Part shown: positions 1-64,000 of the stretch, in pieces | Layout: each line of letters begins with the position of its first letter | Position numbering within the stretch: the first letter of the stretch is position 1 | Source: Pleurotus djamor | Lineage: Eukaryota > Basidiomycota > Agaricomycetes > Agaricales > Pleurotaceae | Direction: 5' to 3' | Length of the DNA stretch: 64,000 nucleotides | Assembly (NCBI GenBank): GCA_029747585.1 | Contig: JAPEVF010000142.1 | Location: forward strand, 27,812-91,811 | Program-made: the position numbers and the translations under genes | Notes under the pieces: model-generated | What the model saw: the letters and a program-made list of their open reading frames with translations, nothing else | Databases searched by the model: none | What the model was told of the DNA's origin: nothing

Positions 1-135
1 CTGAGGGCGCGGCGGTCAACTTGAATGGCGGCGGTAGATTTAGTACGACGCGTCGGAGTGCTTGGTCTCCAAGTAATATACTTTTTTTGATTTTTTTTTT
101 ACTCTTCTACATACAACTTCAACCTGCGTTTGAAC

Positions 136-1912
136 ATGGTATACTTCGACCGCGACCGCTGGCGTCAACGGCATGGGCACATATATCCAACAGATCCACC
201 GGAAGACATGTCCGCAGCACTTGAAGCATGCCTCATCATTCCTGCATCCCTGCAACGCCATATTCCCCCATCTGACACGCCCGTCGAAGAACTCATGACC
301 ATGCCATTTCCCAAACAGGAGACCGCGATTTCTCCATACGCAAGCTCGGCGTGGTTCTGTGATGGTCAACCAACCGGAGATATACGTCGCTTATTGCTGC
401 AAGACATACCGGTGCCATCAAAGGAAGTTCTGCGGCGCCTGGAGAACGAGTGCGGGACGGCATGGTTGAGCGGTGCAAACTCAATTACTGATCCAAGAAT
501 CAACGATGGACGTGATACATATCCCTTGTTTGCGCTTTCGCTGTGGGGGGAGCTTGAGCGGCTTGGTGATTTGCAAACGCGCTGGTGCCATGCACTGGAG
601 TGGTTGAGAAGTGCCGAACAGAAAGCCGAGCACTTCACCGCCATGCTAGTCGAGAGCACAACAACACAGGTGCTATCCCTAGGGTACCGCCTCCCACTGA
701 ACCATCTTCGGGGCTCAGTCACGACCAGCCTCTTGACAACTTTGTTCAGCAACGAATGGTTTTCAACGGACCACATGGACGTTGCGATGGATGAGCTAAA
801 CCTACGACTGCCTGAGGAAGGCCTTTGCCATATCTCTACCGCGCCGGTAGCATTCTCTAATGCTTTATTATCGTACGCACGGAACCGAAAAACGAAGTCA
901 CGGATACTCACTCGATATGAAGACAAAATTCGAAGCGGCTACCTGGAAAAGCTCTATTTTCCCATCAATGTCAATGGAAACCATTGGGCTGCTGGGTTCA
1001 TAGATGTCAAACGCAAGCTATTTGGATATGGTGAGTTACTAGCTTCCAGGACATGGAAAGTAAGCTTACCGAGGCATAGGGGATACAAGAGCGGATTTCG
1101 GCTCCAGACCTTCGAAGTCTTTCATGAACGCTGTAAAAACTTGGCTGGAGAGATTGCATTTAGGTCGATTCACGAACCAGGGTGACAGTCTCTCACATGG
1201 GGATCAGAGCGACTATTTTTCCTGCGGTATCGGTTGCATAAACACAGTAGCGCATGCGATCTTCGGTGATACTCTATGGTCCCAGGAGCGCAGCCTTCGC
1301 GAACGTCTTCTGTGGTTTCAGCGAATCTACAAACGTCTTGGCGTACATGAGTCAGACAGAGGCCAGAAACTCAACAAGAACACACTACGCACCACGTCAC
1401 AAGGAAATCCAACCGTTGACCCTCTTCAACTCGGCAACACTATCGAGTCGAATGGCGCGGACAGCCAGAACGATAGTGATGATGCCACTCCCGCCAGTTC
1501 GGAAGCCGATGATCTTTCAGGATACGCTCCGACCGATTGCGACACGCTTAGCAGCATGACCATGTCACTTCCTTGTCTGGAGTCGGATGGTGATCTGGAT
1601 GGTTTCGAAGAGGGAACCGAAGATCCATGTCTGCAGCGATTGGAGCTTTTGGAAGACACAGGCGGCCAGAATGATTCAGCACCCTGTGTTGACGTTGAGA
1701 GGACTGAAAATGATGGGGATGGCTGGGGACAATGGGACGAAACTATGAACACTGGGGGCGGCGATAGTGCGGACGAAGGAAGTAAGCTTGGTCAGCAAGA
1801 TCCAAATGCGGCGAAGTCGAAGAAAAACACCAGTCCAGTTCAAAGTTGCCGGAGTTGGCGGAGACGGCGTAGCCGCCCAGTTCGGAGACGTCACGCAATT
1901 GCGGGCGCGTAA
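136..1912 (+). CDS. Ulp1/C48 SUMO-protease-like N-terminal half of an interrupted transposon protein
   Basis: Two exons are visible, 136-1030 and from 1080, joined by a 49-nt intron (1031-1079, phase 1). Splicing restores the whole Ulp1-type active site: His in NGNHW, Asp in FGYGD, Gln in SHGDQSD and the nucleophilic Cys in YFSCG. Ulp1 proteases cleave SUMO or SUMO-like tags, and such domains are often carried by fungal and other eukaryotic DNA transposons. After the protease comes an acidic, Ser/Asp-rich linker of about 150 residues. At 1832 the frame runs into the Harbinger terminal repeat and stops at 1912, so the natural C-terminus is lost. The original protein continued in the 4937-9366 segment. 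The first ATG in frame is at 136, but an upstream exon beyond the window edge is possible. Confidence 0.7.
1832..1886 (+). repeat. Left terminal inverted repeat of the Harbinger element
   Basis: Begins AGTCCAGTTCAAAGTTGCCG and is the reverse complement of 4879-4933 with one mismatch (C at 1865 against T in the reversed right copy). The flanking ACC at 1829-1831 is the left copy of the target-site duplication. Confidence 0.92.
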
Positions 1913-1989
1913 TTACATAATGTCACGTCGACTGTACTTATTGCAATAAATTCATTCTGCTTCTACTCCATTCGCCGCCGCTCTCCAGT

Positions 1990-3302
1990 ATGCCGCCGCT
2001 ACATGATGAATATGTCCGAAATTATGCTCTCTTCATGGCTATACGGAATCTCCTTTCCTCCTCCCCCAATGACTACAACAGCCTTGTACAACAGCTGCAA
2101 CTTGACGCGGAAATACTTAACTCCTTGCGCAATGTTCGATACCTACGAGGACGTAACCCAGTCCTAAAAGTGGGGAATCTTTCTCTGGTCTGGGAATATG
2201 CAAAGGATAGCCAGAACTACCACCGATTTGTCCAGATGATGCGCGTTTCTCCCGAAGTCTTCGACGTTCTCCATGTCTTGATCCGAGATCATCCTGTCTT
2301 TCAAAGTAATTCAAATGTACCACAAGCTCCTGTGGAAGATCAGCTGGTGGTCACACTGTATCGATTAGGTCGATTTGGCAATGGGGCAAGCATCAAAGAT
2401 ATTGCACGGCAGGCTGGGATCTCCGAAGGAAGCGTATTGAACTATACCAAGCGCTGTTTTACTGCAATCAAAGCGCTTCAGTCCCTCTTTATTCGCAGGC
2501 TCACAGATGAAGAGAAGGAGCTTGAGAAGGAATGGGTAGAGCAGCAAATTGGTATGACTGGTAGTCACTGGAGAGATGGATGGCTGATGTATGATGGTAC
2601 GATTGTCGTCCTCTACGCGGAGCCTGGGTTAGATGGAAGTGCATATTATACGCGCAAAGGGAACTATGGTCTGAACGTTCAGGTGAGTCAAAATTTCTAC
2701 AAGTCCACACAATTACTGATCAACCGTAGATTGGAAACGCACCCACAAATCTACGAATCATTGATGTTTCGTATGGGATGACTGGATCTGCACATGATTC
2801 GGCTGCTTTTGCTCACACCGCCGCTGCAAAATACCCTGATTGGCTATTTGATGGTGAGGAATTTGCGTGGACCGACTCCGCCTATTCTGTCAACCTCCGC
2901 ACAATCCCTGTTCATAAAGAGCCAGCGTCATTTCAACCGAATAACGCACTCTTTGACTCTTATGTTTCTCGTATTCGTGTCCGCTCAGAGCACTGTATGG
3001 GTGCTCTCAAAGCACGCTTTCAATGTCTTCGGGGATTGCGTGTACGCATCAACAACAACGCTGACCATGTTGAAGCTGGTGATTGGATTGCAGTCTGCTG
3101 CATCATCCACAACCTTATCATTGACGTTGAGGGTTTGGACAAAACAGGAGCTTTTCTTGGACGCCATGGAGCACGAGAAGAGGTAGAGGATACAGGGGAA
3201 TTTCATCAGGTTGCATCAGACGAGCCAGGCAATGATAATAGCAAACGCCAACAACTGATTAATGAGCTTGTTGCCTTTAAAGCATCACAACAAGCAAGCT
3301 AA
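1990..3302 (+). CDS. PIF/Harbinger DDE transposase (HARBI1-like)
   Basis: Two exons (1990-2682 and 2730-3302) joined by a 47-nt phase-0 intron with GTGAGT and CCGTAG ends, giving about 421 residues. The DDE_Tnp_4-type catalytic acidic residues are visible: Asp in MYDGTIVVLY, Asp in FAWTDSAYSV after the intron, and Glu in RVRSEHCMGALKARF. The final CCIIHNLIIDVEG matches the conserved C-terminal 'C..HN' region of the family. A helix-turn-helix (GASIKDIARQAGISEGSVLNY) precedes the catalytic domain. The enzyme would cut and rejoin the element ends together with the Myb/SANT partner encoded on the opposite strand. The stop lies 35 bp from the end of that convergent gene. No frame damage is visible. 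Confidence 0.93.
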
Positions 3303-3337
3303 ACGGTGGTATATATTCAATCTAGCAAAATAGATAC

Positions 3338-4745
3338 TTAAAGAGAGTAATTATCCTCATCCTGATCAACCTTGGCCAGCAGTATGGTTGCTTCATCCTT
3401 TGAAATAAGTTCACGATCCAAGCGGGACATAATCTGGTCCCTACGCTTAGTAAAAATCTCCATGGCCTGCAGATTTATACGCTTAGACTCCAAGGTACGC
3501 TGGCTTTCCATATGTGTTCTAACCAAACTTATAAGTACAGAAAGTGGTGCGAAAAGAGAGGCGTACCGGGAAAGTTCCAAGAGTGATTCCTCGAAGGGAA
3601 CTCTACGAGGACGAGACTGGACTTGAGACTTGGCCTGTAGAACAGCTTTCTGACCAGCAGGAACAGCTGTTGGTGCCTGCGAAGAAGGCGCTCTAGGAGT
3701 AGTCAATACCGGGACATTTTCCTACTTGAGATTAGAAAACCAAAAATTGAAACAGCATGAAAGTACAAACCTTTTCCCCCAAACCAGGTGACGGCGGCCC
3801 AAGAGGTGCCAAACCTACATCAGGATTGTCGTCATTGAAGGGAGAGGCTGCACGAGGGGTAGATGGCCAGTCAAGTGGAGTCGAGGGGCGAGCATATTCA
3901 TGAAGCTCAGGATCAGCGGAAGGGGGCGGCTGATTGACCCGCTGAAAAAAAAACGGTTTCGGGGCCACCAGGCCCCAGTCCTGTGGTCACAGCAGGCGGT
4001 ACAACATTTGGGCGGGTAGCAAGAAGTGCGTGAAGACGGGGAAAGAAGGGGAAAGCCTTGACAATCTCCGCTGAACAAAGTAAGACAAAGCTTGTTACAA
4101 CATTTGGAAGAATAGACTTACCCCATAGATTCTTCCCTTCAGTTGGTGTATCGTTTGTTGGCCCGTCGGGGGGGATATAGAACTGAAGATGGGTCTGGAG
4201 TGGTTCCTGGGTCTGGGAAGACTCGTCATCCTCTCCAATTCCCCCACCAGTGACGCGAAGCTTGCTGGCATGTTCCTTGTACTTGTTGAGAAGCCTGGGA
4301 GAGGAACAAGAGATGAGAACTTGAATGAAAAAGGGAAATCCAAAAAGCACGCACCAGGTAACCTTTCCTTTGATGCGCTCGCCAATGACAGTCGCGCTAA
4401 TGGCATATAGCTCCGGAACGAGTTCCTTCCCCATTCGGCGGCAGGCGTGAATCTTGCCTTCGCCGTCGATGCGCTAAGAAAGCAGGCATGAGAGATCAAA
4501 AGCGGCCAAAAGAAGAATCATGAGAAACTTACCTCCTTTGACCGTTTTCCCACTACCACCCGGAAGTTCTCAGGTTTTTCGACGAGAGTAACGAGAGCCC
4601 AGATAAGGGCATCGTTATCGTTGGTCCATGGAATTTGAGGGACAACGATGGCTGCCTTTGCCGGCTTCTTGGAAGGTGGGGGTGAAATTGCTGTATCTTG
4701 TGTATTCTCAGCAGCGGATGCGGTGTTTTTGCGTTTTCGACCCAT
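3338..4745 (-). CDS. Myb/SANT-like DNA-binding partner protein of the Harbinger element
   Basis: Starts at 4745 (MGRKRKN). The first exon encodes a Myb/SANT-like trihelix segment (IPWTNDNDALIWALVTL...). Further exons continue it (RMGKELVPELYAISATVIGE, then NKYKEHASKLRVTGGGIGED and FYIPPDGPTNDTP), separated by short introns whose splice phases agree. The C-terminal exon (3338-3706) holds a predicted coiled helix rich in Arg/Glu/Leu (SLLELSRYASLFAPLSVLIS onward). In PIF/Harbinger elements a second gene of this type helps bring the transposase to the nucleus and the ends. Position inside the terminal repeats and convergence with the transposase support that role. The exact exon borders near 3713-3780 are uncertain. 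Confidence 0.8.
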
Positions 4746-4878
4746 TTAGGTGTTTTATAATGATTATAGATGGTATAGAATGTGTAAGGACAGTGGGGGA
4801 TGGTAGAAATAGGACGCGACGGCAATGGCGACGCGAAAGAGAGACTAGCGCTATGGATGTCACATACGGTCACAAATA

Positions 4879-4933
4879 TCCGAACTGGGCGGCTACGCCA
4901 TCTCCGCCAACTCCGGCAACTTTGAACTGGACT
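4879..4933 (-). repeat. Right terminal inverted repeat of the Harbinger element
   Basis: Reverse complement of 1832-1886 (54/55). It ends in CTGGACT and is followed by ACC (4934-4936), the right copy of the target duplication. A second ACC follows at 4937-4939, which is host codon sequence. Confidence 0.92.
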
Positions 4934-5030
4934 ACCACCTTGTTTTCGTTCTTCAAACCCATAATCAGGACCACATCGTCAATNAAAAAAACGTTCGCGT
5001 GGTGATCCTAGTGACTCAGACTCCTCAAAT

Positions 5031-8000
5031 ATGTCTGTCAAACCCTTCAAGAAAATCTCGCGCATACTTGCACCAACAGTGAGAGACTCGAGCCCACCTG
5101 CCACTACTGAGACCCACGATGCCTCCGACAACCCCCCCGACTCTCTATCGTATTCCAAATGGATGAAGAGAGTAAAGAAGGACGATCCAGATGCCATCTT
5201 TGATGAACAGGATCATTGTGTGGTCACCCACTCTGCCTGCACGACGAGGCTTAAAATGCAGAGTCCATGTAATCTTGCTCGGTGGAAGACACATCTTAAA
5301 CATTGTCCAGCCACTGCCTCTACCAACCTTGACGCCGTAAAGTGGGAGCGCTTCCGTACGACACTCATTGAGAACGATCCGGATGTTCAAACCTTTCCAG
5401 GCAATCCTCGTAAGGTGCGACATTCTGTTTGCGGTTCTGATGTCACGATGAAGTCACTGTATGATGCGGCGCGTTGGAACGAGCACCTCAAAAAATGTGC
5501 CAAGAACACCAAATTGAAACCCACGGCTCGCACCCACACTCTGTTCAGCATGCTCAAGAAGAAGACGGAGACCCCCACATCCCAGTCCCAGACTTGTAAC
5601 TTAAAGCAGGCTGCTCGGGATAAGTCTGCGGCAGCTAGTATGCCTTGTCCCGGACTTACTGAAGCAGACTCGGAACGTATACCCATCTATCTCAATCGTA
5701 CGGCTGCCCCGGGTGGCGGCGCGCGCTCAGTTACCGCCATTGCAAAGGAAATGTTCGATAAGCTGTTTTCGAAGCTGAGTGAGAAAAGGAAGAAAGCAGT
5801 CATCACAAAACAACAGAACGAACACCAATGGCGTAACGATCATCAAAATGAACGTGTTATATCCACTCAATGCAAGCATAACGTCGCCGCAAGTGGGTCT
5901 GAGCCCGAACGCCTCTTGCCTTGTTCCGCCTGTCGTCAACTATTATCCAAGAAAGTATTCAAGACAGCAATCCATGTACCCATGCCTCGAGATGAAGACT
6001 TCAAGTACCTCAACCTCCGATATCGACCAAAAATTCTAGGCGAAATTTATGCGCGGTCAATTGGCTTGAAGGAGATTATCATGTCTTCGGTGCGTTTCCA
6101 CAGAAAATGTAGTCTGATCAATGCCCTAAATGCCCGAACTCTAGGATCCCATCAATACACCTTGTATTCGCTTTGCCCAGGGTGTCCTTGCCGGAAAATA
6201 CACAGACTTCTCGGTTTTTACTGGGTTGGTAGAGGCCATGGTGATGAAGGTGGACCGAATTGAACGGGGAGTTGGGCTTCAGAACTTCGCATATGCGCCG
6301 GCATGGGATGAGTTTTGCCACATCATCAAGATTCATAGCCCAAAGGCATATCAAGCTATGCGCCAGCAATTGGCGGCTCGGAGCACTGATAGCTTCAGGT
6401 AATTCAATCCCGCCATCACACGCTCAACATCTAGTAACCCAAAACTCTACACTTAGAAAGAAAGAGGCACGACAACCCCGATTCCCCATGACTATATGCG
6501 ACCGAACATTTGATCGACTCAAGAAACAACTAGCAGCTTTAGAATATAACGGCCCAGTCAGTCTAAGCTGCGATGATTCAAAACTGCTTCCATCGCTCCG
6601 TTTATATTTTGACGGTGAAAAGCGCTGTCATTTTCTTGTTGGCGATGTTTCCGGACCGATCCAAGTTGCTGATCCCGATGATGTGCAAAAAGCGATGGAC
6701 GACGCCGTTGTTAACAAGGCTGAGAAGGTGCGCACCGTTGATCATGTCTCTCTTTCTCTTGGTTAATATTCACCTTTTGGTCTAGTTACGTCTGTGGTGT
6801 GTATCTATACCTCTTCCTAAAGTCACCCCCATTATACTGGCGTGCGTTGGGATACCAAACAACCTGAAAACCGATGAGCTCTACTTGTACCACAAGCAAG
6901 TCATAAATGGTCTCATTGATAGCGGCGTCAATGTAGTTTCTTACGCATGTGACGGCACAGAGGTGGAACGGTCCGTCCAGCACCAGTTTGTTGAGGAGTG
7001 TCGATCTCAACGTAATGGTGTCGCCGAATACAAAATCGGGGGTGGTGGCTCAGGCGTGCCACCCAAAACTATCACTGTTCCTATATTTCGCGGCCACCCG
7101 ATCGTCATGATACAGGACGCCAAACATGCTCTCAAAACCTTTCGAAACAACCTCTTCAGTGGAGCGCGCATGCTCACCCTTGGAAATTATTTTGCTGCCT
7201 ACCGTTTTATCTACGAAATTGCCTTTGCCCCGGGATCCCCACTCTATAACCGCGATGTCGTGAAGCTTGATCGTCAGGATGATAATGCGGCCGCACGGTT
7301 ATTCTCTGCTGCCACCCTTGCATTCATCGCTCAGAACTATCCAGACTACATTGGTGTTATTGTGTACCTCTTTGTCTTCGGCGAACTTGTTGACGCTTAT
7401 CAAAACCGATCAATACCACACCTCGAACGAATGAAGATGGCGCTCCGAGCACATTATTTCATTCGGCTATGGAAAATTTATCTCACCGAAACAAAGCTCA
7501 AGTATGCCCTACACCTGATATCTCGCGAGGCGCTCGATATTGCTGGTCTCATTGTGGATGGCATACTTGGACTTATCTTCGCCTATCGTGATCATGTAGG
7601 GGCCGGAATCCACCCTCTTCTCCCTTGGCTACATTCGACGGAGGCGTGCGAGCATACGTTTGGCGAGGCAAGAGCAATTGTCAAGGATTTCACTTTCTTG
7701 GATTTCGTTTACATGGTCCCAAAACTTGGTGTCAAAATGCGTCAGGCTGTCATGAATGCAAAAGTCTCCGGTGAGAAAGCAACTGCGAGCGGCTATTGTC
7801 ACACTTACTTCGACTCCGAAACATCTCATATCGGCACACTTTCCCTCTTCCCATCCGACGAGTGTATTCGGCAAGCTGCAGAAGTCGCTTCTCAAGATGC
7901 CGACATGTTATTTAGTATCCTCGGTGTTCGTCCATCTCAACTTCACGGCCTGTGCAAGGACTCCCAGACCGGTCCAGTTGAAGCACCGATTCTCCCCAGT

Positions 8001-9366
8001 ATTGGGAGTTGGTATGATGATGCCGGTGAAGAAGCCGACTCAGATGGCTCAGACGATGAAGATGGAGATCTACGAGTTGGCATGAAGGAGTTACAGGACC
8101 TTTTAGAAGCTGATGAAGCCGATAGCCCAACCTCTCGCAGTCGAAAAACGGATGACCAAATCATGTCGCTTGTCTGTTCAAACATCGCACTCAGTGTTAA
8201 TGACTTTATCTCTGTGTAAGCATCCCCACGGGTTCCATCATCTATCCGTCAACTTTGAAGTCTCGCTGATCCAAATGAATTATAATAGACAATCTATGCC
8301 TGCGCCTGATGAAGACACGCTTGAATCGATCGTCGGGGAAGAATTCGCTCAAATCCAATCAATCTACAACCTTCCCATGGCTTCAATCTCACCAGAGCTC
8401 TCAAAGCCCCTTGGACAAGGACCTCGGGCTCTATCAGCCGGGTTTGAGGACCTCATCTCTTATCGCCGTCGTCATCAAACTCAACACGCACTGAAAGCAA
8501 CCCGTGTGCGCCCTTATGCATCCACTTCCCCATCCTCAATATTATCTCCGTCACACCAATTGGTAAGGGAGTGTTATAAGCTTATGAAGGAGGAACAGGC
8601 TCGCGGGGCAACTAGCGGGCTTGCCCGTTCACTTCGAATTGAAGGAGCCAGTGCCGAAACGGCGTCGACCAGTGGCAATGCCGCAAATGCCGCCTTAGCT
8701 GCCTCAGCTATCACTCGCAAGGTATGCTACGACTTCGGACCGTAAATAACGAAACTGAAACCCTTCCCTTCCTAGAACATGACTCAAAGATGTGGGCTAT
8801 ACACAAAAGTTGGCCTCGTCAACCCACTCTTGCGCACCGTCAAGACTGCGCGTATTTCCGCTTCTCACCCGCTTAAACTTGGAGATTTCGGGTTCGTCTA
8901 TGTTGAAGACCACGGCAAGGTTATGCTTGGGCAAGGTGTGTCTATGAGTCAATCTTCGGGAACAACTCCGATGATAACTGTGTCCTCTTTAGTTGTGGTG
9001 ATGTACATCAAAGGTGGCGGGAAACACGGTCGACATGCGTCCCACACAGAAGCAAGCGAGGTCGCTGGGGTCTCACGGTTGGGTTTTCGCGTTTACGAGC
9101 ATTTCGCCGGACAGCACTTCAGCACCATAACCGACATCACTTCGCGCTTCCTAACCCAACATTATCTATTTCTCCCATCACTCACCTTTCTCTGTCGGCT
9201 CACCAACCCACCTCAAGAGGCGCAGACACATGGTAGAGTGGAGATCTCGGCGGAAGATTGGGAGGTCTACCAGGAACTGCACGCGTCCGAAGCAAAATTG
9301 AGAAAGGTAATGGAATTGTCAAGGAAAAGGAAAAACAATGCGTGTACAGGCGAGGATGATGATTAA
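5031..9366 (+). CDS. BED-like zinc-finger and P-element/THAP9-like transposase (C-terminal half of the outer transposon protein)
   Basis: Exons 5031-6089, 6145-6398, 6457-6727, 6786-8215, 8289-8721, 8776-8935 and 8993-9366 join in frame. Two repeated units with spaced Cys/His and a shared ARWxxHLKxC ending look like BED-type fingers. A Cys cluster (PCSACRQLL) follows. The catalytic part has Asp in SLSCDDSKLL, Asp in YACDGTEVERS, an insertion-domain signature DAKHALKTFRNNL and Glu in STEACEHTFGEAR. This order recalls the DxxHxxKxxRN and ExxFG motifs of P-element/THAP9 transposases, but the assignment is inference from motifs. With the n at 4984 removed, the frame extends upstream to 4937 and, across the Harbinger insertion, into the Ulp1 half. 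A Ser/Asp-rich acidic stretch lies near residues encoded at 8020-8090. Confidence 0.75.
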
Positions 9367-9410
9367 CTACCTAGCCCGAGGCATTTTGTGCCGTTTGAAG
9401 GCCTCAATCG

Positions 9411-9637
9411 CTGAAATGGACATTTTTTATACTATCTAGAGGCCTGAGGCGCGAAATCAGACANTTTTTGGTGTTATTAGAGGCCTGATCCGCGAAATCA
9501 GACATTTTTGGAGGCCCGAAGGGCCTCCTCCGAAAATCAGACATTTCCCCTCAATCTGGCGGCAGGCCTACACAAAAACAGACATTTTGGCCGAAATGCC
9601 TTCAGACAAATTCTGGGATCTGACATCAGGCATTTTC
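9411..9637. repeat. Cluster of about six copies of a short CGAAATCAGACATTTT-like motif
   Basis: Related copies start near 9411, 9451, 9492, 9530, 9571 and 9620, spaced about 40 bp apart. Some are preceded by AGAGGCCTGA. Such arrays are typical of subterminal transposase-binding sites at the ends of large DNA transposons. They lie just after the stop of the outer element's gene and about 125 bp before the next host gene. One copy contains an n (9464). Confidence 0.6.
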
Positions 9638-9763
9638 TACCATTGTCCGGGGTCCTGACCGAGCCTCCCTGGCCATTGAAGGAACGAATTGATAACCTCG
9701 TGGCCATAACGTCATCGTTCCAGCTATATAGGCGCCGGTGAGCCTCGTCGCGTCCGCGCCCTG

Positions 9764-12014
9764 ATGAATGTCTTGATACGCTCAGCAACTCGTCGCTCCT
9801 TCTTCACCCGCATCCCCCTCCATCGTTCAGGACACATACGCTTCAAAAGGGCCGCACTATGGCTTGTCCCTGCTGCAGGCGGACTCGCCCTGTTTATCTC
9901 TTCCAGGCCATCCAAGCCCCAGGATGTCTTTGCATCCCCTGCCATGCTTCCGTGTCGAGAAAACATCGTCCCAACCATCCTCTCGCCCGCAGAACCAGAT
10001 AAGCACGTCGCACGCAGGCTGCTCGACCTCCTGAGGTCCTACATCTTGGAACCAGTCTTGACCGCAAAACGCTTCATCTACCTCTTCTTCCTATTCGCAC
10101 CTGTCATCATTGCAAGCCCAATGCTGCTCGTAGGGAAGCCAAGGAAGCGGCTCCATGGCGACCGGTGGGGGGCTGTCTGGTGGTATGGCTTTCTCGTCCG
10201 CAGAATGGAAGCAGCCGGGCCCACCTTTATCAAACTCGCTCAGTGGGCCGGCTCTCGAACAGACTTGTTCCCTTCTCTTCTCTGCATTCGCCTCGGAACC
10301 CTCCACTCCCAAGCGAAGCCTCACGATCTCCAATATACCAAACAGGTCATCGAAACTGTCTTTCAAAGACCCTTTGATGACGTCTTTGAAGAGTTTGACG
10401 CAACCCCGATTGGTACAGGTGCAATCGCCCAGGTTAGTATCCCTCAACTTTAATCTGCTTTTCTGATCGATGTATCAACTTTACTAGGTATATCGAGCTA
10501 CGCTGAAGAAAGACCTCATTCCACCATCGTATCTTGGTCCACGCCGCCAACGCCGCAGCAAGAATCCAGCCGCTGCGGCTATTGCACCCGCCATTCTCCA
10601 TGATCTTCCTCCGTCGGTACCCACGGCTGCTGTCGCGATTAAAGTCCTTCATCCCAAAGTCGAAAAGACCATAGCAAGGGACTTGCGCATCATGTCCTTC
10701 TTTGCACATTTCATCACTCTATTCCCCGGGATGCAGTGGTTATCTCTGCCGGAAGAAGTGGAAGTTTTTGGCGCGATGATGTTTCAGCAACTGGATCTAA
10801 GACATGAAGCAGAGAACTTGGTTGCCTTTGAAAACCATTTCGCCCCGCGCAAGGTGCCTATTGGTTTTCCTAGACCATTACAAGTCTGGTCTACGAAAGA
10901 GTTGCTTGTAGAAGAGTTCGAGAATGCCCTCCCCCTCGAAGTCTTTCTGAAGAACGGCGGCGGTCCATTCAACGAGCAGATTGCAACCGTCGGCTTGGAC
11001 GCTTTCCTAGTACGTATCATATACCCACCCAACTCAAAGTTACTTTGCTCACAACAAATTTTTAGAATATGCTTCTCCTAGATAACTTTGTTCACTCCGA
11101 CCTCCACCCAGGGAACATCCTTATCAAGTTCTCGAAGCCTCCCTCTACACAAGCTCTCCTAAAGAACCTCGTATCCTCCATCTTCAACTCCAACAAACCC
11201 CCAGTTCCTATCGATCCATCGGCATCCCCAGAACCCATCCCGGCCAATCCCAATCCGACATCAGACCTCTCTGACTCCGACGAAATAGTATCAAAGTTAC
11301 GATCAGTGATTTCCTCCCCGCCCGAATGGAGGAAAGAGCTCGAATCCGTGTACGAAAACGGATACATCCCCGAGATCGTGTTCATCGATGCGGGTCTTGT
11401 TACGACATTGGACGCGAAAAATCGAACGAATTTTCTGGATTTGTTTCGTGCGATAGCCGAGTTTGACGGGTACCGCGCCGGGCATCTTATGGTTCAACGC
11501 TGTCGTACGCCGGAGTTGGCTATTGATACGGAGACGTTTGCGTTGAAGATGCAGCACGTTGTTCTTTCTGTGAAGCGGAAAACGTTTTCGTTGGGGAAGA
11601 TCAAGATTTCTGATATTCTGAGGGATGTGTTGAAGGCGGTGAGGGAGCATCATGTTAAGATGGAGGGGGATTTTGTGAATACGGTTATTTCGATATTGTT
11701 GCTTGAGGGGATTGGGAGGCAGTTGGATCCGGAGTTGGATTTGTTTAAGAGTGCGTTGCCGATGTTGAGGCGGCTGGGAGGCCAGATGGCGATGAGTGAT
11801 GCGGGGAAGAGTGCGAAGGATCTTCCGAAGAGTGATTTGGGGGCGTTTTTGAAGGTGTGGGTTTGGCTGGAGGCGAGGGAGTTTATTTCGGCTTCGATTG
11901 TGAATGCGGATGAGATGATAAAATATGATTGGTGAGTCCCTTTCTTCATCTGAATCGATGTGCAGGCTTTTGATGAAGTTATTTTGTCATTGTAGGTTGG
12001 CTCCGAACTTCTGA
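9764..12014 (+). CDS. ABC1/ADCK-family atypical kinase, mitochondrial (ADCK2/Cqd1-like)
   Basis: Four exons (9764-10432, 10488-11009, 11066-11931, 11996-12014) encode about 691 residues. The N-terminus is Arg-rich and fits a mitochondrial presequence, followed by hydrophobic segments near residues 30-45 and 103-123. Hallmarks of the ABC1/UbiB family are visible: KLAQ near residue 157 (the KxGQ-like motif), an AIAQ loop in place of the Gly-rich loop, the VAIK lysine, HSDLHPGN in the catalytic loop and FIDAGL as the metal-binding aspartate motif. The wording TFIKLAQWAGSRTDLFP is closest to ADCK2/yeast Cqd1 as I remember it. Relatives influence coenzyme Q and lipid distribution in mitochondria. 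The gene starts only about 125 bp after the transposon's subterminal repeats. Confidence 0.85.
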
Positions 12015-12607
12015 GAGCACCATCAAGTATGCCTGGACACGGTGTACCGCTCGACTGGCCTCGTATACGCTACGTCTCGATTTCCACAACCAAACCTGCA
12101 GCATAATCGGTTCTAGAGTAGACACGGACATATTCATAGATTAGTAGACTATGTATGTATCAACGCAAATAATGAACGACTCCCTTCTCTGGCCTCTTCT
12201 GGGATCTGAAGCGAAAGTCCAAGCACAGTCTCATCTACCTGCAGCTGGTCGTCGTTGGGCATGTCACGGTCACGAGACTGTGATCATTCGTGCTGCGTAC
12301 TGCGACGTGTAGCTTGGTAAATACAAGCTATTACATATGTAATGTACGCGACGCGGCGATTGCGTTCGCGGCACCCTCACCAAATTCGGATGGACTTTAT
12401 GGGGAGTACTTGGTTATCTTGCGATCGAAGAGTCAAATTAAATGAAGAGAGCAAAGGGGAGAAACTAGGAAAGGGTAGATACATAAGCAGATAATAAGAC
12501 AGAGGAAAGTAAAGCACATGAGAGACACAACATCAGAAATTGGTCAACCCGTCGCAGAGCCGGATGCAGATGAGCTTTTGGAGCTCCAAACCCATTATAT
12601 GTTGGCA
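12015..12607. other. Intergenic region with a short palindromic repeat
   Basis: Lies between the convergent kinase gene and F-box-like gene. Apart from the repeat at 12257-12292 I see no open reading frame or RNA gene. It probably holds the 3' untranslated regions of both genes. Confidence 0.6.
12257..12292 (+). repeat. Copy A of a 36-38 bp repeat containing a palindrome
   Basis: Matches 14277-14314 in the same orientation, with two substitutions and a 2-nt gap. It contains TCACGGTC-ACGA-GACTGTGA, an 8-bp inverted repeat with one mismatch. The two copies flank the F-box-like gene. Confidence 0.7.
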
Positions 12608-13870
12608 TTACCCTTCACGGTTGCGCGTATACATATTATGATCGACTTTGACTGTATTCACGGATGGAAGCTGGGTGAAAACCATGTCGGCAAACTCACT
12701 GCCCGCAGAAACTCCAGCTAGAGTCGGTTGGCGATCCGGGAGGAGAAACCGATCCCGGCTTTGTACCTCCAGCCATTGAAAGTTTCCAAAGTGGCTTAAC
12801 CACTTTGAGAGACTCACATAGCTTTCACGTCCGACTCCGGACCATTGCCTCGAGCGCAGCTCCAAGATGAAGCCCGCTATGGGGACGGAGGGCGTGGGGA
12901 AAGGCAGTAGGTCATCATGCCGAAGGGAATCCAAGATGAACTTGATCTTTACTGTTAAGTCCTCGAGTCGGCAAGGTAAACGGCCAAGCCATGTAGAGAC
13001 GTCTCGCCACCGATCAGGGAACGCGCAATCGGAACGGTGGCAGGTAATTTCCAAGTCAGATGGATGTGACTTGGTGCCGATAAACTGTTCATCAAAAAAC
13101 ATGACGATGAATATGATGGGGGCGTGAAGCGACTGCAGACACGGTAGAAAATCGGGTGCGCGGAAAGCCTGGAAAGGTTCCCAAACCGTGAAATCATGAA
13201 CATGTAGAAGGGTTATTGCGGGGTGTCGTCGAAGAAATTTGAGGAGCATGTAGGGCGATCTCATGGCCTTGTAAATGTGTAGTTCCTTTAACGAGGGAAG
13301 GAGTAACTCCAAACCAAAGGTACTCCATTCGTTAGAGTGCCACCCACAGTATCTAAGTTCCAACGCTCTGATGGAACTGAAGTAAGATAGACATGGCATG
13401 ATGGAAGGCGAGGATAGATCAGGGGGAGGGCCTGTTTTGTTCAATTGCAGATGCATCAATGACAAACGTGTACGCTCATGGTGACGCCACCCAGAAATTG
13501 ATACCTCAGAGGGTAGTTTCCTGGCCAGCGTCTGGAGGGTGCGTTGATAGGGAATAGGAAGATGGGCAACGGGCCGACCTCGATCGAAGAACTGGCAAAC
13601 GAGACGTCGAACTGTGGTGACACACTTGGAGAGGCCGATTACAACTAGCATCGACCTTGTCAGAGGAGATACGAGGTTAAATCTGAGCTCGTCCAGGGTT
13701 CCTGCGTCATCATCGAGGAATTTGAGGCCACATCTATGAAGAAACCCCGGCGAAAGGTAGTCAAGAATCTTGCGTGAAGCTAAACACAGATTGAAATGTG
13801 CTCGCAGGTCAAGCTCGTTTGTGATGTGGGCGAATAGATCCAAGTCGAGTTCGTATAATTTACTTTCCAT
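12608..13870 (-). CDS. F-box/LRR-like hypothetical protein
   Basis: A single coding exon of about 420 residues starting MESKLYELDLDLFAHITNEL. The N-terminus resembles an F-box helix bundle, and the body has leucine-rich stretches (SIRALELRYCGW, LPSLKELHIYKAM) reminiscent of irregular leucine-rich repeats. Agaricomycetes carry large families of such proteins, presumed SCF ubiquitin-ligase adaptors, but no specific substrate can be inferred. An in-frame ATG at 13888 is rejected because the sequence between GTATGT (from 13930) and TTCTAG (to 13875) looks like a 56-nt intron in the 5' leader, with a TACTAAAT branch site. Translation therefore most likely starts at 13870. Confidence 0.65.
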   Translation of the reverse strand: MESKLYELDLDLFAHITNELDLRAHFNLCLASRKILDYLSPGFLHRCGLKFLDDDAGTLDELRFNLVSPLTRSMLVVIGLSKCVTTVRRLVCQFFDRGRPVAHLPIPYQRTLQTLARKLPSEVSISGWRHHERTRLSLMHLQLNKTGPPPDLSSPSIMPCLSYFSSIRALELRYCGWHSNEWSTFGLELLLPSLKELHIYKAMRSPYMLLKFLRRHPAITLLHVHDFTVWEPFQAFRAPDFLPCLQSLHAPIIFIVMFFDEQFIGTKSHPSDLEITCHRSDCAFPDRWRDVSTWLGRLPCRLEDLTVKIKFILDSLRHDDLLPFPTPSVPIAGFILELRSRQWSGVGRESYVSLSKWLSHFGNFQWLEVQSRDRFLLPDRQPTLAGVSAGSEFADMVFTQLPSVNTVKVDHNMYTRNREG

Positions 13871-13874
13871 TGGC

Positions 13875-13930
13875 CTAGAAGTAGGCATTTAGTATATGCT
13901 TCGACTGGACAGAGATTGAGTGTTACATAC
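13875..13930 (-). other. Probable 5'-leader intron of the F-box-like gene
   Basis: On the minus strand it begins GTATGTAACA and ends TACTTCTAG, with the branch-like TACTAAAT about 17 nt before the end. The upstream exon has no ATG, so it would be non-coding. Confidence 0.55.
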
Positions 13931-14394
13931 GAACGACACTGAGGTGGTCGCGATCAGAGTCTCTGAGCGATCCTTTAGTCACTTATATCCATAGTACACC
14001 CGGGGAATTAGGGCGGCACAAGTGAGTCCTTGAATGTCATAGCGACTGCCGAGAAGTGGTGAGAGCCCTTGGGAGCCTTTTGGAGTTCACATCAGAGGAT
14101 GACTCCAGGCTGAGAATAAGTAGTACTTTGTCAAATTGATTGCACTGGGAATGGGGGAAGAGGATGAGATGTGGTAGCACGGGCAGCTAAGCCGCGGCAT
14201 GCGCATGGCAAACTTTCCAATGGATTGACTTCGGGAACAAGTTCGAAGGGATACTCTGATTGAGAGCAAATTGAGAGGGCATCCGTCACAGTCACGAGAC
14301 TGTGATCGTTCGTGACTTTAATAACGCGTTCTCGACCCTTGTGGCGTCCGTCCACCTCGCCTTTCTCTTTCAGCCGAGTCACTTCAACGCCAAT
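13931..14394. promoter_or_regulatory. Divergent intergenic region between the F-box-like and BTB genes
   Basis: About 460 bp upstream of both gene starts. It holds repeat copy B (14277-14314), about 80 bp upstream of the BTB start codon. No other feature is recognised. Confidence 0.5.
14277..14314 (+). repeat. Copy B of the repeat, with a perfect 8+8 palindrome
   Basis: Contains TCACAGTC-ACGA-GACTGTGA at 14286-14305, a perfect inverted repeat with a 4-nt centre. It sits in the promoter of the BTB gene and matches 12257-12292, so it could be a protein-binding site. Confidence 0.7.
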
Positions 14395-15483
14395 ATGTCG
14401 CCCTCAAACTCGCCTCGATCGTCTCTCGAGGAGCCCAAATCCAAACGACGGAGGATGGGTCCAACCCGTTGCGATGGCTGTAGCGACGACCCACGCTGTC
14501 CGAGCCACCACGCCCGTGTTGAAAAACATCCGTTCTGGTTCAACGACGGCGATGTGATATTCCAGGTTGAAGATGCTCGGTTTAAGATACACCGGGATAA
14601 GCTACAGTGTTCTTTGGTGCTTTGGGATATGTTTGAGCTTCCTCAGCCTCCAGACGCTGAGAATATTGATGGGTGTCCTTTGGTCGCTATGGCTGGGGAT
14701 AGTATGAAAGACTGGATGGCCGTGTTGAAGTGGATGTATGACCCTCAGTAAGTGGCACTTACACACGAGGTGGAAATGCCGACTGAACTCGGGGGTTTAG
14801 AGGCTTCTCTGCGCAAGTGGCGGTATTTGATGTCATTGCAGGCGTGCTACGGATAGCTAGCAAGTATGAGATGCCCGCGTTGCGGCAGGCAGCTATACGT
14901 GAGCTGCAGCTTTGTTGGCCAGTTGACCTGGCGAATATGACATTCAATGCATTTTCAAATGCATCAGGTAAGCCATCCAACCTCGTATCTCGTTCCGAGT
15001 GGCTCAATGTCAAATGCAATCATAATAGAGGCTATACAACTCGCTCGTGAATGCGACGTCCCTTCAATCCTCCCAGCCGCATTCTACGCACTCTCCGTCC
15101 AACGTTGGAGCTGTTCTGCCGACGGCGGGCGTTCTCATACCATCCTCTCGCCGCACGATCTTCGTCGTTTGATCGTCGGACGCGAACGTCTGCAAGATAT
15201 CTACCTTCAGCTTACTTTGGACCCCTTGTCGACGCCTAGTCGTCCCCCCATCTGTCAGCAGTGCAAACCGTTATTGGAGAATCACTGGCGTCAGAAACTC
15301 CGACCTGACTATACTTCCCCTCGTTCGTGTTGGCTGCTTAAGGTGCTCAAGGACATGTTGGATAGCGACGATGGTGCTTCTCATACCCAGCTATGCTCAC
15401 TATGCGTAACCACGCATCGTTCTATGATCGGGCAACGGCTAGTATGGCTCTTGAACGAGATACCACAAGTCTTTGCGCTTTAA
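14395..15483 (+). CDS. BTB/POZ-domain protein
   Basis: Three exons (14395-14747, 14801-14967, 15029-15483) with consistent phases. The first exon ends the BTB core: FWFNDGDVIFQVEDARFKIH is the typical opening strand-helix of fungal BTB proteins, followed by the 'KLQCSLVLWDMFELP' helix. The second exon (DVIAGVLRIASKYEMPALRQ) matches the helix that follows the BTB fold. The rest has Cys pairs (ICQQCKPLL, QLCSLCVTTH) of unknown use. This is a large agaricomycete family, and the function is unknown beyond likely protein-protein interaction. The in-frame ATG at 14395 is the first real one. Confidence 0.8.
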
Positions 15484-15745
15484 ACCTTCCATGGGCCAAT
15501 CTCGAAGTCATAACTATGAAACCACACAAACATTTGTCGTTATCCTAAACTATTTAATGTGTAGAGTATGTCCCAACGATGTTCATGTTTATTTTTACGT
15601 GCAATAAGCTGAAGCCGAGCGGGTGGCTTCAACAGAGCAGTCGCGGGACTGGGGCGTGATCCTCTCTCCAACCAGAGATCCATTAAATTATGTACATAGC
15701 AGTTGCGAAAATCGAACGAAGCAAGGGAGAGAGAAGGGGGGTGCT

Positions 15746-17053
15746 TTATTTGGTGGTATCACCCAAATCGACCTCAGCGGGCGCCTTGTCCGAAGATTTC
15801 GAACCAGAAGCTTCTCGCCCAAGCGGGGGTGGACTCGACCTTCCTGCACCTGGATTGGGAGAAGGCGCGGGTGATGCAGAGTTGGCGAGTCTTTGGTCCA
15901 AGGCTTTGAGAGCCATGGCCCTATATGTCATTGTAAGTGTCCAAGTCAGAACGGAATGACAATGACAAGATGAGCTTACCTTCGCCTTTCTGCTTCCGCC
16001 CGAGCACTTCCGGGAACTTGAGTGTAAATTCCAGATTCGACGTCACCTTGGGTCGTGGGGATCAGGTGGAGACGATTAGCGAGTGAATAGACGGTGTTGC
16101 CCAATAGCGAGATGGGATAACTAGGTGGATGTGAGTATTGAGTAAAATGGCATAAGTGGGTCGAAGAACTTACTGGGCGAACGGAGGGAACCAAGAAAGA
16201 AGAGAAAACGTCTCACTACGGTCTCCGTAGGTCACCATTCCACCAACCACATCCGAAGTGTTTTTCTTGTAGAAACGAAGGTATATCCAGCCAACAAACC
16301 AGCCAAATTGGATGATGATCCAAGGACATTGGAAGCCAACAAGGCACAAGACCGTTGAAAGACCGAGGTATGCCATTGGTAGGCTCTGTACTCCACGTCA
16401 GTGAGATGAACCCAGGAACTGCGGATGTGGGCGCACCTTTACGCGAGTTTTGAGGACTCCCATGACTTGAACTTGATGTTCGGGTATAAGTTGTGTAAAA
16501 GCGACCATAATGCCAATTTGCAAGGACATTTGGCCTCGGTATTGCATTCCATAACTACATTGATTATGAGCTGGATTCTCATTCTCGCCCGAAAAGAGGA
16601 TAACCACTTACAGGAACATGTCAGCATTTCTCGTAGCAATAAACTCTATCCAGTTGAACCCAAAAGCGATAATGTTGGAAAAGGTGACTGTGACAACGAT
16701 GAATTTGATAGTCTCTATACTGCCCCAAAGGCGCTCGAGGTAGCGTAATGATGGTGGAACAAAGATGATAGTGGCAATGAACTGTGCTCGTCGGGTCAGC
16801 TCGATGTGTCATCGCAATCATGGCGGAAAAGACGCACCTCGAATACGTTCGTCTCGACGAAGGCGGATGTGAATAGCGTCCAAGGGTATAAGAAACTGAG
16901 TCCGGGAATCAACGTCAAGTAGGGCGTTGCACCGACGCCGACGAAACGCAGCCAGGCGTAGAGTGCGGACAGAGCGACTGTAGCCGCGGTGAAACCACGC
17001 GTCACGGGTGGAGTCGAGGAAATGATTTGTAGCGGGGAGCTGAGGATTGCCAT
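15746..17053 (-). CDS. TMEM115/DUF1751-family Golgi membrane protein
   Basis: Starts at 17053 and ends at 15746 with about six exons. The N-terminal part has the rhomboid-like arrangement typical of the family (LRFVGVGATPYLTLIPGLSF, YPWTLFTSAFVETNVFE), then further membrane helices (TIKFIVVTVTFSNIIAFGFN, VLCLVGFQCPWIIIQFGWFV) and the conserved FYKKNTSDVVGG with YGDRSETFSLLSWFPP. The tail is hydrophilic and Pro/Ser-rich. Human TMEM115 and its homologues act in the Golgi, affecting retrograde traffic. The family match is by recall and the cellular role is inference. It is divergent from the FAM32A-like gene with 182 bp between starts. Confidence 0.8.
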
Positions 17054-17235
17054 GACCCAGAGAGTTCAGCGCGCAGAGTCCGTGGCTGAGTCGACGTCGA
17101 AGAGGCCTCGTAAGATTTCAGGCTCGGAGATTTTTGTTGGCAGCGAGAGAGATGGAGGCGGCAAAAGCGGCGTGACAACACTAAGCGAACGCGTGACCCC
17201 TGTGACGTCTTCAGCCGTTTGGTCTCAACCATCTC
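17054..17235. promoter_or_regulatory. Bidirectional promoter between TMEM115-like and FAM32A-like genes
   Basis: 182 bp separate the two divergent start codons, so their promoters must overlap. Confidence 0.6.
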
Positions 17236-17792
17236 ATGTCCGATTATGACTTTCGTCCCGGAGGCTCACTCAAGCTCAAGGGAGGCGTTGCGGAGGGCGG
17301 TATCGTGAAAAAGTACGCACTAGCTTATATTTTGCTTGGGCCTCGTTTTCTGACCTCCCCACAGGAAGAAAAAGTCGAAATCAAAGTCGAAGGAGAAACA
17401 GTCTACTCCTCCGGCAGATGCAGAACGCGCCCGTGTAAAGGAGATGCTGTTCAAGGAGGACAAGGACTCCCAATCTCCTTCAGGCAGCGGTCGAAACTCA
17501 CCTGCAGTATCAGGCAGTAACGGCCGCAAAACCAAAGCGGAGGAACGCTTTGAAGAGGTTCAGAAACGCAGAGTACGTTCCCTCATCTGCCTCGCTCGCA
17601 CCTTTACTAAGATTCTGCGCTAGCTTGCGGAACGTGTCGCCAAAATGGCCCACAAAACCCACAAGGATCGTGTCAACGAGTTCAACTCCCATCTCGAGTC
17701 CCTCAGCGAGCACCACGACATCCCGAAGGTATGCCTACCCGTGCTATCTCGCTTAGCATTCTCTTACACCCCTGTAGGTGGGCCCTGGTTGA
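17236..17792 (+). CDS. FAM32A-like (DUF1754) small basic protein
   Basis: Four exons (17236-17312, 17365-17572, 17624-17728, 17778-17792) give 134 residues. It has the family layout: an N-terminal GGSLKLKGG segment, a Lys-rich run (KKKKSKSKSKEK), a variable Ser-rich middle, and the strongly conserved end with THKDRVNEFNSHLESLSEHH followed by DIPKVGPG. The last five codons, stop included, sit on their own 15-nt exon. FAM32A is found in late human spliceosomes and influences 3' splice-site use. A like role here is inferred from the family. Confidence 0.85.
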
Positions 17793-18089
17793 GATTTGCC
17801 GCGTACCCAATTGTTCAGTTCGTTGTCGGGTCGCTTCCTGGATTGTTTCACCTTATCCGTGTCTCTGGATGTCTTCGAGCTTTATACATCCATGATGTTT
17901 GGACTCCGTGGACTGTCCACCGTACTAGTCTCACTGTAAATTACATTGCATGAATCAAAAGTGTTATTGTAACATATTTGGCCCACTAGTATGAAAATGT
18001 CCGAAAACGTGACCGATATAGAACGAAACTTGCTTCTTCCCTTCATCCTCCTCACCGCCTCGTCGTGTCCTGCACCTGCCACAGCGACG

Positions 18090-20240
18090 ATGGCTGCTGC
18101 ACGTATAGACAAGAAGCCACACATATGTCCGCCATCTACTGCAACACATCCATCCGACCGATGGGAAACCATGTTTGTCTACTCCTTTATAACAAAGTTC
18201 ACCAATCTACGAGGCAAAGTCGAAGGCTTGGATACACCCATGGAGTCAGCCTGTTTTTTGTCTCTCCTGGATGCCACTCTAATCGTTCTTCGACGTGTCC
18301 GTGGCGCTATAGCTTAGAAACTGCCTTACTCTCTCCTGAGGCTAGCCCCATCCTGGTCGATGTGCTCAGTCGCTTCATCCGCAATCTGAGACCACAGACG
18401 CGTAATCTCAAGTGAGCACACGTCTATGCAATCTGTTCCCCCTACGCCAATTTCTAAATAACGTCATTCATGTTCAGCACCGATCAAATATCTTCGACTG
18501 TTGCCACTGTCATGCTCGAGTACTTAAAGGGCTCCGAGAGGTCTGTGTTCTGGGACGATACTATCAAGGCCAACCTGGACCCGTTCCATGGTGTGCAAGG
18601 CGGCNTTTTTTGGTGGTGATTGGGATTTCAAGGTCCTTCTCCCTGGTTCCAAACTTTAAATCTCCCCTCATGCCTATCCTATCCCTTCCAGCTCAAGATC
18701 CTGCGACAGCTCGTTGAGCTGCAGTTGTGCCACAGTCCAGATATCAAGGCCACTATCGACGGCGCGTGGGGAGTGGTCCACAACAAACACAAGAAAAAGG
18801 ATACTGGAGGCCATGCCGACTCTGATACCAAGACCCAAGAATCGCTCCAACTCCTTCCTATAGGTCAAGACTTGCAACGAAAACGTTTCTGGGTTGCTGA
18901 TGGTCTGTGCATTTCTTTTGCTCCATCGGCCAGTATTTGCGTGTATTTGCCTGGGGAGACGAAATCATCATATCATATCTTCGTCTCCGCGCCTTCGGCC
19001 TACTCCGTCCGGCCTAAGCTTCTGTCAAAGTCCGTAACCACTCACTCACGGTTCCTTATGTTCTTTTATAGATTCTCCACGCGTCTACACGTCCACGAAC
19101 CCATGGAAGATTACTGCAACGTTCCAGACAGTGACGTCCACTCTTGAGGAGTATACGGCACTCATTGATGAACTGAAAGCAATGGGCCCACCAGAGCTTA
19201 AGAAAGGTGAACGGAGAACAAAACTCGAACAGAATCACCTTGCCCTGGTCGCTTCACTTGAGGGACGTATTCCGACAATCGAAGCTGAACTTGCTGTAAG
19301 TGGCTGATTTTGCTGCGTTGATATCGATCGGTGCTAACGTCTTCATCCGTCGATTTTTCCACCGTTGGTATAATTTGGCCCGCCTCGCAGAGGATACAAA
19401 GGGTCCGACGTCGAATCGAAAACAAAAGGACATCCACCATGCTCGCAGAACTGCGAGAAACGAGGACAAGGCGCCAGACTAGAAAGCCAGACTATGTGTA
19501 TACCAATGAAAACGCTAGCGACGTTAGTTCGACCGCTTTTTCTCCTCACACCCAGCCGCTGACTCGGATTTAGGACGATGCCGACGAGTACGTCGATCAA
19601 GGCGATGAAAATTACGACGAAGAGTTCGACGAGGACGATTTTCTCAATTTTCGGTCCGACGCACCGAATGCTTCAGGCTCCCGTCGTGGCTCTGGCTCTA
19701 CAGCGAAGCGGCGTTCGACAAGGAATGCGAATNAAAAACGCGAATGGAAAACGCGAGGCCTCTTCGGATGCTTGGGAATGGCGTGGTGAAAGACGCTCCA
19801 CCAGACGGCTTGGTGGTGATACCAGCGCCTCTGACCCAGAACCTCCCTATAAGCGTGCGAGAACTGAAGACAGCATGGTTAGCGCAAATTCGGTTGGCGA
19901 TGCCTCATCGACATCCGCTATCTCACATGGTGATGGCACCTCTCTCAAGGTGAAGACAACCGGTGCTGCAGCCGTCAAGCCGACCGAAGTCGCGCTGGAG
20001 CAGTTCGCTGGCCGGAAAAAGAGCAAATTCTGGTATTACGCCGTCGAACCAGTCACACCTTCTCAGCCGCCAGCTGTTGACCCCGGCGGTGTCAAAGCTG
20101 TTAACGGTAATTCCAACGGGTACCGAAATGGCCACGGTGCGATCAATGGGAATGGTCGCGCACAGTCACCTCCTCCGACAGATATTGAGGATGGCAGTAA
20201 ATCCGTCAGCTCTGAGAGCGTGGTTGCGCCGGTATCGTAG
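18090..20240 (+). CDS. DDT/WHIM-type chromatin-remodelling-associated protein
   Basis: About seven exons. The first encodes a DDT-like block (SDRWETMFVYSFITKFTNLR), the middle a WHIM-like block (LKILRQLVELQLCHSPDIKA, then LLPIGQDLQRKRFWVADDSP) and the rest an acidic stretch and an Arg-rich segment (LRETRTRRQTRKPDYVYTNE) ending in a low-complexity tail. Proteins of this layout join ISWI-type remodellers such as Rsf1/Ioc subunits. The exact orthologue is not settled. Single n's at 18605 and 19733 break the frame, and deleting each restores it (GGFFGGDWDFK; NANKNANGKREASS). ATG 18090 is preferred over 17991 because the intervening codons look like a pyrimidine-rich leader. Confidence 0.65.
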
Positions 20241-20546
20241 TGGCATTCCCGTCTCTTTTTCTTGGTCTTATCTATTGGTTCAACGTTAGAGCTTCATCCC
20301 TGTATAACATCTATTGCGCACATCTTATCTGATCCATACCTATTCTTGACAAATATTCAATTTCTTGCTGCTTGCCTGCTTGTTCTGTTTGAGGTCCACG
20401 GAACCAATCAGCAGCTGTCGTTTACAATTCCAGGCCTGAGCTCCACGTGCTGGAAGAACCCTGAATCGCTGATCGGGTTGCTTATTTTTGGGATTTTGAC
20501 GCCATCGACCGCAAAGTGCACACTTTCGCTTCCCCTCCCATCATTA
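20241..20546 (+). other. Intergenic/leader region before mip
   Basis: About 300 bp between two same-strand genes. The mip frame is open upstream of its ATG, but this part lacks the features of a presequence. No other feature is seen. Confidence 0.5.
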
Positions 20547-23071
20547 ATGTTGACGAGGCCAGCTCAAAATGCTCTGCTCAAGTCCATCCAGCCACTATTT
20601 CGCTTCAGAGGATGCTTGCTGGCGAAGTCAACTTCAACCCGACGACGAGACATCTCGACTTCATCCCGGAAGCTAGCTCACCCGACAACCGTACCTATCC
20701 CTCCGTCCGTCGATGACCATGCTCTCGTGGCCCTCTTGGATCAACCCTCGTCGTCCGGGCTCGTCTCGAGACTGTTTCAGACCCAAGGGGGACTATTTGG
20801 CCACAAAGAACTCCAGCAACCTAGCGGCTTTATCACTCTTGCAGAAGCCACTCTCGTCCGGGCTCAGATTCTCACTAATCGAATCTTACGCGCTCGAGAG
20901 TCACAAGATGAGCTGAGGAAGGTTGTCAAGAATCTTGATAGACTCAGCGACATGCTCTGCGGAGTGATAGACCTGGCCGAGCTGGTGCGCAATGCACATC
21001 CGGACCGTGCTTGGGTCGAAGCTGCGAATCAAGCTTATGAGACATTATGCGAGTTCATGAATGTACTGAATACTGATGTTGGCCTCTACGATGTATGTAG
21101 TAACTTGCAATATCATCTTCGACGATGTCTTACATGGTTCATTCGCTTCCAGGTTCTCAAAGCTGTGTTGTCTGACTCAACCATTGTCCAAGCAATGGGA
21201 CCCGAAGAATATAGTACAGCGCAGATATTCTGGCACGACTTCGAGAAATCTGCGATCAACCTGCCGCCGGAACAGCGCCAACGATTTGTTTCTCTCTCTT
21301 CGGAAATTCTCGTTCTGGGCCGAGAGTTTCTACAAGAAGCAAACACTGCGCGACCTCCGGCTTCTATCCATGCTTCTGAATTGGCTGGCCTTAAGGACAA
21401 GGGCATGGGTGCCAGACTGCAACTTCAGGCTCAATTTACGCAGAAGGATCTACTCGTATATCCAGGTTCTTTGCAGGCTCAAATGATAATGCGTTGTGCA
21501 CCGGCCGAAGAGCCTAGACGAAAACTATACATCGCGGCCAACTCCAGCACACCCTCCCAAATAGAACTCTTAGAACGTCTGCTACGCACGCGAGCCGAGC
21601 TTGCACGACTTGTTGGCAAAGAAAGCTTTGCCCACATGACGCTTTCCGACAAAATGGCCAAGTCTCCTGGTAAGATCATGGCAACTCAGCATTCTGTTCC
21701 CGACTAATACTGTCGCCACAGAAAACGTCCAATATTTCCTCGATGCATTAATGGACTATACCCGACCATACGCCCGAAAGGCTTTGCGCACATTAAGCAT
21801 GCGCAAGCAAGCCCATCTACAAACACCGCCCTTCCCAACTATCCAAGCCTGGGATCGTGACTTCTATTGCCCGCCTGAACCTCCAGCTCCGCCCGTACCA
21901 CTGCCTCCTCTTACTCTCGGTACCGTGTTTGCTGGTCTATCCAGGCTATTTTATCACCTCTACGGTATTTCCCTCCGACCAGCAGAATGCGCACCAGGAG
22001 AAGTATGGCATCCCCATGTCCATAAACTTGAGGTCGTAGACGAAGATGCAGGCGTAATAGGTTGGATCTACGCCGACTTGTTTGCACGGAGAGGAAAGCC
22101 AAGTGGCGCTGCCCACTACACCGTACGATGTTCTCGTCGAACAGATGACGACGATGAAGCTGAGGATGGGTCAATCCCTGCTGCCGAACCATATGTCCGT
22201 GTATCACAGTCGTTTGAATCTTCCAAACGTCACCGTGTTCGCGGTCAAGACGGAGAGTTCCAACTTCCGCTTGTCGTTCTCGTGTGCGAGTTTGCACGGC
22301 CTTCCGTCTCCAGTGGACCCACTCTCCTGGATTGGCACGAAGTCATAACCCTCTTCCATGAGATGGGTCATGCCATGCATTGTGAGTAAATTTCTCGCAT
22401 CCAGTCACCGCTACGCTTACCACCGTCATCGGCTAGCTATGATCGGTCGAACTGAGTATCAAAACGTATCCGGTACTCGTTGTGCAACGGACTTCGTAGA
22501 ACTTCCTTCAATCCTTATGGAGCATTTCCTCAGTTCACCGACTGTCCTCTCCCTCTTCGACGTTTCTTCGAGTACACCTTCGTCAGCATGGCAAGTCGGA
22601 AATCATCACCAAGACCCTTGCCATTCCATTGACACCCACTCGCAAATCCTCCTCGCCGCCATGGATCAAGTATATCATTCACCATCGGTAGTCGACCCTT
22701 CGTTCTCATCTACTTCTGCTCTTGAGGCTTTACACAAGTCCAAGGGACTCATACCATACGTACCGGGCACTTCGTTCCAGACCCAATTCGGACACTTATT
22801 TGGATACGGCGCAACATACTATTCCTATCTTTTCGACAGAGCTATCGCCTCTCGAGTGTGGAGCCAAGTCTTCCATGCTGACCCCCTCAACCGGGAGCTG
22901 GGTGACAAATACAAGAGAGAGGTGCTCAGGTTTGGTGGCGGACGAGACCCATGGAAGATGGTCAGTCACCTCCTTGACTCGCCTGAGTTGGAGAACGGCG
23001 ACGCAGATGCAATGAAGGAAGTGGGTCAGTGGCGAATAGAAGACGAAGTGGGTCAACCTGGAAGACATTGA
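20547..23071 (+). CDS. mip: Mitochondrial intermediate peptidase (MIP/OCT1)
   Basis: Four exons (20547-21092, 21153-21669, 21722-22381, 22437-23071) give about 785 residues, the usual size. The N-terminus is rich in Arg/Ser without acids, as expected for import into the matrix. The M3 metallopeptidase zinc motif HEMGH is at about residues 567-571, and splicing of the last intron continues it as [20 protein letters not shown], a strongly conserved run. The enzyme removes an octapeptide from imported precursors after the first processing cut. In Agaricomycetes this gene is the classic neighbour of the homeodomain mating-type genes, and here HD1 follows 277 bp away, convergent. The first intron is a multiple of three and open in frame, so retention would add 20 residues. 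Confidence 0.93.
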
Positions 23072-23348
23072 CGACGGTTCGCATCAGTCGGTATCCGTTG
23101 TCCTCCTGAATCATACATCTCATATGCTACGACGACCATATTATAAGAATAAGAATACATTTGACATTTGCGGGCCTACGGCTATTCCATAACAAGTAGA
23201 TATAACAACGATAACAAGTGAGCATGGAGAGCAAGAAAACATGAAAGCAAAGGGAATAACAATATGTGTATGTGAAACGACGGAAAAAATGATGATGGGT
23301 ATGCGCATGACTAACAAGATGACGGGGCCGAGAGTTCGATGCGATGGA

Positions 23349-25490
23349 TCATGGCTGCACGAGTTCGGCTTCTATTTGCTTGGCTTGAGTGATCAATGAG
23401 TGCAATCTGGTCAACTTCGCTGCTCGTTGCGCCGGGGTTATGGAGATCGGTTTGGTGACAATGGCACTACATGGGTTCTCTATATTGAGGGCGCAAGCGT
23501 CGCCAACAACTGCAGCTGGAGCGAGAGTTTTTGGGAAGATGGAAAGCCAACCAATTGACTTGACGGAGTCGTGTTGGGGAGAGAGTTTCGAAGCAACCTC
23601 GCTCGGAAGCGATGTAAGGGAAGAAAACTCGTCCAAAATGGGTAAAGTTGCCGAGGGCGTTCGCATTGGGAGTGCCTCGCAGGGCGAGAAGTCAGTCGCT
23701 GACTGTTGCAGGTCCACTAAAATAGTCATGATAGTTGAATAGGACAGATCACTTTGAAGAGGGACGACGCACATGGATGAGAGATATTGCTTGTCCACGC
23801 TGTCGTCGGCATGTAATGCGACGCAAACGGGTTGCTAGGTTCGTCGTGCCACACCTGGTCCAGTAGATCCGGTTGTGATAAGGGACTACAAGATAAAGGG
23901 TCTGAAACTTGGATAAGACTAAACCCCTAGGAAAGGAGGACAGCATACATACCTTTTGGAAGTAATCCCTCTAAGGTAATATCATCGGGATAGAATACCG
24001 GGGCCATTTCTGGAGCGCATGAAATCTCTGGAGCGTGGAAGGAGGATAAATTCAATTCGCCCAGGACTGCTGATTCTGGGGTATCAAAGAAGATCGATGA
24101 CCAGTCATTTATCTTTAGATCAGGTGGGCCCTCGAAGAGTGGTGATGGCCCCGCGGAGGATGGCGAGGATGAAGGTGTCGAGTAGGACGTTGCAGTGTGG
24201 ATTGTATTAGGTAAAGGGTCAGACACCAGCTGCAGTCTCGGACGAATGTGCATGCTGTGTCCGGAGGTGGGCTCCGTGAATGTGACCGAGCCATGGTGAT
24301 TTCTGAAGAAGTCATCGTAAGAAGGAAGCGAGGGAGTCCTCGGTTCAGATAGAGAAGGGGTACTGGCCCGGCTTGAAGCGGTTGAGAACAGGGAGGAGGT
24401 CGAGGAAGATATTGAACTGTATGAGCTTGAAGCAGACAAGACTCTGCATGGTTTCAAGTGAGTTCCAACAGAAAAAAAGGAAAGCGACGCCCACTGACCT
24501 TGACCGCTTTCTGGGCTCAAAGAGTGCCGTAGCAGGATCATCGTCGTCGTTGTCACTGTCGGGGGTCCGTCGTTTGCCCGTGACGCGGACGCCGGCAACA
24601 ACTGGCGAGGGTGGGTGTGTTGAGGGTGCATGTGTTGAAGCTGCGGAGGATGACTCCGACGCACTACCCACATCACTGGCACTCCCTTCTTGCCCCTCCT
24701 CTCCAACTGGATTCAACACAACTTTGGCGCGAGCTTTGCCCCTACGCTTGCGTTGTTTATCCTTGCTCGTCATGTCTTTAACGAGGGCATCCAGTTTTCC
24801 CGCGAGAGCACTCTTGATGAACTTGTCGGAGTACAAGTCTCTTGCTGTGGCTTCCATTTGCACAAAAGCCAACGTAATGTTCGCCGGAAGTGGTTCGCCT
24901 GGCTGAGCAGCAAGTCGGTGTCCGTCTTCTGAGAGAGCACGAGTCGCTGCAGCGACAGTGGCCGCTTTAGATCCAGCGAAGTAGCTCTTGGATATCGTTG
25001 TCCAACCGATTCTACGCCGTATGTTGAGGAACCAAGTGTCGATGTGATGGGTGGATGTCGATGTTTCACGAGCGATGATAGTCCTCTGCCTTTTGGAAGG
25101 ATATGGGTTGTGGATATTATCAAGCAGCCACTTATACGCAGTGGCAATGTATGGGGGATGGGCTGTAGATCCGAGCTCCGAATGAGACGGTGGTGGTGGC
25201 TGAGGTGTTTCGTCTTCCAAGTGCAGTTGTTCGAAAAGGCATTGAAGATCTGTGGTAAGACTAGCCTCAATCTGTGCTCGTTCTACAGAGAAGTCAAGGA
25301 TGTGTGCAGCAAGCCGTTGGATGCGACCAGCAGTAACATAGGCCAGACTGGACAGCGTATCATCCAAAGGATGAGAGGTTAGATCGTCCAAGACGTGGTT
25401 CCAGGACTGCTCAAAAACCTCCAGAGAGGACGAGCCTTCCACAACGGACTTGATGAATTCGGTTTCTGCTTCGTCAAGGTTGACAGCCAT
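23349..25490 (-). CDS. HD1: HD1 homeodomain mating-type transcription factor
   Basis: Starts at 25490. An N-terminal helical region of about 100 residues, used in this class for choosing partners, precedes an atypical homeodomain at roughly 111-165 with WFLNIRRRIGW as the recognition helix. A basic, NLS-like run (KDKQRKRRGKARAK, about 243-256) and Ser/Pro-rich regions follow. Exon 1 ends after PRKRS and joins an exon starting VLSASSSYSS. The last intron is best read as 23717-23952, because only that acceptor keeps phase, leading to a C-terminal exon ending QAKQIEAELVQP at 23349. At 236 nt it is long for this genome, so a missed exon is possible. HD1 dimerises with HD2 of a different mating type to switch on dikaryon growth. 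Confidence 0.9.
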
Positions 25491-25676
25491 TACTGTGTAG
25501 CGCGGGTGGGTGCGAGGGATTAGTTAGGGCGAAGCTGAGACTGGGCGTGGGGCTAAATGGTGAACTGCGTGTGAAGCGAGGACAATGGGGTCTCGGCAAC
25601 TCCCGTCCATTGTTCGTTTGCTATACTTGACGCTCGCCACCCCACTCAAGGGCACACCTCAACAACCCGAAGACCC
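25491..25676. promoter_or_regulatory. Shared HD1/HD2 divergent promoter
   Basis: 186 bp separate the two start codons. Divergent HD1/HD2 pairs with a short common promoter are the standard unit of basidiomycete HD loci. A TATA-like GCTATACTTGA lies near 25620. I found no clear GATGN9ACA-type operator in it. Confidence 0.7.
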
Positions 25677-27592
25677 ATGGCCAACGTCAAGCACGAACGT
25701 ATCAGGAGCGTCCTCTTGCAAATCGTGGAATCCAGTCGTTCATTGCAAACCAAAACGACGAAAGACGATTCAATTCCCGTCAGGTTGAATGCTGAACACA
25801 ACCCTTCGCGCCCACCCTCCCTCAATTTTCCACCTCTCCATGATTTTTCACTTGAACTTGGGTCGATGGGCGTCATTGAGCCTATCTCAAAGAAGGTCGC
25901 AGATGCTTTCCGCTCGAGATGCAACCAATTGCAAGCCCTTGTCAACGACCGGTTGTGCGAAATGCAGCACCGGTGTTCCCCCTCCGTCCAACCGCTACTG
26001 CGTTCATACCTGCAGAACTTCTACAACGAAAACGTTGACGAATTCAAAGCCGAACTGCTCCGATCCATCGAACAACATCGTAGCAAGTTCACTGTCGCAC
26101 ACAACAAGTCAGCCAACAAACCTCTATTCAATTCGGTATCAGTGTTCCCCTGTCCGTTGACATCCAACAAACTCAAATTTCCTCTAGGATTTCGTGCCAT
26201 TTCTGGAGAAATATTTCGAATTCAATGCTTACCCCTCCGCTGCCGATCGCATTCTTATGGCCAAGAAATCTATGATGACTCCACGGCAGATCGAAGTTTG
26301 GGTATGTCTTACAGTGTTCTCTCAATACCGTAATGCCCCCTCACAGCTGTGGCGCTAGTTTCAAAATCACCGCAATCGTGCACGAAAGGAGGGGAAATGT
26401 CTGCCTCGTCTCCACCCTTCGGACAAGCTGCCAGATCTCGGCTTAGCAGGTCTAGAAGAGAGCATGTCTGATTTCATCAAATCTGAACCGGAGAAATCGA
26501 ACTCGGACGGGTCTGATTCAGAGGATACAGAGCCCCGCAACCAAGGAGAGGAACTCGTAAGTTGTCTCTCAGTCACCCTACGCACACCTTTTTGATGGGC
26601 TTACACAGCACATTAAGAAGGCAACAGTACTCCCTAACGCGCTCGAGCCCTTGTCATCTACCCATGCGTTTCCTTCCGCTTACCTGGCGCCCCCAATCCC
26701 TTTCTCTCGGATGACCATCGAAGAATGCATCCCTGTTTTCTCTGGTGCGCCTTTACCATGGCTACGCTCACCATCGAGCCCAACTCCCACTCCGTCCAAA
26801 CATCGCCTTTTGACGAAATCCCAGATCAGTGAGCTGTCTGACCTCTTTGCACGTCTCACCGTGCGCGAGGGTTCCAGAAAAGTGATGCGAAGGAAGGCGA
26901 CCCCGCCCCCAACGAAACCAAGCTGTGGCTCGTCCCATGCTGCTGCATGTGCGACCACCACAGTCCTGCATAAAGGCCGACATCCTTCATTTGTTTCCAC
27001 CCCCACCCCCCCTTCCTCCTCGGTATTCTCATCGTTCCTTGTCACGGACCGATTATCTTCCGGCCAGAACCTTCATCCACTTTCGACCGGGCTACCAGAC
27101 ACAGCGCCGCCTCCCAACAGCCGTAGGCGTAGAAAGTCGCCACAACTACCTAGGCGCGTTCCCGGCTCGACGCCAAGTTCACACACCCGCGTTCAGCAAA
27201 TGCACCATCCGTATGCCTCCCCTTCGCGCGCTTCCTCTTCATCTTCTTGCCGCACGCCTTCATCAAGTAGCGAATCATTGAGCACGCCCCGTACTCCCGA
27301 CAACTCCAATGCCCCACTACCATCTTCAACGTCAGCCACCAAGCCAATATCGTTACCATCATATGATCGCTCTCCGTGGACCAGCTACTTCAATCTTCCT
27401 CANTTNGAGAGCCCTAGTCCNAGTCCNTTCCAATCGAACCCAAGTTGGTTCCCTCAGGATCTATTTCTTCACAANCCCNTTTGGNGTTTCCGCNCTNTGC
27501 TGACANTTGTCTTACCTTCTTCGCATTGTTCTGCTGTTTTGCTTTGTCGCATTTGTTCCTTCGTGTTTTCCGTGTTTATTGCTACAAGTTAA
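25677..27592 (+). CDS. HD2: HD2 homeodomain mating-type transcription factor
   Basis: Starts MANVKHERIRSVLL at 25677. Exon 1 ends at 26135, and two further short introns are spliced within and after the homeodomain, the second cutting right after the Trp of WFQNHRNRAR. The homeodomain spans about residues 145-205 and is of the typical (non-TALE) class that defines HD2. A long Ser/Pro/Thr-rich C-terminus follows. Ten n bases at 27403-27506 blur the end. Read literally, the frame is open to 27592, but a one-base slip between 27476 and 27478 would end it at 27503. The protein is the obligate partner of HD1 from the other mate. Confidence 0.9.
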
Positions 27593-27745
27593 CTAATTTA
27601 TCTGTTGTATTTACATACCAAAGTCTCTGTATACCACTGTACTACGCGAATAGATCGAAACAAAGATTGGAATTTGGAAACTCCCAAAATACCGATGCTC
27701 GATGATTCTCGCTGCCGTTGGATGAGAGACAGTGCGAGTGGCAAG

Positions 27746-28841
27746 TTACTTGGCGAACTTCGATGCCTTGAATGGCTCGTTAGCCCAGTCCATGTGGGAC
27801 GCGATCAATGCGATACACTCACCAAGCTCATCAACTGACCAAGACCACCCGAGTCGCTGCCTCCAGTGGTACTTCCGCCCATCTTGGATTGCACCATCAA
27901 CTTCATGACAGTCATGGCAGCGCCATTAACAGCGTCTTGTTTGTCTCCTGAAGCAGCACCGCCGGATTTGTCGAACAGTTTGGTGGCTTCGGCCATGGCG
28001 AGACTGATGAGCTTCGTCATACCTCCGGCGTCATCTTTGGGTGCGGATTTGTCTGAGGAGCTTCCTCCAGTGAATTGCTTAAGAACCTAACGATCATCGT
28101 GAGTTCGCGTCCGACATTGAACTTCTTGACGATGTGACTTACTTGCATCGCAGCAGCACTACCGAGTAGGTTAGCACTCAGGCCACCAGGTGAGTTCTCC
28201 TCGTAAGCCTTCTTGTGGGCTTTCTGGACATCATCTTCATCGAGTGGCTTTGTTTGATCTTCCTGTGGTGCGCGGGGGAAGTTAGCGATGTCATCAAGTC
28301 ATCAAGTCATCGCGATCGGATTGTTCACCTTGTTGTTGTTGAGGAAGCTCAAGGCTGATGAGAACAGCGAGCTCTCTCCGGAACCATGTTGGTTGGCGGT
28401 CTTGACGACTTCGTCATCGTTGACTGTGTGGGTACCAGCAGGGGTTAGTAGTGACCAGAAAGTCAGGGCAAGGCTTGGATACTGACATGACGGTGCGCCG
28501 TAGCTGCCTCCGTATCCTCCACTGCCACCTTGTCCGTAATTTCCACTGCCGTAGTTGTAGCCGCCTGAACCTCCTTGAGGAGGTTGGTTGTTCGGTGAGT
28601 TGAACTCAGCACCACCAGTCTTGGAAACATCGGCTGTGAAAGCAATCAGAGGATAAGCGACCAGGAAGATTAATGCCGATCATGAATTGATCATGAAAGC
28701 TCTTACGTTGAGAGTCGCTCTTCTGTGAATCAGTGTAGGCGTCCAAGCCCTTCTTAGCGAGGTTCATGAATGTATCCTAGAGATCGAGAAGGCTTTGAGA
28801 TCCCAGGAAACTTGAGAAAGCTGAGAGAAAGAGCGCACCAT
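27746..28841 (-). CDS. beta-fg: Beta-flanking gene product (A-locus flanking protein)
   Basis: Seven exons on the minus strand. The first coding exon is only the ATG (28839-28841), followed by DTFMNLAKKGLDAYTDSQKS, a Gly/Tyr/Ser/Gln-rich stretch (GGYNYGSGNYGQGGSGGYGG), then conserved helical parts (DEVVKTANQHGSGESSLFSS, EDDVQKAHKKAYEENSPGG, GGMTKLISLAMAEATKLFDK) and a last exon coding ASKFAK. This gene was named for its place beside the beta-type A mating genes in Coprinopsis and borders the A locus in many Agaricomycetes. Its molecular function is unknown to me. It converges on HD2, 153 bp away. Confidence 0.85.
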
Positions 28842-29348
28842 GGTGATGTCTGTATGATCAGAGGTTCAGATGAAAGATGGGAGGTGAATGGATTGGAATC
28901 TCGAATTCGGAGGCCTTATAAGGGGGACCCTGTTTGATAGGCACTGCCATAGGAGTGTTCCAAGATGAACTTGATGGACGCGAGCCGAGTTACGCAGAAA
29001 AAGGGCAAATTTGTAGGCCATATGACTTCGCTTCTGGGATGCCATGCACGTAAATTTCCTTCATTCGGTTCCACAGACCGCATCAAAAATGGGTACTGGT
29101 TAGTCTTGACAAAGTCTCTTGGATCAAATGGCCCAGCCTGGTTAGAGCGTCCACAGGAATGAGTATCCCACCACTGATAGGCTGTTTGGCCAATGTCAGC
29201 GATGCAAAGTCGTTGGAGGTAGTCGAACACAAACAAGATTGGTGCACAAAGTTTGCGCGAAAGTCGTCACAATGGCTTACGTAAGAGGACACTTGTCCCT
29301 CCCAATATTGCGGTAGCAAATTCGAGACGCGTCTTTCTTTCCCCGCCC
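28842..29348. promoter_or_regulatory. Divergent promoter region between beta-fg and COG1
   Basis: 507 bp between the two start codons. No coding or RNA feature is recognised. Confidence 0.5.
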
Positions 29349-32300
29349 ATGATACCCTCGACTATCAATGGGAACGCTTCGCAGATCACTTCCCTGAAGC
29401 ACTCGGACTCATCCCATTTGCCAATATCACGCAGTGCGACTTCGACCAACACCAAATGGCTCGCCGACTCTTCCAGTCCTGACCCCGATGATCTATTCGC
29501 AAAATATCCTGTATCCGAGGTCAAAGCTGTCCAGCTAAGGCTAAGGTAACCTCGGCTTCCTTGCTTTTACTTCATTGTCTCAACCCTATGATAGAGCCGA
29601 TGCGGACGCGAAGCAGGAAGAACTCAGGCTGATGGTGGGGTGCGTATCATCCTTTATACGTCTCATCGACATGAATTTTATAATTACCAAGTGCAGAGAA
29701 CGATACCGGGACCTTCTTCAAGCTTCTGCGTCTATAATATCTATTGCCCAATCCTCTGTCCGCGTCAAAGAGGCACTGGAAGAGACCATGCAAGTAATAC
29801 AAGCTCAGCGACCACTTGTTGTCCCTGCTTCCTCTGGAAACGAAGGTATGTCATTCGTGCAGCCTTTACATCCTACTTAACCAAGCACATACATAGGCGA
29901 TGCTCATCTCAAGTCTCTCCAGTTGCTCTCAGCTCACATGAAGCTTCTCCTCGACGCACCTGAACACTTATGGCGTCTCATCGAGAAGAAACATTACTTG
30001 ACGGCTGCTTGGTTATTCCTACTATCAAGAGTCGTGTATCGATCTTTGGTGCAGCATGACGACTCCGACGAGGATACCTGGCAGAACCAAGGCATCGACG
30101 TTCTGGTATGTCCTACCAACACCTATCACTCGTACGCACAAGTCAAGACACCACTCCATTAGGAACAATTTCCTCTCGTCCAACGCCAGTGGGAAGCTGT
30201 GTCTCAATTTCGGTCCCAAATCATCCATCGAGCCACAATGTTTCTTCGTGAAAGTGTGCTTTCTTCCGATGTACGTCATTCGGTTCATGCGTAGAATCTT
30301 GCTGAACGTATCATAGGCTGCCTGTGCGGCCCTCCTAACGCTACACTTACTTGATTCGAAGCCACTTCTGGAAACATACAACATCTTCCTTGCACAGCGT
30401 ATGAAGGCCCTACGCGTCATTATCGCATCCGCCTCCGGTCCTCCCACAGCGAATGGACATGCGCCCATGATGTCACGCAAACGCGAACCACTCTCGACGA
30501 ACATGAATATCGCCGCGTTCAAGCAAACACTACATTCTATCCTCGATTCCTTAAACGCCACCGTGAAGTCGTCAAGGGACATCTATTTCGACCATGCCGA
30601 GCGAGAACCCTTACTCACAACTGTGCTCAAATACATTCAATCGGACGGTCAATCACCTACAGCGTCCCCTTCCTTGAGCGGCGAACTTCGGCTTACGACT
30701 CAAACACTACTTGATAACTTGCCTTCTTCCACGCACCTATCGTTGTTACCACAAAATATGCGGTCCTACAAGCCGTATGTTGACCTCGCCTCGTCTTCAT
30801 CATCAATACCTCAGCCTTCGATAACGCAAAAACTGGATTCCTGGTTCTCTGATGCTTGCGGCTCGGTCGTATCCGTGGCGACACAGTGGTTTACTCACAT
30901 ACAGGAGGTCAAGGAAGTTTGGGACTTCAGGGCGTCGTTGAACAAGTGGATTGCCGCGTCTTCAGGTTTGGATGGCAAGGAACACGGTCAACTTGTACAA
31001 GTCTTTGACAACATCAGTCGTCACCGTATTCTTGAAATATGGAAAGCGTCACAATCAAATGCTCATGCTGCGTTCCGGAAAAGTGTTGACGAAGTTATGT
31101 CATCGACAAGTAACACTACGAAGTCACGGATAATAGGTTTGTGTCGTCGATGTCAATCTCTAAGTTTCATACTGACGCATCACAGAGGAGGATACCACCG
31201 AGTTTCTTTTCCAGGCGCCTCCCCTCCCGACAGTCCTCCATGCGTCCCCGACGTCTTTGAATTCTTTCCTGACATACAAGTCGCGTCTATGTCATCAGTT
31301 GGAGTCAAGGACAGCTTTCCTAGACGAAATTTTGGCAACGCTGGAGAATTGTGCCAAGGCGTTGCAACGCGACTTGGCATATATGCAACGTCGATCGGAC
31401 CTGACCTCGAAGTAAGTTTTAAGCACCTTAATACCAGGAGTGTTGATGCCGTGTACTCAGTTCATTTTGCACTAGGAATGCGATCCAGCAACTACGAGAA
31501 GCGCATCAACCGGGATCTCAGGTACTCTGCAATGAATTGGTTGACACCCTTCAGTCTAGCATCGCCACGAGTGACATGTCTGGTATGTGTCCGAGCTGTC
31601 TAAATATCTGTCCTTCGTTGGAGGTTGACATAGCTACGCAGCAAAGGAAAATGAGACTGTCTTCATTGCTCGGGTTGCTGATCGACTAGCCAGCGCTTCG
31701 TCCCTTCCTGTCGAGCTCGGCTGCGGTTTGGAAACTGCCCAATGTCAGTAATGATTCGTCTACTCTTACACTTTGGTTGCTCATCTCCTGGTTAGCTTTC
31801 TGCGATAAATCGGGCAACGTCAGAGACCTTCTCATAGAACGCTACAGAGAAAGCGGCATTTCGACCATACTAGTGGAATACCATGGCTCCGTAACATCTG
31901 CACAAGATGCCAACTCTGGTAAGCGAGCGGACATCTGATGTATTTCCGGTGTTGACGCAACGTAGCTACGAGGGCACCGTCGTGCGCGCTCTTTCAGGCA
32001 CTCCTAGACCTGCAAACGTGCCATCGACGTCTAGGATACCATTGGCTTTTTCCATCCATCAATTCTGCTTCAGGATGGTTCCGTTCGTTCATCAATCGGC
32101 TTTTAGATGGGGCCTTGGGACCGATGTACCTACTCGACCTAGCCTTCCTTCAGAGAATAGCTAAATGTCGCCCAGAGTGGGATGATATCCAAACATCTCT
32201 GACACAAATGATATGTGATATCCAGGCAAAGGTGCAGTTCTTGATTGATGTCAACTGAGCGGTCACTGATGACAAGATTTCAGCATCCCAACCTAGTGTC

Positions 32301-32541
32301 AGACGGGTTGGACAAGATAATATCGGATCACTTCCTGCGTACACAGACCCTCTTCGCGCCGTTTCTGCTCCTACCATCAACATTCACACCTTACAACGGC
32401 GGTGAAAATGGAGACAAATTTGCTGGTCTTCTCCCACACGGATCGGTCTCAGTGGACCAGCAGTTCAACCCTGCATTGGCCACCGCTGCGCCGTCGACTC
32501 GTTTTGGATTGCTCCTGGTTGGGGACGGTGAGGCTCGGTAG
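29349..32541 (+). CDS. COG1: Conserved oligomeric Golgi complex subunit 1
   Basis: Roughly ten exons. The start region reads PDDLFAKYPVSEVKAVQLRL then ADADAKQEELRLMVG and ERYRDLLQASASIISIAQSS, the typical opening of COG1 with its Vps51/COG-type N-terminal coiled coil. A long helical body follows, with the large exon 30401-31130, and later exons joined in phase (NAIQQLREAHQPGSQVLCNE, ATRAPSCALFQALLDLQTCH). The protein is a scaffold of the COG tethering complex that recycles vesicles within the Golgi. The last exon ends RFGLLLVGDGEAR. The exon border near 32230-32282 is the least certain. It is divergent from beta-fg, a synteny recalled from other mushroom A-locus regions. Confidence 0.82.
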
Positions 32542-33097
32542 CAGATGCTATGTAGAGAATGTTTGTTATGATTGTCTACATGTTCCGTTCTGATGCATTG
32601 CACAATCACGTCGCTGTGCCATCACCTACCCCAAGGATAAATGTCAAACCGGAGAATACACGTGAAGACATAGATACGATGGATTGATTCTGGCAAAGGT
32701 CAGTAGTGATGGGATTGGAATTGACGGGGTGTCGACCAGGATTGGATTGGCCCTCCAACGGAAGCACTGGAAGAATATCACATCTTGATGGGCTCGAATA
32801 TGGGATGGATACGGGGATATATAACTACGGAGCCTAACGAGATGCTCGCTTTCCTGCCATGCTGGTCTGGCGCAACTATTTTCCAGTTTGACAGAGTCTG
32901 GGACCGTGAAACAATTGGACCGCGTGCAACGCTCGACACCACAATCTCGACACTCCGCCCTGACCCACCCACCCGCTCTTGACACCGCCCGCAACATTCT
33001 ACAAGCCCACAGCGAGGCCAACGGGCCTATGCGCGTTGGAATAGTGGCCCTTGGGTCTTGAGGAAGGGTTAACGTTTGCGTTGAGCTTGGGGGCAGG
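32542..33097. other. Intergenic region
   Basis: About 555 bp between COG1 and the seven-helix gene, both on plus. It would hold the COG1 3' end and the next promoter. No open frame with coding character is seen. Confidence 0.5.
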
Positions 33098-34638
33098 ATG
33101 TACTGTGAGTTGATTTGGTCGCTTATCGTAGAGTTGTGGGTCCCCTGATCAGCGTTTGGTGTTCGCTTTAGCCTTCGTCGAATCCCCTAACCTCGGTCAC
33201 CTCGCACCTTCTTTCTTCGCTCTCCATATCGCTGGCGGGCACATCGGTCTCCCTTTTCTCGTCCTGACATTCCTGCTGTCCAGCGATGTCGTTCGCCATC
33301 CAACTCTCATTAATTTCTGCTTGACTTGGATCATCTACTCGGTTGTATATTGTCTTGGGTGAGTCCTACGATCCCTACATACGGAATGCGGGGAACTGAA
33401 ACGACTATGGAAGGTTGTACAAGGGCATTCGGTTCAATGACAATATTCAGAGTATGACGTGCCGCGTTCAGGCAATCTTAATCAAAGGCGCTCCCCCAAT
33501 GTGCGTAGCGATTGCGGGAACCATTGGAGTATGTGCTAAGTTTGTATACAGGGCATCGGTTGCCGGACTACTTGTGGTCATACAAGTGCGTCTCACCTTT
33601 CATGCTGTTCCGTCACTTTGCTGATCCGAGGCTAGGTGTTTACCGCTATCTACTTTCCCTCTCCTCCCTCTCCTCTTCGGCCAAGATGGCCAGCTACCGC
33701 TTGGTTAATCTTCGTATGTAGACCGCCGCATCACTCCCAGCATCTTGATTCTAAAATCCCATCCAGAGCTTATTCCTTCCCTACATCATCTTCGGCATCT
33801 TCGCTCTACCAACAGCGGTCGTGAGTGCGACCAATTCTCGCCTTTAATATATTACTGAAGTATTCAACAGATGATTCAAGAGTTGCCTGACTCCTTGACG
33901 CCGGCAAATGGTCTCTACTGTACTACGAAGATGGAGCCATTGTGAGCTGCGATGTCTCTACGAGTTCCATTCTCCATCTCATCACCAGCCCAGCCGTCGT
34001 TTCAGCGTCCCGGTATTCTGCACACTGATTGTGGTTTTGATCATTGTCCTCGAGAGTGCGTATACCATCAGCAACTGTTTCTGACCCAGGCTCATCTCCG
34101 TCTAGTCGCCATAGGCATTCGGTATTACATGGCCCGTTCGCGTATATTGAGGATTTTCCCTCTGGCCAATCGGCAGACTTCCCCTTCGATGTGCGCTCGT
34201 GTTGGTATATTCAATCTGTATTCGGTTGCTACTTTGAGGTATGTTCTTGCCCACCCTACCCTTAGTAGTACTTCATTAATTGGAGTATCACCAATCAGTG
34301 CGGGTATCTTCTTCATATCCAATTCTCAGAGCCCGTGGCCGTTCATGGTTCAGGCAGCTTTACCGCTTACTGCGGTTGTGGTTTTCGGTACTCAAAGGGT
34401 TCGTGGTAGAGTCTTTTGTCATCCATACCCCCGTTGACCCCGCTTTTAGGATCTCTTCTATACATGGAGCTTCTGGAAGCGACGCAGACGGAAGACAACC
34501 GAAGATATCGAAAGCTCTGCACCCAACTCTGCTGGGTTAATGGAGATGCCGCTTCCCGACATCGACAGCCTGAACATATCGTCGACGAATTTTGCTCCAG
34601 GGTATACGCCAACGAATTCGCAGCAAAGCTTGAAGTGA
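33098..34638 (+). CDS. Seven-transmembrane receptor-like protein
   Basis: About ten short exons join in phase. The first is only seven bases of coding sequence (ATG TAC T). Hydrophobic helices follow in order: HIAGGHIGLPFLVLTFLLSS, FCLTWIIYSVVYCLG, ASVAGLLVVIQVFTAIYF, LFLPYIIFGIFALPTAV, VPVFCTLIVVLIIVLESIAI, VGIFNLYSVATLSAGIFF, and MVQAALPLTAVVVFGTQ. The tail is charged (KRRRRKTTED) and cytosolic if the N-terminus is outside. The topology fits a GPCR-like protein of a mushroom-specific family. No ligand can be inferred, and STE3 pheromone-receptor features are not recognised. The gene ends 269 bp from the convergent SEC61 gamma gene. Confidence 0.65.
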
Positions 34639-34907
34639 ACGACTTCTAAGTGTTTGTTGTATAGTTCGTGCCGTTTGGGCAATATCGTCGGTGCTGTACA
34701 AGCATGGCCCCAGATATATCTGCGCTAGGCCAGGGAATGCTTTCGCTGCGAGACCGAGATTTGTGGATACATAGATTTGTAATTTATAGGCATAATTATC
34801 ACTTGCATGGACGATATTTTCTTGTGGGATTTGTGGAAGCATTATATGGGATATATTAGACCGACGCCCGCGTGTACAAATGAGTGACTATAATCGAAGC
34901 AGCGGAA

Positions 34908-35346
34908 CTATGCACCACCACTGAATGAAACGGAGAGACATAAGCATGGAAGAGAGACGTAAATCACGGATGAGAACGTACACAAGAATGTTGTTTCTAA
35001 GGTGAGAAGTCAGCACGACACGTCACTTGGGTTGGAGAAGGGGTGTACGCACATTGGGATGTGGATGAGCTTAACAAAGTAGCCAATGAAACCCATAATG
35101 CCGAAACCAATGGCAACAGCCTTGCATATTTGGGTGAATTCTGAAGAAGGATTCTTTAGCGACTGAGCCAGAGGGTTGGACGGTGCTGCAAACCTTTTTG
35201 TGAAGGCTTTGTGCAACGGGTGAGGAACTGTAACGGAAGGATCGTCAGACTTTGTTGCAGCACGACGCAGACAATCCACGCACCAAGTTTCCTTCCTTGA
35301 CGAATTGCTGGGGTATCTCGACGAATTCACGAAGCTTGTCGGACAT
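34908..35346 (-). CDS. SSS1: SEC61 gamma subunit (SSS1) of the ER translocon
   Basis: Starts MSDKLREFVEIPQQFVKEGN at 35346. Splicing five short exons gives a 70-residue protein with the conserved RCTKPSQKEFTQICKAVAIG, then a single membrane helix ([20 protein letters not shown]) and an end NILVGGA. The final exon carries only about four codons plus the stop (34908-34910). A GTACGT donor and TTCATTCAG acceptor make that join. SEC61 gamma clamps the protein-conducting channel in the ER membrane. Four introns in 70 codons is striking but seen in related fungi. It is divergent from the PPR gene, 264 bp away. Confidence 0.92.
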
Positions 35347-35610
35347 TTTTGGTGGACGGTGGTGGTGTTGGTGGTAGCGGTACAAGGGGTTTTTGGGTTG
35401 ACGTTGACATTTGCTGGCGGTTTCGCCTGCCTTTTGGCCCTCAGGAGATTATTCCCACGGTCAGTAAGACCACGTCGACACATTTTGTTTCCGATCCCAA
35501 GTCGTCCGTGACATTTCGAGGAACGCGTGCATGCGTATGTTTTTATTTTTTCTCCAAGTACATCACGCAAATCTAAGTCCAACTCCCTTGTTTTAGTATT
35601 TCACGCATGA

Positions 35611-37920
35611 ATGTACTTTCGTGTCGGTCTGATTCGAATCGGACGCGTCAGCCAAAACCACCATGGCTTCCCAACAATCCTCCCGACGACCCCGTTCTAT
35701 GGCAAGAGGCTCCCTAGTACGAGACGTTTGCACGTCGAGGCGACCAATGTACATACACCCAAGCTCCAGGAGCTTGTGCAGTCATTGAACGCTGCATCAA
35801 CCTCACAGAATATCAAGGATATCCACCAATCTTACATGGCCTTGTTGAAACAATCGAAACTCGCGGCGGAGACTTGCCCAGACGATACAATGTCCTCATC
35901 TCTCACGGAAGAGGCATTTACGGATATGTTGAATGTGCTTGGAACCTCTGGAAGGCCCGCCGACGTGAAGATGATTACAAAGGTTGCAAACGAAATGACT
36001 TCCGTCTTCGGGGTGGAACTTACCATGTCCGTGCATGATACCATCCTCCGCGCTTTTATTCGGAACGGTCACGTTAATGCTGCCTGCAATTGGCTTCAAA
36101 CTATGCCTCAGAAGCCTGGCCATCATACGCCCACGCGAGCACAATGGCATCTATTCCTGGAAAATATCGTCAATGGGACCCTCGTCGAGTCCTTCAAATA
36201 TCTTCGTAACGTTGTCAAAACCCGGATGCGTGCTTCGGGATGTCGTCCCAGCAATGAAACGTACAAGATACTCATCCGAGGTCGATGGGCTTCCTACACA
36301 GACCTTCCCCACTGCATCGTTTTCAAGAGTATCGTCGACGACATCAAGGCGGAAGATCTTCCTTTCGACGCTTCGATCCCTGCTCTGCTTTACACCAACT
36401 ACGCGGAAAGAGGCTTCCCTGTATACGCTATGGAGATAGAACGCTATTACCATGAGCAATTCCCTGATAGACCCTCTTCTCTCGAGCACCAAGAACGTCG
36501 ATGGGTCGAGTGGCTTGCTGATACCGCTCAATCTGACGGAATCAAAGGAGCTATCAAAATCTTTCGTACTCTGGAGCAGGAGGGGTGTACATCTTCCCCC
36601 ACCATTATTCGCTCCCTCCTGCGACATTCGAGGCACGTCAAGGACATCAAGGTCCTTGAGCAGGAACTAGGCATCCAGCCCAACATATCACTGTGGTCGA
36701 TCGTCATCACCAACGTGTGTCGCACTGGGAATACGAGTGCAGCCATCAACATCTACAGGGAATGCAAAGCCGCCGGGTTTCTCCCTGATGCTGCTTTGGT
36801 CGGTCCTATCATCAGGGCCCTTTGCCAAACATCCCTCCCCCAACCATCAGATGACTCCGTCAATCTGGCTCTGAGTATCTACGAGGAATTGGCGGCGGCT
36901 GTACCCCCTGATGCTGAGAACGGTCAGATCGCTGCGACGACTAAACACTCTGCAGGTCCCGACGCGGTCATCTATCAAACCCTTTTGCGCGCCCTAGCTA
37001 CTTCCGTTGATGCCAAAGCCCAGTTCCCGAAAGCTTCGGCGCTGTTGGCTGACATGGAGAAGAGGAAGATCTCGTTGAATGACAGCATCGTTGCAACCTC
37101 TACTATCGTCCTTCTCATGCGGAACTCTGAGAACTTGGATCAGGCGTTTCATTTCTACAAGTCGTTATCCAGTTCCTTAGATGGCAAGGGCTATCCTATA
37201 GTCTTAAATGCATTCTGCAAGTTGTCGCTCGGCCCTGACGACCATGTCCCTTCGCTCCCTCGCTACTTCGAAATGGTAAACGACATGCGCAGAGCAGGCC
37301 ACAAAATGACACCCGAGGTCTACACCATCCTTCTTCGTCAATTGGCCATCGTCGGCACCCGCCTCCAACGAGCAGATTCCGACCTCCCGATAGAAGTTCT
37401 CCCTAAACTCATCGCCACTGTTCGGCACGTACACGATCATCTCACCCTCGACGCATCCTTATCCCCAGACGCCCACCTTCTCAACCAACTCATGGATACA
37501 TATCAACGTCTAGGCTGTTTCGGGGATGCCTGCAGGGCCTGGGAGATGATGTATCTTTCTGGAAGATTCGACCATATCAGCGTTAGCATCATTCTCGATG
37601 CCTGCGGCCATGCTGGATCATGGCAAATTGCGAAGAGGGTGTGCACACAGTTATCACGGGATAATTTTCTCTTCAACCAACATAATTGGAATACATGGTT
37701 GGAATGTCTGTGCCGCTTGGGGATGCTCAACCAGGCGGTGAAGGTGGCATGTTTGGAAATGGGTGTCGAGCAAGATGATGTTGCACCTGACGTTGATACG
37801 GCTCGGGTGCTCATATCTTTCGCCCGCAAGGCGAATGTCCAGACCGAAGTGTCCTCTCGGATCCAGCGTTACTTGCCAGAGTTATGGGAACAACTCCCAG
37901 ATGATTTACGAACTCAGTAG
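35611..37920 (+). CDS. Pentatricopeptide-repeat (PPR) protein, probably mitochondrial
   Basis: Single exon of 769 residues. The N-terminus is Arg-rich and acid-free ([17 protein letters not shown]), as expected for mitochondrial import. Repeated 35-residue helical-pair units are visible, such as [50 protein letters not shown] and [23 protein letters not shown] proteins bind specific organellar RNAs and act in maturation or translation. The target is unknown. The stop is 160 bp from the convergent GCV2 end. Confidence 0.85.
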
Positions 37921-38080
37921 ATATAGAGTCGGAAATGTAAAGCATCGCATAAAAGCCCAAATTGAAGAATATAGATGTGGTAGTAATACAGTGTAGTGCG
38001 TGGTTGAACATGCAGGAGCCTTCTAGAAAGTGTAAGGAGTGAAGAAAAACCTCTAGTGTCTAAAACGTCTATCATGATCT

Positions 38081-41000
38081 CTAAGCGTGAGCCAATTCTT
38101 CGACGGAGGGGCAATCGCACTGCAAAAGATACATCATCAGAGAAGGCGATGAACATGCTGGCGGATAACTCACGATGAGATTGAGGTCGCCGTAGGCTAG
38201 AAGGCGCGAAGTACCTATCAGCAAGGTACAGCACGATGAGGAAATGGGACCCACCATCATCAATACGCGAAACAGTTGGCCAGAACTTCTTTTCATGTAG
38301 CCAGGGCGCTGGGTACGCAGCGGTTTCACGGGAGTAGGGTCTACATCCATAATGAGAGACGAACCAGCAAACCAGCAGACTCGACTCACCTATTCCATTC
38401 GGCTTCAGGAAGTGCGATGACATGCGCTGGGTGCGGGGCGTTCTTAAGCAAGTTATTATCCTTAGGCTGCTTGCCATCAATGATGTCCTGAGCTTCTTGG
38501 CGAATTTGGATCATAGCATCACAGAATCTAAGGAGGATCAGATGAGATCAGATGAGGGGAAGGGAAAACGATACTGGCGACGTACCGATCAATCTCTTCC
38601 AGTGTTTCGGATTCTGTTGGTTCGATAAGCATACAAGTCGAGATAGGCCAAGAGCAAGTAGGTGGATGGAAGCCGTAATCCTAGGTGGAAGCCCGATCAG
38701 TAACCGCAAAGGACACCAAAAGAGTTAGATATACCTGTAGACGTTTGGCGAAGTCAGTAACCTTGAGGCCAGCAGCTTTATCAAATTCAGCCAGGTCGAT
38801 GAGCAACTCATGGGCGACGCGGTTGTTGTTGTTCTTGTAGCGAAGACTGTAGTGACCAGATAGACGGTAAGCCATGTAATTGGCGTTCAGCAGAGCGATT
38901 CTGGAAGAATCAGCAAGTCCCTGGCCACCCAACATCTTGATGTACGCCCAGGAAATGAGATGGATGGAGGAACTGCCGAAGGGCGCCGCTGAGACTGCAT
39001 TGATGGCTTGGCTGTTGGCCTCCGCTGACAAGTAAGGATGGGTGGGTAGGAAAGGCGCGAGATGCTCGGCGACACAGATAGGGCTAGATGAAGGTTAAAA
39101 TGATGATCTCTCCGCAGTTTGGGAACACTCACCCAACACCAGGGCCTCCTCCTCCATGGGGACTGTAAGGCAAGAGTAAGTCAACACGAACATCATACGA
39201 GGTTTGATGAAACATACATGGCGAATGTCTTGTGGAGATTCATGTGGCAAACATCACCACCGCATTTAGCAGGGTTGGTGGAACCGATTTGAGCGTTGAG
39301 ATTAGCACCGTCGAGATAAACCTGACCGCCGTTGTCATGGATGATTTTACATGCCTAGAAGATTGTCAGGGTAAGAATACAACCTGTAAGCAAAAAGAAT
39401 CTTACCTCCTGGACACCGTCTTCAAAAACTCCGAAAGTGGACGGGTAGGTGATCTATTTCAAGTATGAGAGCGGAAGAGTATCCGGCTGCTGATAAAACC
39501 CACCATGAACGCGGCCAGTTGGTCCTTGTGCTTCTCAGCCTTCTCCTTGAGGTCCTTGAGGTCGAGGCTACCATCCGCAAGCGCTTTGACGGGCACGACC
39601 TTGAGACCGGCCATCACAGCGGACTAAAACACGCTTAGCATGGAGAGACCTATCCAACGGGGATCATGGAAGCTCACTGCAGGATTTGTTCCATGGGCAC
39701 TAAGTGGGATTAAGCAAATATCTCGATGACCTTCACCCCTCGATTCGTGGTAAGCCCGGATGACGCAGAGACCAGCATATTCGCCAGCAGCGCCCGAATT
39801 CGGTTGCAACGAAGCGGCGTGGAAACCAGTAATCCTGCAAAGATCCTCCTCAAGTTCCTAACACCAAAGTCAGCCAAGGCTGAAAGCGCCGGAATAGAAA
39901 AGTATTACCTTGATAATTGTAAGGTAACCTTCAACCTGTTCAGCGGGAGCGAAGGGATGGACGGAACTGAATTCGGGCCAGGTCAAGGGTATCATGCTAC
40001 TTGTGCTGTTCAGCTTCATGGTGCAGCTGCCGAGGGGGATCATGCTATGGACGAGACCGATATCCTTAGAGGCCAAGTGGTTGATGTATCGAAGCATTTC
40101 GGTTTCCGAGTGATGTTTGTTGAAGACAGGGTGGGGGAGGAATTCCGATGTGCGACGCAAGCTGGATGCAATGGCCACCCGTTCAGGAAGAACGAGTCTG
40201 GAGCGATCGATGACGGGTGCAGATACGGCGCTAGCAAAGACATTGATGATCGAAAGGAGATCAATGGGACCAACGCTTTCGTCGAGTGTGACTCCAACAT
40301 GAGTATCGTCGACCTGACGAAGATTGATATTTGCTGCCATAGCTGTCGCGTGTACAACGTCCGCTGTTCCAGTAGCCGCTGAGACATCCAACGTAAGAGT
40401 GTCGAAAAATTCAGTGTTGACCGACTTGAAACCCAATCCTTCAACTGCAGTTTTCAGAACTTGAGTTAATCCGTGAATCCGTTCGGCAACACGCTTAAGA
40501 CCTTCCGGACCATGATAGACAGCATACATCGCAGCCATATTGGCAAGAAGGGCTTGACTAGTACAAATGTTGCTAGTCGCCTTCTCGCGTCGAATATGCT
40601 GCTCGCGTGCTAAATACGATCACGTGAGTTATATAAGAGAGGACGTCAGGGGTAACCGCTTACTTTGAAGAGCCAAGCGATAAGCGGGACGTCCAGTGGC
40701 ATCACGACTGCGTCCAATCAGACGTCCCGGCATCTTTCGCTTCAACTTGTCTGTCACCGCGAAGAACGCAGCATGAGGCCCACCATAGCCAGCAGGTACA
40801 CCAAAACGAGCCGAGTTGCCCAAGACCACATCAGCTCCCCACTCTCCAGGAGGCTTGATCATAGTCAAGGCCAGCAGATCGGTTGCGCATATTACGAGTC
40901 CACCGGCGGAATGAACAGAATCAGCGAGAGCGCTATAGTCCTTGATGGTTCCATCAACATCAGGATACTGCACAAGAACACCACAAAGATCTGAACGAAG

Positions 41001-41827
41001 GGCCGTGTCGGAAACAATGCGTTCAACGTTCCCAGTGACGATATTGATACCGAAACCCTTGGCACGCGTTCGAAGGACAGCCAATGTTTGCGGAGAAACC
41101 CCTGAATCAACGAAGAAAGACCGTTTCTTGTGATTAGAGTTCACATAGGCCATGACCATGCCTTCTGCAGCCGCAGTAGCTTCGTCCAATAAGGATGCGT
41201 TCGCGATATCCATTGACGTGAGAGACATAACCATAGTCTGGAAATTGACAAGAGATTCCAAACGTCCTGGGCAGAAGCTTAATGACGCCCAAAAGTTACA
41301 GTTATTACGGCATACCTTGGGCGACTTCGGGTTGATATGGAGTGTACGGCGTGTACCATTGGGGGTTTTCCATGACCTAACGAACACTATTCATAGGTGA
41401 CTCCACAAAAATTTCCCCCAGGACTCACGTTTCGCAAGACAACTGGAGGAACGACCGCATTGTGATAGCCCATACCTATGTAACTCTTGAATTTTTCATT
41501 CTTCGCGCCCAGAGCCTGTGCTCGACGGTGAAGCTCGGATTCGCTGAGGGGTGGAATTGTCGAGTTGTTGACGGAGTCTGCGACGCGAATTTGGTCGGGA
41601 ACAGTATCCGCGATGAAGGCGTCGAAAGAGTCATAGTTGAGCTTGGACAGCATATACGACGTCTCGCGATCATCTGGACCAATATGTCTCTCTGGGAAGG
41701 TATCCAGAGGCGCGAAGAGCGACGACAGGGGTTTGAGGGTAGCGAAACGACGCGTCGGGCATCGCACAGGACGATGTCGGACACCAGCAACGATCCTGAG
41801 GCCAACAGACCACCGAAGAGAGGACAT
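38081..41827 (-). CDS. GCV2: Glycine dehydrogenase (decarboxylating), P-protein of the glycine cleavage system
   Basis: Starts [15 protein letters not shown] with a basic mitochondrial presequence at 41827 and ends at 38081, with about a dozen exons. Conserved blocks appear in order: [96 protein letters not shown]-like [24 protein letters not shown], and the pyridoxal-phosphate lysine in [16 protein letters not shown], split by an intron. The enzyme decarboxylates glycine and passes the aminomethyl group to the lipoyl H-protein in the matrix. In several mushrooms a glycine dehydrogenase gene lies near the A locus (recalled synteny). Confidence 0.95.
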
Positions 41828-42175
41828 GGTGGTGGTTGAGGAGAGGAGGTAATGGAGTCTCGGATAAGAGTAATAAAACGAAAACTCGAGTTAGGGTCAG
41901 AAAAGTTCACCGAGCCATTCACCGAGTAAATTTGCTTATCGGAGGCCAGATTGGGCCTCTGCGGGGAGAACTCTGTCTCACATCCAGGCGCTGTTGTGCT
42001 CGATTGGGCAGAAATTTCAAGTTTGTATATTTGCAGAGTACATCGCGCGTTTTCTGGGACATGGCCGTCGAGGAAATGGGTCTGAGCGCCTCTGCGACTC
42101 GTCCATCGCCCAAAATGGACACGAAAAACTTTTTCACTGGCTCGGAGCAACGGCATCCCGTCTTCCCCACGCCCC
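41828..42175 (-). other. Intergenic region
   Basis: 348 bp between the ARMH3-like stop and the GCV2 start, same strand. No feature is recognised beyond a presumed GCV2 promoter. Confidence 0.5.
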
Positions 42176-44753
42176 TCATGGCATCAAGGACATTCCATCC
42201 GCGTATGCATACCGGGCAAATGAAACCACATCTTCCAGGTGTTTTCTGTAAAAGCATGTCAGTGACATGGTCTAGAGTATGGGCTAGAACAGAAAAGACA
42301 TACGAGGGTTCCTCTATCTCTGCCTCAGTCGCCCCGTAAATGCCATCACGGTTGACTTCGTTGGCAACAACGCTGAGGGCGGCCTTTGCTGTCCGAGCAG
42401 AAGCTTCCTGAATCTTCCCTTCGTAGTAGGCCAGAGTTTCTAACACGTTTTCGAGCTTGTTTACAGGCGATATTAGTGGATTCGATCCACGGCGCCTGAA
42501 AGACGGGCTTTGCGGAAGCACAAGCGTTTCCAAGAGTGCGGTGAGCTTGCGGAACGTAGAGGCTGATCTGACCAACTCGTACTGGCGGGATTAACGCTTA
42601 ATTCCATAAGTATATCTGTGATATGCACTCACAACCAGTTCGTTGATTAAACGAGGCGATGGAAGATATTTATCCGCAACACTCACGCCAAGAAAGACGC
42701 AATCAATCGTCTTCATAGACGTCAAGCGTAAGCCCCAATTGAGAATAAACATTCGGTGAGCCTACTTACCTCCCGAACAAGTTGCTCCACGCCCCCAGTC
42801 GTAGCTAAACTGTTCTGCCTTGTGACGAGAAAGTCTAACAAGCTACAAAGAGCTTTCCAGAGTTCGCCCCAATGATACTCTGATCAGAACATCATTGACA
42901 TCAGTTCGGGATGGATGGGAGAACGACAAGGACACACCTAGACGACGGCGTTCCTTCTGAAGAAACCATATCACCCTATGGCATACCCGGACGCAGATTC
43001 TTCGTAGATAATTAATTGAGAAACCAAGGAAATCACGAATGAAATCACAAACAAGTATAAGGATGTTTCCAAGTTCATGTGTAAATTATGGCGAAGCCAC
43101 AGCGTACAACAATCCAGAAGTGCGCAGAGCACCGGTGCCGGTGGTTTCAACAGTGGCAATGGAGGTTATATATATATATATAATTGAAATGACGAACGTC
43201 GAGGGTTAGACAGAGGACTCACCTGACGACACAGTCTGATAGGTTGATCCGTTGGCTCGCTAAAGGCCTTGAGTATCTCATAGTTCTCTGCGAATGCCAG
43301 AAGAGTATTGAGAGCAAGATTCGCGTAAGCAATAGCTCTGGGAGACGCAACGGACGAGGCGTGCGTAAACAAGTAGGAAGATAACGCGAGGATAGTCAAT
43401 GGAGGGCACCCAGTCGCAGGCCTGCTCGATGTATCTTGGGGAGGGGAAGGGGGAGGGGGAGGAGGCGACAAACATTCCNAAGAACACGGTTACGAATGTT
43501 CGATTTGATTTGATGAACTCGAAGACAAGGAGAAGCACTGCAGCGGCTTCAATGGGTCTATGGACACATTTAAGCAATTATCTCGGAGACAAGGGGATTT
43601 GTACTTACTGAGTTTCGAAGAGCTTGCGTGGGCTCTCAGCGGGTTTCAATGCCAAAGCTCTATCCGGTCTCAACGAGGTAACCATTGATGCTAGGGCGTT
43701 CGTTAAAGACTGAGGGGATGGTGAGTCGTCGGAGATAGCCTGGTACGCTCTGCTTCATTAGCCTTCGGTAGAGAAAGAGACTGGACGAACCAACTTACTT
43801 GATAGCAGCTTCAAGCGCAAAATTAACGGACCAAAGTATTTGCCTCATCAGTTTGGTATCGCCGGTCTGACGGATATGTTGCAGATACAAGTTGAGATTT
43901 GCTGCATCGGATTTATGATAGTTCGCTAGTAGTGCTAAGAGCAGTGAAGCTTCGAAGGTAAATTTCTCGGTATCGGGGGACTTGATGAACTACAAGCAAA
44001 CTATTATAAGCAACGGAACGATGAGGATTCTTGGAAGAGTCAAGACTGACCGTTGATATGGCAGGGAAAAGATCGCGTCGTAAGAAGTAAGCACCAGGGC
44101 TTAATTGACCAACACCGCAAACATATATGAGTGCGACTTGCAGAATACCATGCCTGACGGAGGCTATAGTGATAGTACATGAGTTACACCGATGATCTGG
44201 CATTCTGCACTCACCAGATAATTCAGAATCCACCAATCCCTCGCGAATGATCGTCACAAATTTCTGGCGACAACTCAATAAGTGGATCTCCGTAGTCGAC
44301 GAAGGAACATACAATAAAGAAGGTATCACTCCGCCCAACACCACCAGCCATGATCTCCATGACTTCCAATCCCGAGGGATTCTTGCTGAACAGAGTTCTC
44401 AGCAGAATCTGTAGGGTCTCAAGACCTTGTGTAGAATGAATATGTCGTAGGCATTGTGAGTATAGGGTGTTGAACAATGACTACTAAATGGGTGCCCGAT
44501 GAGTGTGGTGTATCATGCATGAGTTGTGGCAATGGGGAGCGCGCACCTTTGAGATGCCGAGATAGGCTGCCTTAGGAAGCTCGCTCAATTTCCGGGTGAG
44601 GTAACTTCGATCAACTTCAAGCGAGAAGAGTTGGTCGAAGAACACGTCTTCGGTGTTGCCGGGGGTGATCTGCACATACGTAGAGCCACCGAACAGCTTG
44701 TCATACCAAACCACGAATTTCGAGCCCGAGGATGGCCTCCTGGAGTTGAGCAT
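42176..44753 (-). CDS. ARMH3-like armadillo-helical (DUF1741) protein
   Basis: Starts MLNSRRPSSGSKFVVWYDKL at 44753, with about ten exons of helical repeat sequence (LETLQILLRTLFSKNPSGLE, AYANLALNTLLAFAENYEIL). The C-terminal part reads WGELWKALCSLLDFLVTRQN and VADKYLPSPRLINELVYELV, which I recognise as the DUF1741 domain of ARMH3 (C10orf76). In animals that protein works at the Golgi with GBF1 and PI4KB. The last intron is read so that the protein ends YAYADGMSLMP at 42176, about 350 bp before GCV2. A spurious n at 43479 breaks the frame, and deleting it joins TVFLECLSPP to the exon with SYLFTHASSVASPR. Confidence 0.7.
43167..43182. repeat. (TA)8 microsatellite
   Basis: A simple TA run lying in a predicted intron of the ARMH3-like gene. 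Confidence 0.85.
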
Positions 44754-44858
44754 AGACTGAGGAGAAGTGGGAGTGCCAAGCGCTAATTTACAACTACGAC
44801 ACGTATGAACACGAAATACAAATTCGGTGGTGAACCGTCCAAAAACAACGAGCGATCA

Positions 44859-46866
44859 TCATGGAACAGGCAGGGTAGCATCAACCATTTCGGTAATCCA
44901 CGACATGAGGGACTCATCTCGCAGATGCACGCCTTCCAATAGCTTGCGAACGCCGAGAAAGGCCTTCCTTCCTTTTCTCCCAGCCTCCTGCTCAACATCT
45001 CCCGATATTGATTCGCGCTCTCCGTCTTGTTCGATCTCTTCAACAACGCCTGGGAAGCCAAAGTGGTCTGCGTCTGGCCGAGGCGCCTCTTCTGTCGCGG
45101 AGAAGGAAGCTCTGAACAAGGCGCGGATACACAAGAGCGCAGTCAATGACGTTGAGGAGGGGTCGGACCGGGGGACTTGATAGGTGATAACTGTTTGACG
45201 GGGTGGTGGAGGGGGACGACTCGTGGGATGGGCCATAGGATGTGGAGATGATGGCGAGGGTAGCGTGATGGTTTCGCTTTGCGACGGATGTTTGGGCGGA
45301 GGTTGTGAGCTAGCCAAGTGGGTAAGAATATGGGCTCGAAGAAGCGGAGTGGGCATCGATTCCTGAGTGCATTTGGACCAGAGGCACGGTGAAGCATCCA
45401 CGGTTTTGAGGTGCTCGAGAAGGTGTTCATACAGCGCACTAGGTGAAAGGAACCCAGGCTCTTGACACTGGCAACGATCCCAGCGACATTTGAACCGTTC
45501 TGAGACGACTGTATCCTTCCTTCGATCGACGCCTCGCACAACGAATCTGGGAGTCGGACCTTGCAAAACCATGGCCTGAGCCTGAGGGAAGACGAAGTTC
45601 ACATTTTTAATCACATCTGATGCAACAAGGAGAGGAAAGCGGTCCTGATATTGCATAAAGATGTCTTTATATAAATTCCAGAACTCGACTTGGGTGAGCT
45701 CGCCATCTGCTTTCGTGACAAACATGGTTTTCATCCTGTTGGGGATGAGCTCAGAGGGGGTGGGTTTATGGATGCGGAACACTGACCATTCGTAACATCT
45801 TTGAGGCTCAGGCATTTCCAAAAGGGAGTTCAACTCTTCTTTGGTGAGTGCATGGTTTCGAGTAACGATGGTCGTAGATGGCGTGGTGTGGACAGCACCA
45901 CTAATATCTTGCTGGATAGTCTCTTCCTCCTGATCCATGAGTAAGAGTACGACCAAGAGCTTAAGGATGCGGGAAACATCAGGTCGCAATAGGAAGGATG
46001 TTGCCATTTTCACGTTCGATAAGTGCGCGAAGAGATAGTTGACAGATGCGGCAACCAATTCAGGATCATGTTGAAAGAGTGGCAAAACGAGAACAGCCGC
46101 ATCAAGAGCTGGCGCAGTGGGATTGAGTTGGGACGCATTGTGGGGGTTGCACAGAACACACTCCAAGGCGGCGAAGCCGTTGATTATTATTGAGCGATTG
46201 TGGGACTGTGCAATGATTTGGTTGAGTCTCGGGACCGGATTCCGTGTGCGACACACAGAGGAAAGCACAATTTTAGGGCCGATGGCCTGTAAGAGTTCGA
46301 TAGCGTACAAGACAAATTCTTGGTGTGCGTCGTAGCGTTCGTCGAGCGTGTCGATTATCAGGGATATCAATGGGAGCGTCGATGGATAGGCCGCTAGTAT
46401 TTCGGCGTTGACCTCCACCGTACATGCCGACTTTAGCACCAACAACGCCTCAAGAGAGCACTGACGTCTTTGGTTCGCCGATGGATCTGGCGCAAAAATT
46501 CCATCGTTGGCATCGTGCAGCCCCGTGGAAGGATACCATTCAGCCCATTCAAACAAAGCTTCCAAAAGGCCTGGGACTCCATCGAGCCGAAATTGGTCTT
46601 TGATACCGAGACGACAGAGTCTATCCATAGCCCACCCTGATTCTTTTATTATGCCAGATTTGAGAGAAAGCACTATTCTGTTACTTGCGGTCGAGTCGTA
46701 GTACCAGCCTGGACGGAAGAGTTATGGATTCGCGACGCATCTCGCATCATTAAGGAAACGCACGTTCATGGTCATCAGTAAGAATAGGGACGTGTTGCGC
46801 GGGTTGCGCACGAGAGACTTGGGGCAACCTGTAGTATGAGGGTTGCACCGAGACGGGACGAGACAT
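44859..46866 (-). CDS. RSC9-like subunit of the RSC/PBAF chromatin remodeller
   Basis: Two exons: a short first exon starting MSRPVSVQPSYYRLP at 46866, then a large exon. The body is an armadillo-like helical region (VLYAIELLQAIGPKIVLSSV), followed by an RFX-type winged-helix segment (EWSVFRIHKPTPSELIPNR, LTQVEFWNLYKDIF) and two C2H2-like Cys/His units (FKCRWDRCQCQEPGFLS..., CLWSKCTQESMPTP). This layout matches fungal Rsc9/ARID2-type proteins. I see no ARID domain at the N-terminus, so the family call rests on the later parts. The tail is Pro/Ser-rich. It sits 105 bp upstream of the ARMH3-like start on the same strand. Confidence 0.7.
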
Positions 46867-47001
46867 GGTTGGGGGAAGAAAGAGAGGTGGGTGGCTGATG
46901 CTCAAGACGCGTTCGTAAGTTCTTGTCACGCGATCTGCAAAACGTCAGGCCATCAGGGGCTGGTGTGATATCATCGCAAGGTACATCCCAGTTACGTCGA
47001 G

Positions 47002-49023
47002 CTACATTGCGAATGATGGAACATACTCGTCATCATCCGGATATATACTACGAGCGAATGGGCTGAGACGCAGCCGGAGGTCGCCTGACTCAGTATAGAA
47101 GGCATATTCGAAGTAGAGGCCAAAATCACCGTAGCACTCTATTAGCTGTTGCAGAAACGTTGCATGAGGCTTGCGAACTAGGCTTATATTTTCTTCAGCC
47201 ACGCCTAGCTTCGTCAGTAGTCTAGTAGCTACGCGTTGAGCGTGTTGCTGAACAAACTCACTCATCATAGACCAGCCAGAGTTCCGGTCCCCCAACCGTA
47301 TAGAACGATAGAAAGGTTGATTCTTTCCCCTTGAAAGCTGAGATACGCCGTTCCGATCGATCCATTGCTGAGAGGCCGTGCAAGTGGGCTATACATTGGC
47401 GAAATTAAACAATGCATTGGTATATGAAACCAATGGAAGTACGCACGTCCCAGCCAACGATGCACGCTGTATAGTCATGATGCTTGTGTAGGAAAAACAT
47501 CCCCACAGAGTAGCGAACATGAGGAAAAGAGACCCTCGAGCGGATATTCGTGCGCATTTGGCTGAAGAGATCCTGTGACAATTGATAAGCAGAACAGAGT
47601 AGTTGGCGGGTGTTGGGTTGTCGGATTAGCTCCGCTAGCTTTGGCAAAATGACATGTGTATCCAGCGGATGAGGAGACGATCCATCTTGAAGGAGGAAGT
47701 GAACTAGGCCAGGTTCACCTGTGAGAGCGATGGCAAGGAATGAAGCTGTGTCCATGGCGGATTGGCTAGAGATTTGGGAAACTGGATGCATTCGATGGGA
47801 GTTGTATATATTGCGTGAGGCTCGAATGAGCATGTCAGCATTCCTTCTGGATAGCCTGGATAGACTGATTTCTGGTTGACCATCAAGTACAAGAGGCCAG
47901 CCCACAAGGTGATCTTCATTGACATCCAAGACTGCACTTTCGCTAGGGCCATAGACGTTCACATAGATAGATTCACCATCTTGTTCATTGAAAACGCAGG
48001 CTATGACGATCCCAGGAAAGTTGACTGGGTGGGCTGAAAGGCCTAGCCGAGTTGCAATGGAGACAAAGACGTGAACAAGGGATATTGGAATTGTATGTTT
48101 ATGAGTTGATAGATAGGCATGAGGGAAGTTGTTGAGGATCTCAGAAAAAAGCGAGGCTAGAATCATTAAATAAGAAATGCTGTCAATACTGATCAATTCG
48201 CTGAATCTATGAAACGCACGGTCAACTGTCCCAAACCCCTGCGCGTGCATGAAGCGACATATATGGACACATACGTTACGCAGGGCTGGAGTCATCATCT
48301 TGTTGGAGATGTCTACACTGGCGGACTTAAGGTAATTGCGACACAGAGATGCAAGGTCCCCGAACTGGGCAGCCAACTTCCAAGACGGATTCAGCTTGTA
48401 ATGATCGTCGTAATGGACAAAGTTGAGCTCACTGTATATGGAGACTCTCCCATAAACAACGAAAGAATATTATGGCTCTCTTCGAATGACACCTCTGGTG
48501 AGTGACGTGCAACCTCTGCTAGTAAGTGGGTACCATGGGTTCGAGTGATGGTGCGGAGGAAGCCTTTCGCCCAATATTGGTACGCCGACGACTTCATCGT
48601 ACACGGTAGTTCACTACCAGTAGTCATCGAGACTATGTCAATAGCATGGTACTGAGCCTCTAGCTCGATGGCATCCCAGACGTCGAAATTGAACGGAACA
48701 ATTGACCTGAGGTTCTCCCATTGAATACTCCCTGCCACCAAGTCGGCAAGATGCCTCAAGGCTCGACGATCCTTTCGACGTCTCTCAGAATAATCAAGCT
48801 TCCAATCGAAACTAGGCTCCAAGATGGCGGGTAAGGGTGGGTGGGTGTAGCGTGTCCGGTAATGGGCTTCCCATATTGAGGACATCGAAGCGGCTCGATT
48901 TAATAGCACACTCGACTGAAGACAGGCCACAAGCGTTTGAGTACTAACATCGTCGTGTGGAACTCTGGACGGAGGGAGATACCGGAGAATGTGGACGTAG
49001 ACATCGAAGTGAAGGAAAGGCAT
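47002..49023 (-). CDS. FBXO21-like F-box protein with transglutaminase-like and YccV domains
   Basis: Starts MPFLHFDVYVHILRYLPPSR, an F-box-like opening, at 49023. After an intron the second part holds a Transglut_core2/SirB1-like domain (SIDSISYLMILASLFSEILN, HTIPISLVHVFVSIATRLGL). The C-terminal exons carry a YccV/HspQ-like hemimethylated-DNA-binding-type domain (SVGMFFLHKHHDYTACIVGW, SQQWIDRNGVSQLSRGKNQP, VAEENIS). The same three-domain order is found in animal FBXO21, a substrate adaptor of an SCF ubiquitin ligase. An ATG 30 bp upstream (49053) is possible but lengthens the leader without conserved sequence. Its start is only 53 bp from the stop of the upstream acyltransferase. Confidence 0.75.
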
Positions 49024-49076
49024 CGTGTATGTGGGTATCAAATAAATTAACAAGCGCTCATATCATAGCCCCTGGC

Positions 49077-50924
49077 CTAAACGAGCTCCTGTATCCCCTG
49101 GCAAAGATGGTTCCAAAAAGGCTCGCAAGTCTCCCGTTCGACGCCATTGTCATCGTAGGAGAGATTCAGTCGGAACTTTCCTCCAAACGTATATGCAAGG
49201 AGAAGCATTCCACCCGGCTTCTGACGGTTGCCTGCTGATATCGAGTGTAACTGAAGGTTAGGAAAAGCGCCATATTGAAATGTCTCGTCGACATTCCCCA
49301 AGCAAGAGACGCCAATGGTGGCAATTGAAGGCGACTTTGGGGTTGATCTCGAGGGAGGAGGCTGTACATTGACTTTGGTAGCATCCCCTATGGCCCACTC
49401 TCGAGCACGTTGGCTACGTTCGTAAGCCATCAAGCGGCTACGAGAGATAAACATCGGGCTACTGATTTCCTTGGAACTTTGGCTCTTGGCCAGACGCGCG
49501 CGGTGCCAAAACGCCCGGTTGGAATCAGACGGCAAGAACGATGGCAAGACCACATTGAAGTACCCAATGGCCAAGAACAGGTAGGAGTCATGAAATGACT
49601 CTTTCTCGGGGAGGCGTGGGCGGATATTCACCGCGGAGTACATCATCCTAATGGGAAACAGTCAGTATATGTTGATAGAGGAGCTATAGGGTAAAGCACA
49701 TGGGCATATCAATGTTCCCTCGATCGAGCCTTGTCCAAGCAAGGTTGCACAGAGCAAACACAGCTCCAGAGACGGATACACGATGAGAGCGACAGAGCTT
49801 GAGCATGCGAGTCGTATCTTCGGTCGCAAAGGCGACCTCCCGAACGACACTATGTTGTATTCTATCAGGCGTTCGTGGAAACGGATGTCCACCCTGAATG
49901 AAGTCAGTGGATGGGAAGAGACCAAGTTGCGAGGGACACACGATCAATTTATCTTGGTTTATTTGAAAGTCAACGATTTCGGCGGCGCGACGAAGTCGCC
50001 CACTGGAAGTGGAAGGTAGACGATGTTCCATGGGATGTGGGAGAACGGGAGACTGACATGAGAAGGATCTGAGAGGCAATCTGGTAGAGAAAGGAGGATG
50101 CCTACACCAGCGAAGGCGGCGCGTCGTCGCAAAGCCCATTCTTCTTGGAAATCTAGCCATAGCTCATCGTCCGACGTAGCGCTTCCAAAGATGCAGAAAA
50201 AGTCATTGGCGAGTTTGATGAGGGATATTCCATCGCTGATGAAGTGGGTACTGCAGAGGAAGAATTGGCACTCTACGATGGGGTGTGGTCCAGAGTTTAT
50301 TGAGGAGTCGCCCGTCTCTCGCTGCCCGTCAGATACTGAAAAGAAGAGGTAGGATAGGCGTCGATCAGACAGAGTTCGGGGCCCATTTAGAAAAAGATTG
50401 GATAAATCTAGAAAGAGGCCTCAGCGAGTGGCTTTGATGTTCCGTGGTCATTACACCCACCATCTTTCTCCATGGATGTAAAGCACATATTCTGCCTAGC
50501 ATCATTGAGCGCGTGCTCGACCGTCCTCGGAGGGGAAAAGCTAGGTGGGTTTCGTTAATCAAGACGCGAAGGGGTGGCTAAACAACACATACAGGAACCT
50601 GACATTGTCATAGTCGCGCATTTCAACCATTGACGCGAGCATCGGGTGTCTGAGACGAAGGAAGGCCCAAGCCAGTGAAACACGGGCATGGGTAGCTATG
50701 ACCTTTGGACAGCGAAACCCCACATCGAGGTACCTAGGTTGCAGCTCTCGCCATGAAACACGATAAATCGACGAGAAGATAAACACAACGCACAAATCAT
50801 TGACCCCATTTTGGCGGGACGGTAAATAATAAGCCAACTCGCTGTCCCCCAATTGTCGGCCAAACGAAGCATCCTTAGAAATACCTGGGCTTCGAACATC
50901 TGGTGAAGGCGTTGACAGAGACAT
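49077..50924 (-). CDS. HxxxDG acyltransferase-like protein, tandem copy 1
   Basis: About six exons. The protein opens MSLSTPSPDVRSPG, then GDSELAYYLPSRQNGVND, an exon YLDVGFRCPKVIATHARVSL, the motif STHFISDGISL (HxxxDG of CoA-dependent acyltransferases such as BAHD, condensation-domain and Tri3-like enzymes) and a C-terminal exon with AIGYFNVVLPSFLPSDSNRA and GGMLLLAYTFGGKFRLNLSY. The substrate is unknown. A neighbouring paralogue (51104-53056) has the same layout. An upstream ATG at 50987 is in frame but not shared by the paralogue. The class often acts in secondary or lipid metabolism, which is inference here. Confidence 0.65.
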
Positions 50925-51103
50925 TGTACCGAAGAAACCACCAAGTGCTGAACGTTGACCATTTTCTTTGACGTCCAAGGGGACCAAATTGAAAAACCGT
51001 TCAGGTTCCTGCAGGAGCCACTAAAATGTGTCAGGCCCCACGCAAGGCTTCAGACTAAAGAGCAGGGTTCGATTAGCATTATGTAATAAAATAAAGTCAA
51101 ATT

Positions 51104-53056
51104 CTATCGCAAAAGAAACTCCGTGACCCCATCGACCACATTCTTCCAAAAGGTTTGCACCGTCTCAGCCTCGAATCCATTCTCATCATAACCAAGGCTC
51201 AGCCAGAGCTTACCAGCAAAGGTATACCCAAATAGCAGCATGCCACCTGGTCGCTGACGGGAGCCAGTCGTCAATGTATGGAGAGAGATATCGGGGAAAT
51301 TACTGTGTTTGTAAATCCCATCCAAATTTCCAAGCAAAGATAGTCCGATCGTAGCAACTGAAGGGGGCTTCGTATTGGTAGGCTTTGCTTTCGGTATAGG
51401 CGCTTTCCAGGTGCCATTGGCCTTCGCGTCGTCTTCTTTCGCCCAACCCTTGGCGCGTTCGCCACGTTCGGAGGCTGTCAGACGACTCCGAGAGACAACC
51501 ATCGAATTCTTGGCTGCTCGCGTGCTCTGGTCTTTAGCGATGCGGGCTCGATGCCAGAATGTCCTTTCCACATCGGTGATTGGGAGGAAGGAAGGCAAAA
51601 CGACGTTGAAGTAACCAATCGCAAGGAACCAGTAGGACTCCGAGCGCAGTTTGTTGGTCACAAGGTAAGGTCGGATGTTCAACGCGGAATACATCATCCT
51701 GCCTTGATAGTTAGACAAACTGGATCAGAAAGGAAGCGTAGCACGACGTACATGGGTAATTCAGGGTTCCCTTTGTTCAACCTCGCCCAAGCGATGTTAC
51801 ACAGAGCGAATATAGCACTCGAGATAGATACACCGCGTGATTTACATAGCTTGAGGAGTTTGACCGTATCTTCGCGTTCAAAAGCGACAGTAGGTACGAT
51901 GGTCCGACGAACCTTTCCGGAAGTACGAGGGAAAGAATGCCCACCCTGTCATTAAAGCTCAGAAATGTTGATTGCGGCGAAGAGTATGTGGGGACAAACA
52001 ATACACTTGTCTTGACTGATCTGGTGATCAACGCGTTCTACAGCGTGGCGAAACCGTCCGCCAACGACAGGTGGAAGCCGTTCCTCCATTGGTGGAGGCA
52101 GAACGGGGGACTTCAATCAAGCGACATGTCAGTAGGCGATTGGACGGAGGCGAGAAAACACTCACATTGGCAGACCATTCATCGCGGAGGATCGCCTGTA
52201 ACTCGACGTCCGATTTGCTACTTCCAAAAAGGCTAAAGTAGTCATTGGCGAACTGATGAAGGGCCATGCCATCACCGAGGAAGTGGGTGGCACATAGGAA
52301 CCAATTGCATTCGACAAGCGGGTTGAGCTCAGTTTGAGAGGCGGAACGGGATAGCGGAGGTGTAAGTGGCGGACTGGGGAGTGAATCGCCATTCCCATGC
52401 TGCCCAGGCACTGAGAAAAACAAGTAGGATAGACGGTCATTGGACAATGTCCGAGGCCCGTTCAAGTACTGTTCGAGTAATTCTACAGAGCCATATGTCA
52501 GAGGAAGCGGCGTCTCGAGGACATGACAGGCAATTTACCATCTTTCGAAAGGGAGCTGAAAGAGAAATTATCCTTAGCCTCTTCAATGGCCCGGTCAGCC
52601 GATGCCGGAGGGGTGAATCTAATGGGCGATTAGTGCGTTTTTCTTTGAAGATGTATTATGCACATCTACATGAATTTCACGTCGTCATAGCCGTTCATAC
52701 GAACGACTGATGCGAGAAGTGGATGTCTGTTGCGAAGGATCGTCCAGACCAAGTTGACTCTAGCACTTGTTGCGATGCTTTGAGGTGCCTTGAAGCCGAT
52801 ATGGAGGTACCTGCAACGTCGCATAAGAAAGAGAGCTGAATCAAACTGAGCAGAGGACACACATATCGTTCACACCGCTCTCCCTAGACGGCAGATAATA
52901 TGAGAGTTCGCTGTCGCCCATGCATCGCTCAAAGGATGTCTTTGAACGCGATGGCACGGGGGCGTCGGTATGGACATCGGAGCTTCCTAACGATGCATCA
53001 AGATGGCCAACAGAGAAGGGTGCAGACTCTAGTGGGGGAGTAGGAAGAGCGGCCAT
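51104..53056 (-). CDS. HxxxDG acyltransferase-like protein, tandem copy 2
   Basis: Paralogue of the preceding gene in the same orientation, 179 bp upstream of it. Starts MAALPTPPLESAPFSV at 53056. Matching blocks: GDSELSYYLPSRESGVND, YLHIGFKAPQSIATSARVNL, LLEQYLNGPRTLSNDRLSYL, CATHFLGDGMALHQFANDYF with the active-site HxxxDG, and AIGYFNVVLPSFLPITDVER. The last 200 residues look about 55-60% identical to copy 1 by eye, so the duplication is not recent. No signal peptide or membrane helix is evident, which suggests a soluble enzyme. Confidence 0.65.
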
Positions 53057-54080
53057 GCTAGCAATGGGTCTGAAAGAAGTTGGGTTGTTGAAAGCATTTT
53101 ACGCTAGCAACTTGTATTATTCTTGTCTGAACGGCATGTTTCTCCAACGGTCTTGTATCGTGTTGACGCCGAGATCTTGATGAACCACACCACACGTGGC
53201 CCTCACTATAACGATCTCTTAAACGTTGAACCAGTCTCAGGTCCCAGCTACTTTTGGGTTCCTGTCAACAGAACTAGAAGCGAGCCAGTGGTGGTTAGCC
53301 CGCGAACTTGAGACAAGATCTAGTTGCAACGGTGGACCCAGGCCGTCCATTCGTGTGATCCGAGTGTTTGTAGGAAGATTGTACGTATTCTGTGGGCATC
53401 AGATCACCGGTTAACAGCCGAACCATTTCGCAAAGAACTGGTGAAACCATATGCCATGACGGGACGTCGAGACGGACGAGGAATCGCGGTGATTGGAGGC
53501 GCGATCAATTGAGACTAGGGCGCTTAGTCGATGGGCATTTCAAATCTAGGTCGGGCAGCCAATCACCAGCCTCGCACGTATATCATGCCGTACTTGCACA
53601 GCGCATATGTTGTGTTTGATGTGGACTCTCTCAGGTCATGAGGGGGATGGCACTTGAGATGAACATACCATACGTGAGACAGCTGACATGGGAATATCGA
53701 TGATGGCCCGCGAACTGGTGCGATGGGAAAACCTGGCATACGGTGAGAGTCACTGCAATGCGAGGAGGTGGCAAAATTAGTGGTCATTCCATGAGGTACC
53801 TATACATTCGTTCCTCGACTAACCTGCACGCGATACGATCCTGCGGGTAGGCAGCGGCGTAAATCTCACGTCCAACAGGTTCGACAGACTTCGATGGTGG
53901 CGAGGTTGCTGGCAATGAAGCGACACTTTGTCTCCGAAAGGCCTTTCGAAGGTCGAGGCCCATTGATGCTTCGATGGAGCATGGAATTGAACGAGAGTCG
54001 AGGTCTAAATTTGATGGTCCATGATATTCCACAACATTGTTCTCTACGAACTTACGAGAAGTGAGTCAAATAGCATTACA
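53057..54080 (-). other. Largely unassigned region with one possible coding stretch
   Basis: About 1 kb between the acyltransferase pair and the transporter. On minus, 53784-54032 is open and reads smoothly (SIPCSIEASMGLDLRKAFRR, EPVGREIYAAAYPQDRIAC). A plausible intron joins it to an exon near 53695-53760 (DSHRMPGFPIAPVRGPSSIF). It lacks an upstream ATG (the first is within SMGLDL) and I recognise no family. It may be a small gene, a remnant, or chance. The rest shows nothing. Confidence 0.35.
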
Positions 54081-55467
54081 CTACTTTTCATCTTCATCAA
54101 GCTTTTCAGGTGCTTTCCATATCGTTGTATCTACACTCTCGTCACCCTTCGCGGCAGTAGAGGGACCTGATTCGATGTCAGCCGGACGACGCGGAGGTGC
54201 CGATGCTGTCTCCTTGTGCTTGACCCATGTAAAGAGCCTGAAATAGCCGTTATGACATGGAATTTATACATAAAAGGAGCACCTACATAGTTCCCGCCAA
54301 AATAACCATGATAGAAGTTGCTCGGTTGCTGTGGGTATGTGTCAATCAGGTACTTCGCTCTGATAGAGAGGCAGACACATACACCGTGAGGACATCACTG
54401 AATATCCATACCCCAAGAAGGGTTTGAAGAACCGATCTGGCCGCCTGCAAAGTTACGCGGTTTTAGCCACGATAATTCAGGGGAGAACAATGGAAGTAGG
54501 TGGACCTACACTGGAGAACATGTGCGTGACTGGGCTGGTAACCTTGATGCTGAGCAAGCCAGCGACGCAGAGTAAGAATCCGAACACGCCAGTCACTAAG
54601 GTGCCCCATAGAAAGACGTTTGGATTCCATTTAGAATCAGAAAGGAGGTTCTGGAGAATGATGGTTTCCCCATGGAAAAACACGAATGGGAGCACCATTA
54701 CAGCGGACCCAAGATTAGTCCAGTATGCTAGTTGGATTGCGGAGTTATTGCAGTAGGGAAGTGAGGTCTTGATGAGCACGGCATGAATAGCGATGAATAA
54801 AGACGAGCAAACGCCGTAGAAGAGAGATAGAAGCGAAGGTGTGGCTGTAGTTGGTAATGAGGAAGAGGGTGTTACGCCAAGCAAGAAACCGAGTGTAACG
54901 ATTGCTGCTGTTCCGATTATCCTTTGCGAAGGCGTGGATTTGGTGACGAGACTCGAGATCAATATTGTCAGAGGGAGGTTGAGACCTCGTGCAATCTATA
55001 GGAATGTAAATGGATGAAGCGCGACGAAGTATAAGAGGTAGCTCAAACCTGAAAGAAGGAAGCTTCCACATCGCGCAGGCAGAGGGTATTGAAGACCAAG
55101 CCAATTATATTGACTGCAACAACGGGGACAAGCTTCTTCGCGGTTTCGACTTCAAGTTTTGGTAGGTCGATGCGTTTTGTGACCAAAGCCGACGCGTGAA
55201 GAAGCACCACGGCAATGAGTAACTGGAAAAGAAGGAATAGTAGTGGTAGATCTGGGGCATTATTCAAGACGGCCTTGTTTCTAAGATAGCGATATATGTA
55301 AGATCCCTGCTCGCTGCCTGCTGGACAGGACTTACACAAAGACCATCTAACATGCTGCAATGAGTATCGTACGATATCGCAAGTTCCTAGATAGTACTCA
55401 CCACGAGCGCAGCACACATGTAGAAGCTGACCACTGCCGCGACTTGCATCCTGGTATTCGACGACAT
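54081..55467 (-). CDS. Nucleotide-sugar transporter, SLC35C/GDP-fucose-transporter-like
   Basis: Starts MSSNTRMQVAAVVSFYMCAA at 55467 and ends at 54081. The drug/metabolite-transporter fold is clear: ten hydrophobic helices, with NKAVLNNAPDLPLLFLLFQL, NIIGLVFNTLCLRDVEASFF, GTAAIVTLGFLLGVTPSSSL, AYWTNLGSAVMVLPFVFFHG and a late segment KVTSPVTHMFSSAARSVLQT before the acidic C-terminus with VKHKE. The layout and the RDVEASFFQIARGLNLPLTI block fit the GDP-fucose transporter (SLC35C1) group, located in the Golgi. One microexon of 11 nt (MVFV) is needed. Substrate is inference, but the divergent neighbour is a fucosyltransferase-like gene. Confidence 0.75.
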
Positions 55468-55822
55468 GTTGGCGCGAAGAGGAGATGTCCCCAAAACTAT
55501 GAGACGGGGTATAAAAGCGCATTGGCCAGGGAATTTGGATCAAGAGAACAGCAACACATTTTCCGCCTGGAAGTGAGACCCATATGGATGAAACAGAACG
55601 GAGGAACCAGTTCAACTGAGCCGCGGCTGCCGGGCTGAGCTTTATTTAACCTTCTGTATTACACCTTCCCGATATGGAATAGACCCTGTTTGAGTGCGTG
55701 CCTTGTCCGACTATTGTGTCCGTTAGCGCGAAGATGGGGAAAACAAAACAACCCTGCGCCATCACTCACTGTCGCTGCGTCCGGCTAAGTCTTGTCGTCC
55801 GAAGCCCCCACCTTCTCTTTGA
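55468..55822. promoter_or_regulatory. Divergent promoter between transporter and fucosyltransferase-like genes
   Basis: 355 bp between the start codons of two genes whose predicted products could act in one pathway. No specific motif is identified. Confidence 0.5.
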
Positions 55823-57704
55823 ATGTCTCCTGCCTCAAGAAACTCAGAGGACTCGCTGCTGCCCGACCATTCAACTTTTATCGATGACAAGACCATGAAC
55901 CTTCAGTGGGGACGACGACCGACGACACCTGCAAAAAGACGAGCCTTCATTATCGCAGCCTGCTCGACATTGGCCCTTACTTCTGTCCTTGGCTTTCTAT
56001 ACTTTGCTTTTTGGACGACCCATGTCCCCCAGACGATCCTCGAACCCGAACCTGCTCCTTCACCAGTCCCCGTACTACCCACTGTCGCTCACAATGTCTC
56101 TACCCAAATCACCCTCGATCCCCTAAGTCCTTTAGCATCTCTAATGGGACCCCCGACTGCAAGTTTCCGGGGTGAGCATTGTCCGTTCTTCATGGGAAAT
56201 GGTTGTACTCACCCACTTCACAGACAACTTGCGCCCCGAACTCAAGTATATCTCATCTTGGCCTTCAGCAGGTTGGAGTGAGTCTTCACAATCTCGTTTC
56301 ACCAGCATGTTGATTGACAGATCTTCAGCAAACGATGTGATGACCTATGTGCGTTCTCAGCCTTTCTGCGTCATCGACACATCCTCATTCATTTCATGTA
56401 CTTAGGGAAATCTGATATACCTTGGACTTATCACCGACCGTATACCCATTGTCCCAATGTTCACCCCTTCACACATCGGTGGCTCGGTCCCTCCCATCCC
56501 GTTCGGGGAAGTTTTCGACGTTCCGCGGCTTCGTCGTCTCCTCGGCAAACCCGTACTCGAGTGGCGCGAAGTGAAAGACCCCTCGAGCGAAACAGTGGAC
56601 GACATCGGCTGCTGGAATCTTTGGGAATCCGTACAATACCATGAACACTACCCCCGTCGCAGTCCCGTTCCAGGGCACATTAAACTCGGTAAAGCCTTCC
56701 CTTGGCCATTTTCTAACTTTGTCACTGATCCGCCCCAGATATTTCTTATACCAAAACCCCGGATTGGACTAAAATGATACCTAACTTTGAACACGACAAG
56801 AGCAGTACATTTTGGAGCCTTGCCAGTTTGGCTTTCCCTGAAACCCGAGAAAAGAGCTTGGTCACGCCGCTGGCGTCTCCGGAACACAAAGTATCGCTTC
56901 CGCCTGATGAACATCTCTTGTGTTTTGATTATTTGTACTATGTGTGTGCTCAACAGGTGAGCTATCACATTGCGGAGCCTTCATTTGATGAATCCACTAA
57001 CGGAGTGTATACCAGTCCTTTGAGTGGGAGAAGGACTTCAGCCCTGCATGGCGATATGTGGGCACGCACATGTACTGGACCTCGGCTTTGGCAGACCTCG
57101 CCGAAAAGTACGTCCGTGCCACGATCGGAATGGACGAAGACGAACCAACACCCCCAGTTCGTATCCTTTCTTTCTTTCTTCGTCTTCTCCAGGTTAAACG
57201 TGATCCGTAGTACATTTCCATCCACGTTCGGCATGGTGACTTCGGAAACTGGTGCCGCGATATGCACGTACCTATCGAAGAGTGTTTTGCCCCCATTTCG
57301 GCGTTTGCTCGCCGTGTTCAAGAGGTTAAGGATGAACTCATGGAACGTAAGGGCATCGATGTCCGACATGTAATCATGACTAGCGATGAACGGAATGCGA
57401 CGTGGTGGGGTGAAGTGGCCGAACAAGGCTGGCTCAGTGTCAATCACTCCAAAACCGCTGAGTTATATGGCACCTGGTGAGTATTTGAACCCTCCTCGAG
57501 GACTGCATGATGCACTGAACTGACGCCACATAAACGTGCAGGTACCCTCTCCTCATTGACGCTGTTATCCAGTCGAATGGGCTAGGTCTTGTTGGAACAG
57601 ATCGATCCACCATGTCGATCGTCGCTCTGCGACGCGTTCAGTCATGGCACGACGGTGCGGTTCGTCTGGTGAAATGGGGAAGCCTAGGTGCAGATGACCA
57701 TTGA
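55823..57704 (+). CDS. GDP-fucose O-fucosyltransferase-like type II membrane protein
   Basis: Starts MSPASRNSEDSLLPDHS; one membrane anchor (AFIIAACSTLALTSVLGFLY) near residues 41-65 is followed by a Pro-rich stem, the type II layout of Golgi glycosyltransferases. The catalytic part has SNDVMTYGNLIYLGLITDRI, MFTPSHIGGSVPPIPFGEVF, an HVRHGDFGNWC motif like the HxRxxD of O-fucosyltransferases, and GLVGTDRSTMSIVALRRVQS, like the C-terminal donor-binding segment. Seven or eight exons join. The family is widespread and mostly uncharacterised in mushrooms. The fucose donor is inferred from motif similarity and from the divergent transporter. Confidence 0.65.
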
Positions 57705-58042
57705 TTCCTTGGACAGTATATATCATTCATTTAAGTCATTCATTTATGCCGAGCTAATCACTAGGAGTAGCACAATCTCTTATTAAACGGACGCAATAAG
57801 TAGTGCGATGTAACACCGACAGTAGATGTCCTGTAGCTGGTTGTAGTCGCGGATATGTCAATCATCGTCTCCGACTGGCGGAGGCACAATCATCTATGCA
57901 GAAGTGCTGGTCATACGACTGGAAGTCGAGGCCTCGAGGTACGACACGAGGTTTGCAATGGAAGTCGAGGATCGGAGGAAGTGGTCGAGGATGCTCACGT
58001 GCGGAGGGCTGATCGCGTTCCGGAGGCGTCTGTTGCCTGTTC
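57705..58042. other. Intergenic region
   Basis: 338 bp between two plus-strand genes. No feature is recognised. Confidence 0.5.
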
Positions 58043-59263
58043 ATGCACTTTCACGTCCTGGGCATTGGACCCGTCGGTTCTCTCATTGCCTTCCACCTGC
58101 GTCGTTCCCTTCCTTCGAACCATGCAATCACCCTCGTCTACAAAAGCTACACGCAAAGCCAGGATGCCTTGAAGCACGGCGGTCAAATCGCCGTAGAAAG
58201 CAATGGGCTGCTCTCTTCGGCCAAGGGCTTCAGAAGAGAATCTGTCGAAATTCCCCGCATCTCAGCATCGACGAAAAAACCAGCTCAGGCAGCGTTGCCT
58301 GAAGACTCCGACTCACCGAGTATGCTGGAGACCGACAATACCATCGAGTCCTTAATCGTCACTACCAAGGCACACCAAACCGTGCCCGCGATTCAGCAAC
58401 TCCTCCCGCGACTCGCAAGCAATGCTACCATCGTTCTTCTGCAAAACGGCATGGGCGTGTACGAGAAGCTCATTTCAGACGTCTTCCGGAACCCGGCGCA
58501 CCGTCCCCACTTTCTCCTTGCTTCGAACACGCATGGTGCATTTCTCAGAGGCGGGAACCAGGTCGTTCATGCCGGCCATGGTAGCATCGAGTTTGGCATT
58601 GTCCCCGATACCAACGGTCGAAACTACGAGACCGGATTCCGCGAATCAAACACCCCCCACCCTCACGATATCATCCAGTCTCACGAAGACCCCGCTTTCC
58701 CCCAATACCGCTCCCTCCGAAACACAGTCGCTGCGATGCTGATGCTAAAGTCTCTCAACGTCAGCTGGAAACCCATGGCTGACATGCAAGTGACCATGCG
58801 CCGAAAACTTGTCGTCAACTCGGTCATCAACCCCCTCACAGCACTCATGGGTTGTCGAAACGGCGATATTTTCACGACGGAGGCATCTTTGCGTATCATG
58901 CGTCGGGTATGTCAAGAGGCCCACGACGCATATCTAGCCCAGATGCGTGCGGAAACACAAGAGTGGCTAGACAAGAAAGCTCAGGAAGGATATGATAGCA
59001 AGCAGCTGCCAACAGGTCGCTTCCCCCGGGCGTTGTCGCGTGTAGCGTTGGAATCTGAGTGCCGACGCGTTGCAGACTTGACGAAGGGAAATATATCGTC
59101 AATGCTGTCTGACGTACGGCGGGGGAGACGGACGGAGATCGAGTTTTTGAATGGGTATCTGGTTGGGCTGGGTTCAACGTATAATGTTCCGATGCCTGCC
59201 AATGCTTTACTCATGAATCTTGTCAAGATGCGTAGCGCTATTCCAATCGACCAGATATTTTAG
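58043..59263 (+). CDS. PAN5: 2-dehydropantoate 2-reductase (ketopantoate reductase)
   Basis: Single exon of 406 residues. The N-terminal Rossmann fold opens MHFHVLGIGPVGSLIAFHLR with the GxGxxG-type NADPH loop. TTKAHQTVPAIQQLLPRL and VLLQNGMGVYEKL are the conserved KA.. and QNG blocks. The C-terminal helical domain contains KLVVNSVINPLTALMGCRNG with the catalytic-region Lys and Asn, and EIEFLNGYLVGLGSTYNVPM with the Glu. The enzyme reduces ketopantoate to pantoate in vitamin B5/coenzyme A synthesis. A longer loop (about residues 65-100) than in bacterial enzymes is seen. Ketopantoate reductase family members can have other roles. Confidence 0.88.
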   Translation: MHFHVLGIGPVGSLIAFHLRRSLPSNHAITLVYKSYTQSQDALKHGGQIAVESNGLLSSAKGFRRESVEIPRISASTKKPAQAALPEDSDSPSMLETDNTIESLIVTTKAHQTVPAIQQLLPRLASNATIVLLQNGMGVYEKLISDVFRNPAHRPHFLLASNTHGAFLRGGNQVVHAGHGSIEFGIVPDTNGRNYETGFRESNTPHPHDIIQSHEDPAFPQYRSLRNTVAAMLMLKSLNVSWKPMADMQVTMRRKLVVNSVINPLTALMGCRNGDIFTTEASLRIMRRVCQEAHDAYLAQMRAETQEWLDKKAQEGYDSKQLPTGRFPRALSRVALESECRRVADLTKGNISSMLSDVRRGRRTEIEFLNGYLVGLGSTYNVPMPANALLMNLVKMRSAIPIDQIF

Positions 59264-59825
59264 TCTCCTGAGCGTGGGAATACGATCCAACCGCGCCTAT
59301 TTAGGTCGAGCGGATGAATTTTTCGTTCATTTGTGTTCCTCCTCATCTTCTACTGTCGCAATATACAGTGTTTCTTCATTTTCTTTGTCTCGCAACTTCA
59401 ATCGTTTCCGATCTTCTTCGAACGTATCCCCCATGTACCAAGTCAAGGCTCCTCCTGCCCTCAAAGGGACTCATCCTCGAGGGGTCTGTTACGGTCATGG
59501 AAAAGCAAGACAGGTCAGTTGCCTTCCCTGTTCGATACCGTTTTGGTGTCGGCAGATTAGTGGGGGTCGATCTGTCTCAAGCTTTATTAGAGTTGAATGC
59601 AACGCCTCGTCTTAGAGGGTCAATGGTTGTGTTCGTAGTTTTAAGGCATACATACATTACATTCCCATTCCCAAAGTAACTGGTACAACGATTAGTACGC
59701 GGATAGAAGCAGATACATGTTATGGTAGCGCTGGTAATAAATTCGCATAGAGTACACCAAGAAAAGATCAACCAAAGATCAACCAAAAATCGTTGCAAGA
59801 GGCATCAAGTCGATCGACCAAGATC
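59264..59825. other. Intergenic region
   Basis: 562 bp between convergent genes (PAN5 and the PB1 gene). Pyrimidine-rich stretches only; no coding or RNA feature is recognised. Confidence 0.5.
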
Positions 59826-62074
59826 TCAATCCCATCCTCCTGGAGGACCACGGGAGCCGGAAGGCTTGGGGGATTTCGGAGACGTAGCAAGCATCTCCTC
59901 CAGAAGTGTGGTCACGATATCGTCTTCGCTGTCTTTGTGAACCAAACGTTCGGGATTCAAGTTCGCCCTAATCTTTGAGGGAAGCGAAGGGTACGCATTC
60001 TCAGTGAAACCCATCTACGCAGAAAGTCAGTCAACGAATACTTCTACACAAGGTGCCTAAAACTCACGTCAGCCAAACGTTTGGTAATACGAGAAAGCGA
60101 TCGAGCGTGGGTTTCCCCGTTGGATGGTCGTCGGGTAGGATGAGCATGTCCAAGATGAGTGTTGTGTCGCTTGGGTACGCTATACATCTCAAACTCGGGG
60201 TATCGGCCATGAGCTTGGCTCACAGGGAGAGTGATAACTGGCGTTTTGGGTCTTGGTTCAGGCGGAGGCGGAGGTGCAGGAGCGGGGGTTTCCTGAACCA
60301 CAGTGGGTGTCGACGCCTTGGCCTCGCTCTGGTGTTCGGGGCTGTCAAAGACGAACTCAGTAAGACATCAACTAGACAGGTTCGGATAGACTTACGACGC
60401 TGTTACTTTGTGCCTCAGGGCGGCAATGCGCTCTTTCTCTTTGCGACGCTCCTCACGTTCTTGCCTATAGCGCTCCTTCTCGGTCTTATAGTACATCTTT
60501 GCGGCTTCAACTTGANGCACGAGATTCTTCTCGTTTCATCTTAGCAGCATCATGGGGGTCATTCCAAGGAGCTATATCCCGGCTCCAACGTGGGAGGAAA
60601 TGAGGGTGGTGGTGGTGGTGGTGGTGGTNGGTGGAGGGTGCATTGGGGGCGGCGGAACGTCATGTGCTGGAGGCGGAGGTGGGGGCGGGGGTGGATACAT
60701 TCCTGGTCCAGGAGGCCAGCGTGGTCGTGGATAGGCATAGCCGAAGGGTCCGCCTCCGTAGTCACCGCGCCAGCCACCAGAAGACCATCTTTTGTGACAA
60801 GCCCGAGGGAGGGGGATNAANGGACCCGCCAGGTGGCGGGGGGAGGCCNTGGGAGCAGGAGCAACATCTGACGTGTTGGTTGTAGCACCAGTCACATCAG
60901 CAATGGACTTGACAATGCTTCCGATGGCTTCTGCGACTCGACGACCGGCCTCTTCTTCAGCAACGCGACCTGTAGCCTCCGCCGATCGAACGAGTTCCTG
61001 GGCTGCATTGGTGATGGTCTCGCGATGGGTTGCCCAATACGTCCCATTTGATGAGTTCTGAATGATTTGTCGCAGGCTCTCCGACAATTCGGGATGAGAG
61101 GAGAATACTGTGGTCAACGTGTTCAGGAGGCTCGCAACATCATTCGATAAGGATGGAGCGTCAATGGTGGGGAGAGGCGGGTCTGGTGCTTCGTGTTCTT
61201 GATGGCTGGGGACGAGGCCTTGTTCCGCATCAAGAGATACAGTAGGCGCTTTGGGTGTACTTTCCGCCTGAGCAGGAGTGACATCTCCACGAGATGTTGC
61301 TGCTCGAGAGCTACTCGATGGAACTTGAAAGGCTGACCTATTGGAAGGGTGGTTTCCCCTGTCGTAAACGTGGACAGGTGGCTTCGAGGGGGTGTCCTCC
61401 GCAAGTGCAGATACTGTGGAAGAGATACCGTCACTGGAGGAGCTCAGCGCCACCGAAGTGGGTCGAAGTTCGGACTCAGGCTCAGCTCTAGATTTGCCTT
61501 TGGATATGGTGGACCGAACGGTAGAGAATCGACTAGAGCCGGTGGTGGAAACTGCATCGAGGCCCAATGTGCTATTGCTCTTGGGCGGGATGGGGGGCTC
61601 TTCATCGTCCACAGTTTCAACGTAGGCATGGGGAGTTGTCGTTCCCGACATTATTGGATTATCAGAAAGGAAGATGTTGGGAATTGGAAGCGGTTGCCAG
61701 TCTTCCTCGATCCCAACTACAAAGGGCAGATTTCCGGGACCGAAGGTGTTACGATCATTAGGGCTCAGTGTGCGCGGACTGGAGGAGGCCTTGTCGTCAT
61801 GAAGTGGCTGTCTGAAGTCTTGAACAGCCAGTTTCGCGAGCTTTCCAGGTTGGAACCCCGTCAGGCGAAAGTCTTCAAGCTCTTCTTGGGAGCTGAGCGT
61901 CACTTCGTCTCCATCCGCGTCGACATACGATACGCCAACTTTGTCGACTGGAATATCATACAAAGACGCGATTTTAGAGGCAAGAGTTCCCCAGTCTGGC
62001 CATTGTTGGAATGAGATCCTGCGAGTGGGCCCGTCTCGCTTGGATAACTTGAAAGTTGTTGGTGCTGAAGTCAT
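59826..62074 (-). CDS. PB1-domain protein with proline-rich middle
   Basis: Starts MTSAPTTFKLSKRDGPTRRI at 62074. The first 80 residues form a PB1-type ubiquitin-like fold (TRRISFQQWPDWGTLASKIA, then VDADGDEVTLSSQEELEDF, with the acidic OPCA-like DxDxDE motif). A long Ser/Pro-rich region, a Gly/Pro-rich stretch with polyproline, and a charged Lys/Glu coiled coil (KMYYKTEKERYRQEREERR) follow, ending GSRGPPGGWD. PB1 domains make head-to-tail pairs in autophagy receptors and signalling scaffolds. No further domain is recognised, so the role is open. n's at 60516, 60629, 60817, 60820 and 60849 disturb the frame; deleting that at 60516 restores it (ESRAQVEAAK). Confidence 0.7.
60605..60640. repeat. 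GGT-triplet microsatellite coding polyproline
   Basis: A run of GGT units (CCA/ACC on the coding strand), interrupted by an n at 60629. Length errors here shift the frame of the PB1 protein gene. Confidence 0.75.
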
Positions 62075-62248
62075 GGGAGATTGGATTCAAAGGGACGCGC
62101 CTAAGCGATCAATATAAACCAATGGATTTCAAACTCCGCAAAAGCTGTCCTGCTGCGCTTCCAATTCCACAGCAACCTTATTCAAATATGATTCACTCAA
62201 ACTGCGTCATACGTTTACATTTCTCAAGCTTCTACGTGTCCTTCCTTC

Positions 62249-63792
62249 TTAAGCAAAGATAGCCAATCTTGGGTCAATATCAGCAGGATCGTTCAGCTGC
62301 GACGGGTGACTTGTTAGCAACAAGTTGTGAATACGACGAGAGCGCACATACCCTCAGGTTGACGTTCAAGGCGCTGATCTGCTTCAACTGCTCCTCAGTG
62401 AGGTCGAAGGAACAGCAATCAAGGTTCTGGGCCAATCGACTAGGATCATTCGTCTTGGGGATAACAGCCAATCCCCTTTGCGTAGCCCAGCGAAGGAGGA
62501 TTTGTGAGGGACCTGGGGGATGTATGAATCAGTCACATTTCTTATGACTATCAGCCGACTCACTCTTTCCGTGCGCAGAAGCGATTTTTGTCACCGTATC
62601 GAGAGTCAAGAGTCCCGCAACGCCCTTGTCAGCTCCCAGTTCAACGTAGCTTTGGGGGCCGAAGGACGAGTAGGCCGTGATCGCAATCCCCAAGGTGTTC
62701 GCGAGCTTGACGAGTGCCTCCTGGGAGAGGTAAGGGTGGAGCTCCACTTGGAGAACTTGGGGCTCGATTCTCGCATAGCGCAAGACGTCAAGGATGATGG
62801 AACCTTGACAGTTACTGAGGTGGGTCAGCATACGCAAACTTGAGGTACCAAAATCTTGACGAGAGGCCCTACCTGAGACCGATGTTCTTCGCGAGACCTT
62901 CATCTACGAGCTCCTCCATGGCACCCCATGTCTCAGAGAGGGGAGTGTTTTCTAAACTTGGATCAGCATCATGCGAGATATATATAGTAGAGTGATCGCA
63001 CTCACGTAGGTAGACCTTCCCATCATCTCCAAACCACTCAGGTGGGTAACGGTGACTAGGCTCCACATACTTGAGAGAGATCGGGAAATGCACAAGGAAT
63101 AGATCAAAGTAGTCAATGCCCCAAAGATCCAACTGGTACTTGGCAAGGGTTTTAGCCTGATGAAGGAAGATCAGCGCCTACCAGCGAAGTATTTCGGTAC
63201 ATCTCTCACATGGTCATGGGCGTGGAAGGTATTCCAAAGCTTGAGGGTCAGGTGAGCCTTCGGGGTATTAAAACGGTACCAAAATCTCACACCTTCGAAG
63301 TGATGACTGGAGATTGTTCAGAGAGTGATAACGAACCGGAAGCAGCAAGATACTCACATAGTTCCTCTCTTTTGACGAGACCGTCCTTGATGGCACGTTT
63401 AACACCCTCACCAGCCTCTTTCTCATTTCCATAGTCACCAGCTCCGTCGAGTAGTCGATATCCAGCTTTGATGGCATTGTAAACAGTCTAATGAGGTCTT
63501 CAGGATTGCGATCGAGCAAGTTGATCGGGTAAAAAGCTTACATCTGCGCAGGTTGATCTAGTCACCTATCGAGAGACATCTCGTTAATGACTATCTTTTA
63601 CGCGTTCATTCAAATGACGGCATACCTTCCATAAACCAAAGCTAATCGATGTATTAGTGGAAGATCTGAGGGTCAGAAGGGCCCACTCACCCGACCAAAG
63701 GCATCTACCATGGATGAGGGTCAGATCGCTGCATGACCGGGGTGAAGCATACCGACCTTCTGGCCAGTGCGCTTGAGGACGACGGTTGCCAT
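62249..63792 (-). CDS. Aldo/keto reductase, D-xylose-reductase-like (AKR2 family)
   Basis: Starts [12 protein letters not shown] at 63792; small exons follow (MPLVGFGLWK, then a [20 protein letters not shown] block with the catalytic Asp and Tyr). Later exons carry LFVTSKLWNTFH (Lys), [20 protein letters not shown] (His), [33 protein letters not shown] and the cofactor segment [16 protein letters not shown], with an IPKT in place of the usual IPKS. The end reads PRLAIFA at 62249. The enzyme would reduce xylose or related aldoses with NADPH. About nine introns. The Asp-Tyr-Lys-His tetrad is all visible. Confidence 0.88.
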
Positions 63793-64000
63793 TGTTGGAT
63801 GTTCGATGAGAATGAGAGGAATGAGAGGGGATGGTTTATGCTCGCAGATTAAAGCTTATAAGGTTCCTCAAATCGGGCCGATGAGACTGATGCACGGGAT
63901 CTAGGATGCTTGAAGAGAGAAAGTGGTTCCACAAACCGGACCTGAAGCTTGCGCTATGTATAGCCGAAGTATCCACATTCGAGCTCAAGCACCACTTCTA

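Follow-up and report, generated by a model that had tools for sequence, protein, structure and literature searches.

A single-pair A (HD) mating-type locus of Pleurotus djamor and its probable second allele in the same assembly

Gene content and layout of the locus

The window, a stretch of 64,000 nucleotides, corresponds to positions 27812-91811 of contig C464, in an assembly that totals 55.86 Mb over 1413 contigs. Between positions 20547 and 28841 it carries the genes mip, HD1, HD2 and beta-fg (the beta-flanking gene), in this order. Both the order and the identities of the four genes had been proposed in an earlier, sequence-only reading, and they were borne out by our gene models and by Pfam matches (counted above the curated cut-offs) and homologues; the bounds coincide exactly with the start codons of our models of mip (20547) and beta-fg (28841). 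Splice sites were picked by eye, without transcripts, those of HD1 and HD2 being compared between the two alleles described below, of which allele A is that of the window.

The mip gene, encoding a mitochondrial intermediate peptidase, extends from 20547 to 23071 on the forward strand in four exons (20547-21092, 21153-21669, 21722-22381 and 22437-23071; 785 aa). Peptidase_M3 was matched over three pieces of it (8.9e-10, 1.7e-46 and 2.1e-45), and its HEMGH sequence is what we take to be the zinc motif. HD1 lies on the reverse strand (23349..25490), with four exons (25490-24499, 24443-23953, 23901-23773 and 23716-23349) and 659 aa, and bears a Homeobox_KN domain (3.2e-13; a KN/TALE-like homeodomain, WFxNxR) as well as the C-terminal domain Mating_C (1.3e-13). 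HD2, on the forward strand (25677..27503), also has four exons (25677-26135, 26188-26301, 26359-26556 and 26609 to about 27503) and contains a typical Homeodomain (1.4e-13). The motifs noted earlier, WFLNIRRR for an atypical homeodomain and WFQNHRNR for a typical one, are present in HD1 (from aa 153) and in HD2, respectively, the second intron of HD2 lying directly after the W of its motif. Pfam homeodomains were found in both proteins, and the lack of any homeodomain match, named beforehand as an outcome contrary to the reading, did not occur. The two genes are divergent, starting at 25490 (reverse) and 25677 (forward), and are separated, as first described, by a common upstream region of 186 bp (25491..25676), which is 196 bp long in allele B.

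The 3' end of HD2 is uncertain owing to Ns. Read literally, the frame in the window extends to 27592, and the frame of contig C1311, described below, would place the stop of allele A near 27503. The stretch 27403..27506 holds 10 of the 20 Ns of the window and resembles a consensus in which two alleles have been merged, so that the last codons of HD2 are unreliable in the window.

Seven exons (242 aa) were modelled for beta-fg (27746..28841, reverse strand), and DUF7721 was matched in two of three pieces of it (5.7e-12 and 1.4e-6). With regard to its last acceptor, the NCBI exon 27766-27746 is likelier than 27775-27746, because the end of the NCBI protein (...LASKFAK) matches the Coprinopsis homologue. 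Among the 120 listed of 290 homologues of beta-fg, at least 15 are named 'beta-flanking protein', including those of Coprinopsis cinerea and Coprinellus disseminatus, and four are named 'Chitinase 2'. HD1, HD2 and beta-fg have their best matches in the P. djamor proteins ONZ45_g6530, g6531 and g6532 of NCBI, with identities of 97-100%, the match of HD2 covering 82% of the query, and the homologues of HD1 and HD2 include proteins of this species that are named HD1/HD2 mating-type proteins. The NCBI models differ from ours in size (638 aa for HD1, 452 aa for HD2 and 239 aa for beta-fg); ONZ45_g6530 is without a short stretch that is kept in our 659-aa model, and the 452-aa model of HD2 could mislead users.

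A second, divergent version of the locus

A comparison of the DNA of the locus with its own genome rendered matches on contig C1311, of 83% on the mip side and 80% on the HD2 side, and on contig C529, of 94% on the beta-fg side. As in the window, C1311 has the order mip, HD1 (complete, 651 aa) and HD2; over 15.5 kb (its positions 259-15751) it is collinear with the window, and a further match follows past a single element insertion. C1311 represents a second, very different version of the locus (allele B), probably coming from the partner nucleus. The HD2 frame of allele B breaks near aa 365-400, at a run of C (about C1311:17600-17660) near which allele B carries an extra base relative to allele A, and this break may be an assembly error or a true truncation. 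The homeodomain reading frames are open in both alleles.

The insertion in the left flank, absent from C1311, measures 9,855 bp (C464:27613-37467; window 1-9656) and has 15-bp terminal inverted repeats and an 8-bp target-site duplication. Its 15-bp end has one further exact copy in the assembly, on C753. Inside it, at 1832-4933 of the window, a DDE_Tnp_4 domain lies between 55-bp inverted repeats (98%), and a smaller transposon therefore seems to be nested in the larger one. Ten ORFs were scanned, nine of them in the insertion; DDE_Tnp_4 was the sole find, and the other eight of the insertion gave no Pfam match at 0.001.

The identity between the alleles was followed in bins of 500 bp, with gaps left out. 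It amounts to 93.0-99.6% in the 22 bins of the left flank (starting from 9500 to 20000), to 90.4-95.8% in the five bins that span most of mip, and to 84.3% in the bin between the end of mip and the 3' end of HD1. Through HD1 it is 75.1%, 75.7%, 65.9% and 60.9%; the bin with the promoter and the start of HD2 is the most divergent of all (51.0%), and values of 68.8%, 74.3% and 82.8% follow through HD2. In the right flank, from 27500 on, where the comparison is with C529, identity is 89.7-100%. At the protein level HD1 of the two alleles is 65.4% identical overall, with 52 identical residues out of 109 (47.7%) in the N-termini (aa 1-109) and 43 out of 56 (76.8%) in the homeodomain. The corresponding values for HD2 are 35.4% in the N-terminus and 89.3% in the homeodomain.

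Between alleles, pS and pN are 0.556 and 0.202 for HD1, 0.558 and 0.238 for HD2 (with allele B cut at aa 365), 0.265 and 0.008 for mip, and 0.143 and 0.004 for beta-fg, and pS ranges from 0.003 to 0.338 over 13 exons or ORFs. The pS of mip climbs towards HD1 (0.144, 0.308 and 0.338 in exons 1, 3 and 4), but an exon of a distant flanking ABC1-kinase gene, with 0.263, is nearly as divergent as mip, so that the gradient is not clean and elevated pS also occurs away from the HD side. A slightly raised dS of MIP1 has been ascribed to linkage in the available text of PMC8970355. The alleles are strongly divergent, and near-identical alleles, the other outcome that had been named as contrary to the reading, did not occur. 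Divergence is highest around the promoter and the N-termini and declines towards mip and the flanking regions, as expected of a locus under balancing selection.

The 3' end of HD2 and contig C529

At the 10 Ns of the cluster at 27403-27506, C1311 and C529 differ in base at eight and in length at one, and both are without a base at the remaining one. Left of the cluster the window is identical to C529 in 81 of 81 positions and to C1311 in 57 of 81, and right of it to C1311 in 111 of 111 and to C529 in 107 of 111. The window contig seems therefore to pass, within the 3' end of HD2, from haplotype A on the left to haplotype B on the right. The simplest reading would be that the assembler merged both nuclei at this stretch and left it on the other haplotype, in which case HD1 and HD2 of the window would go with the beta-fg side of C529, and beta-fg of the window with the HD allele of C1311. 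A true recombinant chromosome, accompanied by a third nuclear haplotype, could also account for the complete matches on the two sides (81/81 and 111/111), but it is very unlikely, since nine of the 10 Ns stand at differences between C1311 and C529 (eight of base, one of length), as in a merged consensus, and C529 is itself a probable misjoin at the same place. Immediately past HD2 the contig probably combines sequence from two nuclei, and phasing its beta-fg with the HD allele of the window could mislead.

Left of about position 85688, C529 (compared from 50001 on) had no match in the window. The gene cut at this point seems to run on upstream in the allelic contig C504, where a TIMELESS domain (7.5e-39) lies in the part that C529 lacks; the ORFs on either side of the joint would belong to one gene. 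At the joint, 19 bp are common to both sources. The possibilities that C529 is a third haplotype or reflects a genuine rearrangement were rejected on account of the gene cut at the joint and the 19-bp overlap, which point to a probable misjoin at about 85688. If the junction were real, the end of HD2 together with the beta-fg side would have been translocated, in one nucleus, beside a truncated Timeless-domain gene, with the 19-bp word at the break, and the mating locus would be split by translocation; this we regard as highly improbable.

A second small cluster, with five Ns, was observed at 60516-60849 of the window, where it overlaps an ORF with a PB1 domain and the bin compared with C529 is 92.5% identical. 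It is perhaps another collapsed stretch.

Number of HD pairs, mate recognition and known systems

The genome searches score the best candidates only, in a fragmented assembly, and the following counts of matches are lower bounds. With HD1 as the query, C464 and C1311 were each hit three times and C158 once (E 0.085), and the Pfam search found Homeobox_KN in at least three places and Homeodomain in at least 13. In these Pfam searches no contig besides C464 and C1311 had two separate homeodomain genes. Among the candidates for a second pair that were rejected, C652 has both Pfam families matching one and the same domain, no HD2 partner being found, and C641/C1315, C566, C113, C205/C559 and C361/C685 have one Homeodomain match each. 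The single pair that had been claimed for the window holds beyond it, within the assembly, no second pair having been found by the HD1 and Pfam homeodomain searches; one HD1/HD2 pair is present on each of two haplotype contigs.

Three other homeodomain genes lie on contig pairs that are 94.6-99.1% alike in the parts compared, which implies that the assembly holds two haplotypes elsewhere too. This bears on the possibility that C1311 is a duplicated second HD sublocus of one haploid genome rather than an allele. The occurrence of both pairs in one assembly would fit such a duplication, which is nevertheless barely credible given that C1311 has its own copy of mip, that its collinearity with the window extends over 15.5 kb, and that two haplotypes are seen for those three genes. 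A homeodomain pair without a role in mating, or a mating locus in decay, to which the frame break in HD2 of allele B and the Ns in that of allele A could be ascribed, can practically be dismissed in view of the same-species homologues named as mating-type proteins, the open homeodomain frames of both alleles, and the conservation of homeodomains in otherwise hyperdivergent alleles.

Linkage to the pheromone receptor locus (a fused bipolar MAT) was also rejected: none of the at least 41 listed genome matches of STE3 is on C464, C1311 or C529, all of them being on other contigs. Over 1951 bp the STE3 contigs C498 and C788 agree at only 82%, which suggests, from sequence likeness, that the receptor locus (B, P/R) may be heteroallelic too, these contigs being perhaps its alleles. 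Two other pairs of STE3 loci (L038/L052 and L041/L047) gave no match by DNA comparison.

Taken as a whole, the locus is almost certainly the Pleurotus djamor A mating-type locus (HD, matA) in the canonical form with a single pair. The two proteins of the pair, HD1 and HD2, are transcription factors of the homeodomain type. At the matA locus of mushrooms, HD1 pairs with the HD2 of the partner nucleus only if their N-terminal regions come from different alleles, and the heterodimer then switches on dikaryon development. By analogy, HD1 of allele A would pair with HD2 of allele B, and the reverse, so that mate recognition at this locus would proceed by HD1-HD2 pairing; the sequenced mycelium would have been a dikaryon. 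Dimerisation through the N-terminus is described in the available text of PMC10739230. Our results confirm a textbook locus and add to it two further allele sequences with their flanks, from one assembly, which are useful for breeding markers.

Alleles A and B of HD1 are 63-64% identical to the deposited P. djamor protein Q68SR9, 60-62% to Q68SS8, and 37-39% to three HD1 proteins of P. eryngii; HD2 is 51-60% identical, over aa 1-380, to the deposited P. djamor proteins Q68SR8 and Q68SS9. A tree of HD2 was made with 21 rows, namely the two alleles found here (allele B as 365 aa) and 19 proteins picked from 115 matches, four outgroup rows being flagged by the program for their long branches. All four P. 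djamor alleles group in one clade (support 100/100), within which A is sister to B (96/94). For HD2 of P. djamor, set against the other species sampled in these 21 rows, the trans-specific polymorphism proposed for testing in the sequence-only reading was hence not found. Among the other Pleurotus, allele pairs across species were found for eryngii/tuoliensis, eryngii/pulmonarius and eryngii/ostreatus.

The A mating-type locus of P. djamor, with the genes PDa1 and PDa2, was reportedly described by James, Liou and Vilgalys in 2004 (Fungal Genet Biol 41:813). That locus is from the same species and has the same pair of genes, an HD1 and an HD2, but the alleles found here differ from both deposited alleles that were found. 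The locus was already known, since the available text of PMC10739230 describes for P. djamor a matA made up of a single HD1 gene and a single HD2 gene (PDa1, PDa2); the same text also cites 58 matA alleles for the species. The available part of PMC3564976 cites the 2004 study and the conserved order of mip and bfg, and P. djamor HD or receptor sequences are used, according to the parts available, in PMC3140503 and PMC5100862. The matA locus of P. ostreatus, which sits between MIP and beta-FG and occurs in single-pair and duplicated forms (PMC13108863, available text), is alike in its mip and beta-FG borders, in having HD1 and HD2 with a common intergenic region, and in being multiallelic (PMC13108863 and PMC10739230, as far as their available text goes). 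In the same texts, the P. ostreatus strain PC9 has a single pair and PC15 extra HD genes, whereas here an HD1/HD2 duplication was seen in neither haplotype. The only P. ostreatus HD2 compared, P0022, is 37% like the HD2 found here. In Coprinopsis cinerea, HD1/HD2 pairs lie between mip and beta-fg, in alpha and beta subloci. That A locus has several HD pairs, according to the available text of PMC10739230, whereas the one found here has a single pair.
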